This document shows positions 1 to 64,000 of a DNA stretch of 64,000 bases, one piece after another. The first letter of the stretch is position 1. Every line of letters begins with the position of its first letter. The notes under the pieces were generated by a model. The model was not told where the DNA came from, ran no database searches, and was given only the letters and a program-made list of their open reading frames with translations. The stretch spans positions 310,001 through 374,000 of the forward strand of contig NZ_CP093338.1 of NCBI RefSeq assembly GCF_022637395.1, read 5' to 3'. Both the position numbers and the translations under genes were made by a program. The DNA comes from Shinella sp. H4-D48 (GTDB taxonomy: Bacteria > Pseudomonadota > Alphaproteobacteria > Rhizobiales > Rhizobiaceae).

Positions 1-1646
1 TGGCCGTCATGGCTGAGGCAGACACCGTTGGCGTAGCGTAGGTTCCTCAGCACCGTCCGCGTCTTGCCGGTCTTCGGATCGTGTACGAGAAGCCGGCCGG
101 TCGGGCGGCTCTCGATGGAATCGAGCGCCCAGTCATGCGCGTCGTAACGCGTGGTGGAGTCGGTAAACCAGATGCGCCCGTCCGGGCCGATGTCGCAGTC
201 GTTCGGATCACGCAGGCGCGCGTCGTCGACGACGGAAAGAAGCGACCGTTGCGTTTCGGTGGAAAGCTCTTTGACCTTTCCATCCTTCGCTACACCGTAA
301 AGCCCCATCGCACCCACGCAGGAAACGATTTCCCCATCCCGCGCCATCGCGAGCCCGAGCGGGAACCCACCAATATGTGCGAAAACCTCTGAGCGCGTGT
401 AGTCGGGTGCAAACCAGCGCACGATCTCGCCATGGCGCGTGCCGGCGTAGAGATTGTCAGCGGCATCGAGAATGACATCCTCAGGGCCTTCAACCGTGCC
501 GAGTGCAATCGCTTGAGCAGAGGCAAGCGTGTTGTTCAGCGCATAGGCCGTGCCGGAGCCCGGCAGGGCGGATTGCGCGGGCTGCATGGCGTGGTGGAGC
601 GGGGCTACATAGACCTCTGACAGTACTTTGTGCCTGTTCTTCAGCCATCGGACATCGAGCACGATCGCGGCGGCGAGCAACAGGCCGACAATGAGCTGGC
701 TGGTGCCGGTGCCCGCCCCCATGCGGATCAGGCCATTGGTAATCAACAGAACGATGATGGCGCCCATCAGGCCCTTGGCGATGGAGCCGCGGCCGCCACC
801 CAAGCTGTTGCCGCCCACGACGGCAGCGGTCAGCGCCGCCAGCTCCAGTCCAAGCCCTGTGCCCGGCCCCACGCCGGAAAGACGCGCGGCAAACAGGAAG
901 CCGGCAATGCCGCAGGCCGCGCCCGAGACGACATAGGTGAGAAAGATCGTCCGGCGGACATTGATGCCCACATTGAAGGCCGAGCGCCGCGCACCACCGA
1001 CCGCGGTAAAATGCCAACCAATGCGCGAGCGGCTCATGACAATATGCGCAGCCAGCGCGAAACCGAGTGCAATAAGCGCGCTGATCGGCTGCCCCCAGAT
1101 CGCCCCCGTGCCGATGTGATCGAAGGTGTCGTTCCACACCGGTGAACTCTGGATGCGGGTGCCCCAGGTCGTGATCAGGATATCATAGATCGAGCGCCCG
1201 ATAATGAGAGTAACCAGCGTGGTCAGGAAGGCCCGAAGCCTGAGATAACCGACCAGGAAACCATTCAATGCGCCGAAAAGCGCGCCGGCACCGAGCGCAG
1301 CCAGAAAGGCGAGCCAAGCGGGGCCCTCTGCGATATAGATGACGCAGAGGGCCGCAAACGCGCCCAACGCGAAGATGGAGCCCACTGAAAGATCGATGCC
1401 GCCGCCGATGATGACGATGGTCAGGCCAAGCACGACGATCAGGAACTCGCCGAGCTGGCGCGTGGTGTCGAGCAGGCTCGACGGCGCGAAGAAACCCGGC
1501 AGCAGAATGCCAAACGCCGCCACAACCACGACGAGGAAGACGAAAGGCACAAGATTGTCGGCCCAGCTCTTCGAGAGAAGTTCTCCCAAAAGGTGATCGG
1601 GCAACTTGTTGTAGCGCAGGCGGGTTAGTCTTTCGCGAAGGTTCAT
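1..1646 (-). CDS. ABC sugar permease fused to SMP-30/strictosidine-synthase-like propeller (3' end off window)
   Basis: One uninterrupted reading frame runs from an ATG at 1646 to the left edge, about 548 codons. Residues 1 to about 335 are an RbsC/BPD_transp_2 permease: hydrophobic segments, the IGGGIDLSVGS signature near residue 85 and the GGNSLGGGRGSIAKG loop. After a linker the frame continues into a beta-propeller of the SMP-30/gluconolactonase/strictosidine synthase type, with EGPEDV near residue 385, then DPNDCDIGPDGRIWFTDS and YANGVCLSHDG. Seen: the codon phase at 1646 and at 59 is the same and no stop lies between. Family knowledge: CUT2 permeases normally end after the last membrane segment, so the propeller is an add-on, perhaps a lactonase or ligand-handling domain. 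It follows the binding protein gene by 60 bp. No ATPase gene is in the window, so it probably lies off the left edge. The substrate is unknown. Confidence 0.88.
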   Translation of the reverse strand, partial: MNLRERLTRLRYNKLPDHLLGELLSKSWADNLVPFVFLVVVVAAFGILLPGFFAPSSLLDTTRQLGEFLIVVLGLTIVIIGGGIDLSVGSIFALGAFAALCVIYIAEGPAWLAFLAALGAGALFGALNGFLVGYLRLRAFLTTLVTLIIGRSIYDILITTWGTRIQSSPVWNDTFDHIGTGAIWGQPISALIALGFALAAHIVMSRSRIGWHFTAVGGARRSAFNVGINVRRTIFLTYVVSGAACGIAGFLFAARLSGVGPGTGLGLELAALTAAVVGGNSLGGGRGSIAKGLMGAIIVLLITNGLIRMGAGTGTSQLIVGLLLAAAIVLDVRWLKNRHKVLSEVYVAPLHHAMQPAQSALPGSGTAYALNNTLASAQAIALGTVEGPEDVILDAADNLYAGTRHGEIVRWFAPDYTRSEVFAHIGGFPLGLAMARDGEIVSCVGAMGLYGVAKDGKVKELSTETQRSLLSVVDDARLRDPNDCDIGPDGRIWFTDSTTRYDAHDWALDSIESRPTGRLLVHDPKTGKTRTVLRNLRYANGVCLSHDG

Positions 1647-1666
1647 GCGTGCCGCTTCCGTAGGCT

Positions 1667-1697
1667 GGAGGAGGCTGGCCGCTGGCCGGCCCCCTCC
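1667..1697 (-). other. intercistronic hairpin after the binding protein gene
   Basis: A 14-bp stem with one mismatch and one G-T wobble (1667-1680 with 1684-1697, loop GCT) lies between the binding protein gene and the permease-propeller gene. There is no U-run. Stem-loops here commonly protect binding protein mRNA and lower expression of the downstream permease. Confidence 0.6.
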
Positions 1698-1706
1698 GTG
1701 TCATCG

Positions 1707-2735
1707 TTACTTCTTGGCGGCTGCCTCGATGGCGGCCTGGCTCCAGCACGTGTTTGGCGTCAGGTCCTTCTTGGTACGGGCAACTTCATGCGTGTAGAGG
1801 TAGTTCTTGCTGGCGCCGGGCTTGATGCCGCTCTGCAGCAGGATCTTGATCGCGGCCACGACGTCCTGCGACTGGCGCGGCAGTTCGCTCGTCACGATGG
1901 CGCCGAAGGTGCCGTCTTCGAGCAGCTTGCAATCGATGGCTTCGCCGGACCCCGTCGTTGCCAGGAAGATCTTGTCCTTCAGGCCGGCGTCGCGGATCGC
2001 CGAAGCCGTACCCTGCGCGGTCGCATCCCAGAAATCGACGATACCGCAGACATCGGGATGCTGCTGGAGGACGGTTGCCGCCGCGTTGCGCGCGGTCGTC
2101 GCATCCCAGTTGGAATCGGCGGTACCGGCAACCGTCCAGCCCGGATTGCGCTCCAGAACGGCCTGTACACCGGCCCACTGATCGAGGCTCGACGCATTGA
2201 CCTGGTCACCCTGGATGACCGCGATCTTCTTGGAGGAGTTTTCGCCGCAATGGTCGATGACCGCCTGCGTCTCCAACTCGCCGAGACGCTTCCAGTCCGA
2301 ACCGGCAAACACGTCCGATGCATAGTTCGACGGGTTGTCGACCTGCACGACGAAGATACCGGCTTCCTGCGCACGCTTGAACAGACGCGAGTAGGAGTTG
2401 AGGTCCGGCGTCTGGACGATCAGCACATCCGGCTTTTCGGCAGAAGAGATCAGGTCGGTGATGGCCTGTGCGCCGGCGTCGACACTCCAGTTCGGATCAC
2501 GGGTCTCCCAGATGCCACCGAACTGCTTGACCTCCTCACCGATGAAGTGGTTCCAGCCCTGAGCCAGGTCGAAGCCCATGGTCATCGGCACCATGACGAC
2601 GCGCTTGCCTTCCAGCGCCGAACGGTATGCCTCAGGGCCTGGGTTGGTTTCCTGCGCGTAAGCACCGCTGACTGCACCGGCAAGGCAGGCGCCTGCAAGA
2701 ACGATATCCCGGAATGTCTTTTTCAGGCTGCTCAT
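1707..2735 (-). CDS. CUT2-type sugar ABC transporter substrate-binding protein
   Basis: A 342-residue periplasmic binding protein of the Peripla_BP_4/RbsB class. It has a typical Sec signal peptide (residues 1 to about 27, ending GAYAQ) and the two-lobe binding-protein pattern. Internal signatures include DVLIVQTPDLNSY, FVVQVDNPSNYASDVFAG and KIAVIQGDQVNASS. Conserved cysteines near the middle and C-terminus could form a disulphide in the periplasm. The start is supported by a GGAG box 8 nt upstream. It lies between two permease genes in one minus-strand operon and delivers the (unknown) sugar or polyol to them. I cannot tell the ligand from sequence. Confidence 0.9.
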   Translation of the reverse strand: MSSLKKTFRDIVLAGACLAGAVSGAYAQETNPGPEAYRSALEGKRVVMVPMTMGFDLAQGWNHFIGEEVKQFGGIWETRDPNWSVDAGAQAITDLISSAEKPDVLIVQTPDLNSYSRLFKRAQEAGIFVVQVDNPSNYASDVFAGSDWKRLGELETQAVIDHCGENSSKKIAVIQGDQVNASSLDQWAGVQAVLERNPGWTVAGTADSNWDATTARNAAATVLQQHPDVCGIVDFWDATAQGTASAIRDAGLKDKIFLATTGSGEAIDCKLLEDGTFGAIVTSELPRQSQDVVAAIKILLQSGIKPGASKNYLYTHEVARTKKDLTPNTCWSQAAIEAAAKK

Positions 2736-2796
2736 GTTTACGTCTCCGCTGAGAATGCGCCCCTCTCCGGGCCGCGGTTGTTGCGATCTTCATGAA

Positions 2797-2817
2797 CGGA
2801 GGGCATTACGCCCTCCG
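2797..2817 (-). other. intercistronic hairpin between permease and binding protein genes
   Basis: A perfect 8-bp inverted repeat (CGGAGGGC, loop ATTAC, GCCCTCCG) sits directly after the stop of the upstream permease gene and before the binding protein gene. There is no U-run, so it is more likely an mRNA-stability or processing element than a strong terminator. Confidence 0.6.
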
Positions 2818-2818
2818 G

Positions 2819-3805
2819 CTAGATGTCCCCCTGCTGACTGGTTTGTTCGTCGCGCGGGTTGAGTTGCCCATCGAGAATGATCGCGCCGAGCAGGATCAGT
2901 GCCTTGATGAGGTTCTGGTGGATATTTGGGAGGTTGAGAATTGTCATTCCATTGAGCAGGATACCGATGAGAAGCGCGCCGACCACCACATTGCGCATAC
3001 CGCCTTTGCCGCCGGACAGTCCGATGCCACCGATCACCACGACAAGAACCACGTCATAGAGCAGGGCCGAATTGACCAACCGGGTGTTCATGCTTTGAAG
3101 GCTGACCGCACTGGCAATGCCCGCCAGCCATGCCAGCACCGCGCTCGCGACAAAGGATGCCACGATCAGGGGCCGCACGGGGATGCCCATTGTGCGCGCG
3201 GCCTGGAAGTTGTCGCCCATCAGGTAGAGAAAGCGACCGGGCCGCGACCAGCGAAGCAAAACCAGCGCTATCAGCACGACCGCCAGAAAGACGATAACGT
3301 CGAGCGGCAGGTCGAACAGACGGGCCTTGCCGAGCCACAGCAGCGATCCCGCCGTCTCAGGTATGTAGATCACATCCTGAGTGAGAATCTGCGAGCGAAC
3401 GAAACCGAAGACGAAGGCGCTCGAGGCCAGTGTGGCAAAGAGCGCGGAAACACCGGCGTAGGCCACCATGAAACCGTTCATCAGGCCAAGTCCGACCGTG
3501 ATGACAGCCACAATCGCCGTGGCCGACCAGAGCGACCATCCAGCCTGCAACAGCTGAAGCTGGATAGCGACCGTCACCACCATGATGGAGACCATCGAGA
3601 GATCGATGCCCCGCCCGATAACGACGATGCCCATGCCCGCCGCCAAGATGCCCAGCACCGATACGCTGCGCACGATATTGAGCAGATTGGCTGGAGCGGT
3701 GAAACCGTCGAGCGCCACAGCGAAACCGGCGAACAACACGACCGCCATTAAGAGAACGATGGTTTCCTGTGTGAATATTCTCAAAAGCGGGCGGTTGCTT
3801 GGCAC
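2819..3805 (-). CDS. CUT2-type sugar ABC transporter permease
   Basis: A membrane permease of the RbsC/BPD_transp_2 family, 328 residues from the GTG at 3805. It has about nine to ten hydrophobic segments, the family signature VIGRGIDLSMVSIM in the first third and the loop VVVIGGIGLSGGKGGMRNVV near residue 260. The GTG at 3805 is preferred because a GGAAG box lies 7 nt upstream. A GTG at 3844 would add 13 residues but has no clear ribosome-binding site. It is the first gene of the operon permease, binding protein, permease-propeller, so the system has two different permeases, which suggests a heterodimeric channel. Substrate unknown. Confidence 0.88.
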   Translation of the reverse strand: MPSNRPLLRIFTQETIVLLMAVVLFAGFAVALDGFTAPANLLNIVRSVSVLGILAAGMGIVVIGRGIDLSMVSIMVVTVAIQLQLLQAGWSLWSATAIVAVITVGLGLMNGFMVAYAGVSALFATLASSAFVFGFVRSQILTQDVIYIPETAGSLLWLGKARLFDLPLDVIVFLAVVLIALVLLRWSRPGRFLYLMGDNFQAARTMGIPVRPLIVASFVASAVLAWLAGIASAVSLQSMNTRLVNSALLYDVVLVVVIGGIGLSGGKGGMRNVVVGALLIGILLNGMTILNLPNIHQNLIKALILLGAIILDGQLNPRDEQTSQQGDI

Positions 3806-3941
3806 CTGATGACTTCCGTCTAATGCATTCGATTTCGGGCGCACCCGTGGTCAAGGTGATACTGCCGGGCGCAAAGGCCGACAATATCTATGGATTTTGT
3901 TTTACATGCTTGATGGGGCAGGTTTTTCCGCCGATTGAGCC

Positions 3942-4940
3942 TCACGCGGAAAATCCGTCCATCGTCAAAATCGTCGATCCGGTGGTCGCTCTGCCTTCGA
4001 GGGCGCGATGCGCCCGCGCCGCCTCGCGCAGGGGTATGCTCGACGCCGCACCCGCGCGCAGGCTGCCATCCGCAAGACGCGCAAAGAGTTCTGCGCTGCG
4101 CTGACGACGCTCTTGCGCGCCCGTCAGATAATCGAACACGACCGGCCGGATGACCGATTTGGAGCCTGCGGCAAGGTCAGAAATTTTGAACCCCTCGATA
4201 GGTCCGGACGCTTGGCCGAAATTCACGAAACGGCCGTGCGGGCGCAGGCTACTCAGCGAGCCGCGCCACGTATCCTTGCCGACGGCATCGAAAACCGTGT
4301 CGCACAGCGCTCCATCCGTGAGTTCCGCCACGCGTGCTGCGAAATCCTCGCGGCAGTACTCGATCACAGCGTCATAGCCATGAGCACGGGCCAGTTCGGC
4401 CTTTTCCGGCGAACCCGCCGTTCCGATCGCGCGCGCCCCCAGTGCCGAAATCCACTGACCGAGCAGCAGTCCCACGCCACCGGCGGCGGCATGAACCAGA
4501 ATTGTCTGCCCCGCCTTGACGGGCGCTGCGGTTGAAACCAACGCCTGTGCTGTCAGCCCTTTCAGCAGCACGGACGCCGCCAGAGCCGTATCGATGCCGT
4601 CGGGAAGCAAGAATAGCCTTTCGGCTGGCATGACGCGCATTTCCCGGTAGGCGCCGGTGCGTTCCAGATAGGCGACACGCTGGCCGACCGAAAAATCCTC
4701 GACGCCCGGCCCGATCGCTACAACGGTGCCAGCCGCTTCCGCACCCGGGACGAGCATCTCGCCCGGCCAGGGATAAAGCCCGGAGCGATAGTAGGTATCG
4801 ATGAAGTTAAGCCCTGCCGCTTCCTGACGGATAAGAACCTCACCCGGGCCTGGCGTATCAACGGCGAACTCCGCCCATTCCAGAACCTCCGGGCCACCGG
4901 GCTTGCGTGCAACAACCGCGCCAGCATTCATCGGCGCCAT
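3942..4940 (-). CDS. quinone oxidoreductase / zeta-crystallin family NADPH reductase
   Basis: A 332-residue medium-chain dehydrogenase/reductase of the QOR type. The N-terminal GroES-like domain carries GLNFIDTYYRSGLYPW and PGAEAAGTVVAIGPGV. The Rossmann part has VHAAAGGVGLLLGQW near residue 150, the usual NADPH-binding loop of this subgroup. The zinc-binding cysteines of alcohol dehydrogenases are absent, which fits a zinc-free quinone reductase. Expected reaction: NADPH-dependent one-electron reduction of quinones or reduction of an activated alkene. It lies 3 bp downstream of the AhpD-like gene and belongs to the minus-strand set aminotransferase, AhpD-like, reductase, which is divergent from a LysR regulator. 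Confidence 0.9.
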   Translation of the reverse strand: MAPMNAGAVVARKPGGPEVLEWAEFAVDTPGPGEVLIRQEAAGLNFIDTYYRSGLYPWPGEMLVPGAEAAGTVVAIGPGVEDFSVGQRVAYLERTGAYREMRVMPAERLFLLPDGIDTALAASVLLKGLTAQALVSTAAPVKAGQTILVHAAAGGVGLLLGQWISALGARAIGTAGSPEKAELARAHGYDAVIEYCREDFAARVAELTDGALCDTVFDAVGKDTWRGSLSSLRPHGRFVNFGQASGPIEGFKISDLAAGSKSVIRPVVFDYLTGAQERRQRSAELFARLADGSLRAGAASSIPLREAARAHRALEGRATTGSTILTMDGFSA

Positions 4941-4943
4941 GTC

Positions 4944-5354
4944 TCAGCTTTCGACCAGGAACTGCGGATCGATCGGAAGCTGCATGGCATTCAACAGGGC
5001 ATTGGTCTGCGAGGCCATTCCGATGACGGCCAGCAGTTCTTCGTGCTGCGCCTCGGTCATGCCTTTTGCCTTCGCGGCCGCCGTGTGTGAATGGACGCAA
5101 TAGCTGCAGCCGTTGGCGGCCGACACCGCGATGTAAAGCATTTCCTTGACCAGCGGATCGAGCGCGCCAGGCTTGACCATGACATCCTTCAGGCCCGCCC
5201 AAATGCGTTCCAGTGTATCGGGCTGGTTGGCCAGTCCACGCCATACATTGTTGACGAAGTCGGATTTACGAGTGGCCCTGATATCGTCGAACACCGCCTT
5301 AACGCGCGGGTTCGCTTCAACTTCGGCGTCGGTCCACAGACGAACTGTGCTCAT
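4944..5354 (-). CDS. AhpD-like / carboxymuconolactone decarboxylase family protein
   Basis: A 136-residue all-helical protein of the CMD/AhpD family. It has the diagnostic redox pair CSYC followed by HSH (CSYCVHSH near residue 83), as in AhpD-type peroxidase-associated proteins. No signal peptide is seen, so it is probably cytoplasmic. A GAGGAG box lies a few nt before the ATG at 5354. It is the middle gene of a three-gene set with a class IV aminotransferase upstream and a quinone reductase downstream. This suggests a redox or detoxification role linked to that pathway, but the substrate cannot be read from sequence. Confidence 0.85.
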   Translation of the reverse strand: MSTVRLWTDAEVEANPRVKAVFDDIRATRKSDFVNNVWRGLANQPDTLERIWAGLKDVMVKPGALDPLVKEMLYIAVSAANGCSYCVHSHTAAAKAKGMTEAQHEELLAVIGMASQTNALLNAMQLPIDPQFLVES

Positions 5355-5375
5355 TGAAAAACTCCTCTCAAGGCC

Positions 5376-6230
5376 TCAGCCATGTGCCCAATCCCAGTAG
5401 AGCTGCCGCGCCCTGCGTGCGAATGGGCCGTATTCAAAAGTACGGTCGTCGAAACCGAGCACAGGCATGACCTTGGAAATGTTGCCGGTGCTGAATATCT
5501 CGTCCGCCGCCCGGAAATCATCGACCTTCAGCGTCTTCTCGTAGACTTTTACGCCGTCCTGGCGCAGCAGTTCAATGACACGCTGCCGGGTGATCCCGTC
5601 AAGGAATGTGCCGTTCGGGACGGGTGTGAACACAGCGCCGTTCTTGGCGAAGAAGACATTCGATGTCGCCAGTTCCGCGACATTACCGAGCGTGTCGCAA
5701 ACAAGCGCATTGCCGAAGCCCTTGGCGCGTGCCTCCGCCAGCATGCGGGCATTGTTGGGATAAAGGCAGGCGGCTTTGGCATTGACCGGCATCGTTTCCA
5801 ACGTTGGTCGGCGAAAGCGGGTCGTGGTAATCGTGAAGCCACCGGGTACGGCCATGGGCCGCTCTTCCAGGCACAAGGCAAATGCGGTCGATGCCGGATC
5901 GGGCGCAACGACGCTCGCATCGCTTTCCTCCGCCCAGTACATCGGGCGGATATAGATGGCAGCATCGGGCGCGAAATGCTTGAGCCCCTCTTCGACCAGT
6001 TCCATGATGCGTGCGGCGGTTAGTGTCGGCGCGAGGCCAAGCGCGCGAGCGGATTCGTTCACCCGCTCGGCATGAAGGTCGAGATCGGGAACGACACCCT
6101 CAAAACGGCGGGCACCATCGAACACCAGCGAGCCGAGCCAGGTTGCATGCGACCCGGCGCCGAGAATGCGAATATCGCCCTCGTGCCACTGGTTCTCGTA
6201 CCACGTCCACACGGAAGGAGTTTGCGACAT
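5376..6230 (-). CDS. branched-chain-type (class IV, PLP) aminotransferase
   Basis: A 284-residue fold-type IV PLP enzyme related to IlvE and D-amino-acid transaminase. The PLP lysine is expected in VNAKAACLYPNN near residue 150, and the cofactor-binding region ELATSNVFF and the loop GTFLDGITRQRVIEL are present. IYIRPMYW in the first domain fits the substrate pocket of this family. Expected reaction: transfer of the amino group between a branched-chain or related amino acid and a 2-oxo acid. A GAGG box lies 6 nt before the ATG. It is the first gene of the operon and is divergent from the LysR gene at 6346, the probable regulator. It may not be the biosynthetic IlvE, since it is in an accessory operon. 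Confidence 0.88.
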   Translation of the reverse strand: MSQTPSVWTWYENQWHEGDIRILGAGSHATWLGSLVFDGARRFEGVVPDLDLHAERVNESARALGLAPTLTAARIMELVEEGLKHFAPDAAIYIRPMYWAEESDASVVAPDPASTAFALCLEERPMAVPGGFTITTTRFRRPTLETMPVNAKAACLYPNNARMLAEARAKGFGNALVCDTLGNVAELATSNVFFAKNGAVFTPVPNGTFLDGITRQRVIELLRQDGVKVYEKTLKVDDFRAADEIFSTGNISKVMPVLGFDDRTFEYGPFARRARQLYWDWAHG

Positions 6231-6285
6231 CGGAAACCTCGATTTTATACGGTCCTTTACCTACACACACCTTGCCTCATGCGTC

Positions 6286-6326
6286 CAATGCAAATATTCC
6301 ACTTCAATGCATGCACAAATGGCATG
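6286..6326. promoter_or_regulatory. candidate LysR operator between aminotransferase operon and LysR gene
   Basis: The 115-bp divergent intergenic region holds CAATGCA twice (6286-6292 and 6305-6311, 19 bp apart) and an inverted repeat CATGC-N7-GCATG (6310-6326). The repeat contains the T-N11-A spacing typical of LysR-family sites. Function is inferred from position and symmetry only. Confidence 0.4.
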
Positions 6327-6345
6327 GATGTGAAGGGGACGAACG

Positions 6346-7260
6346 GTGGATGAGCGGCTCTTGAAGAGTTTTGTGACGACCGCACAGCTCGGCAGCGTCA
6401 CCTCAGCGGCGGAACGGCTGAACCTCACCCAGCCGGCTTTGTCGCGACAGATCCAGAGGCTTGAGCAGGAGTTGGGCTTGACGCTGTTTCAGCGCAGCGG
6501 CCGAAATCTACGCCTATCCGTGCATGGCGACCGACTCCTCGGCGACGCGCAGGCCGTTCTGGCAGCAAGCAAGCGCCTGCACGACGCTGTTTCGGAAATG
6601 CGCGAGGGAGAATACGGCATCCTGCGGATAGGCGCCTGCTCGCAGATGATCGAGCGGCATATGAGCGAGGTGCTGCCGGCCTGGAAGCAGGACAACCCCA
6701 ACATCGACATCAGGCTGGAGGAAGGCGGCGGCGCCGAGCTTGCCCGCCGTCTCGATGAAAACGAATTGCACTTGGCGATCAATGCCCGCCACTTTGCGCG
6801 GCCGGACCGCTTCAGCCGCGTTGACCTTGGCGCGATGCGCGTGCGCGCCTTTTGCATCCGCTCGGCCTTCACCGCCGAGCCGGACACGGTCACGCTCGCG
6901 CAGCTCTGCTCCAAGCCGCTTCTTCTTCTCAATCGCCGGCATTTCACGCGCGAACTCTTCGAAACGGCCTGCCAGGCGGAGAGCTGCCTCGCGCAGCCGG
7001 CGCTCGAATCGGGATCGCCGCATACCCTGCTGGCTATTGCCCGAAGCAGCGGCGGCGTCGCCATCGTACCGCATATGGGCACGGGCGCAGTCGAAGGCCT
7101 GGTCGCCCACGATATTCTGCACCGCGGCAAGCCACTCGATTTCGAAATGTCGGCGATCTGGCCCTCCTCGGTTCCCCTGCCCGGCTACGGCCACCGGTTC
7201 ATCGCCCACATCCGCGAGCGCCTCTTGCCCGCACCAGCAACCGTGGTCAGCGCGCAGTAA
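6346..7260 (+). CDS. LysR-family transcriptional regulator
   Basis: A 304-residue LTTR. The N-terminal winged helix-turn-helix is clear (SVTSAAERLNLTQPALSRQIQRLEQELGLTLFQR, residues about 17-50), followed by a LysR substrate-binding domain from about residue 90. It starts 115 bp from the divergent aminotransferase gene, the classic arrangement for a LysR activator of the neighbouring operon. The effector is unknown. A plausible one is the substrate or product of the aminotransferase/reductase set. The gene is followed after 56 bp by the convergent fabZ paralogue. Confidence 0.92.
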   Translation: MDERLLKSFVTTAQLGSVTSAAERLNLTQPALSRQIQRLEQELGLTLFQRSGRNLRLSVHGDRLLGDAQAVLAASKRLHDAVSEMREGEYGILRIGACSQMIERHMSEVLPAWKQDNPNIDIRLEEGGGAELARRLDENELHLAINARHFARPDRFSRVDLGAMRVRAFCIRSAFTAEPDTVTLAQLCSKPLLLLNRRHFTRELFETACQAESCLAQPALESGSPHTLLAIARSSGGVAIVPHMGTGAVEGLVAHDILHRGKPLDFEMSAIWPSSVPLPGYGHRFIAHIRERLLPAPATVVSAQ

Positions 7261-7316
7261 GGTTCCGAATGCGGGCAGCGGCAATCCGCTTCGCCAAAAT
7301 TTTATAGCGATAACAG

Positions 7317-7790
7317 TCAGATATATTCATTTTCCTCGATTACGAGCATCGCGCAAACATCTGCCTCAGCGACAACAGCACCGTCGACTTTGGCTTCGCA
7401 ATGAAACTTCCAGACATTGTGCCTCCGGTGGCGCTTGCAGACATGAATTTCAAGCCGATCACCGGGTTCGACGGGTTTTCGAAACCGGGCTTTATCGATC
7501 GTCATGAGATAGACGAGATGGCCGACGCCTACCTGTTTGCGGGCGCATATGGCCCCTGCCGTCTGGCACATCGCTTCAACGATCAGAACGCCCGGCATGA
7601 CCGGGCGCTCGGGAAAATGACCCACGAAATGCGGCTCGTTTGCCGTGACGTTCTTGATGCCGATAGCTGAATTGTCGGCATCGATGTCGATAATCCTGTC
7701 GATGAGCAGAAAGGGATAACGATGCGGCAAAAGCTTCATCAAATCATGGATGCCGACTACACCAAGCGTCGTGCTCATTTCTTCGGACAT
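7317..7790 (-). CDS. fabZ: 3-hydroxyacyl-ACP dehydratase, FabZ family (probable paralogue)
   Basis: A 157-residue hot-dog-fold dehydratase. Seen: the signature [13 protein letters not shown], the catalytic His in [14 protein letters not shown] and the catalytic Glu in [13 protein letters not shown]. The ATG at 7790 ([10 protein letters not shown]) matches the usual start of rhizobial FabZ; the frame stays open upstream only because it is antisense-like to the PAP2 gene. Family reaction: dehydration of (3R)-hydroxyacyl-ACP to trans-2-enoyl-ACP. It is not in the usual lpxD-fabZ-lpxA cluster. Instead it lies 26 bp downstream of a PAP2 phosphatase gene, so it is probably a second copy serving lipid A or special fatty acid remodelling. 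That role is inference. Confidence 0.88.
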
Positions 7791-7816
7791 GATCGCCTCG
7801 CCCAACAGTTTGCGCC

Positions 7817-8560
7817 TCATCGCCGCGCCCTCGTGATGAACCGGCAAATGGCGTCTGAGCGGGGCTCCATCCATCGCCAGATCAGCACCATGGCGAACAT
7901 GGTGAAAAGCCAGCCAAGCATGATGTCGGACAAGAAATGCGCGCCGAACAGAACGCGGTTGAATGCGATCATCAATATGAACGGCACCATTGCCAGAGCC
8001 GCGATCCCTCTCAGCCTTGCCGGGACGAAAACCAGAAGGGAAAGGGCTGCCGCGGCCGCAGACGACTCGCCAGACGGGAAGGAACAACTGCGGCTGCACG
8101 CGGCGGAAAATTGCCAGACCGGCGTAAAGTCGGCGCTTCCGCCGAACTCGTACAGGTCGCGAGGGCGCACGCGTCCAATCAGGAATTTCAGGACATGGAC
8201 GACGATGAATGGCCCAACCGCAAAGCTCAGAAGCACGAACAGCGGCTTGTGGGGCTGGCCGAATTCGTAGCGTTTCGGCCCGAACGCCTGCAGGCCCATC
8301 AATAGCAGCATCGCGCCGATGAGATAGATCTGACCGTCTCGGCCGATCCGCCGCACGGCCTGCAGGAACGGCTGCTCTGCCAGAACGAAGACCTGATCCC
8401 GGGCGAACCATTGTGACACTGCAAGATCAACCATGGGAAAGATCATGAAGAAAAAGCTGACGCAGATGATCGACGTCCCCAGAACGGTCAGCGCTTTGTC
8501 GGCGGTGGACGGCTGTTGGATGGAAAATTTAAGCAGGTCGCTCGATACAGCTTTTTGCAT
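7817..8560 (-). CDS. PAP2-family membrane phosphatase (lipid A phosphatase-like)
   Basis: A 247-residue integral membrane phosphatase with about six hydrophobic segments. The three PAP2 motifs are readable: [11 protein letters not shown] (KX6RP), SFPSGESSA (PSG motif, with Glu where PSGH is usual) and [12 protein letters not shown] (the R-X5-H-X3-D motif). An E-for-H variant in motif 2 is also found in some lipid A phosphatases of rhizobia as far as I recall, but I cannot separate LpxE-like, LpxF-like and undecaprenyl-diphosphatase roles. It forms an operon with the fabZ paralogue and is divergent from a two-component system, supporting a regulated envelope role. Confidence 0.85.
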
Positions 8561-8859
8561 GTCGATCTTTCAACAAGGCGACAGCCGCGACCCGCAAATC
8601 TCTTTCGATTGCCGTGCCGCCGGATGCGCGATTTTGATGGATAGAGCGGTCGCAAGCGACTGGAAGGACGCCGCGCGCTCTGGAACGACGGCAACTTGGA
8701 GCGCGATTATCAAGAAACGGCCAAGAGAGGATCAAGGGCCCGTCCGGAATCGGTTATCCGTCCGTCGAGAGGCCGTTTGGAATTGCGCAAGCCGATCATC
8801 TCGCCGATAGTCGTTGCGCGGCAAAGCCGCGAGTAAAGACAAGGCAGCAAGGCATCACA
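8561..8859. promoter_or_regulatory. divergent promoter region, PAP2-fabZ operon and two-component system
   Basis: This 299-bp gap separates the minus-strand PAP2-fabZ operon from the plus-strand response regulator gene, so it must carry both promoters. CCGTCCG occurs twice 18 bp apart (8740-8746 and 8758-8764). This is a weak candidate for a response-regulator direct repeat. No open frame here looks coding. Confidence 0.4.
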
Positions 8860-9552
8860 GTGGATAATAATCTTGTTCTCATCGTTGAGGATGAGCCGGC
8901 GATTGCAAGAATTCTCGAAGGGTATCTCTTGCGTGATGGCTTCAGGACCGTGCAGGCCGCCGATGGCGAAACTGCCCTTCAGCACCATACGCTCCTGAAG
9001 CCGGACATCGTGCTTCTGGATGTTCGCATCCCGAAATTGGACGGACTTGGCGTGCTCGCCCGCCTTCGGCAAACCAGTTCGACGCCTGTCATCATGGTGA
9101 CGGCGCTTGCCGATGACCTCGACCGATTGAGCGGCCTGCATCTCGGTGCAGACGACTATGTCGTTAAGCCCTTCAACCCGCAGGAAGTCGTCGCGCGGGT
9201 GAAAGCCGTGCTGCGCCGGACGCTTGGGGAGCGACGGGATTCCGTCCGCCGGTTCCGCGAAATAGAAGTCGATTTTTCCAGCTACTCCGTTGTCGTCAAC
9301 CGCGACGGAAAGCGCAGCCCGATGTCCCTGACGCTCAGCGAGTTCCGCATCCTCGCCCATATGATCCGCCATCCGAACCAGGCCTTTGCGCGCGCGGATA
9401 TCCTTGATGCCTGCCTGCCGGAAAGCGATGCGCTCGTGCGTACCGTGGACACACACATTTCCAACCTTCGACGCAAGCTTGAAGAGCTGGGTCAGACCGG
9501 TTTCTTCCCTGCCGTGCGTGGCGTCGGCTACCGGTTCTTTGATCCCCAATGA
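8860..9552 (+). CDS. OmpR/PhoB-family response regulator
   Basis: A 230-residue two-domain regulator. Receiver domain: acidic pair EDE at the N-terminus, phospho-acceptor Asp in IVLLDVRIPKLDG near residue 54, the conserved T in VTAL and K in VVKPFNP. C-terminal winged helix: LTLSEFRILAHM to VDTHISNLRRKLEE and the final GVGYRF. The start is a GTG at 8860 because the receiver begins immediately (VLIVEDEP). Its stop overlaps the start of the sensor kinase gene by 4 bp (ATGA), so the two are translationally coupled. It probably controls the divergent PAP2-fabZ operon. Confidence 0.93.
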   Translation: MDNNLVLIVEDEPAIARILEGYLLRDGFRTVQAADGETALQHHTLLKPDIVLLDVRIPKLDGLGVLARLRQTSSTPVIMVTALADDLDRLSGLHLGADDYVVKPFNPQEVVARVKAVLRRTLGERRDSVRRFREIEVDFSSYSVVVNRDGKRSPMSLTLSEFRILAHMIRHPNQAFARADILDACLPESDALVRTVDTHISNLRRKLEELGQTGFFPAVRGVGYRFFDPQ

Positions 9553-10715
9553 AGATGCCCAGATTCCCGACCCTGTCGCTTGCCACGCTCACCGCGACCG
9601 TGATTACGACGATGCTCTTGCTCAGCGTGAGCATCGCCTATTTGGGGGTGACCTGGTATTCGACCTATCTCGAGGACAGCATGGCCGACGCGCTGCCACC
9701 CGAGGCTGCGAACGCCTACAAGATGGTCAATGAAGGCCGGGTTCCCGACAGCAACGCGCTCAAGACCCTGCTTGAGCATCTTAACGAGCAGGCAGCACCG
9801 ACAGATTTCAAGATCCAGCTCGCTGTCCTGATCTGCGGCCTGCTTTCCGCTCTCGTCTGCGCCGTTATCGGCATCTATCTTGCGCGACGTATCGCCCGGC
9901 CTCTGGAGGATCTCACTGTCGCTGCGACATCCCTCACGTCGGGCGATTTTTCGGCCCGGGTTGCCGCTTCATCCAGCAGCACGCGCGAGGTGGCAAGCCT
10001 TGTAGAGACCTTCAACGCTCTCGCCACAAGCCTCGACAGGATGGAGGAGCGACTGCGCTTCAACAACATGGCCATTGCGCACGAGCTGCGTACGCCGCTG
10101 ACGATACTGCAGGGTGCGTTGCAGGGCATGGTAGACGGCGTCTTCGCGATGGATCGGAAGATCATTTCCGATCTTCTCCTCCAGGTGGAAGGTCTGGGGA
10201 AGATCGTCGAGGATTTGCGCACTCTTTCCTTGGCGATCGGCCAGAAGCTCGTGATGCAGCGGCAGCCAATCGATGTGGCAGAGGTCGTGGAAACCGTCCT
10301 TGCGGCAGCAAAACCTATGCTGGATGCGAGCCAGATGGAAATCGAAGCCGGGCTTCAGCCGGCCTGCATATCCGCGGACCCCTCGCGAATCCGCCAAGCC
10401 GTGCTGGCAGTTCTGGAAAATGCCAGCCGCTATGCGCAAAGCGGTGGATGGCTGCGGTGTGAAACGGAACGGCTGCCGGACGAAAGCGTGATCATTCGTA
10501 TTCTCGACCGAGGTCCAGGCTTTCCTGAAGACATGGATGCAATAGCCGTCAATCCTTTCTGGCGGGGCGACGCGTCACGCTCGCGCGCCACAGGCGGAAC
10601 GGGGCTGGGGCTCTCGGTGGTTCAGGCGATTGCGACCGCGCATGGCGGCCATCTGGAATTTACCAACCGGCAGGGCGGTGGCGCGCTGGTCGCCATCCAT
10701 TTGCGCCCCGAATAG
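9549..10715 (+). CDS. membrane sensor histidine kinase
   Basis: A 388-residue HATPase sensor: first transmembrane helix at about residues 13-35, a short periplasmic loop of about 50 residues, a second helix at about 90-112, a HAMP linker (RRIARPLEDL), the dimerisation domain with H-box AIAHELRTPLT (His near residue 178), then N-box VLENASRYA and G boxes DRGPGFPED and GGTGLGLSVV. All kinase residues look intact. The small periplasmic loop resembles sensors of membrane stress or cationic compounds (BaeS/AdeS-like). It is the partner of the response regulator immediately upstream. The signal is unknown. Confidence 0.92.
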   Translation: MKMPRFPTLSLATLTATVITTMLLLSVSIAYLGVTWYSTYLEDSMADALPPEAANAYKMVNEGRVPDSNALKTLLEHLNEQAAPTDFKIQLAVLICGLLSALVCAVIGIYLARRIARPLEDLTVAATSLTSGDFSARVAASSSSTREVASLVETFNALATSLDRMEERLRFNNMAIAHELRTPLTILQGALQGMVDGVFAMDRKIISDLLLQVEGLGKIVEDLRTLSLAIGQKLVMQRQPIDVAEVVETVLAAAKPMLDASQMEIEAGLQPACISADPSRIRQAVLAVLENASRYAQSGGWLRCETERLPDESVIIRILDRGPGFPEDMDAIAVNPFWRGDASRSRATGGTGLGLSVVQAIATAHGGHLEFTNRQGGGALVAIHLRPE

Positions 10716-10785
10716 CAATGGAGCAGGCGCGCGCTGAATGTGGGAGCCGATCGGCAAGGCCCTCGACGCAATCCGCGTTGGCCCC

Positions 10786-11706
10786 TCAGCAGAACAACTC
10801 GCCAACCCGATTGAACTGCGATTTGCTTGCGTTTCGCCGGTCGCTTCTATCGATCTGCGAATAGGGAACGACGAAGCCATAGGTATCATCCGGCTCACCG
10901 CAGCGTTCGCACCAGAAGCCGTCGATATTTGACAGCAACATAGACTGCCGCCGGGAGCGCCGATAAAGGATCGGGTGCTTGGCCTGCGATATGGCCCGGA
11001 AATGCCGGGTATTTCCTTCTGCGACCAGTCCCTGCAACACCATGAGGATAGCCTCCTTCGGCCGAAGGCCGTACAGATCGCGGGTGGTCTCGACCATCAG
11101 CCGCTTGGCGTTGCGCGGGCCTTGCAGGCTTCCCACCACAAACGTGTACCCTCGCCCTTCGCTCTCACGCACGAATGTGAACCGGACAGTGCATAGTGCC
11201 GCGTTGTCTCGGGTCCGCACAAGCTCGATCCCGAAGGCGCCCTCATGGCGCCCGCCGCAGCGGTCGGCTAGAACGAGACGGCACGAATAGGTGTCGTTGC
11301 GTCCATGTACCTCTCCCATATCGACGGTTTCGCCGCTCCAGAGCCGTATCATGCTGTCTCTCGACAGGATTGTCTCGGCAATCGTGAAATGATCGATGAG
11401 CAGCCTGAGCCGCTGCGAACCGCTCAGGCCGTAGACGAGAAATTTGGACAGCGGCTTCTGCAGAAGATCGTCGTGCGGGAGAGGATAGCCGCGTGACGCG
11501 GCAAAGGCTGCCATCCATCGCCACCATCCCAGGGTAAGCGGCGGATTGGCTGCAAAGCGCATCCAGAGCAGAACACTGCGTTTCCACCGCATTCTCGAAA
11601 CGGCGGTCAGGATGCGCCAGGCCATGGCATGGGGCGGGTTCGGCACCCGCGCTCGATGGGGCGACATGCCCTCAAATGGCAGGGCGCTCAGCTTTTTCTG
11701 TTGCAT
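10786..11706 (-). CDS. VirK/YbjX (DUF535) family protein
   Basis: A DUF535 protein, 306 residues from the ATG at 11706. Recognisable stretches are RLRLLIDHFTIAE, YSCRLVLADRCGGRHEGAFGIEL, YTFVVGSLQGPR and the C-terminal LYGLRPKEAILMVLQGL, followed by AKHPILYRRSRRQSMLLSNIDGFW. VirK/YbjX proteins in enterobacteria are linked to virulence, outer-membrane remodelling and resistance to antimicrobial peptides; the biochemical activity is not known. The frame also allows an ATG at 11823 (345 residues), but that N-terminus is not conserved-looking. It is convergent with the sensor kinase gene. Next to a lipid A phosphatase-like gene and a two-component system, an envelope role is plausible. Confidence 0.82.
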   Translation of the reverse strand: MQQKKLSALPFEGMSPHRARVPNPPHAMAWRILTAVSRMRWKRSVLLWMRFAANPPLTLGWWRWMAAFAASRGYPLPHDDLLQKPLSKFLVYGLSGSQRLRLLIDHFTIAETILSRDSMIRLWSGETVDMGEVHGRNDTYSCRLVLADRCGGRHEGAFGIELVRTRDNAALCTVRFTFVRESEGRGYTFVVGSLQGPRNAKRLMVETTRDLYGLRPKEAILMVLQGLVAEGNTRHFRAISQAKHPILYRRSRRQSMLLSNIDGFWCERCGEPDDTYGFVVPYSQIDRSDRRNASKSQFNRVGELFC

Positions 11707-11889
11707 GATTAATGTCCGTCGGTGATTTTCCGCGAACATCTGCGCCCACATTGTCAAGGTTGTGCGAAGAAAGGGTCTGCCTTTCATGGACGACCGGATG
11801 GCTGATATCGAATGCAGGTGCATCCTGCCGGCACCCGCACCGAAGCACGCAAGTACGCCTTGCCATGGAGTGGCCGCCGGCGCGCTCGC

Positions 11890-12789
11890 TTACCCGAACT
11901 GGCCACTCTCGATGAGCGACTTGATCAGCATGCGCATCGCGTTGGTCAAATGGCGCTCGCTTCTCGTGATCACCTGCGTTTGCGACGTGACTTTCGAGGC
12001 ATAGTCGAGTGGCAGCGGCACGAGCTCGTCATCAAGCTCGCGCTGCGGTGATGGGCGAAACGGCATCAGGAAAACCCCTTCACCGAGCAGCACGAACTTG
12101 CGCACGATGGCGTAGGAATTTGCCGTCAGCGACGGACGCAGTACCACATTCTCCGACCGCGCAATGAGATCCGTGACCTGCCGTCCGCCGAACTCCGGAT
12201 GCAGCATCCCGATGGGATAATCGACCACATCCGTCAGCTTGGGATCACGCCCGAGCCGCGTCAGCGGATGGTCCTGATGAACGACGACACAAATCGGTAC
12301 GTCGGACCGGGCATGAAACTTCAGATCCCTGTCATTCGGCGCAAAGTAGGTCACGCCGATATCGGCCTCATCCTCCAGAATGGCGCGGACGGTCTCGTCC
12401 GTCGGATGAATGCGGATATCGAGGTCGATACCGGGATACTGCGTCTGGAAGGCCCTAAGCGGCCCATTCACCACCCACTCCCCGAAGCCCTCCCCCATCG
12501 AGAGGCGGATGAGGCCGCGCTTGATGTTGCGAAACTCGTCGAGGCGCGCCCGCAACTGGATGTCGGCGGATCGTTGCGTCCGGTAATACTCGCACAGCGC
12601 GCTGCCGGTCTCCGTCACCTTCACCTTGCGGCCACGTTTTTCCAGGAGCGTAAGTTGAAGTTCCCCTTCCAGGATAGCGATCTGCCGGCTGATGGACGAT
12701 GGATTAACCTTCAGTTCTTCAGCCGCCTGACGGATGCCACCGCAAGCATCGGTGTAGAACAGATAGCGCAGGCGGGTGGGGTCAAGCAT
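11890..12789 (-). CDS. LysR-family transcriptional regulator
   Basis: A 299-residue LTTR. The helix-turn-helix reads IRQAAEELKVNPSSISRQIAILEGEL near residues 18-43, followed by a substrate-binding domain. The ATG at 12789 gives the usual short N-terminus (MLDPTRLRYLFYTD). Longer starts would run through the operator-rich intergenic region. It is divergent from the peptide-transporter operon beginning at 12950. Several TTGCGCAA palindromes lie between, making it the likely regulator of that operon. Effector unknown; a hydroaromatic or acyl-amino-acid compound is suggested by the enzymes at the operon's end. Confidence 0.9.
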   Translation of the reverse strand: MLDPTRLRYLFYTDACGGIRQAAEELKVNPSSISRQIAILEGELQLTLLEKRGRKVKVTETGSALCEYYRTQRSADIQLRARLDEFRNIKRGLIRLSMGEGFGEWVVNGPLRAFQTQYPGIDLDIRIHPTDETVRAILEDEADIGVTYFAPNDRDLKFHARSDVPICVVVHQDHPLTRLGRDPKLTDVVDYPIGMLHPEFGGRQVTDLIARSENVVLRPSLTANSYAIVRKFVLLGEGVFLMPFRPSPQRELDDELVPLPLDYASKVTSQTQVITRSERHLTNAMRMLIKSLIESGQFG

Positions 12790-12807
12790 CGTTTCTCCGG
12801 GTTGACT

Positions 12808-12868
12808 GTTGCGCAACTGTTGCCTTTTGCGCAACATGCAATATGCCTCTCGGCAATTGTTCGCAACA
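12808..12868. promoter_or_regulatory. cluster of TTGCGCAA palindromes, candidate LysR operator
   Basis: Between the LysR gene and the ABC operon there are three related palindromic elements: GTTGCGCAAC (12808-12817), TTGCGCAAC (12827-12835) and TGTTCGCAACA (about 12858-12868). The first two lie 19 bp apart, about two helical turns, as expected for recognition and activation sites of a LysR tetramer. Binding is inferred. Confidence 0.5.
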
Positions 12869-12949
12869 GAATTTCCTTCTATGGCTGGCGGCGAATGCGA
12901 TGAAGGTGACGTCGCGTCGATCACGACAATTAGCGATTGGGAGATAGCT

Positions 12950-14560
12950 TTGCGTATCAGAAGAATTTTGACAGCGGCGGCGCTGGCACTTGCAACGTCG
13001 GTTTCGGCTCTCGGTGGTACGGTAAGCGCAGCTCAGGCCGAGACGTTCCGCTTTGCTTCTCAGGGCGACCTCAAGTCGCTCGATCCGCACGCGCTCGCCG
13101 AGACCTTCTCGCTGGCCATGATCGGCGGCATCTACGAAGGCCTGGTGGCGCGTGACGAAAACCTCAAGCTTGTGCCGGCGCTCGCCGAGAGCTGGGATGT
13201 TTCCGAGGATGCCCGCACATGGACATTCCATCTGCGCAAGGGCGTGAAGTTCCAGGGCGGCCAGGATTTCACCGCCGACGACGTCATCTTCTCAGCCGAT
13301 CGCGTCCGCTCGGCTGGCTCCGATCTCAAGACCCGCGTTCCGGCCAATGCGGTGTTCAAGAAGATCGACGACTATACCGTGGAGGTAACAACGCCGGAGC
13401 CCTCTCCACTTCTGCATGCCGTGTGGGATACGTGGTACATCGTCTCCAAGTCCTGGGCCGAGGAACATGCTGCGACTGAAGTCGCCAGCGCCTCGTCTGC
13501 TCCGTCCTATATCTCGCTCAATGCAAACGGCACGGGACCTTTCAAGCTCCAGCAGCATCAGCCGGGCGTTCGCACAACTTGGGTTCCGAACCCGGAATGG
13601 TGGGGCACGCCGAAGCACAATCTCGATGAAGTGGTGTTGACGCCGATTGCATCGGGCGCGACGCGCGTCGCGGCGCTGCTTTCGGGTGAAGTCGACATGA
13701 TCGACCCGGCGCCTTTGCAGGACGTCGACCGCATCAATGCGAGCGGCAACGCGTCGGTTCTGCAGGGGCCGGAAGTCCGCACGATCTATTTCGGTTTCGA
13801 CCAGCGCCGCGATGAGCTGCTGTTCTCCTCGGTGAAGGGCAAGAACCCCTTCAAGGATGCCCGTGTGCGTCGTGCGGTCTATCAGGCCATCGATATCGAG
13901 GCGATCCACAAGCGCATCATGCGCGGCGCCTCCGTGCCGACGGCGCTCATCGTCGCCAAGGAACTGTTCCCGCTGGCCGACCAGTTCGAGCGTCCCGCCT
14001 ATGACCCGGATGCCGCCCGCGCGCTGCTGGCCGAGGCAGGCTACGGCGACGGCTTCGAAGTCACGCTGGATTGCCCGAACGATCGCTACGTCAACGACGA
14101 GCGCATCTGCCAGTCGGTCGTTCCCATGCTGGCGCGCATCGGCATCAAGGTGAACCTGAACGCCGAGCCGAAGGCCACCTATTTCGGCCGCATCTTCGCC
14201 AGCGGCGGCTACCGCACCTCGTTCTACCTGCTCGGCTGGCAGACAAACGGCTCCGGCAGCCTCGGCGTTCTTCAGGACCTCTACCGTTGCCGCGACGATG
14301 CCGGCAATGGCGGCGGCTCGAATGTCGGCGGCTACTGCAACGAAGAGGTCGATGCGCTGATCACCAAGATCGGGCACGAGCCCGACGAGGCGAAGCGCAA
14401 CGAACTCATTCGCCAGGCCTACGACATCGCCCAGAACAAGGAGACGGCGTATTTGCCGCTGCACCAGCAGTCGCTGGCGTGGGGCGTCTCGAACAAGGTC
14501 AAGGTTGTGCAGCGCGCCGACAACGACTTCCGCTTCTACTGGGTCACGAAGGGCGAGTGA
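12950..14560 (+). CDS. peptide/opine-type ABC transporter substrate-binding protein (SBP_bac_5)
   Basis: A DppA/OppA-class periplasmic binding protein, 536 residues from a TTG at 12950. The TTG is chosen because a GGGAG box lies 6 nt upstream and because the signal peptide ([20 protein letters not shown], cleavage near SAAQA) then starts at the N-terminus. An ATG at 12809 would put 47 extra residues before the signal peptide. Typical stretches: [51 protein letters not shown] and [15 protein letters not shown]. It is first in an operon with two permeases, two ATPases and two enzymes. The ligand is probably a peptide-like or amide compound cleaved by the downstream hydrolase. Confidence 0.9.
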
Positions 14561-14570
14561 TGTGCCTTTC

Positions 14571-14594
14571 GCCGGCGGTCTTTCGATCGCCGGC
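14571..14594 (+). other. intercistronic hairpin after binding protein gene
   Basis: A perfect 7-bp inverted repeat (GCCGGCG / CGCCGGC, 10-nt loop) lies 10 bp after the binding protein stop and before the first permease gene. No U-run follows, so it probably stabilises the upstream mRNA segment. Confidence 0.5.
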
Positions 14595-14641
14595 CGATCC
14601 CGACCAGGCGCCTGACGCAGTCCTGCGCGCCGCATGACAGG

Positions 14642-15625
14642 ATGAACCGAATGATTGCCCTTGTCATCCGACGGCTTTTGCAATCGCTTGCCGTGATGCT
14701 GGTTGTCTCGCTGCTGGCCTTCGTGATGTTTCGCTATGCCGGCGATCCCGTCAACCAGATGGTCGGCGCGGAAACCACATCAGCGGAGCGGCAGGCCGTC
14801 CGTGAAAGCCTCGGCCTCGATCAGCCGACCCTCGTGCAGTTCGCCCGCTATGTCGGCCGCGTTGTCACGCTGGATTTTGGCGTTTCCTACCAGTTCCGCC
14901 AGCCCGTGACGAAACTTCTCGCCGAGCGGCTTTCAGCGACGCTGGAGCTATCCTTCGTCGCCGCGTTGATCTCGCTTTTCGCCGGCATCGTGCTTGGTGT
15001 CTACAGCGCGCTCAATCCGCGCGGCCGAATTTCCTCCCTGTTGCAGAGCGTGTCGCTGGTCGGCGTGAGCCTGCCGACATTCCTGATCGGCATCCTGCTG
15101 ATCTACATCTTTTCCGTCTCACTCGGCTGGCTGCCCGCCTTCGGCCGCAACGGTCTCATCCCCGTGACGGAAAACTGGTCGACCGGCCTCCTGACTATCG
15201 AAGGCTGGAAGTCGCTGCTTCTGCCTGCGATCACGCTCGGGCTCTTCCAGATGACGCTGATCATGCGCCTCGTGCGGTCCGAAATGCTGGAAGTGCTGCG
15301 TACCGATTTCATCAAGTTCGGCGTCGCCCGCGGCCTGCCGCGTGCACGGCTCTACTTCCGTCACGCCCTCAAGAACACGCTGGTGCCCGTCATCACCGTG
15401 GTCGGCCTTCAGATTGGCTCGATCATCGCGTTTTCGATCATCACCGAGACCGTGTTCCAGTGGCCGGGCATGGGGCTCCTGTTCCTGCAGGCTGTGCAGA
15501 ATGTCGATATTCCGATCATCTCCACCTACCTGTTGTTGATCGCGCTGCTGTTCGTCACGGTCAATCTCATCGTCGACCTGATCTACAATCTCATCGATCC
15601 GCGCCTCAAGGACGCTGCAAGCTAA
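14642..15625 (+). CDS. peptide-type ABC transporter permease, DppB-like
   Basis: A 327-residue inner-membrane permease of the DppB/OppB type. It has an N-terminal transmembrane helix followed by a periplasmic loop (AGDPVNQMVG, ESLGLDQPTLVQFARYV), then five further helices. The cytoplasmic EAA-like loop is DFIKFGVARGLPRARLYFRHALKNTLVP near residues 220-250. The DPRL motif at the C-terminus is typical. Its TAA stop overlaps the ATG of the next permease gene (TAATG). It pairs with the DppC-like protein to form the channel. Confidence 0.92.
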   Translation: MNRMIALVIRRLLQSLAVMLVVSLLAFVMFRYAGDPVNQMVGAETTSAERQAVRESLGLDQPTLVQFARYVGRVVTLDFGVSYQFRQPVTKLLAERLSATLELSFVAALISLFAGIVLGVYSALNPRGRISSLLQSVSLVGVSLPTFLIGILLIYIFSVSLGWLPAFGRNGLIPVTENWSTGLLTIEGWKSLLLPAITLGLFQMTLIMRLVRSEMLEVLRTDFIKFGVARGLPRARLYFRHALKNTLVPVITVVGLQIGSIIAFSIITETVFQWPGMGLLFLQAVQNVDIPIISTYLLLIALLFVTVNLIVDLIYNLIDPRLKDAAS

Positions 15626-16575
15626 TGGCAGAGGCCTCTTCCGATACCACAAAGCCGGTCGAACCGAGCCTGCGCGAGCGGATCGCCGACAACGACATCT
15701 TCATCGACTTCAAGCGCAACCGGTTGGTTATGTTCGCCACAGCGCTGCTGGTCCTGATCCTGGGTGCGTCCCTGCTGGCTCCCTGGATCGCACCGACGGA
15801 CCCGTTCGACCCGCTGTCGCTCGACATTATGAACTCGAACCTGCCGCCGGTCTGGCAGGCCGATGGCCAATGGCCTTTCCTGCTAGGAACCGACGATCAG
15901 GGGCGAGACATGCTGTCGGCGGTGCTCTACGGCCTTCGCGTCTCGATCATCATCAGCGCGCTCGGCGTGTTTCTTGCCGCGGCCATCGGCATCTGTCTCG
16001 GCGTGCTTGCCGGCTACTTCGGTGGGTTCCTCGATGCGTTCATCATGCGCGTGGCCGATATCCAGCTCACCTTCCCTGCCATCCTGATCGCACTTCTGAT
16101 CGATGGTCTTCTGCATGGCATGCTACCGTCGCTATCGCGCGAAAGCAGCGCGTCGTGGGTGATCATCATTTCGATCGGTCTGTCCTTCTGGGTTCAGTAT
16201 GCCCGTACCATCCGATCCTCCACCATGGTGGAGCGAAAGAAGGACTACGTGAACGCCGCCCGTCTCTTCGGTCTGCCGCCCGTCGCCATCATGGCGCGCC
16301 ACATTCTGCCGAATGTGATGGGGCCGGTCCTCGTGATCCTGACCATCAATTTCGGGCTGGCAATTATCACGGAGGCGACACTGTCTTATCTAGGCGTCGG
16401 CCTGCCACCGATGCAGCCTTCGCTCGGCACGCTCATCCGGATCGGCCAGGAGTTCCTGTTCTCCGGCGAGTGGTGGATCGTCGCCTTCCCCGGCATCGCG
16501 CTGGCGGCACTGGTCCTGACCATCAATCTCCTGGGCGATTGGCTGCGCGACGCGCTCAATCCCCGGCTGCGGTGA
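15625..16575 (+). CDS. peptide-type ABC transporter permease, DppC-like
   Basis: A 316-residue permease of the DppC/OppC type. After a cytoplasmic N-terminus there is the OppC_N helix (MFATALLVLILGASLLAPWI), then the signature LLGTDDQGRDMLSAVLYGLRVS. The EAA-like loop is DYVNAARLFGLPPVAIMARHILPNVMGPV. The ATG at 15625 shares its first base with the preceding stop codon, so the two permeases are coupled. Together with the DppB-like permease and the two ATPases it forms a complete five-component importer. Confidence 0.92.
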   Translation: MAEASSDTTKPVEPSLRERIADNDIFIDFKRNRLVMFATALLVLILGASLLAPWIAPTDPFDPLSLDIMNSNLPPVWQADGQWPFLLGTDDQGRDMLSAVLYGLRVSIIISALGVFLAAAIGICLGVLAGYFGGFLDAFIMRVADIQLTFPAILIALLIDGLLHGMLPSLSRESSASWVIIISIGLSFWVQYARTIRSSTMVERKKDYVNAARLFGLPPVAIMARHILPNVMGPVLVILTINFGLAIITEATLSYLGVGLPPMQPSLGTLIRIGQEFLFSGEWWIVAFPGIALAALVLTINLLGDWLRDALNPRLR

Positions 16576-16586
16576 GGAGGAGAACC

Positions 16587-17567
16587 ATGTCCGAGACGAT
16601 TCTTTCGGTTGAAAACCTGCGCGTCGAATTCGAGACGCGCCGCGGAACGCTCGTTGCCCTCGACGACATCAGCTTCTCCATCGCCAAGGGCGAGGTTCTC
16701 GGCGTCGTCGGCGAATCCGGTGCGGGCAAATCGATGACGGGTGCCGCGATCATGCATCTTATACCGCGCCCGGGCCGTATCGCGGGCGGCCGTATCATGC
16801 TGGGCGACCAGCGGATCGACAACCTGGATCGAACGGGTATCGAAGCCATTCGCGGTCGGCGTATCGGCATGATCTTTCAAGACCCGCTGACCAGCCTCAA
16901 TCCGCTGATGACCGTCGGCGATCACCTGACCGAGACGATCCGGGTGCATCTGCCGCTCAACCGGCGTCAGGCACGCGCCCGCGCGATCGAACTGCTCGAG
17001 GAGGTGGGTATTCCTGACCCGACGGTGCGCATCGATTCCTACCCGCATGAGTTTTCAGGCGGACAGCGGCAGCGGGTGGTCATCGCGCTCGCGCTTTGTG
17101 CCGAACCTGAACTGGTCATTGCGGATGAGCCGACAACAGCCCTCGACGTTTCGGTTCAGGCCCAGATCATCAAGCTGATCCGCAAGTTGTGCTCCACGCG
17201 CGGCACCGCCTTCATGCTGATAACGCACGACATGGGCATGATCGCCGAGACGGCCGATCGCGTGGCGGTAATGTACGCCGGCAAGGTCGCCGAAATCGGC
17301 AAGGTCAGCCCAGTCGTCGGCGCACCGCTTCATCCCTATGCGCAGGGTCTTATGGGGGCCATTCCCTCGCTCGACAACGAGGAGCCGCGACTTCGCCAGA
17401 TTCCCGGCTCGATGCCTTCGCTGACGGCGCTGCCGGGCGGCTGTTCGTTCCATCCGCGTTGTGAGCGCGCCATGGACATATGCCGCCAGCGCACACCGGC
17501 CCTTCTTGGTGGCATCGACCACAAGGTCGCCTGCCATCTTTACGAGCGCGAAGAGGTGGCGGCATGA
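16587..17567 (+). CDS. peptide-type ABC transporter ATPase, DppD-like
   Basis: A 326-residue ABC ATPase. Walker A GESGAGKSMTG near residue 42, Q-loop FQDPLTSLNP, ABC signature FSGGQRQR, Walker B LVIADEPTTALD, His switch LITHD. The C-terminal oligopeptide extension has the cysteine cluster GCSFHPRCERAMDIC, which in this subfamily can hold an iron-sulphur cluster. A GAGGAGG box lies 5-6 nt before the ATG at 16587. Its TGA stop overlaps the ATG of the next ATPase gene (ATGA). Confidence 0.93.
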   Translation: MSETILSVENLRVEFETRRGTLVALDDISFSIAKGEVLGVVGESGAGKSMTGAAIMHLIPRPGRIAGGRIMLGDQRIDNLDRTGIEAIRGRRIGMIFQDPLTSLNPLMTVGDHLTETIRVHLPLNRRQARARAIELLEEVGIPDPTVRIDSYPHEFSGGQRQRVVIALALCAEPELVIADEPTTALDVSVQAQIIKLIRKLCSTRGTAFMLITHDMGMIAETADRVAVMYAGKVAEIGKVSPVVGAPLHPYAQGLMGAIPSLDNEEPRLRQIPGSMPSLTALPGGCSFHPRCERAMDICRQRTPALLGGIDHKVACHLYEREEVAA

Positions 17568-18394
17568 GCGACAGTGAATTCGTCCGGGTCGAGAAGCTCA
17601 ACCGGGTCTTTGATGTCTCGAAGCCGCTCCTGAACCGCATCATCGAGCGCCAGCCCAAGCGCTTCGTGCATGCCGCGACCGATGTCAGCTTCTCAATCGC
17701 CAAGGGTGAGACCTTCGCGCTGGTCGGCGAGTCCGGCTCCGGCAAGTCGACGGTGGCCAAGATGGTCGTCGGGCTCCTGCCAGCCACTTCCGGAACCGTC
17801 GAGATCGACGGCGTTTCGATCACAGGCAAGCATGACCGGGCACAGATGCGTGCGCTGCGCCGCCGTATGCAGATGATCTTCCAGGATCCCTATGCCAGCC
17901 TCAATCCACGCTGGCGCGTCGCCAACATCATCGCAGAGCCCATGCTGGCCCTCGGCATCGTGAAATCGAAGGCCGAAGCGCAGCACGAAGCGAGCGCGCT
18001 TCTGAAGGTCGTTGGTCTCAATCCGCTCGACGGGCGCAAATACCCGCACGAATTCTCCGGCGGCCAGCGCCAGCGCATCGCAATCGCCCGCGCACTTGCG
18101 GCAAAGGCGGAGTTCATCGTCTGCGACGAGCCGACCTCGGCGCTCGATGTGTCGGTTCAGGCGCAGATCCTCAACCTCATGCGCGACCTGCAAGAGCAGT
18201 TCGGCCTGACCTATCTTTTGATCAGCCACAACCTTGCGGTCGTGCGCCACATGTCCTCGCGCATCGGCGTCATGCATTTCGGCAAGCTGGTGGAAGTGGA
18301 GGAATCCCGGGCCCTGTTCAAGAATCCCCGCCAATCCTACACGCGCATGCTGATCGACGCTGTCCCGGACATTTCCGCGGCAACTCGCAGATAA
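17564..18394 (+). CDS. peptide-type ABC transporter ATPase, DppF-like
   Basis: A 276-residue second ATPase. Walker [13 protein letters not shown] near residue 52, Q-loop FQDPYASLNPRWRV, signature FSGGQRQR, Walker [13 protein letters not shown] and His switch LISHN. It is shorter than many DppF proteins because it lacks most of the C-terminal cysteine-rich oligopeptide extension. The start ATG at 17564 overlaps the previous stop. It completes the transporter; 95 bp later the M20 hydrolase gene begins in the same direction. Confidence 0.93.
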   Translation: MSDSEFVRVEKLNRVFDVSKPLLNRIIERQPKRFVHAATDVSFSIAKGETFALVGESGSGKSTVAKMVVGLLPATSGTVEIDGVSITGKHDRAQMRALRRRMQMIFQDPYASLNPRWRVANIIAEPMLALGIVKSKAEAQHEASALLKVVGLNPLDGRKYPHEFSGGQRQRIAIARALAAKAEFIVCDEPTSALDVSVQAQILNLMRDLQEQFGLTYLLISHNLAVVRHMSSRIGVMHFGKLVEVEESRALFKNPRQSYTRMLIDAVPDISAATRR

Positions 18395-18489
18395 TCACGC
18401 CGCAAGCGCATCCGCGAACCAAACATGCCTGTCGCCGTCTCGCCACGGCGCAAGACCTTGTCGTCCTCCAATCAAGGAAATGACCTTCC

Positions 18490-19713
18490 ATGTCCTCCAT
18501 CGATCGCAGCAAGCTCGACGCCTACATGCCGGACCTGATCGCCCTGCGCCACGACATCCACGCCCATCCCGAAACGGCCTTCGAAGAAGTTCGCACCTCT
18601 GCGCTGGTCGCTGAAAAGCTCAGGGAATGGGGTATCGAGGTCCATGAGGGCATCGGCCGGACCGGTGTCGTAGGCGTGCTCAAGGGGTCGCGCCCTGGCC
18701 AGCGCCGCATCGGCCTTCGCGCCGATATCGACGCCCTGCACATCTTCGAGCGCAACGAATTCGACTACGCCTCGACGGTCGAGGGAAAGATGCATGCCTG
18801 CGGCCACGACGGCCATACGACCATGCTTCTCGGTGCGGCCCGCTATCTCGCGCAGGACCCGGATTTCGCCGGCACCGTGCACTTCATCTTCCAGCCCGCG
18901 GAGGAAAGCGCCGGCGGCGCACCGGCCATGATGAAGGACGGCCTGTTCGACCGCTTCCCCTGCGATGCCGTCTACGGCCTGCATACGGAGCCCGGTCGTC
19001 CCGTTGGCGAAATCGCCTCGCGCATCGGTCCTGCGCTTGCCGGATCGATGTCGTTCCACGTTACCTTCAAGGGCACGGCCGGACATGGCGGGGCCGCTCC
19101 GCATCTGGCGGACGATTGCACCATCCCTGTCGCGCATTTCATTCTAGGGCTCCAGTCGATCGTGGGCCGCAAGGTCGCGGCGATCGATGCAGCCGTGATT
19201 TCCATCGGACACATTTCGGGCGGCTCGAAGGGCTCGCCGAATGTCATGCCGGCTGAAATGCTGGTCTCCGGCACCGCACGCTACTTCCGGGACGACGTAC
19301 AGCAAATCATCGTGAGCGGCCTGCGCGATCAGGCCGAACTCTTCGCAAAGGCCAGCAACTGCGGCGTCGACATCCAGATCAATGAAGGCACACCGCCCCT
19401 GGTGAACCACCCCGAGGCATTCGAGAGCGCGCTTGCCGCCGCTGAAAAGACCTTCGGCAAGGACAAGGTCGAGCGTGAACGCACCCTGTCGACCGGTGGC
19501 GAGGATTTCGCCTATTTCGCCAATACCGTGCCAGGCACCTATATGTGGATGGGGGGCGGTGTAGGTCCTGATGGCCTCGTGCACGACGTCCATACGGATC
19601 GTTTCGACTTTAACGACGCATCGATCCCCTACGGCGTCTCCTATTGGGTCAATCTCGTTCACACCGAGCTTCGTTCCGACGAGACAGCGACGCCAGACGG
19701 AAAGGTCGCGTGA
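18490..19713 (+). CDS. M20-family amidohydrolase (hippurate hydrolase/aminoacylase-like)
   Basis: A 407-residue metallo-amidohydrolase of the M20D group. Metal and catalytic motifs are present: LRHDIHAHPE, LRADIDAL, KMHACGHDGHTTMLLGAA, FQPAEESAGG, GLHTEPGRPVG and STGGEDFAYF. Expected reaction: hydrolysis of an N-acyl amino acid or similar amide in the cytoplasm. It lies at the end of the peptide-type ABC operon and 1 bp before a quinate/shikimate-dehydrogenase-like gene. This suggests that the imported compound is an amide whose acid part is a hydroaromatic acid. The suggestion is inference; the family has many substrates. Confidence 0.88.
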   Translation: MSSIDRSKLDAYMPDLIALRHDIHAHPETAFEEVRTSALVAEKLREWGIEVHEGIGRTGVVGVLKGSRPGQRRIGLRADIDALHIFERNEFDYASTVEGKMHACGHDGHTTMLLGAARYLAQDPDFAGTVHFIFQPAEESAGGAPAMMKDGLFDRFPCDAVYGLHTEPGRPVGEIASRIGPALAGSMSFHVTFKGTAGHGGAAPHLADDCTIPVAHFILGLQSIVGRKVAAIDAAVISIGHISGGSKGSPNVMPAEMLVSGTARYFRDDVQQIIVSGLRDQAELFAKASNCGVDIQINEGTPPLVNHPEAFESALAAAEKTFGKDKVERERTLSTGGEDFAYFANTVPGTYMWMGGGVGPDGLVHDVHTDRFDFNDASIPYGVSYWVNLVHTELRSDETATPDGKVA

Positions 19714-19714
19714 C

Positions 19715-20599
19715 ATGCACGCATCGAAATCGACGCCGGTCGGACCGTCACGCGTCAAGCTCGGCTTGATCGGCGACAACATCGCCCGCTCGCAATCACC
19801 CCGCCTCCACCGGCTGGCGGGGCGTATGTGCGGGCTGGACGTCAGCTATGCCTCTCTCATACCGGCCGATCTCGAGATGAACTTCGATCAGGTCTTCGAG
19901 CGGTGCAGGACCGACGGCTTTCGCGGCGTCAACATCACCTATCCCTACAAGGAAACCGTGATCGACAAGGTGCGGATAGATGATCCGACAGTGCGGGCTC
20001 TGGGCGCCTGCAACACGATCCTTTTCGAGCAGGACGGCCCGCGCGGCTTCAACACGGACAGCAGCGGCTTTGCCAGCGCCTTCGTGAGCGCGTTTGGCAG
20101 TGTGGCGCCGGGGCGCGTCACGATGGCCGGCGCTGGCGGCGTCGGCAAGGCGATCGCTTTTGCGCTCGGCAAACTCGGCGCCACACACCTCGCCCTCGTC
20201 GATCCCGACCAGTCCAAGTCCGCCGCATTGGCGGCGTCACTGACGGCCTACTTTCCGAACCTCGACATCAGCCGGCCGGAGACGCTCGTCGAGGCTGTGG
20301 ACGGTTCCGATGGCCTGATCAATTCCACCCCGATCGGCATGGTCGGACATGACGGCAACGTGTTCGATGGCCTTGACCTCAAGCATAGCCGTTGGGCATT
20401 CGACGCGGTGTACACTCCCGTCGAAACGCAGTTCCTTGCGGCCGCGCGAACAGCTGGCGCCGAAATCCTCTCCGGTTACGAACTGTTCTTCCACCAGGGC
20501 GTCCACGCATTCCGCTTGTTCACCGGGCAGGAACCTGACGAAGGAGCCTTGCGCACCGCGATGCTCGCCCCTGAACAAGGCGACGCTGGCCGCGCCTAG
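19715..20599 (+). CDS. quinate/shikimate dehydrogenase-like oxidoreductase (AroE family)
   Basis: A 294-residue AroE-family enzyme. Shikimate-binding serines are in ARSQSPRLH, the catalytic Lys in ITYPYKETV and the Asp in FNTDSSGF. The dinucleotide loop is GAGGVGKAIAF. The acidic end of the second strand (ALVDPDQSK instead of the NADP-type NRT) favours NAD. YPYK and NTDxSGF are typical of catabolic quinate/shikimate dehydrogenases of the Corynebacterium QsuD type rather than biosynthetic AroE. It follows the M20 hydrolase with a 1-bp gap. Expected role: oxidation of quinate, shikimate or a related hydroaromatic acid. Its TAG overlaps the stop of the convergent kinase gene in a shared CTAG. 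Confidence 0.85.
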   Translation: MHASKSTPVGPSRVKLGLIGDNIARSQSPRLHRLAGRMCGLDVSYASLIPADLEMNFDQVFERCRTDGFRGVNITYPYKETVIDKVRIDDPTVRALGACNTILFEQDGPRGFNTDSSGFASAFVSAFGSVAPGRVTMAGAGGVGKAIAFALGKLGATHLALVDPDQSKSAALAASLTAYFPNLDISRPETLVEAVDGSDGLINSTPIGMVGHDGNVFDGLDLKHSRWAFDAVYTPVETQFLAAARTAGAEILSGYELFFHQGVHAFRLFTGQEPDEGALRTAMLAPEQGDAGRA

Positions 20600-21909
20600 G
20601 TCGCGTGACCTGTCCCACCGGCTCTGATCATGCTGAAATAATCGTCACCCCCAACCTGGCCGCCTTTGAGGGCGATCTCCAGGCCGTCTGCAACGCCACC
20701 ATGGGCTTTGCACAGCGGCGAACCCGGCGTTTGCGGAAGCGGCATTTTCAGCGTCAAGGCGCTGATGCCCATTTCCCCGAGCGCGTGGCTCGACGTATCG
20801 CCGCCAGCGACGACGGCACGCGAGAGGCCAGCGCGTTTGATCAGTTCGGACTGGATGCGGCCCAGTGCACGGCCGAGCCGGTGACGCGCGCCGGCGGAGG
20901 AATCCAGTTCATTGCCGCGATCGGCGGACGGTCCGAGCGCGGTGTAGAGCACCACGCTTCTGCCGCCCTCCAGCACCTTGAGACCGGCCGAGATAGCGTC
21001 CGGGATAGCACTCGCATTCTCTTGCGCCGACAGCGCGATTGGATCGATCGTCACCCCTTCGAACCCATTTGCCAGCGCATGCCGGATCTGGCGCTCCGTC
21101 GTCGGGGACACGCTGCCGGATACGACCGCAATGCGGTCCACCGGACCGGCAGCGGCAAAGGCCGGAGCCGCACCGATCAGGCCGCTATCCCGCCACGCAG
21201 GTATGAGGGCATATTCGACGCCCGAGGAGCCACAGACGAAACGGCCCTTCGCGCGCAAACCGTTCCAGAGCAGGTTGCCGGCGGCCTTCTGCGTCTGGGC
21301 ATCGAGCACGTCGAGCAGCAGAATGTCCGCTTCGTCAGGCTTCGGATGACCGAGTAGCGCGACATTATCCACCAGTGCGGACGATAGTCCGGTCTGTCGT
21401 GCAAGATGCAGCAGCACGTTCGCCTCACCCATCGGCGTAACGGGATGGCGAGACATGACCGGATGGCGGTCGATACGATAATTACGGCCCTGATAAGCAG
21501 CGAACAGTTCACCGAAGGCCGTGTAACGGCGGACCTGCGGCGCACCGACGATGAGGGGAACAGTGGCCTGGCCGAAAATTGAACGGCCGATTTCAATAGC
21601 CCGACCGATGTTACCGACTTGCGGCGCGGAATCGAAGGTCGAGCAGACCTTGTAATGGCAAAACTCTGCGTCCAGAGACTTGAGCCAGGCAAATGCTTGA
21701 GCCAGGTGAACATCCATCCATTCGGGCGTTTCGCTGCGGCTGGTGCCGGCAAGGCCGAAGGCACGGGCTCCGGGGAAGCGCGAGAGCAGGTCGGCGTCCG
21801 GCATCTTCAGGAAGAGCACGGTTTCGACGCCGTTCGAGGACAGCGCCTCCATGACATCGGTGGAACCCGTGAAATCGTCGCCGTAATAGCTGATCAGAGG
21901 TCGCGTCAT
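20596..21909 (-). CDS. oiaK: four-carbon acid sugar kinase family (DUF1537), probable 3-oxo-isoapionate kinase
   Basis: A 437-residue DUF1537-family kinase. The N-terminal substrate domain starts YYGDDFTGSTDVMEAL; the C-terminal nucleotide domain has VVSGSVSPTTERQI and VVAGGDTSSHAL, followed by GSPLCKAHG. Known: this family phosphorylates acid sugars, and in D-apiose pathways its member OiaK makes 3-oxo-isoapionate 4-phosphate. The assignment rests on the neighbours: it lies 2 bp downstream of a RuBisCO-like protein gene and close to apsD, apnL and apnO homologues. The ATG at 21909 is preferred; sequence upstream belongs to the other gene. The stop overlaps that of the convergent dehydrogenase gene (CTAG). 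Without context it could also be an erythronate- or threonate-type kinase. Confidence 0.82.
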   Translation of the reverse strand: MTRPLISYYGDDFTGSTDVMEALSSNGVETVLFLKMPDADLLSRFPGARAFGLAGTSRSETPEWMDVHLAQAFAWLKSLDAEFCHYKVCSTFDSAPQVGNIGRAIEIGRSIFGQATVPLIVGAPQVRRYTAFGELFAAYQGRNYRIDRHPVMSRHPVTPMGEANVLLHLARQTGLSSALVDNVALLGHPKPDEADILLLDVLDAQTQKAAGNLLWNGLRAKGRFVCGSSGVEYALIPAWRDSGLIGAAPAFAAAGPVDRIAVVSGSVSPTTERQIRHALANGFEGVTIDPIALSAQENASAIPDAISAGLKVLEGGRSVVLYTALGPSADRGNELDSSAGARHRLGRALGRIQSELIKRAGLSRAVVAGGDTSSHALGEMGISALTLKMPLPQTPGSPLCKAHGGVADGLEIALKGGQVGGDDYFSMIRAGGTGHAT

Positions 21910-21911
21910 GT

Positions 21912-23168
21912 TCACGCCGCCTTGCCGTCGGCAAATTTTTCGATGGACTGCGCCAGTTCCGAATGTTCCCTGGCGTAGGTATCGAGCGGTATGCGCGCGA
22001 CGGCAGCCTCCCACGCCTGTTTGACGGCCTTCACCCCGGCACCCGGTCCGCCCGGATGGCTGACGATACCGCCGCCGCAGAGGTAAAGCAGATCGGTCGA
22101 GCCACCAGTCGCGGCAATCGTGTCGGGCGCCTGGCCGCCCCACTGACCCGAGCCGATGACCGGAAGCGCCACGTCGCTCTCCGCGAAGAGCGGAGTGGTG
22201 ACGGCTTTGTAGGAGCGCACGAAACTTTCATCCGGCTCCCAATATTTTACACGGATGCCGTTGATCTGGAACTGGTCGACACCGAGCAGCCGCCAGAACT
22301 GCTGCCAGACAGAGAACTCGAAACCGAGGCCCGCGTGGCGCGTGAGGATATCCCAGCCGTTGCGATGGGCGTGCAGGACGAGCCCGGATCGTTTGCGCAG
22401 AAAAGCCATGCCGCCGAAGCCGATAGAATTGATGTTGACGACCGCGCAATTGCCGCCTGCCGCCAGAACCAGATCGTGGTTGCGCATCATCTCGTCGGGA
22501 TCGGTATGACTTATGCCGAAGGCGTACATGACCTTCTTGCCGGTCTTCTGTTCGTGATCGAGGATTTTCGGCATGATCGCTGCCACACGATCGCCCAGCG
22601 ACGAATATGCAGGGCTCATCAATTTCTCATCGTCCTTGATGAAGTCGACGCCGGCGTCGATAAGTTCGCCGACCATCTCAGCGGTCTCATGCGGTCGAAG
22701 GCCGAGCGCCGGCTTGACAATGGTACCGATGATCGGCCTGTCTTTCACGCCTGTCAGCGCAAAACTGCCCGGCACACCGAATTGTGGGCCGAGATGGGCA
22801 GCCGCGAATTCTTGCGGCAGCTTCATGTCGACGATGCGGATACCTGTCATGCCTTTGATGGAGAAGACGCCGCCGATCGCGATCGTCATCAGCGCGGCAA
22901 GATCGGTGCCGACGGCATCGAGCGGGAAATCGATATCGACATCCGCTCGGTTGAAGCGTGTCGCGCCGCCAGCTTCGTCGGGAAACGATGGTCGATCGGC
23001 CGGAGGCAGCGCACGGATTTCAACCACGCGGGCCGCGACGCGCGCCTTCAGCTCTTCCGTCTCGCCGGGCAACGCTACAAAGGTACCGGTGGACTGGTCG
23101 CTGGCAATCTTCGCCGCCATCTTCTCCACCGAACCTGCTGTCTCTATCCGATAGGTCAGACGGATCAT
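21912..23168 (-). CDS. oiaT: RuBisCO-like protein (form IV), probable 3-oxo-isoapionate-4-phosphate transcarboxylase/hydrolase
   Basis: A 418-residue RuBisCO large-subunit homologue. Retained: GTIVKPALGL (the active-site Lys equivalent to K175), DFIKDDEKL (carbamylated Lys plus Asp-Glu metal ligands), LHAHRNGW, and GGGIVSHPGG near the phosphate site. Loop 6 differs from true RuBisCO (NGIRVKYWEP in place of the usual HxGTVVGKLEG), so this is not a carbon-fixing enzyme. In characterised D-apiose pathways, such proteins are either decarboxylases (OiaX) or transcarboxylase/hydrolases (OiaT, giving 3-phosphoglycerate and glycolate). No tetrulose-phosphate isomerase genes are adjacent, which favours OiaT; this is inference. 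It is divergent from the GntR regulator and coupled to the kinase gene. Confidence 0.78.
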   Translation of the reverse strand: MIRLTYRIETAGSVEKMAAKIASDQSTGTFVALPGETEELKARVAARVVEIRALPPADRPSFPDEAGGATRFNRADVDIDFPLDAVGTDLAALMTIAIGGVFSIKGMTGIRIVDMKLPQEFAAAHLGPQFGVPGSFALTGVKDRPIIGTIVKPALGLRPHETAEMVGELIDAGVDFIKDDEKLMSPAYSSLGDRVAAIMPKILDHEQKTGKKVMYAFGISHTDPDEMMRNHDLVLAAGGNCAVVNINSIGFGGMAFLRKRSGLVLHAHRNGWDILTRHAGLGFEFSVWQQFWRLLGVDQFQINGIRVKYWEPDESFVRSYKAVTTPLFAESDVALPVIGSGQWGGQAPDTIAATGGSTDLLYLCGGGIVSHPGGPGAGVKAVKQAWEAAVARIPLDTYAREHSELAQSIEKFADGKAA

Positions 23169-23204
23169 GTGCTCTCCTTTAAGGTCCGGCGCATTATGCT
23201 TGTT

Positions 23205-23230
23205 TGGTATAGAAAACTGGTATAATGAGT
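23205..23230. promoter_or_regulatory. candidate GntR operator between RuBisCO-like gene and gntR
   Basis: TGGTATA occurs twice (23205-23211 and 23218-23224). The second lies in ACTGGTATAATGAGT (23216-23230), 13 of 15 identical to the palindromic site upstream of apnO. GGTATA repeats resemble the operator of E. coli NanR, a regulator in the same FadR/NanR branch. Position between divergent genes supports regulation of both. Confidence 0.55.
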
Positions 23231-23318
23231 ATTCATGTCATTGCAAGCCGGTTGCGGCGAAAGCTGTTGCGACAATTGAACTTGGTGCATATTCAGACCT
23301 GTCAAAATCAGGTGACTC

Positions 23319-24065
23319 ATGAACGTCGTTTCCGAACCGATCATCCGCAAGAAACTCTCCGATGAAGTCTTCGCGCGGCTTAAAGCCATGATCGAGACCG
23401 GCGAACTGCAGGCCGGTGATGACATGCCCTCCGAACGTGAACTCATGGAGCGCTATGGTGTGGGCCGCCCGGCTATCCGCGAGGCCATGCAGGCGCTCGC
23501 CGGCAAAGGGCTGGTCGAGATTTCGCAGGGGGAGCGCGCCAAGGTGCTGCGCATCACGGCGGAGTCCATCATCCGGCAGGTGGATCTGCCGGCCAAGCTG
23601 ATGCTCTCGGGTTCTTCCGACTCGCTGGAACACTTGAAGAATGCCCGCATCTTCTTCGAACGGGGCATGATCCGCGAGGCCGCCGTCAAGGCGACGCCGG
23701 AGCATATCGCTGAGCTGCGCACCCTTCTCGACAGGCAGAAGGCAAATTTTGGCGATGCGGACGCCTTCATCGAGGCCGACATGGATTTTCACCAGTGCAT
23801 CGCACGCATTTCCGGCAATCCGATCTTCGCCGCCGTCAGCGGCGCGATGCTGGGCTGGCTGAAGTCCTATCACACCGAAATGCTGATCTGGACAGGCCGT
23901 GAGAATGTCACCCTCGCCGAGCACGAGGAGATCATCCGCGCTATCGAGAAGGGCAATGCGGACCAGGCCGAAAAGGTGATGATCAAGCATCTCGAACGTT
24001 CCCGCGCGCTCTATACGCTGAAGGGACACAAATTGCCTCAGAGCACTGCTTCTACGCAGCCGTAG
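23319..24065 (+). CDS. GntR-family (FadR/NanR type) transcriptional regulator
   Basis: A 248-residue regulator. The N-terminal winged helix includes SDEVFARLKAMIETGEL and DDMPSERELMERYGVGRPAIREAMQALAGKGLVEI. The C-terminal FCD-type ligand domain has the metal-ligand pattern DMDFHQCIA and later histidines (EHEEIIRAIEKGNADQAEKVMIKHLERS). It is divergent from the RuBisCO-like/kinase operon. Its last 28 bp overlap, on the opposite strand, the end of the apnL gene. It is the best candidate repressor of the whole apiose cluster. The effector is probably a pathway intermediate such as apionate; this is inferred. Confidence 0.9.
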   Translation: MNVVSEPIIRKKLSDEVFARLKAMIETGELQAGDDMPSERELMERYGVGRPAIREAMQALAGKGLVEISQGERAKVLRITAESIIRQVDLPAKLMLSGSSDSLEHLKNARIFFERGMIREAAVKATPEHIAELRTLLDRQKANFGDADAFIEADMDFHQCIARISGNPIFAAVSGAMLGWLKSYHTEMLIWTGRENVTLAEHEEIIRAIEKGNADQAEKVMIKHLERSRALYTLKGHKLPQSTASTQP

Positions 24066-25900
24066 GACGGCAGGACGACCTGTTCGTCCGCCGGCAGCCC
24101 CCCGCCGCCGATCAACGAAACCTGGCGCGGTGGAGACGGTAGCACCACGGTCTGTGGTTCCGGCGTGATGTTGGCGAGCAGGATCACCCTATCCGACGCA
24201 AGCCCCAGAACGGCATCCGGCCGTGACGTTTCGACAGACCGCACATTGTGTCCCGCCAGCGCGCCAAGGCGTGCGAGGACATGGGCAAGCGGCCGCAGTT
24301 CGCCAGGAGCCATCACCTCGCCCGCCCCTGCCACCAACCCGCAGGGGCCGGCGAGTGTCGAAAGCGTCAGCACCTCGAGCCCGGTTGTGGCGACCGTTGC
24401 GGCGTAAGCCATCGTCCAGGCCGCGCCGAACTGACCATTGTGGCGCGGATCGACACTGGCCATCGGAATGCGCTTGCCGGCAGAGTTCTCCTTGGTCGCA
24501 CTGCCATAGGGGTTCTGGCGCATCGCAATCGTCGAAGGCCCGATGCGATAGGGCGTCTCGCCATAGAGTGCCCGGACCGAGCCGGCCACGTAACGCAGAG
24601 CCTCGAACGTCTGCATGACCGAGAGATCGTCGGCGGCGTGCACGATGGGGTTCGTGCAATGGCTCACATAATCGATGAGGTTGCCGGGCACGCGCTTGCG
24701 GTTGAGCTCGGTAAAGTAGCTCATCATGCCGCCACCGAGCCGGACATTCGGGAAGGCAGTCCGTGCGGCGGCGTAAACATCCTCCAGCGGCGGGCATTCC
24801 GGCCATGCGCTTCCCGGCGGCGTCGACTGGCGGTCGACCGACGGGCAGACGAAGAGGCTTTCGAGCGACAACCCCGCTTCGCGAACCAGCGACGCGAGTT
24901 CGGACATTTCCTCGTCCAACGAACGCTGGCAGGCGACGGCGACCTCCAAGGTGACCTTCAGTCCCGATTTTTCCGCAATGTCGGCATAGCCCTTCAGTGT
25001 GGGCAGGCCATGCCCCGCACCGGGATCGAAATGCGCGATCAGGTGGCGTGCGCCGACGGTCTCGAGCGCCCCGAACGCCGACCGTTCCTCCACAAGGCAT
25101 TCCGGACGCAGGCCGACGCCGATCTCGGGGAAGCGGCGGTCCGTCCGCGAGAGCGTCAACGTTACCGCATCGGAATTGTCCTTAGCGACGCCGGCATCAT
25201 CGACCGACTGAATTTCAACGAGAACCTTCTGGGTGAACGGCTCATGCGGCGCGATACGGTAAGGCCAGGGCAGCGCCAGCGGGCGCACATAGGTCTTGTA
25301 GGAGCCGTCCGTCCAATTGCGCTGGTCTTCCATCTCGAAGATGTCGCCGACGAACTGCGTCACCGCCGAGACGCCACGCGCCACCTGATGGGTGATCGCC
25401 GAAATATCCATGAAGGGTTGCCAGGGCTCGATCCGCTCCGGCCAATGCGCATGCTCGACGCTACCATCGCCGTGACGCACCGAAACGGGTTGTCCTGCGA
25501 CACCGGCGACGGGATGCAACACGACAAAGCCGGCGCGCGCCGTCTCGAACGGCGCGTCGCTGACGCAATCGGCCGAAAATGCCACGGTCTTGGCTGCGCC
25601 CGATATAGCGATGGCACAATCGAGATTGGCGCCGTCGGGAGCGGTGAAGCGAGCCTTGTAGGTGACCGAGAAGCCCGCGTCCGTCGCCCGCACCTCAAGA
25701 TCGTTGATTGCCGCCCCGCAGGTACCCCAATCCTTGTCGCGAACGAGGAAGGCCACACCGCGCAGCACCTCATGGCCACGGTACCGCAGGGTCCTCAGAT
25801 TGCTGTCCTGCAATACCACGCTCAGGTCGCCGGCGACGAGCGTGCGGCTGTCCGGCTCGCGTTCGTTCGTGCCGTAAAGCCTGAGCAGGTCGCCGCTCAT
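24038..25900 (-). CDS. apnL: probable D-apionate lactonase (large TIM-barrel-containing protein)
   Basis: A 620-residue cytoplasmic protein with no signal peptide. The N-terminal third is a beta-rich domain (RYRGHEVLRGVAFLVRDKDWGT, DGSYKTYVRPLALPWPY). The middle is a TIM-barrel-like region (VGLRPE, HLIAHFDPG, LRLGGGMMSYFTELNRKR, DYVSHCTNPIVHAADD, IGPSTIAMRQNPYG) and the C-terminal part is a small beta domain. This architecture and the neighbours fit ApnL, the lactonase opening D-apionolactone to D-apionate. The ATG at 25900 overlaps the stop of the upstream apiose dehydrogenase gene (ATGA), so the enzymes that make and open the lactone are coupled. I assign function from recalled family features and context, not a database search. 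Confidence 0.78.
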   Translation of the reverse strand: MSGDLLRLYGTNEREPDSRTLVAGDLSVVLQDSNLRTLRYRGHEVLRGVAFLVRDKDWGTCGAAINDLEVRATDAGFSVTYKARFTAPDGANLDCAIAISGAAKTVAFSADCVSDAPFETARAGFVVLHPVAGVAGQPVSVRHGDGSVEHAHWPERIEPWQPFMDISAITHQVARGVSAVTQFVGDIFEMEDQRNWTDGSYKTYVRPLALPWPYRIAPHEPFTQKVLVEIQSVDDAGVAKDNSDAVTLTLSRTDRRFPEIGVGLRPECLVEERSAFGALETVGARHLIAHFDPGAGHGLPTLKGYADIAEKSGLKVTLEVAVACQRSLDEEMSELASLVREAGLSLESLFVCPSVDRQSTPPGSAWPECPPLEDVYAAARTAFPNVRLGGGMMSYFTELNRKRVPGNLIDYVSHCTNPIVHAADDLSVMQTFEALRYVAGSVRALYGETPYRIGPSTIAMRQNPYGSATKENSAGKRIPMASVDPRHNGQFGAAWTMAYAATVATTGLEVLTLSTLAGPCGLVAGAGEVMAPGELRPLAHVLARLGALAGHNVRSVETSRPDAVLGLASDRVILLANITPEPQTVVLPSPPRQVSLIGGGGLPADEQVVLPSYGCVEAVL

Positions 25901-26931
25901 GCCAGCAAATCCGCAATCACGATGGTCTCGCCGCGTTCGGCGCTGAGATAGGCGGCCTCGACGAGGGCGAAAGTCTTCAGATTGTCGCGCCCAGACGTAT
26001 CCGGCTCGCGGCCTTCCGCCAGCCGTTCGGCCCAATGCTTCTGGATGAGCGCAACACTTTCCTGAATGTTGTGCCAGGGCCGCGACGCCCAGGGCAGCAG
26101 GTTCGGCGCGACCACGCTTTGTACCGTGCCGTCAGGGCCATGGACCGTCAGCTTGTAGTCCTTGCCAAGACGCAGCGTGCCCCTGGTTCCATCGATCTCT
26201 ACGAAGGTTTCAGGAAAGGGTTCTTCCGGTAGCTTCGTCGCATAGCTGACATCAACAATGGAGGTCACTCCGCTATCATGGTCGAGCAGCATGGTGGCCA
26301 CATCCTCACCGGCAATCTCAGGATTGACGCGCCGAGTGCGGGCGGTCATGCGGCTTGCGTCCCCGAAGAGGAAGCGCGCAATGTCGAGCGAATGGATGGC
26401 GAGGTCTTCGATGATGAAGCGCTTGCCCTTGGCGAGATAGGGCTGGCCGGAAAAGACGTCGAAGCCTGAGCGGAAGGAGACCCGGCCCCAGAAGGGCTCA
26501 CCGATCGCGCCGCTATCCAGCACCGCCTTGACCGCGAGGATCGGCGTCTGCCAGCGGAAGTTCTCATGGACCATCAGCGGAATGCCGGCGGCATCCGCGG
26601 CAGCGACCATGGCTTTGGCATCGGCCAGCGTCGGCGCAAAAGGCTTCTGGCAGATCGCTGGAACCTTGTAGCCGGCGGCAAGCTCGACGAGCGCGCGGTG
26701 ACTGCCGACGGTCGTCGCGATATCGACGAAATCGAAGCCGCCATCGGCGAACATTTTCTCTGCCGACTGGTAGCGCCGTTCTACGCCGAACTGGTCGCCG
26801 ACAATTCTCAGCCGCTCCGGATCCCGGTCGCAGATCGCCACGATCTCCACGTTGGAAAGGTCCCACCAGCCATGCATCTGGTTGACGGCGAAGAAGCCGC
26901 AGCCGATCAATGCACCCCTATATGCCGCCAT
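25897..26931 (-). CDS. apsD: Gfo/Idh/MocA oxidoreductase, probable D-apiose dehydrogenase
   Basis: A 344-residue NAD(P)-dependent dehydrogenase. The N-terminal Rossmann domain starts GALIGCGFFAVNQMHGW. The active-site Lys is in ICQKPFAP near residue 95, and the catalytic His/Asp region is EDLAIHSLDIARFLFG. The GCGFFAVNQMH start is characteristic of the D-apiose dehydrogenase group as I recall it. Reaction: D-apiose to D-apionolactone. The start is supported by a GGAGGAG box. It is coupled to apnL by a 4-bp overlap and follows the TRAP permease gene in the operon apnO-dctPQM-apsD-apnL. Confidence 0.82.
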   Translation of the reverse strand: MAAYRGALIGCGFFAVNQMHGWWDLSNVEIVAICDRDPERLRIVGDQFGVERRYQSAEKMFADGGFDFVDIATTVGSHRALVELAAGYKVPAICQKPFAPTLADAKAMVAAADAAGIPLMVHENFRWQTPILAVKAVLDSGAIGEPFWGRVSFRSGFDVFSGQPYLAKGKRFIIEDLAIHSLDIARFLFGDASRMTARTRRVNPEIAGEDVATMLLDHDSGVTSIVDVSYATKLPEEPFPETFVEIDGTRGTLRLGKDYKLTVHGPDGTVQSVVAPNLLPWASRPWHNIQESVALIQKHWAERLAEGREPDTSGRDNLKTFALVEAAYLSAERGETIVIADLLA

Positions 26932-26958
26932 GCAGCCGCTCCTCCTCGATACGTGGGC

Positions 26959-26982
26959 CCTGCCCCGCCGAGGCGGAGCAGG
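26959..26982 (-). other. intercistronic hairpin between TRAP permease and apsD
   Basis: An 11-bp stem with one mismatch (CCTGCCCCGCC, loop GA, GGCGGAGCAGG) lies in the 103-bp gap between the TRAP large permease gene and apsD. No U-run; a processing or stability element is likely. Confidence 0.45.
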
Positions 26983-27034
26983 CATTTCGGACTTTCGCTT
27001 CATCCTGCTGATCGCGCAAGCAGGAGGGCGCGCC

Positions 27035-28303
27035 TTATCCCTTGCCCGGAAGCCAGGTGGCGATCGCCGGGAAGAAGATGATCGCCAGCACGACCGCCAT
27101 GATCGACGCGAGATAGGGCACGCAGGCAAGCGCCACGCGCATCACTGGCTGTTTGGCAATGGAAGCAGAGACGAACAGGCAGATCCCCACCGGGGGCGTC
27201 ACGAGCCCGATGGCAAGGCCGATGATCGTGACCATACCGAACTGGATGGGGTCGATCCCCAGCGCCACCGTCGCCGGGAAGAGGATCGGCACGAGGATGA
27301 TGATGTTCGCCGTCAGGTCGAGGATCGCCCCGGCGACGAGATACAGGAGCAGGATGAGCAGAAGAACCACATAGGGACTGCTCGTCAGGTGCGCGATCAT
27401 TTCCGCCACCGCCTGCGGAACCTGCGCCCGCGTCAGGATCAGACCGTAGAGCGACGCAGCCGCGATCATCAGCATGACCACGCCTGTGGTGGACGCCGCC
27501 GAAAGGAAGATGGGGCGAAGGTCGCTCAGCGACAGGCTCTTGTACCAGTAGCGGCCCACCAGGTATGCATAGACAACCGCTATTGCCGACGCCTCGGTGG
27601 GCGTCGCGACGCCGAAGCGGATGGAACCGATGATCACCACTGGCAGGGTCAGGGCGACGATGCTGCGCAGGAAGGCTTTCCCGATCTCGGGCAGCGCCAC
27701 CCGTTCGCCACGCGGCAGGTTCTGGCGGCGGGCGACGAGGCTGATCGTCAGCATCATCCCGAGCGCCATGAGCAGACCGGGAATGATGCCCGCGATGAAC
27801 ATGCGGCTGACCGAGGCGCCCGTCACCACGCAGAAGACGATCATCGGCACGGAGGGTGGCAGGACGACTGCGATGGTCGAGGAGCAGGCGGTGATGGCGG
27901 CGGAAAACTGTCCGCTGTAACCGCGCTGGACCATCGCCGGAATGATGGCGGTGCCGCTCGACGCAGTGTCGGCGACCGCAGAGCCAGTCATGCCGCCCAT
28001 CAACACGCTGGTGGCGACGTTTGCGTGGCCGAGCCCACCGCGCAGACGCCCAAGCAGCGCCTCCGCGAAGGCGATGATGTCGCGGGCGATGCCGCTCTGA
28101 GCCATCAGGTGGCCGGTCAGCAGGAAGAACGGCACGGCCAGCAGGACGAAACTGTCGATCGAGGCCACCATGCGCTGCACCACCAGCGTCAGCGGCATGC
28201 CCTCCCAGATAAGGGCCGCCATGGAGGAAAGGCCGAGCGCGAAGGCGACGGGGGAACCCAGCACGACGAGTATGACGAATGTAACGACGAGGACGGCGAT
28301 CAT
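27035..28303 (-). CDS. TRAP transporter large permease (DctM type)
   Basis: A 422-residue DctM-family protein with about twelve hydrophobic segments. Family marks: VPFFLLTGHLMAQSGIA near residue 60, GMTGSAVADTASSG near 105, FGVATPTEASAIAVVYA near 230 and the C-terminal GLVTPPVGICLFV. The ATG at 28303 overlaps the stop of the small permease gene by 4 bp (ATGA). With the small permease and periplasmic receptor it forms a sodium- or proton-driven importer. Its place inside the apiose operon suggests that the substrate is D-apiose, apionate or a related sugar acid. Confidence 0.93.
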   Translation of the reverse strand: MIAVLVVTFVILVVLGSPVAFALGLSSMAALIWEGMPLTLVVQRMVASIDSFVLLAVPFFLLTGHLMAQSGIARDIIAFAEALLGRLRGGLGHANVATSVLMGGMTGSAVADTASSGTAIIPAMVQRGYSGQFSAAITACSSTIAVVLPPSVPMIVFCVVTGASVSRMFIAGIIPGLLMALGMMLTISLVARRQNLPRGERVALPEIGKAFLRSIVALTLPVVIIGSIRFGVATPTEASAIAVVYAYLVGRYWYKSLSLSDLRPIFLSAASTTGVVMLMIAAASLYGLILTRAQVPQAVAEMIAHLTSSPYVVLLLILLLYLVAGAILDLTANIIILVPILFPATVALGIDPIQFGMVTIIGLAIGLVTPPVGICLFVSASIAKQPVMRVALACVPYLASIMAVVLAIIFFPAIATWLPGKG

Positions 28304-28788
28304 CCTTCGGTCTCCGGAACGGGGTGACGCCAGCGGCTGAACCAGTCGAGCAGAATCTCCAGCGAGACGAGGATCATCGCGACATAATAGGAGACGTAGA
28401 TCCAGGCCATCGGCACGCGCAGCACCGCGGACGGTTGGCGGATGGATACCTCGAGGATGCGCTGGCCGTAATACAAGCTGGCGATCGCGAACACCAGCAC
28501 TGTGAATTCGAGGAAAGTCATAAGCAGGCGGCGCGGCCGCGGCGGCAGCATCTGCGGCAGGACATCGATACCGAGATGCTCTCGCCTGACCCAAGCATAC
28601 CAGACGCCCAGGAACGACAGCCATATGAAGACATAGCGAGAGAGTTCTTCAGACCATGTCAGCGGCGCATTGAATACATAGCGGCTGATGACCTGCCCGA
28701 CCGCCGAGGCGACCATGATGCCGAACAGGACGATAATGGCGGCCTCACCGATCCGGCGAGCGACCATACGGGGCTTCGATACTACCAT
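28300..28788 (-). CDS. TRAP transporter small permease (DctQ type)
   Basis: A 162-residue membrane protein with four hydrophobic segments. The DctQ signature is VISRYVFNAPLTWSEELSRYVFIWLSFLG, followed by REHLGIDVL. The ATG at 28788 gives a short N-terminus (MVVSKPRM) before the first helix. The reading frame continues upstream only into the intergenic hairpin. It lies between the receptor gene and the large permease gene, the usual order P-Q-M. Confidence 0.9.
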   Translation of the reverse strand: MVVSKPRMVARRIGEAAIIVLFGIMVASAVGQVISRYVFNAPLTWSEELSRYVFIWLSFLGVWYAWVRREHLGIDVLPQMLPPRPRRLLMTFLEFTVLVFAIASLYYGQRILEVSIRQPSAVLRVPMAWIYVSYYVAMILVSLEILLDWFSRWRHPVPETEG

Positions 28789-28812
28789 GTGGCGGTTCCC
28801 GGCGTGGAAAAA

Positions 28813-28839
28813 GCGGCGCGGCCTCAAGGGCCGCACCGC
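28813..28839 (-). other. intercistronic hairpin after TRAP receptor gene
   Basis: An 11-bp GC-rich stem with one mismatch (28813-28823 with 28829-28839, loop TCAAG) lies between dctP and dctQ. As with the ABC operons here, a stem-loop follows the solute-receptor gene. Confidence 0.5.
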
Positions 28840-28845
28840 CATGCA

Positions 28846-29814
28846 TCATTCGGCTGCGACGGCGCGGATGCGCTCCAGCAGGGCCGGGTCGAAATCGAAG
28901 CTGGAATAGACAGCCTGCGCCTTTTCGCGGAACGGCGTGGTGTCGATCTTGGCGATGTTCACGCCGCGTTCGCGCAGCAGCTCGGCCTGCTCGGTCTCCA
29001 GACGAAGGCTTTCGGAGCGCTGGAAGGCTGTCGCATCCGGAAGGGCTTCGAGAACGGCGGTGCGGACCTCTTCCGGCCAGCTTTCCCAAACGGACTTGCT
29101 CGCCAGCACCATGTGCGGGCCGTAGACGTGGCCTGTCAGCGCGATATGGCTCTGCACTTCCCACAGCGAATTGGTGTAGAAGATGGTGATCGGGTTTTCC
29201 TGGCCGTCGATGACGCCTTGGCCGAGGCTGGTAAAGACCTCGCCCCATGCCATGGGAATGGGTGACGCGCCGAGCGCTTCAAAGGCACGCATGTGGACCG
29301 GGTTCTGCATGGTGCGAAGTTTCATGCCGGAAAGATCGCCTGGCTTTTCGACGGCTTTCTTGGCGGACAGGTGACGCCAGCCGTTTTCCCATATGGCAAG
29401 GCCGACCATATCGGCGCCGTCGAACTTCGCCAGAAGCTCCTTGCCGATATCGCCGTCGAAGACCTTGTAGGCGTGCGCGGAATTCTCGAACAGGAATGGC
29501 AGGTCGAGCACGCCGGCTTCAGGTACGAAATTGACGACAGGGCCGGTGGAGACGACCGTCATCTCGACCGTGCCAAGCTGAAGACCTTCAACCATCTCGC
29601 GCTCTTCGCCGAGCTGCCGGTCGGGATAGACCTGGATGACGACCTTGCCTTCGGTGCGCTCCTTGACGAGTTCGGCAAGCTTCAAGAGGCCGATATGCGT
29701 CGGATGGCCGGTCTGCACGCCGTGCCCGATATTGACGACGGTTTGCGCCAATGCCGGGGCAAAACCGGCAGCGGCAAAGATTACGGCCGTGGCCGCGAGA
29801 CGTTTCATGTTCAT
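28846..29814 (-). CDS. TRAP transporter periplasmic solute receptor (DctP type)
   Basis: A 322-residue DctP-family receptor. Signal peptide at residues 1 to about 23 (cleavage after APALAQ). The mature protein has GHGVQTGHPTHIGLLKLAELV, the conserved binding region GMKLRTMQNPVHMRAFEALGASPIPMAWGEVFTSL (its Arg normally clamps a ligand carboxylate) and GVIDGQENPITIFY. The carboxylate-binding Arg suggests an acid ligand such as apionate, but some TRAP receptors bind other solutes. The ATG at 29814 has a GGGAGGA box 4-5 nt upstream. It is the second gene of the apnO operon. Confidence 0.92.
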   Translation of the reverse strand: MNMKRLAATAVIFAAAGFAPALAQTVVNIGHGVQTGHPTHIGLLKLAELVKERTEGKVVIQVYPDRQLGEEREMVEGLQLGTVEMTVVSTGPVVNFVPEAGVLDLPFLFENSAHAYKVFDGDIGKELLAKFDGADMVGLAIWENGWRHLSAKKAVEKPGDLSGMKLRTMQNPVHMRAFEALGASPIPMAWGEVFTSLGQGVIDGQENPITIFYTNSLWEVQSHIALTGHVYGPHMVLASKSVWESWPEEVRTAVLEALPDATAFQRSESLRLETEQAELLRERGVNIAKIDTTPFREKAQAVYSSFDFDPALLERIRAVAAE

Positions 29815-29964
29815 ATAGTCCTCCCTTGGATCGTTCTGATACCGAATCCTGCGCCTGCCATAAACCGGACCGCTCAGCCAAAAGGCCGCAATCACGCGAC
29901 AACAACAGGCATTCCGCCGGCCGACGGCCCGCTTGGCCGGCCGCACTCCTCGACAGCCGGACAC

Positions 29965-29995
29965 CGGGAGGGCAACGCCACTCCCGTATTTTTTT
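29965..29995 (+). terminator. intrinsic-terminator-like hairpin with T7 tract, antisense to the operon
   Basis: Read on the plus strand: CGGGAGGGC, loop AAC, GCC, bulged A, CTCCCG, then TA and seven T (29989-29995). This is a textbook Rho-independent terminator, but it points against the apnO-dctP direction. The apnO stop codon lies in the T tract. On the sense strand the hairpin forms without a U-run. Confidence 0.55.
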
Positions 29996-30821
29996 AGGTG
30001 ATACGCTGGATGCTGGCCGCGATTTCCGCCGGCTCGAACACGCGCTTCCAGTCATCCTTCATCAGCACGGGTTTGCCGAACTCGATGGCCTTGTTGCAGG
30101 CGTCCGAGAACACGCCGGGCGTCTCTTCGAAGATGACGGCGCCAAGCACGTTCATGTGGCCGAGCAGGAAGTCGCGCGCGGCCTCCTTGGGCACACCACG
30201 GCGCACGCATTCATCCATTGCTTCTCGCATGACGTCGAGCAGCGAAGCACAGACCGTTTCCGAAAGGCCAGGCTCCAGAAGCGCCATCTGCTCCACGGTG
30301 ACACGATGCGAACGCATGACGGGTGCCCAGATGACCTTGGCGATCTCCTCTCCGAGCGCATAGGCCTCTTCGGGACCCTGCATCAGCGCGGAAACGATGT
30401 GCTGCTTGGCGGCGACGCCTCCGAAAAAGTCCCGCTTCGCCGCAGGATCCGTTTCGTCGTTGAAGATGGGCGGATGGCAAGGATGCGTAACGAAGTAAGT
30501 AAGATCCGCACGCTCGGGCAGATGGCCCGCAAAGGGTGCGGCCGCATCGAGGGCTACGACCATTGTGCCCGGTTTCAGCTTGTCGACGATACCGGCAGCC
30601 ACCTTTCCGATCGCCGTATCGGGAACGGCGAGAATGACGACATCAGCACCTTCGAGGCCCTGATCGGCGGATACACACGCGAGGCCGAGATCGTCGGACA
30701 GTCGCTTTTGGCCCGCCTCGCTCACCTCGATATGACGCACATCGAACCGCGAACCCTTGAGGTTCTTGGCGAGCCGATAGCCCATTTTGCCGCCGGCGCC
30801 GAACAACGCGATTGATGTCAT
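29994..30821 (-). CDS. apnO: probable D-apionate oxidoisomerase
   Basis: A 275-residue NAD(P)-binding protein related to 6-phosphogluconate/ketol-acid-reductoisomerase-like enzymes. It begins SIALFGAGGKMGYRLAKNL (dinucleotide loop), has VILAVPDTAIGKVA, YFVTHPCHPPIFNDE near residue 110, and a helical C-terminal part (VTVEQMALLEPGLSETVCASLLDVMREAMDE). In characterised apiose pathways, ApnO oxidises D-apionate with migration of a hydroxymethyl group to give 3-oxo-isoapionate. It heads the operon apnO-dctP-dctQ-dctM-apsD-apnL, and a palindromic GntR-type site lies 92-106 bp upstream of its ATG. Function is from family recall plus context. Confidence 0.8.
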   Translation of the reverse strand: MTSIALFGAGGKMGYRLAKNLKGSRFDVRHIEVSEAGQKRLSDDLGLACVSADQGLEGADVVILAVPDTAIGKVAAGIVDKLKPGTMVVALDAAAPFAGHLPERADLTYFVTHPCHPPIFNDETDPAAKRDFFGGVAAKQHIVSALMQGPEEAYALGEEIAKVIWAPVMRSHRVTVEQMALLEPGLSETVCASLLDVMREAMDECVRRGVPKEAARDFLLGHMNVLGAVIFEETPGVFSDACNKAIEFGKPVLMKDDWKRVFEPAEIAASIQRIT

Positions 30822-31339
30822 TGAAATCTCCAAAATGCGAACGGTCGGGACGCATAGACCGACCCAACCGGATGTCCTCAACCGGCAACCCGCCGTGCGC
30901 CTATATTTCCCAACTGGTATAACAAGTCAATAACTATCTCATAGAATATGCCATGGGATATCGATCCCCGGCAAGAAGCCGTGACCAGCGACCGACGGAC
31001 CTCCGGCGCAATTATTTGAGAAAAAACTATTATTTGTCTGAAGACTGAATGCAGTCACCGGATGCGGCAAACGCTCGACGCTGCCATCTACCTCCCCGGC
31101 GCCTTGCGTCGCAGGATCGAACAGCTTGCGCGTCCTGTGGTTCTCGGTGTTAGGAAACGTCTCGGGCGAGCCGATCATACCGCGCGGCAATGCGCGCGCG
31201 AACCGCTCATTGCGGTCAAGGCCGGCGGGCCGGCCGCTAGTTCGTTTTTGAAAGCCGAGAATTCCGGCCTCCGGTGGCCCAGCAACCTTGTGCGGTTCAC
31301 TGGACCACGCATGGGGGAAATGCTGCCTTTGCGGCTTCC
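30822..31339. other. 518-bp non-coding region upstream of the apnO operon
   Basis: The part next to apnO is AT-rich and carries the operator at 30913-30927, so it holds the apnO promoter. Around 31011-31036 is an AT-rich island with ATTATTTG repeated 18 bp apart. The rest (about 31060-31340) is GC-rich, but the open frames on both strands show no recognisable domain; it may be decayed coding sequence. Confidence 0.5.
30913..30927. promoter_or_regulatory. palindromic GntR/FadR-type operator upstream of apnO
   Basis: ACTGGTATAACAAGT has exact two-fold symmetry in its outer bases (ACTnGTnnnACnAGT) and matches the FadR-subfamily consensus TnGTnnnACnA. Near-copies lie at 23216-23230 and 35015-35029 in front of two other sugar-catabolism operons. 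The regulator at 23319 is the obvious candidate. Confidence 0.65.
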
Positions 31340-31765
31340 TTATCCTCTCGTTGCCAAAAAATGATCGATACCAGCCTGGGCGCACTGCGTATCCTGCGAC
31401 GGCGTACCGGAGCTGAGGCCGATGGCGCCCACGACGTCACCATCGATTATAACCGGCAGTCCGCCAGCAACCACCATCAGACGACCACCGATTGCGGAAT
31501 TGATGCCGTAGGCAGGGTTGCCCGGCTGGCTTGCCGATCCATAGCTCTCGGTCGTCCGCTTCGCGCCCGCGGCTGTGTAGGCCTTGTCCTGTGCGATGAT
31601 GGTACTCGTGATCTTTCCGCCATCCATACGCTCGAACGCAAGCAACTGGCCCGACTCATCGGTGATGGCTATGCACATCGGCACCCCGATTTCCTCTGCC
31701 TTGGCGCGGGCGCCCGCAATCAGGATGCGAGCATCTTCGATGTCCAGACGGCGGATAGTCAACAT
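31340..31765 (-). CDS. GlcG/HbpS (DUF336) family protein
   Basis: A 141-residue GlcG-like protein. Typical stretches: ITDESGQLLAFERMDG, AQDKAYTAAG, GINSAIGGRLMVVAGGLPVIIDGDVVGAIGLSSG. The family includes HbpS (haem/redox sensing) and GlcG, found beside glycolate oxidase genes; no enzymatic activity is agreed for GlcG. A GGAAGGA box precedes the ATG. It is the last gene of a minus-strand set with a mannitol-dehydrogenase-like enzyme, a Gfo/Idh dehydrogenase and an epimerase-like protein, 167 bp after the former. A link to glycolate, a possible apiose product, is speculative. Confidence 0.85.
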   Translation of the reverse strand: MLTIRRLDIEDARILIAGARAKAEEIGVPMCIAITDESGQLLAFERMDGGKITSTIIAQDKAYTAAGAKRTTESYGSASQPGNPAYGINSAIGGRLMVVAGGLPVIIDGDVVGAIGLSSGTPSQDTQCAQAGIDHFLATRG

Positions 31766-31932
31766 AATGAAGGTCCTTCCCTCGTAAAATCCAGGTTTCC
31801 AAAAGCCTTACTATCTGGATGTCAGGTGATTTCAACGATGTAATCGGCTGGATTGCGATCGGAGTAGGCGAACAGGTTCGAAAATCTGGCCGTTGCTACG
31901 CCATGGCGCGGGTTTGACGAGGTTTGCTGTCG

Positions 31933-33069
31933 TCACCCATGCGCGGCCTCCAGAGCGGCTGCAAGAAGGGGTTGGGCTATCGGCGGCTTCGCAGCCTGCC
32001 CCCTGTCAAACATAGGCTTGATGCGTCGCAATTTCTTTTCGGTATGATTGCCTGCGATATCAGAAAGGCGATGATCGAGATAAGGATTGAGGAACCGCTC
32101 GCGCACCTCGTCGATGTAGCTCAAGGCTTCGGCCTGCATTCCGTCCAAAGCGAAAACCGGCACGACCTCTTCACGCCAGACGGTTTCCAGGTCGCGACGG
32201 ACGGCGGTGTCCGCCATGATTTCGCGCACCGTCTCGTCTCGGGGACGATTGCCCGCAAGCCAACGTTCTGCAAGATAGCTGTGGCCGAGGTTGAGAATAT
32301 GCAGCTTCAGATGTTCGTAACGATCAAGATCGTCGGTCACGACTACGGAAAGGTGCCGACAGGGAAGAACAAGACCTTCCTGCGCCTCGATAGCCCATAG
32401 CGCATAGGGCTCGGCAACCGCTCCAACCGGTTCCAACGGCTCAGACACGATCCGATCGACCAGACTGTTGGCAAAGTGACATTGCCGCCCGATGTAGCCG
32501 AGAAAGTCGGGTGACAGGTTCCAATCCTTGGCGATCGTCAGGATGATCGCCTTCAGTTTGTCGCCGTTACGCTGTACGAGCTCGCAGGGAAAAATTGACA
32601 AGGGCTGTTCCGGCCGCACGCGCCAGCGTACATGAAGCAGCGTCAGCAGCTTTACGGGAAAGCTTGCCGGAACCCTGTCCGGCTCGGAAAGGAGCGAGAC
32701 ATCATCGCCGTCGTCCAGATCATAGCCCCTGTCCCCGGTATTGCTGAGGATGACGTCCGCGGCGATCCCGGCGCTAACGATGGCAGGCCAGTCCGTTCCG
32801 GTGAACAGCGCCCGTGATATGGCCCTGCCCTGCCGCACTTCGTCGATCGTCTTCCCATCTTTGAGGCCGCGGATTCGCACCGGATAGGTTTGCCCGTCGG
32901 CAAGAGCCTCGATCCGGCGGGCGCTGACCGGGTTGCCCGTCGTCTGCACGACGGTGATGGACCCAAGCGCTTCATCCTGTTCCATAGCCTCGGATATGAA
33001 CAGATCGGCATGGGCGAGAAGGAAACGGCTCGTTCCGAACTGGAGTATCGGGGTCAGGGCAACAGCCAT
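31933..33069 (-). CDS. mannitol dehydrogenase-family oxidoreductase (tagaturonate/fructuronate reductase-like)
   Basis: A 378-residue polyol-specific long-chain dehydrogenase. The N-terminal Rossmann region has ILQFGTSRFLLAHADLF and SITVVQTTG. The catalytic domain has FPCELVQRNGDKLKAII, GRQCHFANSLVDRIV and LKLHILNLGHSYLAERW, corresponding to the K-x-x-x-x-N-x-x-H catalytic region of the family. It is shorter than mannitol dehydrogenase (about 490) and nearer to UxaB-type enzymes. Expected reaction: NAD(H)-dependent interconversion of a ketose or keto-acid and a polyol or aldonate. The ATG at 33069 has a GAGGAAC box. Confidence 0.82.
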   Translation of the reverse strand: MAVALTPILQFGTSRFLLAHADLFISEAMEQDEALGSITVVQTTGNPVSARRIEALADGQTYPVRIRGLKDGKTIDEVRQGRAISRALFTGTDWPAIVSAGIAADVILSNTGDRGYDLDDGDDVSLLSEPDRVPASFPVKLLTLLHVRWRVRPEQPLSIFPCELVQRNGDKLKAIILTIAKDWNLSPDFLGYIGRQCHFANSLVDRIVSEPLEPVGAVAEPYALWAIEAQEGLVLPCRHLSVVVTDDLDRYEHLKLHILNLGHSYLAERWLAGNRPRDETVREIMADTAVRRDLETVWREEVVPVFALDGMQAEALSYIDEVRERFLNPYLDHRLSDIAGNHTEKKLRRIKPMFDRGQAAKPPIAQPLLAAALEAAHG

Positions 33070-33091
33070 CGTTTTGTTCCTCGTGAAGAGC

Positions 33092-33114
33092 CGGCCCCGG
33101 ACGTTCCGGGGCCG
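33092..33114 (-). other. intercistronic hairpin
   Basis: A perfect 10-bp inverted repeat (CGGCCCCGGA, loop CGT, TCCGGGGCCG) fills most of the 56-bp gap between the Gfo/Idh gene and the mannitol-dehydrogenase-like gene. No U-run. Confidence 0.55.
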
Positions 33115-33125
33115 CAGTTCGATAC

Positions 33126-34121
33126 CTAAAGATCCAGTTCGCGGCGCAGGGTTTCCAAACGCTCCATGGCGATCACCCCATCTGCGATGGTCGGCGCCGG
33201 CGTCGAGGCGCCACCAAGCGCCGGGACGACATCGGCCAACAGGGAATGGTAACCCTTCGGATCCTCGTTGGCAGCCGCCGTGAAATTCGGCTTCCAAGTC
33301 AGCGTGTCGCAGTCCTCCGAGAGGGTCGCACCGAGATCGTCGATCTTGAAGGGTGGATTGCGATGCCACTTGATCTCGATAACGTCATCGACCTCGATGC
33401 GCTGGTGGTCGCCCATGAGTTCGATGCGTTCGACCGGCGTGCCGCGAGACTGGATCGTGCCCATGGCAATGTTCCCGATCGCGCCGCATTCGAATTCGAA
33501 GCCGACATGGAAGAGCACCCGGCCCGGCGTCTTCTCCACCTTACGGGCAGAGATCGAACGGACTGGCGAAACAAGGAAGGACACCAGATCCATGTAATGC
33601 ACGCAGTGGTGCAGGAAAAACCCGGTGTAGTCGACATTGCCGGCGAAGTAGCCCGGCGCCGTCATGTAATAGCCCGTCACGCCGAGCACGTCGCCGAACC
33701 GGCCGGATTTGACGATGTTTGCCGCCATCCGGTTGCCGATCGAATAGCGCTTCATGAAGCCGAGTAACAGTGGCTTCTTCGCCTTTTCAGAGGCTGCAAG
33801 AAGTTCGCGCGCGCCGGCCGCCGACCCCGACGGCGGTTTCTCCATAAAGACCGGCAGACCGCGCTCCAGTGCAGCCTTACCGAAGGCAAGGTGCTGGTCC
33901 GGCCCGACCGCCATGCCGACCGCATCGATACCCGGCGTCTTCAGCAGGTCCTCGACATTGGTTACGAGGTTCCTGACGCCAAACTGGCGACCGGCACTCC
34001 TGAGGCGTTCGGCATCAATGTCGCAGAGCGCGACGAGCTCGACATCGTGGCGTACAAGCTGCGGAAGCAGCATCTGGGTGGCGTGGATGCCGCAACCGAT
34101 CCAACCGATTTTCATAGTCAT
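33126..34121 (-). CDS. Gfo/Idh/MocA-family oxidoreductase
   Basis: A 331-residue dehydrogenase. Dinucleotide loop KIGWIGCGIHATQML, active-site Lys in FMEKPPSG near residue 95, and the substrate region FFLHHCVHYMDLVSFL with His/Asp. The ATG at 34121 overlaps the stop of the upstream epimerase-like gene (ATGA), which decides the start. Expected role: NAD(P)-dependent oxidation of a sugar or sugar acid, working on the product of the coupled isomerase. The substrate is unknown. It is clearly different from the apiose-dehydrogenase-type paralogue at 25897. Confidence 0.88.
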   Translation of the reverse strand: MTMKIGWIGCGIHATQMLLPQLVRHDVELVALCDIDAERLRSAGRQFGVRNLVTNVEDLLKTPGIDAVGMAVGPDQHLAFGKAALERGLPVFMEKPPSGSAAGARELLAASEKAKKPLLLGFMKRYSIGNRMAANIVKSGRFGDVLGVTGYYMTAPGYFAGNVDYTGFFLHHCVHYMDLVSFLVSPVRSISARKVEKTPGRVLFHVGFEFECGAIGNIAMGTIQSRGTPVERIELMGDHQRIEVDDVIEIKWHRNPPFKIDDLGATLSEDCDTLTWKPNFTAAANEDPKGYHSLLADVVPALGGASTPAPTIADGVIAMERLETLRRELDL

Positions 34122-34999
34122 CGACGATATTCCGTAAGCAGGAGATGGGACTTGATGAAGGCGCTGGATGCAGCAAGACGATCGCTCTCGTCCTCGTGCG
34201 GCGCACGCCACTGGGCGAAAGGCACACCGAAACGGTCATCGGAACGGCGGAAGGGTTCGAGTGAGATCGGCCCCTTGTAGCCGACGGCATGTAGCGCGCG
34301 GCACACCTCGACCCAGTCGGTCTGCCCGGTACCGGGGAAGCCTCTATGGTTCTCGTTGGCCTGGAAATGCACCAGGCGATCGCCGCCGAGACGGATGGCT
34401 TCGCCCAGCGAGCTTTCCTCCATATGCATATGGAAAGTGTCGAGCATGAGCTTTACGGCCGGATGGTCAACGGCGTCGAGCAATTCCATCGCCTGCTGCG
34501 TTGTGCAGAGCACGTCGCTTTCGAAACGGTTCAGCGGCTCGACCGCGAGAAGAACGCCTGCGCTGACAGCATAGTCTCCCGCCTCTTTCAAGCCTCTGAC
34601 GCATCGGTCCTTTCGCGCGAGGCGTTCGGCCTCATCAACCGGCTGCGGGGGGCGGCCTGCAAAAACGAGCGGGTTACCGGTCAAGGGCCCGCCGACAATC
34701 GTCGCGCCAAGGCCGGCGGCGCAATCGACGGTGTATTTCAGATAGTCGATCCCGGATCGATGCGCTTCGGCTTCGGCGGAGGACAGGTTGCGCTGCAGAT
34801 TGACACGGGCGGCGAGAACGACGCCAAGGCCTGCATCGTCCAGCGCTCTCCGGGTCTCAGCGATATCGAGCTCGCCGACTTCGGGCACGAGAAGCTCGAC
34901 GAAGTCATAGCCATGGTCGCGCATCTTCGCAAAGAGCGAGAAGTGTTCAGCGGTGAACGGTCTGGCATATTGCATGGAAATCAACCCGACGGGGTTCAT
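34118..34999 (-). CDS. sugar phosphate isomerase/epimerase family protein (xylose-isomerase-like TIM barrel)
   Basis: A 293-residue TIM-barrel protein of the COG1082 type. Metal and catalytic acid positions are visible: Glu in LAVEPLNRFE, Asp and His in MLDTFHMHMEE, His in LVHFQANENHRGFPG, and Glu in ISLEPFRR. This is the pattern of D-tagatose/D-psicose 3-epimerases and relatives. Related proteins can also be decarboxylases in apiose pathways (OiaC-like), so the reaction is open. A degenerate copy of the GntR palindrome lies 16-30 bp upstream of the ATG, suggesting that this gene starts its own operon and may be co-regulated with the apiose cluster. Confidence 0.85.
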   Translation of the reverse strand: MNPVGLISMQYARPFTAEHFSLFAKMRDHGYDFVELLVPEVGELDIAETRRALDDAGLGVVLAARVNLQRNLSSAEAEAHRSGIDYLKYTVDCAAGLGATIVGGPLTGNPLVFAGRPPQPVDEAERLARKDRCVRGLKEAGDYAVSAGVLLAVEPLNRFESDVLCTTQQAMELLDAVDHPAVKLMLDTFHMHMEESSLGEAIRLGGDRLVHFQANENHRGFPGTGQTDWVEVCRALHAVGYKGPISLEPFRRSDDRFGVPFAQWRAPHEDESDRLAASSAFIKSHLLLTEYRR

Positions 35000-35014
35000 C
35001 TGTCTTTCCTTTTC

Positions 35015-35029
35015 ACTCGTATAACATTC
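35015..35029. promoter_or_regulatory. degenerate GntR-type site upstream of the epimerase operon
   Basis: ACTCGTATAACATTC shares the core CGTATAACA with the palindrome upstream of apnO (11 of 15 identical) but has a degenerate right arm. It lies directly upstream of the epimerase start, where repressor binding would block expression. Confidence 0.4.
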
Positions 35030-35057
35030 ATTGTTAGGCTGGTTTCGCGACCGACCG

Positions 35058-35891
35058 TCACCCCTTCACGGCACCCTGGGTCAGGCCGCCGATCAGACGG
35101 CGCTGAACGAGCAGGAACAGGATCGTTGCCGGCATCGCACCGACCACGGCGCCTGCCGCCAGCAAGCCCCATTCGATCTGATATTCCCCGATCAGTGTCT
35201 GGATCGCGACCGTCACCGGCCGCACGTTTCGGCCGCCGAGCGTCAACGCGTAGAGATATTCGTTCCACGCCGTGATGAAGATGTAGATGCCCGTCGATAT
35301 GATCCCCGGCATGGTCAGTGGCAGAACCACCTTGCGGAGGGCCGTTAGCCGGGAGCATCCATCCGTCATCGCCGCCTCATCGAGGCTTTTGGGGATCGCG
35401 GCGATATAGCTCGTCAGCATCCAGACCGCGAAGGGAATGGCCACCGTCGCGTTGGCGAGGATCAGGCCGAAATGCGTGTCGAGAATGCCGATGCTGCGCA
35501 TGAGAACGAAGAGCGGCAGGATCAACAGCACGATCGGGAACATGTTGATCAACAGAAACTGCATCATCAGCAGCTTGCGGCCGGTAAAGCGAAACCGGGA
35601 GAAGGCATAGGCGGCCGTCACCGAAACGAGCAGGCCGACAACGACTGTCCCGCCGGCGATGATGAGGCTGTCGAGCATGTTCTTCAGGAAAGAAGTCTGC
35701 TCGAAGAGCCTGATATAGTTGTCCATGCTCCAGCCCATCGGCGAAAGCGAGACACCGGTAGCCGACAGTATCGCCGTTGGCGTCAGCGATGTCAGGATCA
35801 TCCAGACGAACGGCGCCATGGCGAAGAGAACGATCAAGAAAACCGGCAGGTCGGTGGTGACGATCCGGCGAAGCGTGCTTTGCTGCGTCAT
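35058..35891 (-). CDS. CUT1 sugar ABC transporter permease, MalG-like
   Basis: A 277-residue permease with six hydrophobic segments. The EAA loop is [34 protein letters not shown] near residue 190, and the C-terminal [17 protein letters not shown] is typical for MalG/UgpE-type permeases. The ATG at 35891 overlaps the stop of the MalF-like gene (ATGA). It is the second permease of the importer whose receptor is at 36886 and ATPase at 39868. Confidence 0.93.
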
Positions 35892-36811
35892 CGTTCTACC
35901 TCACGCATGGTGCGGGCGAGATAAAGGACCACGAACGCACCCAGAAGAATGGTGAAAGTGACGGCTATCGACGTACCGTAGCCGAAGTCGAGATTCTGGC
36001 GGGCCTTGATGAAGGCGTATAGCGGCAGCGTGTGCGTCGCATAGCCCGGCCCACCACCAGTCATCACGAAGATGACGTCCATGGAATTGGCGACCCATAT
36101 CACCCGAAGCAGGCCGGCCGTCGCCAGGACCGGCGCGATGCCCGGCAATGTTATGTGGATGAACTGCCTCCAGGCGGAAGCCCCGTCGATCGATGCGGCC
36201 TCGTACTGGCTTTTTGGAATACCCTGCAGGCCCGCCAGGATCATAACTGCGAAGAAGGGAAAGCCCTGCCAGGTCAGCGTCGCTATGATGGCGTAGATTG
36301 CAACATCGGGATCGGCGAGCCACGGCACGGCGGTCTGAACGATCGACAGATAGACCAGGATATCGTTCAGAACGCCCGTGTTCGGGTCATAGATCCAGCG
36401 CCACATCAGCGCGATGACCACACTGGGTAGCGCCCACGGAATGATGATCAGCGCGCGCGCCAGGCCGCGCCACGGAAACTCTCTGTTCAGAAGCAGGGCG
36501 GCGAAAAGGCCAAGCCCCATTTGCAAGGGAACTGTGAGGCCGATCCACAGCAGCGTGTTCCACAGCGCCGTCCAGAAGACGGGATCATTGAAAAGCTTCA
36601 CATAGTTGCCGAAACCGACAAATTTGCTGGCATTCGGCTTGAACAGGATGAGATCGTAGAAGCTCGTCCAGACCGCCTGCACCATGGGCATGAAGACGAT
36701 GACAAGGGTGACGGCGACGGCAGGTGCAAGCAGAAGATGGGGAAGAAGCCGTTCCGACCGCCACGCGAAGATCGAATGACGCTTTACGGGGGATATATTC
36801 GACAAAGACAT
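35888..36811 (-). CDS. CUT1 sugar ABC transporter permease, MalF-like
   Basis: A 307-residue permease with six hydrophobic segments and a long first periplasmic loop (FKPNASKFVGFGNYVKLFNDPVF). The EAA loop is YEAASIDGASAWRQFIHITLPGIAPVL near residue 205. The ATG at 36811 (MSLSNISPV) is chosen because a GGAGGCAGGAGC stretch lies just upstream; the open frame further upstream runs through the intergenic hairpin. It pairs with the MalG-like protein encoded directly downstream. Confidence 0.92.
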   Translation of the reverse strand: MSLSNISPVKRHSIFAWRSERLLPHLLLAPAVAVTLVIVFMPMVQAVWTSFYDLILFKPNASKFVGFGNYVKLFNDPVFWTALWNTLLWIGLTVPLQMGLGLFAALLLNREFPWRGLARALIIIPWALPSVVIALMWRWIYDPNTGVLNDILVYLSIVQTAVPWLADPDVAIYAIIATLTWQGFPFFAVMILAGLQGIPKSQYEAASIDGASAWRQFIHITLPGIAPVLATAGLLRVIWVANSMDVIFVMTGGGPGYATHTLPLYAFIKARQNLDFGYGTSIAVTFTILLGAFVVLYLARTMREVER

Positions 36812-36847
36812 GACTGCTCCTGCCTCCATTTCAAGGCCGGGGGAAGC

Positions 36848-36869
36848 GCCCCGACACGGATGTCGGGGC
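36848..36869 (-). other. intercistronic hairpin after the CUT1 binding protein gene
   Basis: A perfect 9-bp inverted repeat (GCCCCGACA, loop CGGA, TGTCGGGGC) follows the binding protein stop and precedes the MalF-like gene. No U-run. The position matches the mRNA-stabilising hairpin known after malE. Confidence 0.6.
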
Positions 36870-36885
36870 AATGCGGTAGCGTGTG

Positions 36886-38085
36886 TTATTCGGCAAACAG
36901 CGTCTGGAGCTGTTCCATCATCTGCGCCGCCGTGATCTGGCCGGTCAGCGCCTGCTGCATGTTCGTCTGCCAAGCCGTGTTGACGAATTCAGAGACGGCT
37001 GAAGTCTGAGGCAAAACCTTCGCGAACGGCAGGGACTGGACCGTTGCATCCACAAACCGCCGTTCATGCAGCTTCCAGTCGGCCGAGCCGCTCTTGGTCA
37101 CCGTCATCTGGCCCGTCGCGCTGTTGAATGCGACGTTGTTCTCGCCTTCTGCAAGGAAGGAGATCCACTTCCAGGCTGCGTCCTTCACCTCGGAATTCGA
37201 GAAAATCGCCAGGGACTCGTCACCGTAGGATGTCCACCGGCCATTGCCGCAGGCTGGCACAGGCACAGCAGAAACCTTGTCGCCCAAAGCCGCTACCAGA
37301 TCCTTGGAAGAGCCTATGTGGTGAATGGTCATGGCCGTCTTGCCCGACTTGAAGGCGGCGATGATTTCCTGGAAGCCGTCGTTCGGGGCGGACGGCGGAA
37401 TAACCTTGTCCTTTTGGAACAGATCAATCAGCCACTGATTTGCGGCGATAGCCTCGGGATTGACGAGACCGCCGGGCTTCAGTTCGGCGCCCTGCGACAT
37501 CACGAACGCACCCCACTGGTCCCAGCCACCCTTGCCGCCGCGCAGGCCAAACCCATAGGTCTCAGGCGCCTTCGTCAGTTTGATGGCCGCGTCGCGGAAG
37601 TCTTCGCAGGTCTTCGGCGGCTGCAAACCAGCCGCTTCGAACAGGTCCGTCCGGTAATAGAGGTAGAGAACGACATATTGGATCGGCAGGTAATATTGCG
37701 TGCCGTCCGGCCCTTTGTTCAGTTCGAGCACGTTGTCGAGCAGGTCAGACTTGCCCTGCCAGGCATCGATCCGTTCCGCGAGCGGCTCAAGCGCGCCCAT
37801 CTCCACAAGTCGCGGCTGCGCAAAAAGCTTCACCATCGCCGCGTCAGGCGCGTTACCGCCGACAAGCGATGTATAGAGATTGTCGTAGTAGCTGTTCCAC
37901 GGCACATTTTCTGCTTCGATCGTGATGCCCGGATTGGCGGCCTCGAATTTCTTGACCAGATCGCCCATCGGATTGGCCGGGTTGTCGAAGTGATACCAGA
38001 AGCGGACGGTCTCAGCCTGAGCCTGGGTAAAGGCAGCGGACGCCGCAAGAACGGCGCCTAGTGCGAGTGTTTTCAGAATTTTCAT
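36886..38085 (-). CDS. CUT1 sugar ABC transporter substrate-binding protein (UgpB/MalE class)
   Basis: A 399-residue extracellular solute-binding protein family 1 member. Signal peptide at residues 1-24 (cleavage after TQAQA). The mature part begins TVRFWYHFDNPANPMGDLVKKFEAANPGITI and includes KSGKTAMTIHHIGSS and ESLAIFSNSEVKDAAWKWISFL. This pattern is common for receptors of glycerol-phosphate, disaccharides and other carbohydrates; the ligand is unknown. It lies between the alpha/beta hydrolase gene and the permease genes, so a sugar carrying an ester group is a reasonable guess. Confidence 0.9.
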   Translation of the reverse strand: MKILKTLALGAVLAASAAFTQAQAETVRFWYHFDNPANPMGDLVKKFEAANPGITIEAENVPWNSYYDNLYTSLVGGNAPDAAMVKLFAQPRLVEMGALEPLAERIDAWQGKSDLLDNVLELNKGPDGTQYYLPIQYVVLYLYYRTDLFEAAGLQPPKTCEDFRDAAIKLTKAPETYGFGLRGGKGGWDQWGAFVMSQGAELKPGGLVNPEAIAANQWLIDLFQKDKVIPPSAPNDGFQEIIAAFKSGKTAMTIHHIGSSKDLVAALGDKVSAVPVPACGNGRWTSYGDESLAIFSNSEVKDAAWKWISFLAEGENNVAFNSATGQMTVTKSGSADWKLHERRFVDATVQSLPFAKVLPQTSAVSEFVNTAWQTNMQQALTGQITAAQMMEQLQTLFAE

Positions 38086-38109
38086 GTCTTCCTCCTCCGA
38101 GTTGATAGA

Positions 38110-39093
38110 TCAGATGCGGCCGGTTAGCCGCCTTGCTGCCCGCCCTGCCGCCGCCAGAGCCTCCCGTGCGGCAGACAGTTCGTATGTGTTTTGCAGGAAA
38201 CCGTGCATGACGCCGGGGACGATGCTCAGTTCGTCGTCTCTCCCGAGCGCCTTGAGGCGCTCGCTCAAAATCAAGGTATCGGACAGCAACGGATCGACCG
38301 CCGCCGCCATCAGATGAAGCGGCGGCAAGGCTGCGAGTGCGTCATCGCAGGCAAGCAGAGGGCATGCCAAAGGATGGACCTCGATTGCCTGCTCGCCGGC
38401 ATAGAAAGACCAGTAGCGCTGCATCTTAGCGCGGGTCAGGCCAGGCCCCTCGCTGAAGCGAATATAGGACGGCGTTTCGAACGAGCGCGCATAATTGCCA
38501 TAGAAAAGCAGCGCACCATCCGGAAGCGCACGATCCGCAGCCAGCTCATGCAGCATGGCCGCGAGCGCGAGGTTGGCGCCTGCGGAATCGCCGGATATCA
38601 GCAACGGACCGCGTGAAATGCCAGCGCTTGCCGTGACATCGAACATGCTGCGAAGGGCCGACACCACATCCTTCAAGCCGGCCGGAAACGGATCTTCCGG
38701 GGCAAGCCGGTAGTCGGGCAATACGACCGGCATGCCGCTTTCGATTGCCAAGACGCGGGCGCAACGCTCGTGGGTTTCCGGCGAGCAGAAAGCGAAACCG
38801 CCACCATGAACGAAGAGTATCGCGCCTTCTGCGGCACCCGGCGGCACGAGGACCTTCAAACGACATCGCGTGGCACCGAGCTCGGCATCTTCCTCGACCC
38901 ACACTTCGTAAACACCTTGCATAGACGGCAAATCGACGTTGCAGCGCGCGTTGGCGAAGAGGGCTAGCGCCCGCCCTTCCGTTGGCGGCAATGTTGTCGG
39001 ATCCGGTAAGGGCCCGAGCTCCGCGAGCACCCTTTCAACCAAGGCAACGGTTTCGCGCGACAGTACGCCTGACATGTCAGGGCCGGCGCTCAC
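38110..39093 (-). CDS. alpha/beta hydrolase (hormone-sensitive-lipase-type esterase)
   Basis: A 327-residue serine esterase. The oxyanion-hole motif is VHGGGFAFCSPETHE near residue 95, the nucleophile elbow is ISGDSAGANLALAAML near residue 165, and the C-terminal catalytic His is in GVMHGFLQNTY. No signal peptide, so it is cytoplasmic. The ATG at 39093 overlaps the stop of the GntR gene (ATGA). In an operon with a CUT1 importer it may remove acyl groups from an imported sugar ester or open a lactone. This is inference. Confidence 0.88.
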   Translation of the reverse strand: MSAGPDMSGVLSRETVALVERVLAELGPLPDPTTLPPTEGRALALFANARCNVDLPSMQGVYEVWVEEDAELGATRCRLKVLVPPGAAEGAILFVHGGGFAFCSPETHERCARVLAIESGMPVVLPDYRLAPEDPFPAGLKDVVSALRSMFDVTASAGISRGPLLISGDSAGANLALAAMLHELAADRALPDGALLFYGNYARSFETPSYIRFSEGPGLTRAKMQRYWSFYAGEQAIEVHPLACPLLACDDALAALPPLHLMAAAVDPLLSDTLILSERLKALGRDDELSIVPGVMHGFLQNTYELSAAREALAAAGRAARRLTGRI

Positions 39094-39767
39094 TGCACGG
39101 TCTCCGGGAACACTTCAGGCCCGAGATCAACGATCGTCGCGATATGATGCTGCATGGACGCGGCTGCGCGGCCCGCATCCCCGCTTCCGATAGCCTCGAT
39201 GATGCTGCGATGGCGAAGTGCAGTCGCCTCGAGATCCCGAGACATCGGGCTGCGAGAAATCTTGAACCGATGATTGTGAACCAGGCAACGGTGCAGGATG
39301 GGATCGAGTGCCGGCAGGTTGGCGTCCTCGAAGAGACGACGATGGAAATCGCGGTCGAATGAAGCAAGCTCCAGCTCATCAGCCGCGGCAGCCGCTTTGA
39401 GCATCTTGTCAAGAAGTTCACTTAAGTCTTTGATCAATGTGCGACTTGGCGAGCGCATCACCCGCACCATTCCGTTGCCTTCGATCTGCTGGCGCAGCCG
39501 AAACATCTCGATCGCCTCGTCTTCGGTGCACTCGGAAACTTGCGTCCCGCGGCGCCCTTTGCGAAGGACGAGCCCCTCCTCCTGCAGCTGAAGCAAAGCC
39601 TCACGAACAGTCCCCTGGCTGCACTGAAAATGCGCGGCAAGCTCCAGTTCGGTCAAACCGGTGCCAGGCTCGAGCACGCCCAACATGATGTCGCGCTTCA
39701 AGGCATCGAATGCGGCGCCGGACTTAGGAGATTTGGTATTTTTCTGCCTGGGTGGAAAATACGCCAT
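39090..39767 (-). CDS. GntR-family (FadR type) transcriptional regulator
   Basis: A 225-residue regulator. The winged helix includes ALKRDIMLGVLEPGTGLTELELAAHFQCSQGTVREALLQLQEEGLV. The FCD domain has DRDFHRRLFEDANLPAL and later His residues (ALRHRSIIEAIGSGDAGRAAASMQHHI) for a metal site. The start at 39767 (MAYFPPRQKN) is preferred, because a longer start at 39839 would translate the perfect palindrome at 39804-39833. It is first in the operon with the esterase, receptor and permeases, and divergent from the ATPase gene. Autoregulation through the palindrome is likely. Confidence 0.88.
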   Translation of the reverse strand: MAYFPPRQKNTKSPKSGAAFDALKRDIMLGVLEPGTGLTELELAAHFQCSQGTVREALLQLQEEGLVLRKGRRGTQVSECTEDEAIEMFRLRQQIEGNGMVRVMRSPSRTLIKDLSELLDKMLKAAAAADELELASFDRDFHRRLFEDANLPALDPILHRCLVHNHRFKISRSPMSRDLEATALRHRSIIEAIGSGDAGRAAASMQHHIATIVDLGPEVFPETVQ

Positions 39768-39803
39768 CGTGACCTGCCTGAGCTGTTGCGTATTCGTGAA
39801 CTT

Positions 39804-39833
39804 ATCATTATCGATATTGACATCGATAATGAT
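39804..39833. promoter_or_regulatory. perfect 12-bp inverted repeat, operator of the CUT1 locus
   Basis: ATCATTATCGAT - ATTGAC - ATCGATAATGAT, a perfect palindrome with 12-bp arms and a 6-bp spacer. It lies in the 100-bp gap between the divergent GntR gene (start 39767) and the ATPase gene (start 39868), and is AT-rich in a GC-rich region. It is the natural operator for control of both transcripts. Confidence 0.75.
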
Positions 39834-39867
39834 CGTCAAGCACGAAAGTTGCGCTTAGGAGGAAATC

Positions 39868-40944
39868 GTGGCTGGAATTGCACTGAAGGAAATCCGGAAG
39901 TCGTACGGCAATCTAAAAGTCATTCATGATATCGACATCGACATACAGAGCGGCGAGTTTCTAGTGCTCATCGGGCCGTCCGGATGCGGCAAGTCCACGC
40001 TGCTGCGGATGATTGCAGGCCTGGAAGAAATCACGGGCGGAGAACTCAATATCGATGGCAAGGTGGTCAATCTGCTGCCGCCCGCAGAGCGCAATATCGC
40101 GATGGTCTTCCAAGACTATGCACTTTATCCGCATATGAGCGTGCGCGAGAACATGTCGTTCGGCCTGAAGATGCGCGGCAATAAGGACGCGGACATAAGC
40201 GGCAGGGTCCAGCACGCCGCCGAGATCCTGAAGATCACGGATTACCTCGAGCGGCGGCCGGCCCAGCTGTCGGGCGGGCAGCGCCAGCGCGTCGCCATGG
40301 GCCGCGCAATCGTTCGTGAACCGGCTGCGTTCCTCTTCGATGAGCCTCTCTCTAACCTCGACGCTGCATTGCGGGTGGAAATGCGCCTGGAAATCGCCAA
40401 GCTGCACAATCGCATGAAGGCCACCACCGTCTATGTCACGCATGATCAGGTGGAGGCCATGACGCTCGCCGACCGGATTGTCGTCATGAACGGCGGCGTC
40501 GTCGAGCAGATCGGCAAGCCGCTGGACCTTTACCACAACCCGGCCAGCCTGTTCGTGGCGCGCTTCATCGGCAGCCCGACTATGAACACGCTTCCGGCAA
40601 CCCTATCGGGTGGTGCGCTTCAGATCCTTGGTCGGACGATCAAATTTGAAGGAGCGGCTGGTGTGGCCAACGACGGCAGATCCGTTGTCGTCGGTCTGCG
40701 ACCGGAAGATATCGCGCAATGTTCGCCCGACGAGGCCTGGTTCAGCGGAGAACTGGTTGTTGCCGAATGCCTGGGAAGCCAGACCTACGGCTACATCGAA
40801 ATCGGGCATTCGAAGATGCTGAGTGTCGAATTTCCCCGCAACAGCAAGCTTGAGGTCGGCCAGACCCTGCATTTCCGTGGCAATCCGGAGAGCGTCCATC
40901 TCTTCGATGCGAAGACTGAGAAACGGTTACCGACAAACCACTAG
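39868..40944 (+). CDS. CUT1 sugar ABC transporter ATPase (UgpC/MalK family)
   Basis: A 358-residue ATPase starting at a GTG with an AGGAGG box 5-6 nt upstream. Walker A GPSGCGKSTLLRMIAG near residue 37, Q-loop FQDYALYPHMSVREN, signature LSGGQRQRVAMGRAI, Walker B FLFDEPLSNLDA, His switch YVTHDQVEAMTLADR, and a C-terminal TOBE/OB regulatory domain (GLRPEDIAQCSPDEAW). It is the only ATPase gene for the divergent CUT1 system and would serve its two permeases. It is convergent with the flavin monooxygenase gene. Confidence 0.94.
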   Translation: MAGIALKEIRKSYGNLKVIHDIDIDIQSGEFLVLIGPSGCGKSTLLRMIAGLEEITGGELNIDGKVVNLLPPAERNIAMVFQDYALYPHMSVRENMSFGLKMRGNKDADISGRVQHAAEILKITDYLERRPAQLSGGQRQRVAMGRAIVREPAAFLFDEPLSNLDAALRVEMRLEIAKLHNRMKATTVYVTHDQVEAMTLADRIVVMNGGVVEQIGKPLDLYHNPASLFVARFIGSPTMNTLPATLSGGALQILGRTIKFEGAAGVANDGRSVVVGLRPEDIAQCSPDEAWFSGELVVAECLGSQTYGYIEIGHSKMLSVEFPRNSKLEVGQTLHFRGNPESVHLFDAKTEKRLPTNH

Positions 40945-41014
40945 ACGTGTTGCAGTTCCCGAAATAACTGCTCGGGCTTTCATCACCGGAAGCGTGTCCG
41001 AACAGTCCTGATGG

Positions 41015-41038
41015 CAGGCGGCCTCGGCGGGCCGCCTG
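41015..41038. terminator. GC-rich hairpin between convergent genes, probable bidirectional terminator
   Basis: A perfect 9-bp inverted repeat CAGGCGGCC, loop TCGGCG, GGCCGCCTG lies between the end of the ATPase gene and the end of the convergent monooxygenase gene. There is no long T tract on either side, so termination efficiency is uncertain. Confidence 0.5.
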
Positions 41039-41049
41039 ATCTGGGCGCT

Positions 41050-42849
41050 CTACTTTCGGTGATGAACGGCCTGGAGGCCATAGACTGGAGTGGGGATGCC
41101 TTCCAGCCGCGCCTTCAACTGCAAAGAGAGATACTGCGAATAGTGGCGCGACTGGTGCAGGTTTCCGCCATGGAACCACAGCGCTTCCTGCTGCGTCGGC
41201 TTCCACATGTTTCGCTGCTCGCCCTCCCACGGACCGGGATCCTTGGGCGTGTCAGAGCCAAGCCCCCACACCTTACCGACCTTATCGGCGGTCGCCTGGT
41301 CGATGAGGTCGGCCACCCAGCCATTCATCGAACCATAGCCCGTCGCATAGACGATGACATCGGCCGGAATTTCCTTGCCATTCGAGAGCTTGACGGCGTT
41401 TTCCGTGATCTCCTCGACCTGACCCGCAGCCAGCTTCACCTTACCGTCGATGATCAGCTGAGAGGCGCCGATATCGATGTAGTAACCGGAGCCGCGGCGC
41501 AGATACTTCATGAAGAGACCAGAGCCATCCGCGCCCCAGTCCAGCTGGAAGCCGGCCTTTTCCAGCGCGGCGTAGAAATCGGCATCGCGCTCGCGCATCT
41601 TGTCATAGAGCGGGATCTGGAATTCGTGCATGATCCGGTAGGGCAATGATGCGAAGATGAGATCGGCCTTTGCCGTCGTCACCCCGTTTTCCAGGGCCTG
41701 CTCGGAATAGAGTGAACCGAGACCGATATCCATCAACGTGCCGGATTTCACGATATGGGTCGTTGAGCGCTGGATCATCGTGACATCGACACCGGCCTCG
41801 TAGAGCGCCGCGCAGATATCGTGCGCCGAATTGTTCGAGCCGATCACCACCACCTTCTTGCCCTTGTAGCCATCCGGTCCCGGATGCTGGGAGGAATGGT
41901 GCTGTTCGCCGCGGAACCGCTCGCGGCCCTTGAAGTCCGGGATATTCGCCTTGCCGGACATGCCGGTGGCAAAGACCAGTTGCGTCGGCCGCAGCACCAG
42001 TTCCTCGCCGTCACGCTCGACGACGATTGTCCATTCTTTCGTTGCATCGTCCCATTTGGCCGATTTGGCGGTCGAGCGTGTCCAGTAGTTCAGCTCCATC
42101 ACCTTTGTATAGAATTCCAGCCAGTCACCGATCTTGTCCTTCGGCGCGAAGACAGGCCAGTTCTTCGGGAAGTCGATATAGGGCAGATGGTCGTACCAGA
42201 CGGGATCGTGCAGGCAGAGAGACTTGTAACGCTTGCGCCAGCTATCGCCGGGACGGTCGTTCTTCTCCAGGATAATGGTCGGCACGCCAAGTTGGCGCAG
42301 CCGGGCGCCAAGCGCGATGCCGCCCTGCCCGCCGCCGATGATGACGACATAGGGCTGCTTTTCATAGCCGAGCGTGCGTTCCTCCTCTTCGCGCTCTTCC
42401 TTCCATGTCTTGGCACCGAGATCCTGACCGTGCTTGGCACCGAGCGGACGGGTGAAGCCGGATTTCTCCTCGTGTCCCTTCAGTTCGGAAAGCGCGGTGA
42501 GCAGCGTCCAGATCAGGCCGTTCTTGAAGCGCACCAGGCCGTAGCCACGCCCGGTCGCCGTCTCGAAGGTAATCCAGCTTTCCAGCACGCCGTCGGCTTC
42601 CGTAGCCTCCTCGCCTGCAGCAACGCGCCAGTCGGACGGCCTGGCCGTCGACAGCTGCGACTGCAGCATATCCCGCACCTGATCGCGTCCTTCGACGGTC
42701 TTGATGTTCCAGGTGAAGGCAACGAGGTCGCGCCAATAGCATTCTTCTGCGAAGAGATTGACAGCGTCGTCGATCCGGCCGGCGGCTAGGGCGGTGCCGA
42801 GTGTATCGAGTAGCGTCTGGACGCGAGTGGTGGCGGTTTTATCGAGCAT
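41050..42849 (-). CDS. flavin-containing monooxygenase with N-terminal SnoaL/NTF2-like domain
   Basis: A 599-residue protein. Residues 1 to about 130 resemble an NTF2/SnoaL-like domain (ALAAGRIDDAVNLFAEECYWRDLVAFTWN). From about residue 165 comes the FAD-binding loop VVIIGGGQGGIALGARL, the FMO/Baeyer-Villiger-type fingerprint FRGEQHHSSQHPG near residue 315, the NADPH loop VVVIGSNNSAHDI and the ATGYGS motif near residue 500. Expected reaction: NADPH- and O2-dependent oxygenation of a ketone, amine or similar compound. An AGGAGG box precedes the ATG. It follows a butanediol-dehydrogenase-like gene by 65 bp under a sigma-54 promoter, suggesting an alcohol-to-ketone-to-ester route. The substrate is unknown. 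Confidence 0.86.
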   Translation of the reverse strand: MLDKTATTRVQTLLDTLGTALAAGRIDDAVNLFAEECYWRDLVAFTWNIKTVEGRDQVRDMLQSQLSTARPSDWRVAAGEEATEADGVLESWITFETATGRGYGLVRFKNGLIWTLLTALSELKGHEEKSGFTRPLGAKHGQDLGAKTWKEEREEEERTLGYEKQPYVVIIGGGQGGIALGARLRQLGVPTIILEKNDRPGDSWRKRYKSLCLHDPVWYDHLPYIDFPKNWPVFAPKDKIGDWLEFYTKVMELNYWTRSTAKSAKWDDATKEWTIVVERDGEELVLRPTQLVFATGMSGKANIPDFKGRERFRGEQHHSSQHPGPDGYKGKKVVVIGSNNSAHDICAALYEAGVDVTMIQRSTTHIVKSGTLMDIGLGSLYSEQALENGVTTAKADLIFASLPYRIMHEFQIPLYDKMRERDADFYAALEKAGFQLDWGADGSGLFMKYLRRGSGYYIDIGASQLIIDGKVKLAAGQVEEITENAVKLSNGKEIPADVIVYATGYGSMNGWVADLIDQATADKVGKVWGLGSDTPKDPGPWEGEQRNMWKPTQQEALWFHGGNLHQSRHYSQYLSLQLKARLEGIPTPVYGLQAVHHRK

Positions 42850-42914
42850 AGTTTCTCCTCCTGCTCAGTGGAAAAACGGGACGGCTCCTCAACCGCCCCG
42901 CAGAACGGACCGGC

Positions 42915-43988
42915 CTATCGGGACAGGTCGATCAGAATTTTCAAATGCTGGCCGGCAGGGTCGAGCAACTGGTCGAACCCCTCAGTGACAGCCTCGCCCA
43001 GCGAGACATATTTCGTCACGATGCGCTTAGCCGGAATCTGGCCACTGGCGATCAGCCGGGCGACGCGCGGCCAGTAGTGGGTTGGATAGGCCCAGGAACC
43101 GCGGATATCGATGTCCTTGAACGTAACATCGAACCAGTTCAACGGATTTTCGCCCGGGTGAAGCCCTGTCTGGACCACGACGCCCTGCTTGCGAACCGCA
43201 TCGGCACAATTCTTCAGCGCATGCTCGTTGCCGACGCATTCGATCGCGACGTCACAGCCGACGCCGCCTTCCGTCTCCGCACGGATCACGTCACCAACCT
43301 TTTCCGTCTTCGGATTGATGGTGCGGACCTCGCCCAGCGCCACGCGGGCCAGCGCCAGCCGTGTATCGTTGAGATCGGATAGAAATATCTGCGAGGCTCC
43401 GGCCGCCCGCGCTGCCATGGCGACAAGGATACCGATCGGCCCGGCACCGGTCACGAGCACGCTGTTGCCGGCCGTTACACCGCCGCGGTCACAGGCATAT
43501 ACGGCAACCGCCGTCGGCTCGATGAGGGCCGCCTCCTCGTCGCTCAAATCGTCGGGAATTGGCTGCACGTTGTAGTCATTCAAAAGCGACGCTTCCGCCA
43601 TGCCGCCGGAATGCCAGGAAAGCCCCACAAGCGCGAGGCCGCTGCTCAGGTGAAAGAGGCCGCGGTCGGCATAATAGTCGCCATGCCGCGGCATAATGAG
43701 CGGCTGCACCGACACCCGGTCACCCGGCTTTACATGGCTGACGCCGTCGCCGACGGCTTTGACGACGCCGCCGAATTCGTGACCGAGGACTTGCGGGCCA
43801 TGGGCACCGGTAAAGGGATGCGGTTCCTTGGGCACGAAGATCGGGCCGTAGGCATATTCATGCAGATCCGTGCCACAAATCCCGCAGAAGCGGTTTTCGA
43901 TCAGCACCTCGCCCGGGGCCGGCGACGACGGAGCGTCGATAGTATCTATACGCAGATCCTTGGCGGCGTGAAAGCGCAGAGCTTTCAT
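42915..43988 (-). CDS. zinc-dependent alcohol dehydrogenase, 2,3-butanediol dehydrogenase-like
   Basis: A 357-residue zinc MDR enzyme. Catalytic zinc ligands are in FCGICGTDLHEY and GHEFGGVV, and the cofactor loop is VLVTGAGPIGILVAMAARAAGA near residue 175. The segment MPRHGDYYADRGLFHLSSGLALVG replaces the usual four-cysteine structural zinc lobe, as in (R,R)-butanediol dehydrogenases. The second ATG (43988) is preferred because AGGAGG lies 8 nt upstream of it but only 2 nt upstream of the first ATG (43994). It is the first gene of the sigma-54-controlled operon and probably oxidises a secondary alcohol for the downstream monooxygenase. Confidence 0.88.
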   Translation of the reverse strand: MKALRFHAAKDLRIDTIDAPSSPAPGEVLIENRFCGICGTDLHEYAYGPIFVPKEPHPFTGAHGPQVLGHEFGGVVKAVGDGVSHVKPGDRVSVQPLIMPRHGDYYADRGLFHLSSGLALVGLSWHSGGMAEASLLNDYNVQPIPDDLSDEEAALIEPTAVAVYACDRGGVTAGNSVLVTGAGPIGILVAMAARAAGASQIFLSDLNDTRLALARVALGEVRTINPKTEKVGDVIRAETEGGVGCDVAIECVGNEHALKNCADAVRKQGVVVQTGLHPGENPLNWFDVTFKDIDIRGSWAYPTHYWPRVARLIASGQIPAKRIVTKYVSLGEAVTEGFDQLLDPAGQHLKILIDLSR

Positions 43989-44027
43989 TGGCATTTCCTC
44001 CTGATGTTGTTCTTGCACAGGAGGGAC

Positions 44028-44043
44028 AGCAAGCGCCGTGCCA
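44028..44043 (-). promoter_or_regulatory. sigma-54 (-24/-12) promoter of the alcohol dehydrogenase/monooxygenase operon
   Basis: Read on the minus strand: TGGCAC-GGCGC-TTGCT, an exact match to the TGGCAC-N5-TTGCW consensus. It places the transcription start near 44017, about 29 nt before the dehydrogenase ATG, with the AGGAGG box between. A sigma-54 activator gene lies directly upstream. Confidence 0.85.
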
Positions 44044-44130
44044 GAAAACTGACATGCCTATTTCTTGATTGCTATCAAAAGCTTGCAGCGAGGCCTCGCG
44101 AAGGCATCCATCAAATGCACCAGATCGCCC

Positions 44131-44153
44131 GCAACAGGTGTTGCAGGTGTTGC
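44131..44153. promoter_or_regulatory. palindromic upstream activator site for the sigma-54 activator
   Basis: GCAACA-GG-TGTTGC (44131-44144) is a perfect palindrome. Its right part AGGTGTTGC is repeated directly (44136-44144, 44145-44153). The centre is about 120 bp upstream of the predicted start site, a usual distance for enhancer sites of sigma-54 activators. Confidence 0.6.
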
Positions 44154-44154
44154 A

Positions 44155-46026
44155 TCAGCTGAGGCGCTTCAGACGGCGATGGACCGTGGACCGGTTGACA
44201 CCGAGTTTGCGAGCGAGTGCGGAGACATTGTCACCGCACTCGCTCAGCGCGCGGCGCAAGGCTCCGCCATCGTCCACGGCTGCGGGCGCGGACACAGCGA
44301 AAATGTGATCAGGCAGGCAATCCGGTGTGACGAGACCACCGTCCGACAGAGCCGCAGCGACCCGCAGCGCATTGGAAAGCTCGCGCAGATTGCCCGGCCA
44401 GGCATGCGACAGAAGCGCCGCCCGCGCATCCTTGTCCAGACGATAGGCCTCCCCATTCTCCTTCTCGATCCGTCCGAGAAGCTGGCCGATCAGCCAGCCC
44501 AAATCGGTTCGGTCGCGCAGCGGTGGCAGGCTGAGCGTCGCGGCGTTGAGGCGATAGTAGAGGTCCTGACGGAAGCGGCCTTCCTTCACGAGTTCGGCGA
44601 GATCGCGATGAGAAGCGGAGAGCACGCGCAGGCGAACCGGCCGTGCCTTCAGCGCGCCAACGGGCTGCACCTCATTTTCCGAGAGGACCCGCAGGAGCCG
44701 GCTTTGCAGGGCAAGCGGCATATCGCCAATCTCGTCGAGGAACAGCGTGCCACCACTCGCCTCCTCGATCAAGCCGCGCTTGCCCTTTGGATTGGCGCCG
44801 GTGAAGGCACCCGGCACGTATCCAAAAAGTTCGGACTCGATGAGATGCTCAGGGATCGCAGCGCAATTGACCGCTACGAAGCTGCCCGGACTGGCGCAAC
44901 TGTCGTGAATTGCGCGCGCAAGAAACTCCTTGCCGCTGCCGGTCTCGCCCTGGATGAGGATTGGGATGTCGCGGGCAGAAAGTTTTGCCGCACGCGCCTG
45001 CACGCGCTCCATGGCAATATCTCCGCCACTCAGATCACGCAACACTCGCGGCAGGCGCGGTTCAGGCGCGGCGGGCCCACGCAGGCTAACGGCGGGCGCG
45101 ATGGCGCTGGCAAACAGCACAAGTCCGTTGCGCGCCCGTATCAATCGTTCGCCGTTGGGCCTGCCGCGCATGAAACGGGGCAGATCATCGACATCGATAT
45201 CGAAAACCTGAGAAATCGACTGCCCCAGGAAATCCCGTGTGGAAAAGCCGCGCAGGTTCATCGACCGTGCAAGCGCGCCGAAGCCGCCGTGGGTCATGCC
45301 CGTGATGCGCCCGCTGCCATCAAGTGCGATGGCAGCATCCGGGTCGACGTCCAGAAATTCCGGCGAGCGCGCGAGCCGCAGCACCCAGTCGTTGCGGGTG
45401 CGGGTCATAAGGTTGGCAAGCTCGATGCGGCGCGCCGTGGAGGCGACGAGGTGCAGCGCGAGTTGCTGGCTTGCCTTGGCTGTCGGCGATCGTAGCTGCG
45501 ATATGTCGAGCACGGCCGTCAGGTCGCCCAGCGTGTCGAAAACGGGTGCAGCGGTACAGGTGAGGCCGATATGGCTGGTATCGAAATGGTCGTCCTGATG
45601 AATGATCACCGGCTCGCCAGAGACGAGGCAGGCGCCGACCGCGCAGGTACCCGCCCGGCTCTCCGACCATTCAGAACCGAGATAGAGGCCGGCCCGGCGC
45701 AGTTGGTTGTCGAAGGTCGGATCGCCCATGAAGTCGACGGTCACGCCCCGCGCATCCGACAGGAGCAGCACATAGTTCTGCTCGGCGATCTGATTGAACA
45801 GGGTTTCGAGGCCGGATCGGCCGATGCGGATCAATTCCTCCGCCTGCTCACGATGTTCGCGCAGCTTCAGCTCGGGAACGATATAGGCTTCCTGCGCGAC
45901 CGTCGGATCGAGCTTGTAGTCGTTGAGACAGCGCAGCCAGGACTGGACGACGGGCGCATCACGCGGGCTGACCGCCCCCATTCCGACGCGCTCGATCTCC
46001 CGTATGTGCGACAATGTCGACACCAT
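44155..46026 (-). CDS. sigma-54-dependent transcriptional activator, AcoR-like
   Basis: A 623-residue three-part activator. The N-terminal GAF-type sensory region spans about residues 50-200 (ETLFNQIAEQNYVLLLSDARG, GTCAVGACLVSGEPVIIHQDDHF). The central AAA+ domain has Walker A GETGSGKE, the sigma-54-contact motif GAFTGA and Walker B GGTLFLDEIGD. The C-terminal Fis-type helix-turn-helix is GDNVSALARKLGVNRSTVHRRLKRL. The ATG at 46026 is set by an AGGAGG box 8 nt upstream. It resembles AcoR, activator of acetoin and related alcohol/ketone catabolism. It sits directly upstream of a consensus sigma-54 promoter and almost certainly drives the adjacent dehydrogenase/monooxygenase operon. Confidence 0.93.
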   Translation of the reverse strand: MVSTLSHIREIERVGMGAVSPRDAPVVQSWLRCLNDYKLDPTVAQEAYIVPELKLREHREQAEELIRIGRSGLETLFNQIAEQNYVLLLSDARGVTVDFMGDPTFDNQLRRAGLYLGSEWSESRAGTCAVGACLVSGEPVIIHQDDHFDTSHIGLTCTAAPVFDTLGDLTAVLDISQLRSPTAKASQQLALHLVASTARRIELANLMTRTRNDWVLRLARSPEFLDVDPDAAIALDGSGRITGMTHGGFGALARSMNLRGFSTRDFLGQSISQVFDIDVDDLPRFMRGRPNGERLIRARNGLVLFASAIAPAVSLRGPAAPEPRLPRVLRDLSGGDIAMERVQARAAKLSARDIPILIQGETGSGKEFLARAIHDSCASPGSFVAVNCAAIPEHLIESELFGYVPGAFTGANPKGKRGLIEEASGGTLFLDEIGDMPLALQSRLLRVLSENEVQPVGALKARPVRLRVLSASHRDLAELVKEGRFRQDLYYRLNAATLSLPPLRDRTDLGWLIGQLLGRIEKENGEAYRLDKDARAALLSHAWPGNLRELSNALRVAAALSDGGLVTPDCLPDHIFAVSAPAAVDDGGALRRALSECGDNVSALARKLGVNRSTVHRRLKRLS

Positions 46027-46036
46027 CCGCTCTTCC

Positions 46037-46060
46037 TCCTGTGCGTATCGTTGCACAGGA
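46037..46060 (-). promoter_or_regulatory. inverted repeat overlapping the ribosome-binding site of the activator gene
   Basis: TCCTGTGC-N8-GCACAGGA, perfect 8-bp arms (46037-46044 and 46053-46060). The arm nearest the gene overlaps the AGGAGG box (46035-46040) of the activator, so either an RNA hairpin or a bound protein could limit its synthesis. Confidence 0.45.
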
Positions 46061-46101
46061 TCGGGTTGACGGCAATTCAGAGAATGCGCCGGCAGGTAGG
46101 G

Positions 46102-46464
46102 TCAGTTGATCACGGCGTGACGGCGTTGGGCTTCCCGGGCGAGGATCTCCCGCGCCGCGTGATCGGCGATGGGGACATTGAGATCCTTTGATATCTCACC
46201 AGCTGCAATGAGCGCGTGATACCGGGCACAACACACCCGCAGGAACGAGGTGAAATTGCCGAGATCGTGATCAGCATCCATCGCTTCGTGCCAGAGCCTC
46301 GTTATGAGCTGCGCGACAGTCATGCCGTCGCGCAGTCCGATTTCGGTCAGCGTGTCCCAAAAGTGGTTCTCGATGCGGATCGAGGTGGCGACACCATCTA
46401 TTCTCAGGCTGTGGGTTCGGCTTTGCCATTGGCTGGCATCGGCCTTGATGAAGAGTTCGCACAT
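46102..46464 (-). CDS. ribbon-helix-helix domain protein
   Basis: A 120-residue protein with a predicted RHH DNA-binding fold of the RHH_4 type: a strand (THSLRIDGVATSIRIE) followed by two helices (NHFWDTLTEIGLRDGMTVAQLITRLWHEAM). The remaining part (FTSFLRVCCARYHALI) is also typical of this alphaproteobacterial family. An AGGAGGG box precedes the ATG. It may be a small transcriptional regulator; the target is unknown. It is on the same strand as its neighbours, between a DJ-1/PfpI-like gene and the AcoR-like activator gene. Confidence 0.82.
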   Translation of the reverse strand: MCELFIKADASQWQSRTHSLRIDGVATSIRIENHFWDTLTEIGLRDGMTVAQLITRLWHEAMDADHDLGNFTSFLRVCCARYHALIAAGEISKDLNVPIADHAAREILAREAQRRHAVIN

Positions 46465-46554
46465 ACAGACGGCCCTCCTTGCCTTCGATCCCGGCGCCGT
46501 CCGGATGTCGAACCGGTCAGCCGCGCTGTTCGCATCACTCCACCCGCGTGGGTC

Positions 46555-47112
46555 TTACAGGATCGCCAGAAACTGCTTGAGCCATGCCGGATGTGCCGGC
46601 CATGCCGGCGCCGTCACCAGATTGCCATCCGTCACGGCTTCTGTCACCGCGATATCGGCGAATGTTCCACCCGACGCTGTCACCTCATAGGCGCAGGCGG
46701 GGTACGCCGAGCAGGTGCGCCCCTTGAGAACGCCGGCCGCTGCCAGCAGCTGTGCGCCGTGACAAATCGCGGCAATCGGTTTTCCCTCATCAAAGAAGTG
46801 TTTCACTTTGGCGAGCACATCCGGATTCATTCGAAGATATTCGGGCGCGCGACCGCCCGGAACGACCAGCGCATCGTAGCCGGCCGGATCAGCAGCAGCG
46901 AAATCGGCGTTCAACGCGAAATTATGCCCGGGCTTTTCCGAATAGGTCTGATCGCCTTCAAAGTCGTGGATCGCCGTTTTTACCGTCTCGCCAGCCTTCT
47001 TGCCGGGGCAGACAGCATCGACGACATGGCCGCAAGCCAGAAGCGCCTGGAACGGGACCATGGTTTCATAGTCTTCCGTGAAGTCGCCAGTGATCATGAG
47101 AATCTTCGCCAT
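46555..47112 (-). CDS. DJ-1/PfpI family protein
   Basis: A 185-residue class I glutamine-amidotransferase-like protein. It begins [22 protein letters not shown]. The nucleophilic Cys is in the elbow [18 protein letters not shown] near residue 105, followed by a typical SAYPA segment, and the acidic Glu partner is near residue 15. Family members are chaperone/deglycase-like or glyoxalase III-like enzymes in stress response. The ATG at 47112 gives the normal N-terminus; upstream codons in frame are not conserved-looking. It lies upstream of the RHH gene on the same strand. Confidence 0.88.
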
Positions 47113-47434
47113 CGTACATTCTCCCTTGCCTTGATGGTTATCGCGGCAGAATAGGTCTTGTGACTTCGAAGCGGGTGTTATTCCGATACTACCCGCCATG
47201 CCCTCGCGCTTTTGCCGAGCTTTTGGTCATGTCTTCAGCGCCGTCGGTATAGGCGCACCTGGTCGCCCAGTGGCGGCGGCCCGACACTCCAGGTCGATCT
47301 CACATAGGTCGCAAGCTCGTCATCATCCGCTCCAGTCGAAGTGATAAATCAAATATCTGAGTGGCAGCGATCTTGTCGCAGGGCGAAGCGAGGATATCTG
47401 GAGGTTTAACCCAACCGAACCCAAGGATCCCGTC
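47113..47434. other. 322-bp divergent intergenic region (DJ-1/PfpI and MgtC genes)
   Basis: It must hold promoters for both divergent genes. The only structure I see is GCGGGT-N14-ACCCGC (47171-47196), a 6-bp inverted repeat that could be an operator. No gene is supported here. Confidence 0.45.
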
Positions 47435-47896
47435 ATGCAGTGGTTGCAGAGCATCGGCATCAACCTCGACGTTCTACCTCATCTCGGCACCCTGTTGACC
47501 GCCTACATCCTGGCGCTGCCTATCGGCTGGGATCGGGAACGTCACGAACGGAGCGCCGGACTGCGGACATTTCCTCTCGTCGCCATCGCGAGCTGCGGGT
47601 TCGTGCAGGCGGCGGAACCGCTCATCAATGGCAATGCCGAAGCGACCGCGCGTATCGTCGAGGGGCTCATCACCGGAATGGGCTTCATCGGCGGCGGCGC
47701 CATTCTCGTTGTGAAGAACAGCGTGCGCGGCACCGCAACGGCTGCAAGCCTCTGGGCAACGGGCGCCATCGGCACCTCCGTCGGGCTCGGTTCCTATGAC
47801 ACGGCAATCGTGCTGTCCGTCGTGACGCTCCTGACCCTTCGCGCCATGTCGACCTTCAAGGAAGAGCCGGAAGACTTCACCCGCAAATCAGAGTGA
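47435..47896 (+). CDS. MgtC/SapB family membrane protein
   Basis: A 153-residue integral membrane protein with about four hydrophobic segments. The family signature is ALPIGWDRERHERSAGLRTFPLVAIASCGFV, followed by GLITGMGFIGGGAILVV and GTATAASLWATGAIG. It corresponds to the short SapB-type form without the C-terminal cytoplasmic domain of MgtC. MgtC proteins modulate ATP synthase and are needed for growth at low magnesium and in hosts; the short forms are less understood. An AAGGA box lies 7 nt before the ATG. It precedes the Ku-linked small gene by about 100 bp. Confidence 0.9.
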   Translation: MQWLQSIGINLDVLPHLGTLLTAYILALPIGWDRERHERSAGLRTFPLVAIASCGFVQAAEPLINGNAEATARIVEGLITGMGFIGGGAILVVKNSVRGTATAASLWATGAIGTSVGLGSYDTAIVLSVVTLLTLRAMSTFKEEPEDFTRKSE

Positions 47897-47999
47897 TCCT
47901 TGCGGCGAGGAATGCTCGAGCCCCTGCCCCGCCGTTGTTTAGGAACCGATGCGTCAATTGCGCATTACATCCAGAGGCATCGCGACTGCGGAGATTTGC

Positions 48000-48221
48000 A
48001 TGGATAACAAGGACAGGCTGATCCTGGCGTTGGCGGCCCTGCTGCGTGCGGAGCGCGAAACCCGCGGCGCGTTGATGGACGCGCTGGAAGAAGAATCCAT
48101 CTCGCGCGAAACGCTCCTCGCCATATTGTCAGACCCCATCCCCATCGTGACGCAAGAGGATATCGAGTTCGCCGAGCGTTTTGCACTCTCGAAGCATCTT
48201 CCGCTTGAAAGGAACGGATGA
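48000..48221 (+). CDS. small hypothetical protein coupled to ku
   Basis: A 73-residue acidic helical protein, mostly charged (DNKDRLILALAALLRAERE, ALMDALEEESISRETLLAIL, TQEDIEFAERFALSKHLP). The ATG at 48000 has a CGGAG box 6 nt upstream; an upstream in-frame ATG at 47949 has none. Its TGA stop overlaps the ATG of the Ku gene by 4 bp (ATGATGG). I do not recognise a domain. The coupling suggests that it is made together with Ku and might act with it. Confidence 0.6.
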   Translation: MDNKDRLILALAALLRAERETRGALMDALEEESISRETLLAILSDPIPIVTQEDIEFAERFALSKHLPLERNG

Positions 48222-49018
48222 TGGCGCCGCGGGCCTTTTGGAAGGGTTATCTCAAACTGTCGCTGGTGACGTGCCCGGTGGCGATGTCGCCCGCGATTTC
48301 GCAGGAGGACAAGGTCCGCTTCCGCACCTTGAACGGCAAGACGGGCAATCCGGTGGTCAGCCGCTATTTGGATGCCGTCACTGGCAAGGAAGTCGGTGAG
48401 GACGATGAGGTGAAAGGCTATCCCCGCGGCGAAAACGATTATGTCATGCTGGAGGACGACGAAATCGATGCGGTGGCGCTGGAAAGCACGCGCACCATCG
48501 ATATCGAGACCTTTGTGCCGCGCGAGACGATCGAATGGATCTGGTACGATTCTCCGCATTTTCTGGTACCGAACGATAAGGTCGGGGAAGAAGCGTTCTC
48601 CGTCATCCGCGAGGCCATGGCCTCGACCGGCACAGTCGGTATCTCCCGGCTCGTGCTTTACCGCCGCGAACGGGCCGTTATGCTGGAACCGCGAGGCAAG
48701 GGCATCGTGCTATGGACCTTGCGGTACGGCGATGAAGTGCGCGGAGAGGCAGATTACTTTGCCGACCTGAAGCAGGCAAAACCGGATTTAAAGGCGCTGG
48801 CCCTCGTCAAGACGATGATCAAGGAGCGCACCAAAGCCTGGGATCCCAAGATGGTCGACGATCCCGTACAAGAGAGATTGCTCGACATCATCGCGGCCAA
48901 GAAGAAGAGGCGCAAGCAGCCTTCCAAACGCAAGGCTCAGCCGAAGACATCCGGTAACGTCATCAATATCATGGATGCCCTGCGCAAGAGCATCAAGGCT
49001 GAAGGCAAGGGCAAATAG
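48218..49018 (+). CDS. ku: non-homologous end-joining protein Ku
   Basis: A 266-residue bacterial Ku. Ku core: APRAFWKGYLKLSLVTCPVAM at the start, HFLVPNDKVGEEAFSVIREAM and RERAVMLEPRGKGIVLWTLRYGDEVR in the bridge region. The lysine-rich C-terminal tail (KKKRRKQPSKRKAQPK) probably supports DNA sliding or LigD binding. Function: binds DNA double-strand ends as a ring-shaped dimer and recruits LigD. It is convergent with ligD, the stops being 2 bp apart. A second Ku gene lies on the other side of ligD, so heterodimers are possible. Confidence 0.94.
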   Translation: MMAPRAFWKGYLKLSLVTCPVAMSPAISQEDKVRFRTLNGKTGNPVVSRYLDAVTGKEVGEDDEVKGYPRGENDYVMLEDDEIDAVALESTRTIDIETFVPRETIEWIWYDSPHFLVPNDKVGEEAFSVIREAMASTGTVGISRLVLYRRERAVMLEPRGKGIVLWTLRYGDEVRGEADYFADLKQAKPDLKALALVKTMIKERTKAWDPKMVDDPVQERLLDIIAAKKKRRKQPSKRKAQPKTSGNVINIMDALRKSIKAEGKGK

Positions 49019-49020
49019 GA

Positions 49021-51576
49021 TCAGGTCGTCTTCTGCCTTACAGTCTTCAACGGCCGGGCGGCACCCGTGAAATCAGTCCATGGATCAGCCTTCAGCGACT
49101 GGAGTCGCGCCGGTGTGTTTTCGACCGTGAAATAGGCCGGGCCGATATCGGCGCTGAGTTCATCCCATGCCAGCGGCATGGAGACGGCGGCGCCAGGTCG
49201 TGCTCGCGTCGAGTACGGGGCGACCGCGGTCATGCCGCGCTGATTGCGCAGGTAGTCGATCAGGATTTTTCCGCGACGCTTCGATTTGGTGATCGTTGCC
49301 ACATATTTGTCCGGGCTGTCCTTTGCCATGGAGTCGGCAATGCCCTTGCAGAAGGCCTTGACTGCGGGCCAGCGCGCGGAAGGCTTGAGCGGCGCGCAGA
49401 CATGCAGGCCCTTGCCGCCCGAGGTTTTGACAAAAGCGTTGAGACCCGCAGCTTCAAGGCGCTTGCGCGTCTCCTCCGCGCCATCGATGACCGTCTGCCA
49501 TTCGACGCCTTCGCCGGGGTCGAGGTCCATGATGATGCGGTCGGGCCGCTCCCAGTCCGCAAGCGTCGAGCCCCATGGGTGGATTTCAAGCACCGCCGCC
49601 TGAACGAGACCTATCAGGCCATCGAGATCGTTGATGGCGACATAGGGCTCGTCATCCTTCTCCGCAGGGTCCTGCACCTCGACAACGTTTGTATTGATGC
49701 CCTTCCAGGCATGTTTCTGGAAGAAGGTCTGTCCATCGATGCCGCTCGGCGCGCGCAAAAGCGCAAGCGGCCGACCGACGATGTGCGGCGCGATATAGCG
49801 CCAGACCTCGGTATAATAGTCCGCGAGCCCCTCCTTGGTAACCCCTTCTTCCGGCCAGTAGACCCGGTCGGGATGGGTGAGGCGCACGGTACGGCGTTGC
49901 GGGTTTGGCCCTTTCGCCGCGGTGGCTTTCGTTGACTTGGGCATTTCGGCAACGACCTCCTGTGCGGGCTTGTCTTCCCTGAGACCGCGGAAGGATGCGT
50001 GCCGAAGATGGCCGTCGGCCGTCCACGCACGGAATTCCACCTCCGCCACCAGCTCGGGCCGCACGTAACGGGCCTGGCGCGCCTCTTCCGCCGTCAGCTT
50101 CCGGCCAAAGGGACTTTCCTCCGTCCGAATGCGCGACAGACGCTTGAAGATATCCTCTGCTACGAGCGCAGAAAAGCCCGTGCCGACACGGCCGACCGGC
50201 TCCAGCTCGCCCTTGTTGTAGACACCGAGCACCAGCGAGCCGATCGCCTTGCGTGAAACGGTGGATGGCACGTAGCCGCCGATGACGAACTCCTGCCGCG
50301 CCGAGCATTTCGACTTTATCCAGCTTTTGCTGCGCCCGGCCCTATAGGGCGCATCGCGCAGCTTCGATACCACGCCCTCAAGGCTGAGGCGGCAAGCATG
50401 GCGTAAAACTAGAGCGCCGTTTTCGTCGAAGTGGCCGCTATAGCGCAACGGCCCCTCCGCTCCCGGAACAAGCTTTTCGAGCAGGCTCTTGCGTTGCTCA
50501 AGCGGCAGACGTGTCAGATCATATCCGTCGAGATAGAGGAGGTCGAAGAGATAGAAGGTGAAACGATCGTCGCGTCCGGCGCTGAGATCGGCTTGCAAGG
50601 CTGAAAAATCGGATGCGCCGGTGCCGGTCTCCACGACAAGTTCGCCATCCAGGATGGCCGTGCCGACTGGCAAGTCCCGCAGCGCTTCCGGCACGGCCTT
50701 GCCGAATTTCTTGGTCCAGTCGAGCCCGCTTCGGGTGAGCAGCTTGACCCGGCCTGCCTCGATGCGGGCCTGAAGGCGATACCCGTCGAACTTGATCTCG
50801 TGCAGCCATCGCTCGCCGGCAGGCGGAGCGTTGGCGAGCGTCGCAAGCGTCGGCGGCAGGAAATCCGGCAGCTTCCCTTTGCGAGCACCTTTCATATCCG
50901 AAGGGTCAGGTGCGTTCGTTGCCGTCTCTTCGACCTCTGCGGCCTTTTCTTGTTTTTTTGCCTTCGATGATTTGCGGATGCGTCCCGTTTTTGACGACCA
51001 GCCGGGCTCTTCACCAGCCACATCGCCGATTTCGCGTCCCGTTTTTACCGATTGCGGACGCTTCTCGAGCAGGTCGTCTTCCCCCTCAGCTACTGCGAAT
51101 TCATCATCGCCCTTGATGAGCAACCAGTTTTCCCGCTTCTCGCCGGGCTTGCCATGCATGCGCACGAGATGCCAGCGCCCATGCAGCTTCTCACCGTCGA
51201 GCGTGAATTCGAGATGCCCTTTTGCATAGGCCTTTCGGGCGTCGCCGATCGGCTCCCATGTTCCGCGGTCCCAGACGATGACTGTGCCGCCGCCATATTC
51301 ACCTTTGGGGATCGTCCCCTCGAAGTCGCCATAGGCAAGAGGATGGTCCTCCACGTGCACGGCAAGACGTTTTTCGCTCGGCACCAAACTTGGGCCGCGC
51401 GTCACAGCCCAGCTTTTGAGGACACCATCCATTTCGAGACGAAAATCGTAGTGCAGCCGTGTGGCGTCGTGCTTCTGGATGACGAAGCTGTTGCCGCTCT
51501 TTTGTGCCTTCTTACCGCGCGGCTCAGATGTCGTCTTGAAATCCCGCTTCTGCCGATAGACGTCCAGCGTCGCCAT
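49021..51576 (-). CDS. ligD: multifunctional ATP-dependent DNA ligase LigD
   Basis: An 851-residue end-joining enzyme with all three modules in the order phosphoesterase, ligase, polymerase. The N-terminal phosphoesterase has HDATRLHYDFRLE and HVEDHPLAYGDFEG (residues about 35-90). After a charged linker the ligase has its nucleotidyl Lys in EIKFDGYR near residue 262. The C-terminal polymerase/primase (from about 565) has HPDRVYWPEEGVTK and the metal motif DLDPGE. The ATG at 51576 (MATLDVY) matches the usual start; an ATG two codons upstream overlaps the stop of the second Ku gene. It repairs double-strand breaks with Ku. Confidence 0.95.
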   Translation of the reverse strand: MATLDVYRQKRDFKTTSEPRGKKAQKSGNSFVIQKHDATRLHYDFRLEMDGVLKSWAVTRGPSLVPSEKRLAVHVEDHPLAYGDFEGTIPKGEYGGGTVIVWDRGTWEPIGDARKAYAKGHLEFTLDGEKLHGRWHLVRMHGKPGEKRENWLLIKGDDEFAVAEGEDDLLEKRPQSVKTGREIGDVAGEEPGWSSKTGRIRKSSKAKKQEKAAEVEETATNAPDPSDMKGARKGKLPDFLPPTLATLANAPPAGERWLHEIKFDGYRLQARIEAGRVKLLTRSGLDWTKKFGKAVPEALRDLPVGTAILDGELVVETGTGASDFSALQADLSAGRDDRFTFYLFDLLYLDGYDLTRLPLEQRKSLLEKLVPGAEGPLRYSGHFDENGALVLRHACRLSLEGVVSKLRDAPYRAGRSKSWIKSKCSARQEFVIGGYVPSTVSRKAIGSLVLGVYNKGELEPVGRVGTGFSALVAEDIFKRLSRIRTEESPFGRKLTAEEARQARYVRPELVAEVEFRAWTADGHLRHASFRGLREDKPAQEVVAEMPKSTKATAAKGPNPQRRTVRLTHPDRVYWPEEGVTKEGLADYYTEVWRYIAPHIVGRPLALLRAPSGIDGQTFFQKHAWKGINTNVVEVQDPAEKDDEPYVAINDLDGLIGLVQAAVLEIHPWGSTLADWERPDRIIMDLDPGEGVEWQTVIDGAEETRKRLEAAGLNAFVKTSGGKGLHVCAPLKPSARWPAVKAFCKGIADSMAKDSPDKYVATITKSKRRGKILIDYLRNQRGMTAVAPYSTRARPGAAVSMPLAWDELSADIGPAYFTVENTPARLQSLKADPWTDFTGAARPLKTVRQKTT

Positions 51577-51578
51577 GA

Positions 51579-52430
51579 TCATCCTGCCTTTCGACGGCCG
51601 GCCGCCGGCTTTCCTGTGGCCGCGGGCTTCTTCGCTTTGCGTTTTGCCGGTTGTTCGCTCTTGCCCGCACTCTGGCGAAGCGCCTCCATCAGATCGACGA
51701 CCTTACTTTCGGCCTTCGGTTTGGCAGGCTTGATTTTTCGTCCCTCGATCTTTGCCTTAACCACCTCGGCGAGCGCGGCGTCGTAACGGTCGTCAAAGCC
51801 CTTAGGGTCAAACCGCCCCTTCTTGGTGTTGATGATGTGTTCAGCAAGCTCCAGCATTTCGCCCTTGAGCTTGACATCCGGTATCTCCGAGAAGGCTTCC
51901 TCGGCCGAGCGCACCTCGTAGTCGTAGTTGAGCGTGGTTGCGACAAGGCCCTGGCCTTCGGGTCTGATCAGGACGGTACGGACACGGCGAAAGAGAACGG
52001 TTTCGGCAAGGGCGGCCACGTTCGATCTCTTCATGCCCTCGCGGATCAGCGCGAAGGCTTCGACGCCGTGACGGTCGGATGGCGTGAGGTAGTAGGGCTT
52101 GTCGAAATAGAGGTCGTCGATGTCGTCGCAGGCGATGAACGCTTCGATTTCCAACGTCTTATCGCTTTCAGGCAGGGCGTCGGCTATCTCCTCCGGGTCG
52201 AGCGCAATATAGTCGTTGTTGCCGACCTCATAGCCTTTGACCTGGTCCTCGCGCTCGACGGGCTTACCCGTCTCGCTATCGATAAATTCCCGGTGAAGTC
52301 GATGGCCTGTCTTGCGGTTGAGCATGTGAAAGGCGATGCGGTCGCTGGTCGAGGCGGCGGTGTAGAGCGCTACCGGACAGACCAGTTCGCCCACTTTCAG
52401 GAAACCTTTCCAGTTCGCTCTTGGCGCCAC
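51579..52430 (-). CDS. ku: second Ku protein
   Basis: A 283-residue Ku starting at a GTG (52430) with GGAG 7-9 nt upstream; no ATG gives a sensible N-terminus. Ku core: APRANWKGFLKVGELVCPVALY, CDDIDDLYFDKPYYLTPSDRHG and RVRTVLIRPEGQGLVATTLNYDYEVR. The C-terminal tail after VVDLMEALRQS is long and very rich in Lys, Ala and Pro, longer than in the paralogue at 48218. It forms an operon with ligD; the stop overlaps the first possible ligD start codon. Rhizobia often carry several Ku genes with different partners. Confidence 0.93.
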   Translation of the reverse strand: MAPRANWKGFLKVGELVCPVALYTAASTSDRIAFHMLNRKTGHRLHREFIDSETGKPVEREDQVKGYEVGNNDYIALDPEEIADALPESDKTLEIEAFIACDDIDDLYFDKPYYLTPSDRHGVEAFALIREGMKRSNVAALAETVLFRRVRTVLIRPEGQGLVATTLNYDYEVRSAEEAFSEIPDVKLKGEMLELAEHIINTKKGRFDPKGFDDRYDAALAEVVKAKIEGRKIKPAKPKAESKVVDLMEALRQSAGKSEQPAKRKAKKPAATGKPAAGRRKAG

Positions 52431-52552
52431 ACCCGTTCTCCAGCTTGAACATCGGCAATGCCGAAACGAGCGGAATGTTCCGGCGTTCGCGGGGAACCAA
52501 AGCGGCAAAGTAGAATTCCATTTGACGCTTGTGAAGAGGAGCGGAGGACACG

Positions 52553-53248
52553 GTGCCCTTCATCGCAACAGCAGCATGGTCCATTCCCAGGACGGTCGCA
52601 CGACGGTTTCCCGAAACGGGCACCGGCCTGGAACGATACGCCGCCGTCTTCGATGGCGTCGAAGTCAACTCGACGTTCTACCGCCACCATCAGGTCAAGA
52701 CTTTCGAGCGATGGGCCGCCTCGGTGCCGGAGCACTTCCGTTTTGCCGTGAAGATACCCCGCGAGATTACCCACACAAAACGGCTTCGCGGCATAGACGG
52801 CCTTTTCGATGCATTTCTAAACGAGATCCGCAGCTTGAAAGACAAGCTTGGTCCGCTCCTGTGCCAGCTGCCGCCAAGCCTCGAATTCGACGCGACGATG
52901 GCCGACGAAGCCTTTGCTGCGATGCGCCGCAACCATGCTGGTATGATCGTGGTCGAACCACGCCATAACAGTTGGGCGTCGGAGCCTGCAGAATCGCTCC
53001 TGCAACGCCATGCCATTGAGCGTGTTCTGGCCGATCCGGCACCCGTCTGGCCCGAAACGAGTTTCGACAAGCCTCCAAATTATGTGCGACTCCACGGCTC
53101 ACCGAAAATCTACTATTCCAGCTACAGCAAAGCGGACATCGAGCGCTTCGGCAAACGCCTGGCCGATGACAGCTGGTGCATCTTCGACAACACAGCGTCC
53201 GGTGCCGCCATCGAAAATGCGCTGACGATGCGGGATCAATTGATTTGA
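52553..53248 (+). CDS. DUF72 family protein
   Basis: A 231-residue DUF72 (YecE-like) TIM-barrel protein. Seen: ATAAWSIPRTVA at the N-terminus, the family block YAAVFDGVEVNSTFYRHHQVKTFERWA, FRFAVKIPREITH, VVEPRHNSW, NYVRLHG and a C-terminal WCIFDNTASGAA. The usual start is GTG at 52553, preceded by a GGAGGA box. The biochemical function of DUF72 is unknown; a structural relation to endonuclease IV-type TIM barrels is sometimes noted. It is divergent from the second Ku gene and overlaps the next DNA-glycosylase gene by 4 bp, supporting a DNA-repair link. Confidence 0.88.
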   Translation: MPFIATAAWSIPRTVARRFPETGTGLERYAAVFDGVEVNSTFYRHHQVKTFERWAASVPEHFRFAVKIPREITHTKRLRGIDGLFDAFLNEIRSLKDKLGPLLCQLPPSLEFDATMADEAFAAMRRNHAGMIVVEPRHNSWASEPAESLLQRHAIERVLADPAPVWPETSFDKPPNYVRLHGSPKIYYSSYSKADIERFGKRLADDSWCIFDNTASGAAIENALTMRDQLI

Positions 53249-53820
53249 CGGGTTTGGACGAACATTTCTTCGCACGAGATGTGCTCGCCGTCGCGACCGA
53301 CCTCCTGGGAGCAAGCCTGCAAGTCGACGGCATCGGGGGGATCATCGTCGAGACGGAAGCCTATCGCCGCGATGATGAGGCGTCACATAGTTTCAGGGGG
53401 CAAACGGTTGCAAATGCGGCGATGTTCGGTTCGCCGGCGCGCGCCTATGTCTATCGCTCCTACGGGTTGCACTGGTGCCTTAATTTCGTCTGCGAACAGG
53501 GCAGCGCGGTGCTCATCCGCGCCTTGGAACCGGTATATGGCATCGAAACCATGAGAGAACGGCGGTCGGTGAGCGAAACACGAAAGCTATGCTCGGGGCC
53601 GGGAAACCTTTGCAAGGCGCTCAGCGTCACCGGAAATATGAACGGACTTTCCGTTCTTGCCCCCCCGTTTTCGCTGGAACTTCCGGCCGCTATTCCCGCG
53701 ATGACGAGCGGCGTGCGTATCGGCATCAGCAAAGCCGCCGAGCGGCCCTGGCGCTTCGCGGTGGCGGGATCGCCTTATCTCAGCAAGCCGATCCGAACGG
53801 AACGGAACGTTACGGACTGA
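53245..53820 (+). CDS. 3-methyladenine DNA glycosylase (AAG/MPG family)
   Basis: A 191-residue AAG-type glycosylase. Typical blocks: FFARDVLAVATDLLGASL, IIVETEAYRRDDEASHSFRG (catalytic Glu and DNA-intercalation region), FGSPARAYVYRSYGLHWCLNFVC, AVLIRALEP, GPGNLCKALSVT and the C-terminal PWRFAVAGSPYLS. The likely start is a TTG at 53245 overlapping the DUF72 stop (TTGA), because the conserved domain begins immediately after it. Upstream in-frame ATG codons would translate DUF72 coding sequence out of frame. Function: excision of alkylated purines. It completes the repair group Ku-LigD-Ku-DUF72-AAG. Confidence 0.9.
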   Translation: MTGLDEHFFARDVLAVATDLLGASLQVDGIGGIIVETEAYRRDDEASHSFRGQTVANAAMFGSPARAYVYRSYGLHWCLNFVCEQGSAVLIRALEPVYGIETMRERRSVSETRKLCSGPGNLCKALSVTGNMNGLSVLAPPFSLELPAAIPAMTSGVRIGISKAAERPWRFAVAGSPYLSKPIRTERNVTD

Positions 53821-53884
53821 GACGGCAATCTCGTGCTGATCGGCGGATGGCGATATTATCCCGCACGATCACCTCACATCCTCT

Positions 53885-53910
53885 CCTTATGTTTTCTTTA
53901 TTCCTTCGAC
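53885..53910 (+). promoter_or_regulatory. T-rich element upstream of the kdp genes
   Basis: A T-rich stretch (ccTTATGTTTTCTTTATTCCTTCG) stands out in the GC-rich surroundings about 70 bp before the first small kdp ORF. The E. coli KdpE site is also T-rich, so this is a candidate for KdpE binding or the kdp promoter. Weak evidence. Confidence 0.3.
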
Positions 53911-53978
53911 AGGACTTCCCAATCGAAGCCTGAGCCGTGAGGCGCGTATTCTGCTCCTGATCAACAGGAGACACAGAC

Positions 53979-54062
53979 ATGTCCGACCTCTTCTTTATCG
54001 CGCTTGGCGGCGGCACTCTTCTTGTGCTTGCGTTCTATGCCCGCGCGCTCAACCGTCTTTGA
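53979..54062 (+). CDS. 27-residue membrane peptide at the head of the kdp operon
   Basis: A short frame encoding a peptide with one hydrophobic helix (MSDLFFIALGGGTLLVLAFY then ARALNRL). An ACAGGAGA box lies about 7 nt before the ATG and the gene ends 11 bp before kdpF. Its design (acidic start, single helix, basic end) resembles small ORFs found upstream of kdpF in other bacteria as I recall. It may be an extra small subunit or regulator of Kdp. No homology search was possible. Confidence 0.6.
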   Translation: MSDLFFIALGGGTLLVLAFYARALNRL

Positions 54063-54073
54063 GGAAAACGACG

Positions 54074-54160
54074 ATGGTTGAACCTCTCTTCGGCTTTCTC
54101 GTCGCCATCGGCCTCGGCGCCTATCTCGTCGTGACGCTGCTGCGTCCCGAACGTTTCTGA
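54074..54160 (+). CDS. kdpF: K+-transporting ATPase small subunit KdpF
   Basis: A 28-residue single-helix peptide ending in LLRPERF, the hallmark C-terminus of KdpF. The helix is [15 protein letters not shown]. KdpF stabilises the KdpABC complex in the inner membrane. A GAGGAAA box lies 7 nt before the ATG, and kdpA starts 14 bp after its stop. At this length it is easily missed by gene callers. Confidence 0.88.
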
Positions 54161-54174
54161 TCGGGAGCAGATCC

Positions 54175-55884
54175 ATGACAACAATCGGATGGTTGCAGAT
54201 CAGCCTCCTCTTCCTTGCCGTCCTCCTCGCGATCAAACCGCTCGGGCTCTACATGGCGCGGGTTTTCAGCGGCGAACGAACCTTTCTCTCGCCGGTACTT
54301 GCCCCCGTGGAGGGCGGCTTCTACCGCGTGAGCGGGGTAGATCCGAACAAGGAGCAAAGCTGGCTCGGCTACACGCTTGCCATGCTCACCTTCTCGCTAG
54401 CGGGCTTTCTTGCGCTTTACGCGATGCTCCGGCTGCAAGCCCATCTGCCGTTGAATCCGCAGGATTACCCCGCCGTTCCATCCGATCTCGCCTTCAACAC
54501 CGCGGTCTCCTTCGTCACGAACACCAACTGGCAGAATTACGCCGGAGAAACGACGCTCAGCCATTTCAGCCAGATGGCCGGACTCACCGTGCAGAACTTC
54601 CTGTCGGCGGCCACCGGCATGGCGCTGGCGGTCGCCTTCACCCGGGCGCTCGCCCGCTCCAAGGTCACGACACTCGGCAACTTCTGGGTCGATATGGTCA
54701 GGGCCACGCTTTACGTGCTGCTGCCGCTCTCCATCATGGTCGCGCTCGTCTTCGTCGCCATGGGCCTGCCACAGACACTCGAAGCGTCAGTCACGGCTAA
54801 GACGCTCGAGGGCGCTAACCAGGTCATCTCGCTCGGCCCCGTCGCCTCGCAGGAGGCCATCAAGCAACTCGGCACCAATGGCGGAGGATTCTTCAACGTC
54901 AACGCGGCCCACCCCTTCGAGAACCCAACCGCGTGGTCGAATTACCTGAATATATTGGCCATGCTGTCCATCTCCGCGGCCCTCGTCTACAGTTTTGGCC
55001 AGATGGTCGGCAATCGCCGACAGGGCTGGGCCCTTATCTCTGCGATGGCAATCCTGCTGATCGCAGGCGTCGCCATTACATACTGGGCAGAGGCGCAGGG
55101 CAACCCGATCCTGACCGCAGTCGGCGTCGACCCGGCGCTCGGCAACATGGAAGGCAAGGAAGTCCGCTTCGGCCAGGCCATGACCGCACTCTATGCAGCA
55201 GTGACCACCGGCCTGTCAGATGGTGGCGTCAACGGCATGCACGGCTCGTTCACAGGCCTCGGCGGCCTGGTGCCGATGTTCCTCATGCAGCTTGGAGAAG
55301 TGCTGCCAGGCGGTGTCGGCTCGGGCCTTTACGGGATGCTGGTCTTCGCGCTGCTCTCCGTCTTCGTCGCCGGCCTCATGGTCGGTCGGACGCCCGAATT
55401 CCTCGGCAAGAAGATCGAGGGGCGCGAGATGACATTCGCCATGCTGGCTGTCCTGATCCTGCCGCTCGTGATCCTCGGCTTCACCGCCGTCTCGGCGATG
55501 CTGCCCTTCGCGGTTGCCAGCATCGGCACATCAGGCCCGCACGGCCTGTCGGAAATCCTCTATGCCTACACGTCGACAGCGGGCAACAACGGCTCGGCCT
55601 TCGGCGGGCTTACCGGCAACACGCCCTGGTACAACACCACGCTCGGGATCGCGATGCTGCTCGGCCGCTTCGCCTATGTCGTGCCGGTCATGGCAATCGC
55701 CGGATCGCTCGCCGCCAAGGTGAAGGCCCCGGCCTCGGCCGGCACCTTTCCAACCGACGGCCCGCTCTTCGTCGGGCTCCTGATCGGCATCATCCTTATC
55801 CTCGGCGGCCTGCAATTCTTCCCCGCACTGGCGCTCGGCCCTGTTGTCGAACACCTCGCCATGCTCGCCGGCCAGACCTTCTGA
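54175..55884 (+). CDS. kdpA: K+-transporting ATPase, potassium-binding subunit KdpA
   Basis: A 569-residue K+ channel-like subunit with about ten membrane segments. Selectivity-filter-like loops are visible: [11 protein letters not shown] near residue 115, [19 protein letters not shown] near 230, [15 protein letters not shown] near 345 and [12 protein letters not shown] near 467. [14 protein letters not shown] at the N-terminus is typical. Full length and intact. It is followed 10 bp later by the start of the damaged kdpB. Confidence 0.96.
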
Positions 55885-55894
55885 AGGAACTCCC

Positions 55895-57944
55895 ATGTCC
55901 ACGCCTACAAGCCGACAGATCACAGGGCGCCAGGTCTTCTCGATCCGTCGATCCTGTTTCCGGCAATGCGCGACGCCGTCGTCAAGCTCGATCCCCGCAA
56001 GTTGCTGCGCAATCCGGTCATTTTCGTAACCGAGGTCGTCGCTGCGGTCGTGACGATCCTCTTCATACGCGACCTCGCCTCCAATCCGCCCCAGGCCGGT
56101 TTCTCCGGCCAGATCGCCGCATGGCTCTGGTTCACAGTGCTGTTTGCCACCTTCGCCGAAGCCGTGGCCGAGGGCCGAGGCCGCGCCCAGGCCGACAGCC
56201 TGAAGAAAACCAAATCCGACCTGGTCGCCCGCAAGGTCGCGGCAAACGGCACGACGGAGACGATCCCGGCATCCAGCCTCAAGGTCGGCGATGTCGTGCT
56301 CATTGCCGCCGGCGAATTCATTCCTGGCGATGGAGAGGTTATCGAGGGCGTCGCCTCGGTTAATGAAAGCGCCATCACCGGCGAGTCCGCGCCCGTCATC
56401 CGGGAATCGGGCGGCGATCGGTCTGCCGTCACCGGCGGCACGCAGGTGCTGTCCGATGAGATCAGGGTGAAGATCACGGTCCAGCCCGGCTCCTCCTTCG
56501 TCGACCGCATGATCGCGCTGATCGAGGGCGCACAGCGCCAGAAGACACCGAACGAGATCGCATTGTCGATCCTCCTGTCCGGCCTCACGCTGATTTTCCT
56601 GTTCGTCTGCGTCGCGATATGGGGGTTGGCCGGCTATTCGGGCACGGTGCTTTCCGTGACGGTTCTTGCAGCCCTTCTCGTCACGCTGATCCCGACGACG
56701 ATCGGCGGCCTGCTCTCGGCCATCGGCATCGCCGGCATGGACCGCCTTGTGCGTTTCAACGTCATCGCCACGTCGGGCCGCGCCGTTGAGGCCGCCGGCG
56801 ACGTCGATACGCTACTTCTCGACAAGACGGGCACCATCACGTTCGGCAATCGTATGGCGAGCGACTTCCTGCCGGCCCCCGGCGTCACCGCAGGAGAACT
56901 GGCTGAGGCCACCCTCCTCGCCTCGCTTTCCGACGAGACACCGGAAGGCCGATCGATCGTAGCGCTCGCTACCGGCGAGTTCGGCGTTGCCATGCCGAAC
57001 ATGACCTTCGATGCCGTCATCGACTTCACCGCCGAGACGCGGCTTTCCGGCGTCGATATGGGCGCACGCCGCCTGCGCAAGGGCGCCGTGGATGCCGTGC
57101 TGCGGTTCGCTGGCCTCAAGGAACAGAACGGGCCAGCCGATTTCCACAGCGCGGTGGAAAGGATCGCCCGCACCGGAGGCACGCCCCTTGCCGTCGCGGA
57201 CGGCGAGCGCCTACTCGGCACCATCCACCTGAAGGATGTGGTGAAACCCGGGATCAAGGAGCGCTTCGCAGCGCTTCGCGCCATGGGAATCCGCACCGTC
57301 ATGGTCACGGGCGACAACCCGGTGACGGCTGCAGCCATTGCGTCGGAAGCCGGCGTGGATGACTTCCTCGCCCAGGCCACGCCGGAAGACAAGCTCGCCT
57401 ATATTCGCCGCGAGCAACAGGGCGGCCGTCTCATCGCCATGTGCGGCGACGGCACGAACGACGCGCCGGCGCTCGCCCGGCCGATGTCGGAGTCGCGATG
57501 CAGACCGGCACCCAGGCCGCGCGCGAAGCCGCCAACATGGTGGATCTCGATTCAAGCCCGACCAAGCTCATCGAGATCGTCGAGATCGGCAAACAACTCC
57601 TGATGACACGCGGCTCGCTGACGACCTTCTCCATCGCCAATGACGTGGCCAAGTACTTCGCCATCATCCCGGCGCTGTTCGTCGCGACCTATCCGGCTCT
57701 CGACGCCCTCAACGTAATGGGGCTGGCCTCGCCGCAATCGGCCATCCTGTCGGCGGTCATCTTCAACGCACTCATCATCGTGGCGTTGATCCCCCTCGCA
57801 CTGAAGGGCGTGGCCTATCGTCCCTCGGGTGCAGCATCGCTCCTGCGCCGCAACCTGCTGGTTTACGGCGTCGGCGGCCTCGTCCTGCCCTTCGCCGGCA
57901 TCAAGCTCATTGACGCCGCCGTCAGCGCACTTCATCTGGTGTAA
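55895..57944 (+). pseudogene. kdpB: kdpB with two single-base frameshifts
   Basis: P-type ATPase subunit split over three frames. From the ATG at 55895 (GAAGGA box) the frame reads [15 protein letters not shown], then the expected continuation [22 protein letters not shown] is in the next frame (from about 55939). That frame carries the P-type ATPase body: TGES, the phosphorylation site DKTGTIT (near 56820) and the hinge [13 protein letters not shown]. Near 57478 it shifts again: [34 protein letters not shown] and the last membrane helices are in the third frame to 57944. At 57477-57481 GCCCGGCC stands where GCC CAG GCC is expected, one base missing; the first shift also equals one missing base. 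kdpA, kdpC, kdpD and kdpE are intact. This is either a real double mutation or sequencing error. Confidence 0.88.
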
Positions 57945-57946
57945 TC

Positions 57947-58516
57947 ATGCTCAATCATCTCAGACCCGCCTTCACCCTGGTCGTTGTCCTGACCGTTCTC
58001 ACCGGCCTTGTCTATCCGCTCACAATCAACGGTATCGCTCAGGCGGTGATGCCGGCGAAGGCCAATGGCAGCCTCATCGAGCGTGACGGCGCGGTCGTCG
58101 GTTCGATGCTCATCGGGCAGAACTTTATGGCTGATCGCTACTTCTGGCCGCGTCCCTCGGCCACCGGCCCGGGCCCGTACAATGCCGCGGCCTCGTCCGG
58201 CTCTAACCTCGGCACAACCTCAGCCAAGCTGCGGGATCGCGTCGCAGCCGATGTCGCCCGCTTGAAGGTCACAGGCATGACATCGCCAATGCCGGCCGAT
58301 GCCGTCACGACGTCGGGCTCTGGTCTCGACCCGCATATCTCACCGGCTTTTGCCGAGGCGCAGGTCCCGCGCATCGCACTGGCTCGGGGGCTGGAGCCAG
58401 CCGTTGTTGCCTCACTCGTCAAGCAGCAGATCGAAGGCCCGGCCTTCGTTATTATCGGCGAGGCGAGGGTGAATGTGCTAAAGCTCAACCTGGCGCTCGA
58501 TGCCTTGAATATGTGA
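57947..58516 (+). CDS. kdpC: K+-transporting ATPase subunit KdpC
   Basis: A 189-residue KdpC. One N-terminal membrane helix (FTLVVVLTVLTGLVYPLTINGIAQ), then the periplasmic part with GSMLIGQNF, RYFWPRPSAT, YNAAASSGSNLG, ADAVTTSGSGLDPHISPAFAEAQVPRIA and GEARVNVLKLNLAL. All standard for the family. It begins 2 bp after the kdpB stop. Essential for Kdp assembly and K+ affinity. Its intact reading frame, despite the damaged kdpB before it, is notable. Confidence 0.95.
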   Translation: MLNHLRPAFTLVVVLTVLTGLVYPLTINGIAQAVMPAKANGSLIERDGAVVGSMLIGQNFMADRYFWPRPSATGPGPYNAAASSGSNLGTTSAKLRDRVAADVARLKVTGMTSPMPADAVTTSGSGLDPHISPAFAEAQVPRIALARGLEPAVVASLVKQQIEGPAFVIIGEARVNVLKLNLALDALNM

Positions 58517-58523
58517 GAGCCTG

Positions 58524-61211
58524 ATGGCGGATGACGACCGCAGGGACGTGCGACGTCCCGACCCGGATGCCCTGCTTGCCCTGACGGAGAAAGACCACCG
58601 GGGCAAGCTCACCGTTTTCCTCGGCGCAGCACCCGGGGTCGGCAAGACCTACGCCATGCTGTCGCGGGCAAAGCGCCTGAAGACAGACGGCGTCGACATC
58701 GTCGTCGGCATTGTCGAAACCCACGAGCGAAGCGAGACGGCGGCACTCCTCGAAGGCCTCGACGTCCTGCCCAGGCGGCGGATCTCCTACCGCGGACGGA
58801 TGCTCGATGAGTTTGATCTCGACGCGGTTCTGGCGAGGCGGCCGCGGATCGTCATCGTCGATGAACTCGCCCATTCCAACCCCGACGACAGCCGCCACCC
58901 CAAGCGGTACCAAGATATCGAGGAACTCATAACGGCCGGCATCGATGTCTGGACGGCCTTGAACATCCAGCACCTCGAGAGCCTGGCAGACGTGGTCGCC
59001 CAGATCACTGGCGTGACCGTACGCGAGCGGGTGCCAGACATCGTGTTGAAGCGTGCAGACGAGGTTCTGCTGGTGGATCTTGCGCCGTCCGAACTGATTG
59101 AACGGCTTCGCGACGGCAAGGTCTATCTTCCGGAAAGCGCAAACCGCGCCGTCGATCGCTTCTTTCGGCTTGGCAACCTGACGGCACTTCGGGAACTTGC
59201 CCTTCGCCGCACGGCCGACCGTGTCGACGACCAGATGGTCGATTATCTCAAGCAGAACGCAATCGACGGCCCCTGGGCGACGGGCGAGCGGCTGCTGGTC
59301 TGTGTGGGATCCGATCCGCTGTCGGAAAAAGTCGTGCGGGTGGCAAGCCGCCTGGCCTCCGGCCTTAACGCGCCCTGGCTGGTCGTGTCGCTCGAGCGGG
59401 CGGACCGTGAGATCGATACGGCCGGGCATGTGCAGCGGATCGAGGCGCTTTTCCGGCTCGCCGAGCAACTCGGCGCGGAAACGCGCCGCGTGATCGGTAA
59501 CGACTTCGTCGAGGAAATCCTGAAGCTCGCGCGCCGGGAACATGTCACTCAGATCGTGATCGGCGCACCGAAACGCGCCGGCTGGCGCAAGCATCTCAAA
59601 CATGCACTTCCGGAGGCGCTGACGAACAGGGCCGCCGGCCTTGGCATTCACATCGTGACGCCGGAGGGGCCTTCCGGTGAGCGCATGCGACGGCCGCTCA
59701 TGATCCCCAAAGCGCAAGCGTGGCGGCAATCGGCGCTGAGCGCCGCAGGCTTCGTCGCTCTCACAGTGCTGCTGGGCAAGACGATCGACATCTTCGTCGA
59801 TCTGCCCAATATCTCCCTGCTCTTTCTCCTCTCGGTGCTCGGCGCTTCCGTCGCCGGGGGCTATGTCGCTGCATTCCTGGCGGCCATTCTTTCGGCCCTT
59901 GCCTACAACTTCTTCTTCATCGACCCGCAGCGCACCTTCACGATTGCCGCGCCGCATGAAGTTTTTGCGCTTTTCGTGTTCCTGATCGTGGCAATGATCG
60001 CGGGCGGCTTCGCATCCCGCATCCGTCAACAGGCGGAGGTGGCGGGCCTGCGGGCAACCGAACTGCAATCGCTTCACGACTTCTCCCGAAAGCTCGCGAC
60101 AACGGAAAAGAGCGAGGATGCGATCTGGCTGACCGTTTCGCAACTCCAATCGCGATTGAAGCGCAACGTCGTTTTCCTGCTTCCTCGAACGGGCGACCTC
60201 GGTGTGGCAGCTGCCTGGCCACCGGATACGGATCTCGACGTTACCGACCTGACTGCCGCACGATGGACCCATGACAAACGCGAGCCGGCGGGTCACGGCA
60301 CCGGCACGCTTCCCAACAGCCGCTTCGAGTTCCGCCCCTTGCTAGGTCCACATGGAATCGTCGGGGTCTGTGGCGTCGAGCATGCTGCCGAGCCGCTCGC
60401 CCTGAATGCGGAGCGCATGTTGAGCGCTGTTCTCGATCAGACAGCGATTGCCCTTGATCGCGCTCGGCTTGCGGACGAGACGATCGTCCAGGCGGCGCGC
60501 CTGGAGGGTGAACGTTATCGCGATGCGCTGCTTTCATCCATTTCGCATGACCTGAGGACGCCCCTCGCCACCATTACCGGCGCTGTCACCGCGCTTCGCG
60601 AGCTCGGCGAGCGGATGAGCGCGGAGAGCCGCGACGACCTCCTGAAATCGATCGAAGAAGAAAGCGGCAGAATGAGCCGCTTTGTTGCGAACCTGCTCGA
60701 TATGACGCGAATTGAGGCCGGTACGCTGAAGCCGAAGCGGGACTGGATCGACGTGACCGACGTGGTGCAGTCCGCCGTCGAGCGCACACGCAAGCACGCA
60801 CCGGGACATATCATCGAGACGAGCATCGCGACCGACCTGCCGCTGATCCGAGGCGACAGCGTCCTCATCTCCCAGGTGCTTTTCAATCTGCTCGACAACG
60901 CCATCAAGTATGGTGGCAGGGAGCCGGTCAACGTCTATGCGCGCCGCGAGGGCAAGGATGTGATTATCTCGGTCACCGATCTCGGCAAGGGCATTCCGCC
61001 AGAGGACCTGGACCGCATCTTCGAAAAATTCTATCGCAGGGGTAACCCGGACGGGCGCGCGCCCGGCACGGGGCTCGGGCTATCCATCGCGCGCGGTTTC
61101 ATCGAAGCTATGGGCGGCAAGATCCATGCGGAGAGCCCGGCGCTCAAAAAGCGAGGCACACGTATCGTCATGCGGTTTCTCGGAAGCGAAGAAGCAAAGG
61201 GCAGTGCCTGA
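58524..61211 (+). CDS. kdpD: K+-sensing histidine kinase KdpD
   Basis: An 895-residue KdpD with all parts. Cytoplasmic KdpD domain: LTVFLGAAPGVGKTYAML (Walker A near residue 35), VGIVETHERSETAAL and VDELAHSN. A USP-like domain follows (about 255-370), then four closely spaced membrane helices (about 400-500), a GAF-like part, the H-box SISHDLRTPLATI near residue 675, N-box LFNLLDNAIKYGG and G boxes DLGKGI and GTGLGLSIA. It senses low K+ or osmotic stress and phosphorylates KdpE. It starts 7 bp after kdpC and its stop overlaps the kdpE ATG (TGATG). Confidence 0.96.
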   Translation: MADDDRRDVRRPDPDALLALTEKDHRGKLTVFLGAAPGVGKTYAMLSRAKRLKTDGVDIVVGIVETHERSETAALLEGLDVLPRRRISYRGRMLDEFDLDAVLARRPRIVIVDELAHSNPDDSRHPKRYQDIEELITAGIDVWTALNIQHLESLADVVAQITGVTVRERVPDIVLKRADEVLLVDLAPSELIERLRDGKVYLPESANRAVDRFFRLGNLTALRELALRRTADRVDDQMVDYLKQNAIDGPWATGERLLVCVGSDPLSEKVVRVASRLASGLNAPWLVVSLERADREIDTAGHVQRIEALFRLAEQLGAETRRVIGNDFVEEILKLARREHVTQIVIGAPKRAGWRKHLKHALPEALTNRAAGLGIHIVTPEGPSGERMRRPLMIPKAQAWRQSALSAAGFVALTVLLGKTIDIFVDLPNISLLFLLSVLGASVAGGYVAAFLAAILSALAYNFFFIDPQRTFTIAAPHEVFALFVFLIVAMIAGGFASRIRQQAEVAGLRATELQSLHDFSRKLATTEKSEDAIWLTVSQLQSRLKRNVVFLLPRTGDLGVAAAWPPDTDLDVTDLTAARWTHDKREPAGHGTGTLPNSRFEFRPLLGPHGIVGVCGVEHAAEPLALNAERMLSAVLDQTAIALDRARLADETIVQAARLEGERYRDALLSSISHDLRTPLATITGAVTALRELGERMSAESRDDLLKSIEEESGRMSRFVANLLDMTRIEAGTLKPKRDWIDVTDVVQSAVERTRKHAPGHIIETSIATDLPLIRGDSVLISQVLFNLLDNAIKYGGREPVNVYARREGKDVIISVTDLGKGIPPEDLDRIFEKFYRRGNPDGRAPGTGLGLSIARGFIEAMGGKIHAESPALKKRGTRIVMRFLGSEEAKGSA

Positions 61212-61900
61212 TGAATCCGTCGCGTATTCTCGTCGTGGATGACGAGCCGCAGATACAGCGTTTTCTGAAGCCGTCCTTGGCCGCCGCGGGCTACGAGGTG
61301 ATCGAGGCTGTGAACGGCGCCGAGGCGCTCAAGTTCGTTGCAACTCAGGCGCCCGATCTCGTGATCCTTGATCTCGGCCTGCCGGACATGGACGGCAAGG
61401 CGATAATCGCCAGCCTCAGGGCGTGGTCGGACATCCCCATCGTCATACTGTCCGCCCGCGATCGTGAAAGCGAGAAGATCGAAGCACTCGATCTTGGCGC
61501 CGACGACTATATCGAAAAGCCGTTCGGCATCGGGGAGCTGACCGCACGTATCCGCACCGCGCTGCGCCATCATGGTCGGCGCGATGCGATCTCGAGCGTC
61601 ATGGACGTGGACGACCTGAGGATCGATCCTATCAAGCGGCTCGTCACGCGCGCAGGCGAGATCGTGCACCTGACGCCCAAGGAATATGACTTGCTGCTCC
61701 TACTTGCCCGCCACGCCGGCCGTGTCGTGACCCATCGGACCCTGCTGACGAGTGTCTGGGGACCTGCTCATGGCCAGGACATGCATTATCTGCGCGTCTT
61801 CATCGGCCAACTACGCCAGAAGATCGAACGCGACCCTACCCAGCCGCAAATCGTGCGCACGGAGCCCGGCGTCGGCTACCGGATGGCGGAGCCGGATTGA
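61211..61900 (+). CDS. kdpE: response regulator KdpE
   Basis: A 229-residue OmpR-family regulator. Receiver: ILVVDDEPQIQRFLKPSL (typical KdpE start), phospho-Asp in LVILDLGLPDMDG near residue 52, K in YIEKPFGIGEL. DNA-binding domain: HLTPKEYDLLLLLARHAGRVVTHRTLL and MHYLRVFIGQLRQKIE, then GVGYRM. It activates kdpFABC transcription. It is translated from an ATG overlapping the kdpD stop. The next gene, ehuA, is convergent 42 bp away. Confidence 0.96.
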   Translation: MNPSRILVVDDEPQIQRFLKPSLAAAGYEVIEAVNGAEALKFVATQAPDLVILDLGLPDMDGKAIIASLRAWSDIPIVILSARDRESEKIEALDLGADDYIEKPFGIGELTARIRTALRHHGRRDAISSVMDVDDLRIDPIKRLVTRAGEIVHLTPKEYDLLLLLARHAGRVVTHRTLLTSVWGPAHGQDMHYLRVFIGQLRQKIERDPTQPQIVRTEPGVGYRMAEPD

Positions 61901-61942
61901 TTCACGAGCGCCGTCGCTCAGATGACGGCTACAGCATCCAGA

Positions 61943-62722
61943 CTAAGCAAGAACCGATGAGAGGAACTCGCGCGTGCGAGGCTCGCGCGGTGCACCGAAT
62001 ATTTCATCGGGCGCGCCCTGTTCGCAGATACGACCCTTGTCGAAGAAACAGACACGATCGGAAACCTCTCGGGCGAAACGCATTTCGTGCGTCACCAACA
62101 ACATGGTCAGGTCATGTTCGTGGGCAAGGCCGCGAATGACCGAGAGCACCTCGCCCACCAGCTGCGGATCGAGCGCGGATGTGGGCTCATCGAACAGAAG
62201 GACGCGCGGACGCATCGCAAGAGCGCGAGCGATCGCAACGCGCTGCTGCTGCCCGCCGGAAAGCTGCGAGGGATAAAAATCCTTCTTGTCCGCCAACCCG
62301 ACCATATCGAGCAGTTGCAGCGCACGGCATTCAGCCTCCGCCCGCGCAATGCCGAGAACACGCAGCGGCGCTTCCACGACGTTGCGCAGAACCGTCATGT
62401 GCGGGAACAGGTTGAAGCTCTGGAACACCATCCCGACGTGGGTGCGGATCTGGCGCAGATGACGTTCGGAGGCCTTGAAGGGGCCCTTGCCGTTCGGCTC
62501 GTGATAGGACATGCCCGACAGCGTCAGCCTGCCGTCTTGAAACGGCTCGAGTGTCATCAGGATGCGCAGAACGGTCGACTTGCCCGAACCGGACGGGCCG
62601 ATCAGCGTGACCTTCTCACCCTTACTGACGCTGAAATTGAAATCGTCCAGCACCGTGAGCGGGCCGAAGCGCTTGGTGACGTTGGAGAATTCGATGATGG
62701 GCGCGGAGTTGTCTTCGGTCAT
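61943..62722 (-). CDS. ehuA: ectoine/polar amino acid ABC transporter ATPase, EhuA-like
   Basis: A 259-residue ATPase of the HisP/GlnQ class. Walker [20 protein letters not shown] near residue 42, Q-loop [16 protein letters not shown], signature [15 protein letters not shown], Walker [13 protein letters not shown] and His switch [23 protein letters not shown] is typical of EhuA as I recall, and the coupled permeases match EhuC and EhuD. The start overlaps the end of ehuD (ATGA at 62719-62722). Ectoine/hydroxyectoine uptake supplies an osmoprotectant or carbon source. The order C-D-A differs from the A-B-C-D order known in Sinorhizobium. Confidence 0.85.
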
Positions 62723-63411
62723 CGCAAGGGGATTCCTGCTTTTGGAAGCGCTTTCTGCAAACGGTGAAGGCCCGCCGAGCAGATCAGCGTGAGGAGGAGG
62801 AAAATCAGGCCGACGAGCGTCAGCGGAACGAGATATTCGAAGGTGCGTTCGCCGATCATGTTGGCAAGCCCCATCATTTCCATGACGGTGACGACGGACA
62901 GGACGGGCGTTTCCTTGATCATCGCGACGAGGTAGTTGCCCATCGCCGGTACGATACGCGGGATGGCCTGCGGAATGATGATGTCACGATAGGCCTGCAT
63001 CCGGGTGAGGTTCAGCGCGGTCGCCGCTTCCCACTGGCCACGGGCCACAGCCTCGATGCCGCCCCGATAGACCTCCGATGTATAGGCTGCATATTGCAGG
63101 CCCAGCGCGAGTGCGCCCGTCAGGAATGCCGGGAGCACGATCCCGAATTCGGGGAGCACATAGTAGAGGAAGAAGAGCTGAACCAGGAGCGGCGTGTCGC
63201 GCAGGAACTCCACGATGACGGCCGTCGTCCAAGAGATCGCGACCAGCCGGCTGCGGCGCAGCAGGGCGAAAACGAGACCGAGAACGAGCGCGATGGCAAA
63301 GCCTGCCGCCGCCGCCTTCAGGGTAACGGTCAGGCCGATCAGAATAATGGGCAGGATCGAGGTCGTGTAGGTGACCCACGTCGTCGTATCCCATTCGTAT
63401 CCGTACATCAT
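62719..63411 (-). CDS. ehuD: ectoine-type ABC transporter permease, EhuD-like
   Basis: A 230-residue HisM-family permease with five hydrophobic segments. Distinctive blocks: [56 protein letters not shown] (EAA loop near residue 140) and [26 protein letters not shown]. These match my recollection of EhuD proteins. It begins 12 bp after the end of ehuC and overlaps ehuA by 4 bp. Confidence 0.85.
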
Positions 63412-63423
63412 CAGATCATATCC

Positions 63424-64000
63424 TTACGAACGGGGCATCTGCGGGAACGCATGACCGCGTCTGACGAGACGCTCGATCACGCGGATCGCGACCATGAGGA
63501 CGAGGGACATGGCGAAGTAGCAGAGAAGCGTGATCGAATAGATGCTCGTGCTGTCCAGCGTGATGTTGCGGATCGACTGCGCCGCGAAGGTCAGATCGGC
63601 AATCGAAATCAGCGATACGAGCGAGGAAAGTTTGAGCGTCTCGATGGCCAGGTTTCCGAAGGCCGGCATCATCTCGACGATCGCCTGCGGAAGAGAGACC
63701 CGAAACAGCGTCTGCAACCGGCTGAAGTTCAAGGCACGCGCAGCCTCGAGCTGCTGTGTGGAAACGGAGGATAGCGCACCGCGCACGATCTCGGCGCCAT
63801 ATCCGCCCGCATGGGCCGCCAGCACAAGGATACCGGTCGTGACGGGATCGAAGCTCAGCCCGACAAGCGGCAGCGCATAGTAGAACCAGAAGAGCTGAAC
63901 GAGCAGCGACGTGCCGCGAAACACCTCCGTGTAACACAGCGCGACGGTGGAAAGGATTGGCCCTCCTTCCACGCGCATGATGCCGAACACGAAGGCAAGC
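63424..64000 (-). CDS. ehuC: ectoine-type ABC transporter permease, EhuC-like (5' end off window)
   Basis: The C-terminal 191 codons of a HisM-family permease; the frame continues off the right edge. Blocks: TEVFRGTSLLVQLFWFYYALPLVG, GYGAEIVRGALSSVSTQQLEAARALNF (EAA loop) and PAFGNLAIETLKLSSLVSLISIADLTFAAQ, all typical of EhuC. It is the upstream partner of the EhuD-like permease. The receptor gene (ehuB) is expected further to the right. Confidence 0.85.
   Translation of the reverse strand, partial: LAFVFGIMRVEGGPILSTVALCYTEVFRGTSLLVQLFWFYYALPLVGLSFDPVTTGILVLAAHAGGYGAEIVRGALSSVSTQQLEAARALNFSRLQTLFRVSLPQAIVEMMPAFGNLAIETLKLSSLVSLISIADLTFAAQSIRNITLDSTSIYSITLLCYFAMSLVLMVAIRVIERLVRRGHAFPQMPRS

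Follow-up and report, generated by a model that had tools for sequence, protein, structure and literature searches.

The kdp operon of Shinella sp. H4-D48 lies near the end of the window, the 64,000-nucleotide stretch of DNA analysed here (positions 310,001 to 374,000 of NZ_CP093338.1), which belongs to contig C2. This contig is 892,686 bases long, and the whole genome amounts to 4.77 Mb in three contigs. The genes follow one another on the + strand in the order kdpF, kdpA, kdpB, kdpC, kdpD, kdpE. As the initial annotation had maintained, the partners of kdpB are sound: kdpF reads as an intact gene, and kdpA, kdpC, kdpD and kdpE contain neither a stop nor a change of frame. The kdpF gene (54074..54160, 28 residues) matches TIGR02115 with 34.1 bits (cut-off 26.85) and also PF09604, kdpA (54175..55884, 569 residues) matches TIGR00680 with 777.9 bits (cut-off 387.7) and has no gap or stop relative to five relatives, and kdpC (57947..58516, 189 residues) matches TIGR00681 with 212.4 bits (cut-off 152.55). 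The sensor kinase gene kdpD (58524..61211, 895 residues) and the response regulator gene kdpE (61211..61900, 229 residues) keep their frames throughout. Their products find the right best NCBIfam models while scoring below the cut-offs (NF007793 with 727.4 bits against 1123, and NF007820 with 250.2 bits against 325), whereas KdpA, KdpC, KdpF and the main body of KdpB pass theirs.

Two other features of the window deserve mention in their own right. At its opposite end, window positions 1-11886 (contig C2 about 306935-321886) belong to a block of about 15 kb that sits between two collinear blocks and is without a counterpart at that place in G019, which among the relatives found has the KdpB closest to that of the window (96 percent identical). 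The Pfam names assigned within the block include a sugar-type periplasmic binding protein, an ABC permease, a zinc-type dehydrogenase, a class IV aminotransferase and a response regulator.

The second feature is a short open reading frame just 5' of kdpF (53979-54062, + strand) for an unnamed peptide, hydrophobic and 27 residues long, MSDLFFIALGGGTLLVLAFYARALNRL. A hydrophobic frame of about 22-28 codons occupies that position in 59 of the 63 kdp loci with recognisable kdpA and kdpF, judged by a filter that takes in length, hydrophobicity and position only; two of the four loci that failed it (L058 and L060) had shown such a frame under a looser pattern. By record title, the source organisms include Alphaproteobacteria, Acidobacteria and others. 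Towards their ends the 59 aligned peptides have an aromatic residue in common (Y in 53 of them and F in 6), with C in 45 of the 59, and then D/E, R and L. Across the window and nine related loci the differences from the window fall 36, 9 and 70 times at the first, second and third codon positions, as expected of a translated frame. No Pfam or NCBIfam model matches the window's peptide, and a literature search for a peptide 5' of kdpF returned no title describing one; a report on Caulobacter, in the part of its text available, mentions an unannotated kdpF and not the peptide 5' of it (PMC8552747). The peptide may belong to the Kdp pump as an accessory component that has so far been overlooked.

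The kdpB gene itself (55895..57944, + strand) is 2050 bases long, compared with 2052 in relatives, and its frame switches twice. The kdp region of the window was aligned with that of G019 and of four Shinella replicons (two from S. oryzae and two from S. sumterensis) that are 89 percent identical to it in DNA, and in this six-way alignment each switch corresponds to one missing base. Over the 7.9 kb of the kdp region there are just two internal gaps, one column each, both in the window's kdpB; two further gap columns at the extreme end of the excerpt are due to excerpt length. The central claim of the initial annotation, that kdpB is broken by two single-base deletions, thus agrees with two one-column gaps against five relatives.

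The positions of the two losses need one correction. The first had been placed near 55938, while the alignment puts it between 55899 and 55900, just 3' of the start codon and about 38 bases further upstream, where the gap occurs in the window only. The body of kdpB is already in the frame of G019 5' of 55938, where 13 of its residues match a stretch in G019, so the 15-residue stretch previously read before that point is mostly out-of-frame translation. The second loss, expected at about 57478, does fall after that base (between 57478 and 57479), within the P domain and immediately ahead of M5, and it cuts off the C-terminal part of KdpB as had been proposed.

What remains of the gene can be described as a body and a tail. 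Translation from the ATG at 55895 stops after 44 residues. The longest open piece begins at ATG 55966, the earliest start codon in frame with the body, and runs to 57603 for 545 residues, the final 41 of which are out of frame. The body carries the DKTGT phosphorylation motif and the GDGTND motif, shows four hydrophobic stretches between 55918 and 57470, and matches TIGR01497 with 724.7 bits over profile positions 8-526 of 675 (cut-off 527.9). The severed tail (57480..57944; 148 residues if read from ATG 57498) contains further hydrophobic stretches and takes up the same profile at 527-672 with 262.7 bits. Body and tail jointly cover the model, but in different frames, so that the one continuous reading frame that KdpB requires is interrupted by two frame changes.

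Compared with the E. coli KdpFABC structures (6hra and 5mrw), the two pieces between them can be aligned with almost the full length of KdpB, which in E. coli is one continuous chain and in the window lies in separate frames. Residues 3-154 of the tail align with 528-679 of the E. coli protein (6hra_B), and the D and K of the tail motif NDVAKY, counted along that alignment, correspond to D583 and K586 of E. coli. These two residues are described, in the available part of the structural report, as highly conserved and as linking the movement of ions with the ATPase cycle (PMC8385062). Nor does the genome hold an intact second copy of kdpB; the tail matches one place only, and the body matches, among the matches listed, its own place and four further P-type ATPases, to which it is about 31-32 percent identical.

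Intact orthologues of kdpB occupy the same place in close relatives, as expected when a unitary pseudogene is at issue. S. sumterensis UPHL-collab-3 (CP132317.1) has the same gene order, about 89 percent DNA identity and the same length over 7.9 kb save two bases; its kdpB is one open frame of 2052 bases and 683 codons (CDS 2896-4947 of the excerpt L160), while that of the window is broken. Among the 26 kdp loci parsed, two of which (L009 and L038) represent a single contig, the frame of kdpB stays open past the hinge as far as its end in 25, and the 26th (L025) did not match the search pattern. In 19 other genomes the KdpB-class match lies in an open frame of 692 residues or longer, compared with 572 here. 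In a broader draw of Rhizobiaceae, KdpB was found at E <= 1e-120 in 73 of 151 genomes, Shinella sp. H4-D48 counted in, and a frame break within a contig occurs in Shinella sp. H4-D48 only; of the other irregular cases among the 73, G097 has its KdpB truncated where a contig begins, G047 has it split across two contigs, and G105 and G183 each give two matches inside one open frame. A search for a second genome of the same species found none, and the two losses are known from one genome.

Are the two bases missing from the cell, or from the assembly alone? The initial annotation left the choice between a recent loss and an assembly error open. An error would mean that kdpB is whole in the living strain and that both losses are local faults of base calling or polishing. 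Several features would suit such an account: both changes are single-base losses, all of the kdp partners are intact, and the clustering of the two could stem from a locally poor stretch. The background rate of frame breaks speaks against it. The alignment of the replicon with that of G019 spans 461,031 columns at 89.1 percent identity, and in it one-base gaps leave Shinella sp. H4-D48 shorter 180 times and longer 233 times, so that one-base losses are not in excess. A frame test on the same alignment, which requires 160 aligned coding bases on both sides and is therefore blind to losses close to the start of a gene, the first kdpB site among them, had its conditions satisfied at 1436 of 2284 sampled columns (about 63 percent) and flagged four events in the 461 kb. 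In two of these Shinella sp. H4-D48 is the intact side; in the other two G019 is, one being the kdpB hinge and the other C2:826268, which lies between genes as read from the alignment. Among the four, kdpB alone stands as a break in Shinella sp. H4-D48.

A second test took 226 open reading frames from S. oryzae pZ25, together 259,566 bases, each of which has an orthologue in G019 as well as in Shinella sp. H4-D48. Of the 308 frames selected at first, 82 had been dropped because they were less than 88 percent identical to G019 or less than 75 percent identical to Shinella sp. H4-D48. Six frames were flagged, three in Shinella sp. H4-D48 and three in G019, the latter near the starts of the frames. 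Besides kdpB, the frames flagged in Shinella sp. H4-D48 are one in which the first 41 residues extend the true gene upstream and an ambiguous one (pZ25 415617-417113) whose 5' matches overlap and are shifted by 22 bases. The break in kdpB is the sole clear internal one in Shinella sp. H4-D48 among the 226 orthologous genes. A generally poor assembly was considered as well, and is ruled out by both tests for the part of the replicon compared.

The sites themselves point the same way. Neither lies in a long homopolymer (the runs are of three), and the sequence context of the second occurs 243 times on the G019 side with only 2 occurrences gapped in Shinella sp. H4-D48, kdpB being one of them, so that this context is no systematic source of error. 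Moreover, two losses within one gene of 2050 bases are more than chance would give: for a second random event to fall in kdpB the chance is about 0.8 percent (2050 of 259,566). A gene that has been disabled readily gathers a second hit, while two independent random errors rarely share one gene of this size. Because the comparable rest of the replicon shows almost no frame breaks, the sequence comparison now leans to a real loss, and an error of sequencing or assembly, while a serious possibility, seems rather unlikely.

The age of the break can be approached through the constraint on its pieces. Estimates of dN/dS are 0.042-0.054 for the body and 0.022-0.032 for the tail, no higher than those for kdpA (0.049-0.064). 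Since both pieces are as constrained as kdpA, the break is either recent or an error: undiminished constraint is expected if the break is recent, and a sequencing error would give the same result, so that constraint kept on both pieces also suits the latter. With no relaxed constraint on either piece, the word "recent" in the earlier wording stands, and its pair of readings, recent loss or assembly error, fits the data.

Strong purifying selection retained on both pieces would also be found if KdpB still worked, either as a body of 545 residues assembling with a C-terminal piece of 148 residues or through ribosomal frameshifting. The tail does have an in-frame ATG at 57498 with GGAG just upstream. 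The arrangement is, however, absent from all relatives read, and the sites are not conserved, the relatives in the six-way alignment running in frame through both. No classical slippery heptamer was seen by eye at the sites, no ribosome-binding site is evident 5' of ATG 55966, and a recent break already accounts for the preserved selection. A split or recoded KdpB is thus very improbable, and we would give hardly any credence to a naturally split form in which the ATPase body and the last membrane helices work in the pump as two polypeptides.

The explanation that best suits these observations is that kdpB is a genuine and recent unitary pseudogene in Shinella sp. H4-D48, which, as far as comparative sequence can tell, is probably the case. 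In a real pseudogene one might have looked for some further sign of decay beside the two losses, and it is slightly surprising that none is visible. On this explanation we infer that the bases are truly missing in the living cell. The first loss would sever the start codon from the body of kdpB, and the second would remove the C-terminal part beyond the phosphorylation domain, with the last membrane helices and with the aspartate and lysine that in E. coli couple ATP hydrolysis to K+ movement. Because the tail holds the equivalents of D583 and K586, a chain stopping at the second site should not pump K+. KdpF, KdpA and KdpC could still be made, giving a pump that would lack a working ATPase subunit. 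High-affinity K+ uptake would presumably be lost, the cell would then depend on Kup and Trk for K+, and one would predict both a dead pump and a growth defect at very low K+.

Such a loss may be tolerable in this genus. Kup and TrkH are present in all 21 genus genomes, Shinella sp. H4-D48 included, and a KdpB-class match is missing in 4 of the 20 other members (G004, G006, G013 and G016, all of them drafts), so that Kdp looks dispensable in the genus. As a separate observation, KdpB of six members (G003, G007, G012, G014, G017 and G020) is 66-67 percent identical to that of the window, while ten other members stand at 86-96 percent, a pattern of sequence identity that suggests two kdp lineages within the genus.

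The Shinella kdpB is a case of the same kind as the published kdpB pseudogene of Francisella tularensis LVS, a natural one that arose by a single-nucleotide change and was confirmed by resequencing, as stated in the accessible part of that report (PMC2813290). In both, a single-nucleotide change has broken kdpB in a locus that is otherwise recognisable, leaving a truncated body and a second open frame downstream. The differences, as far as the same part of the report goes, are that F. tularensis LVS has an insertion and an in-frame 63-bp deletion where Shinella sp. H4-D48 has two one-base losses, that kdpD and kdpE are also broken in F. tularensis while kdpDE is intact here, and that the F. 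tularensis break is common to the three subsp. holarctica genomes compared whereas that of Shinella is in one genome (PMC2813290).

A literature search on kdp in Shinella found a single paper, which deals with a different subject as judged by title and abstract. A kdpBC mutant of Sinorhizobium fredii adapts poorly to low K+ and shows delayed nodulation, according to the part of that study available (PMC9239096). If the losses in kdpB are errors, the assembly needs correcting before K+ physiology is deduced from it. If they are real, they would add a further case in which a high-affinity K+ pump is lost where Kup and Trk persist, and Shinella sp. H4-D48 would be a natural kdpB mutant with kdpDE intact.
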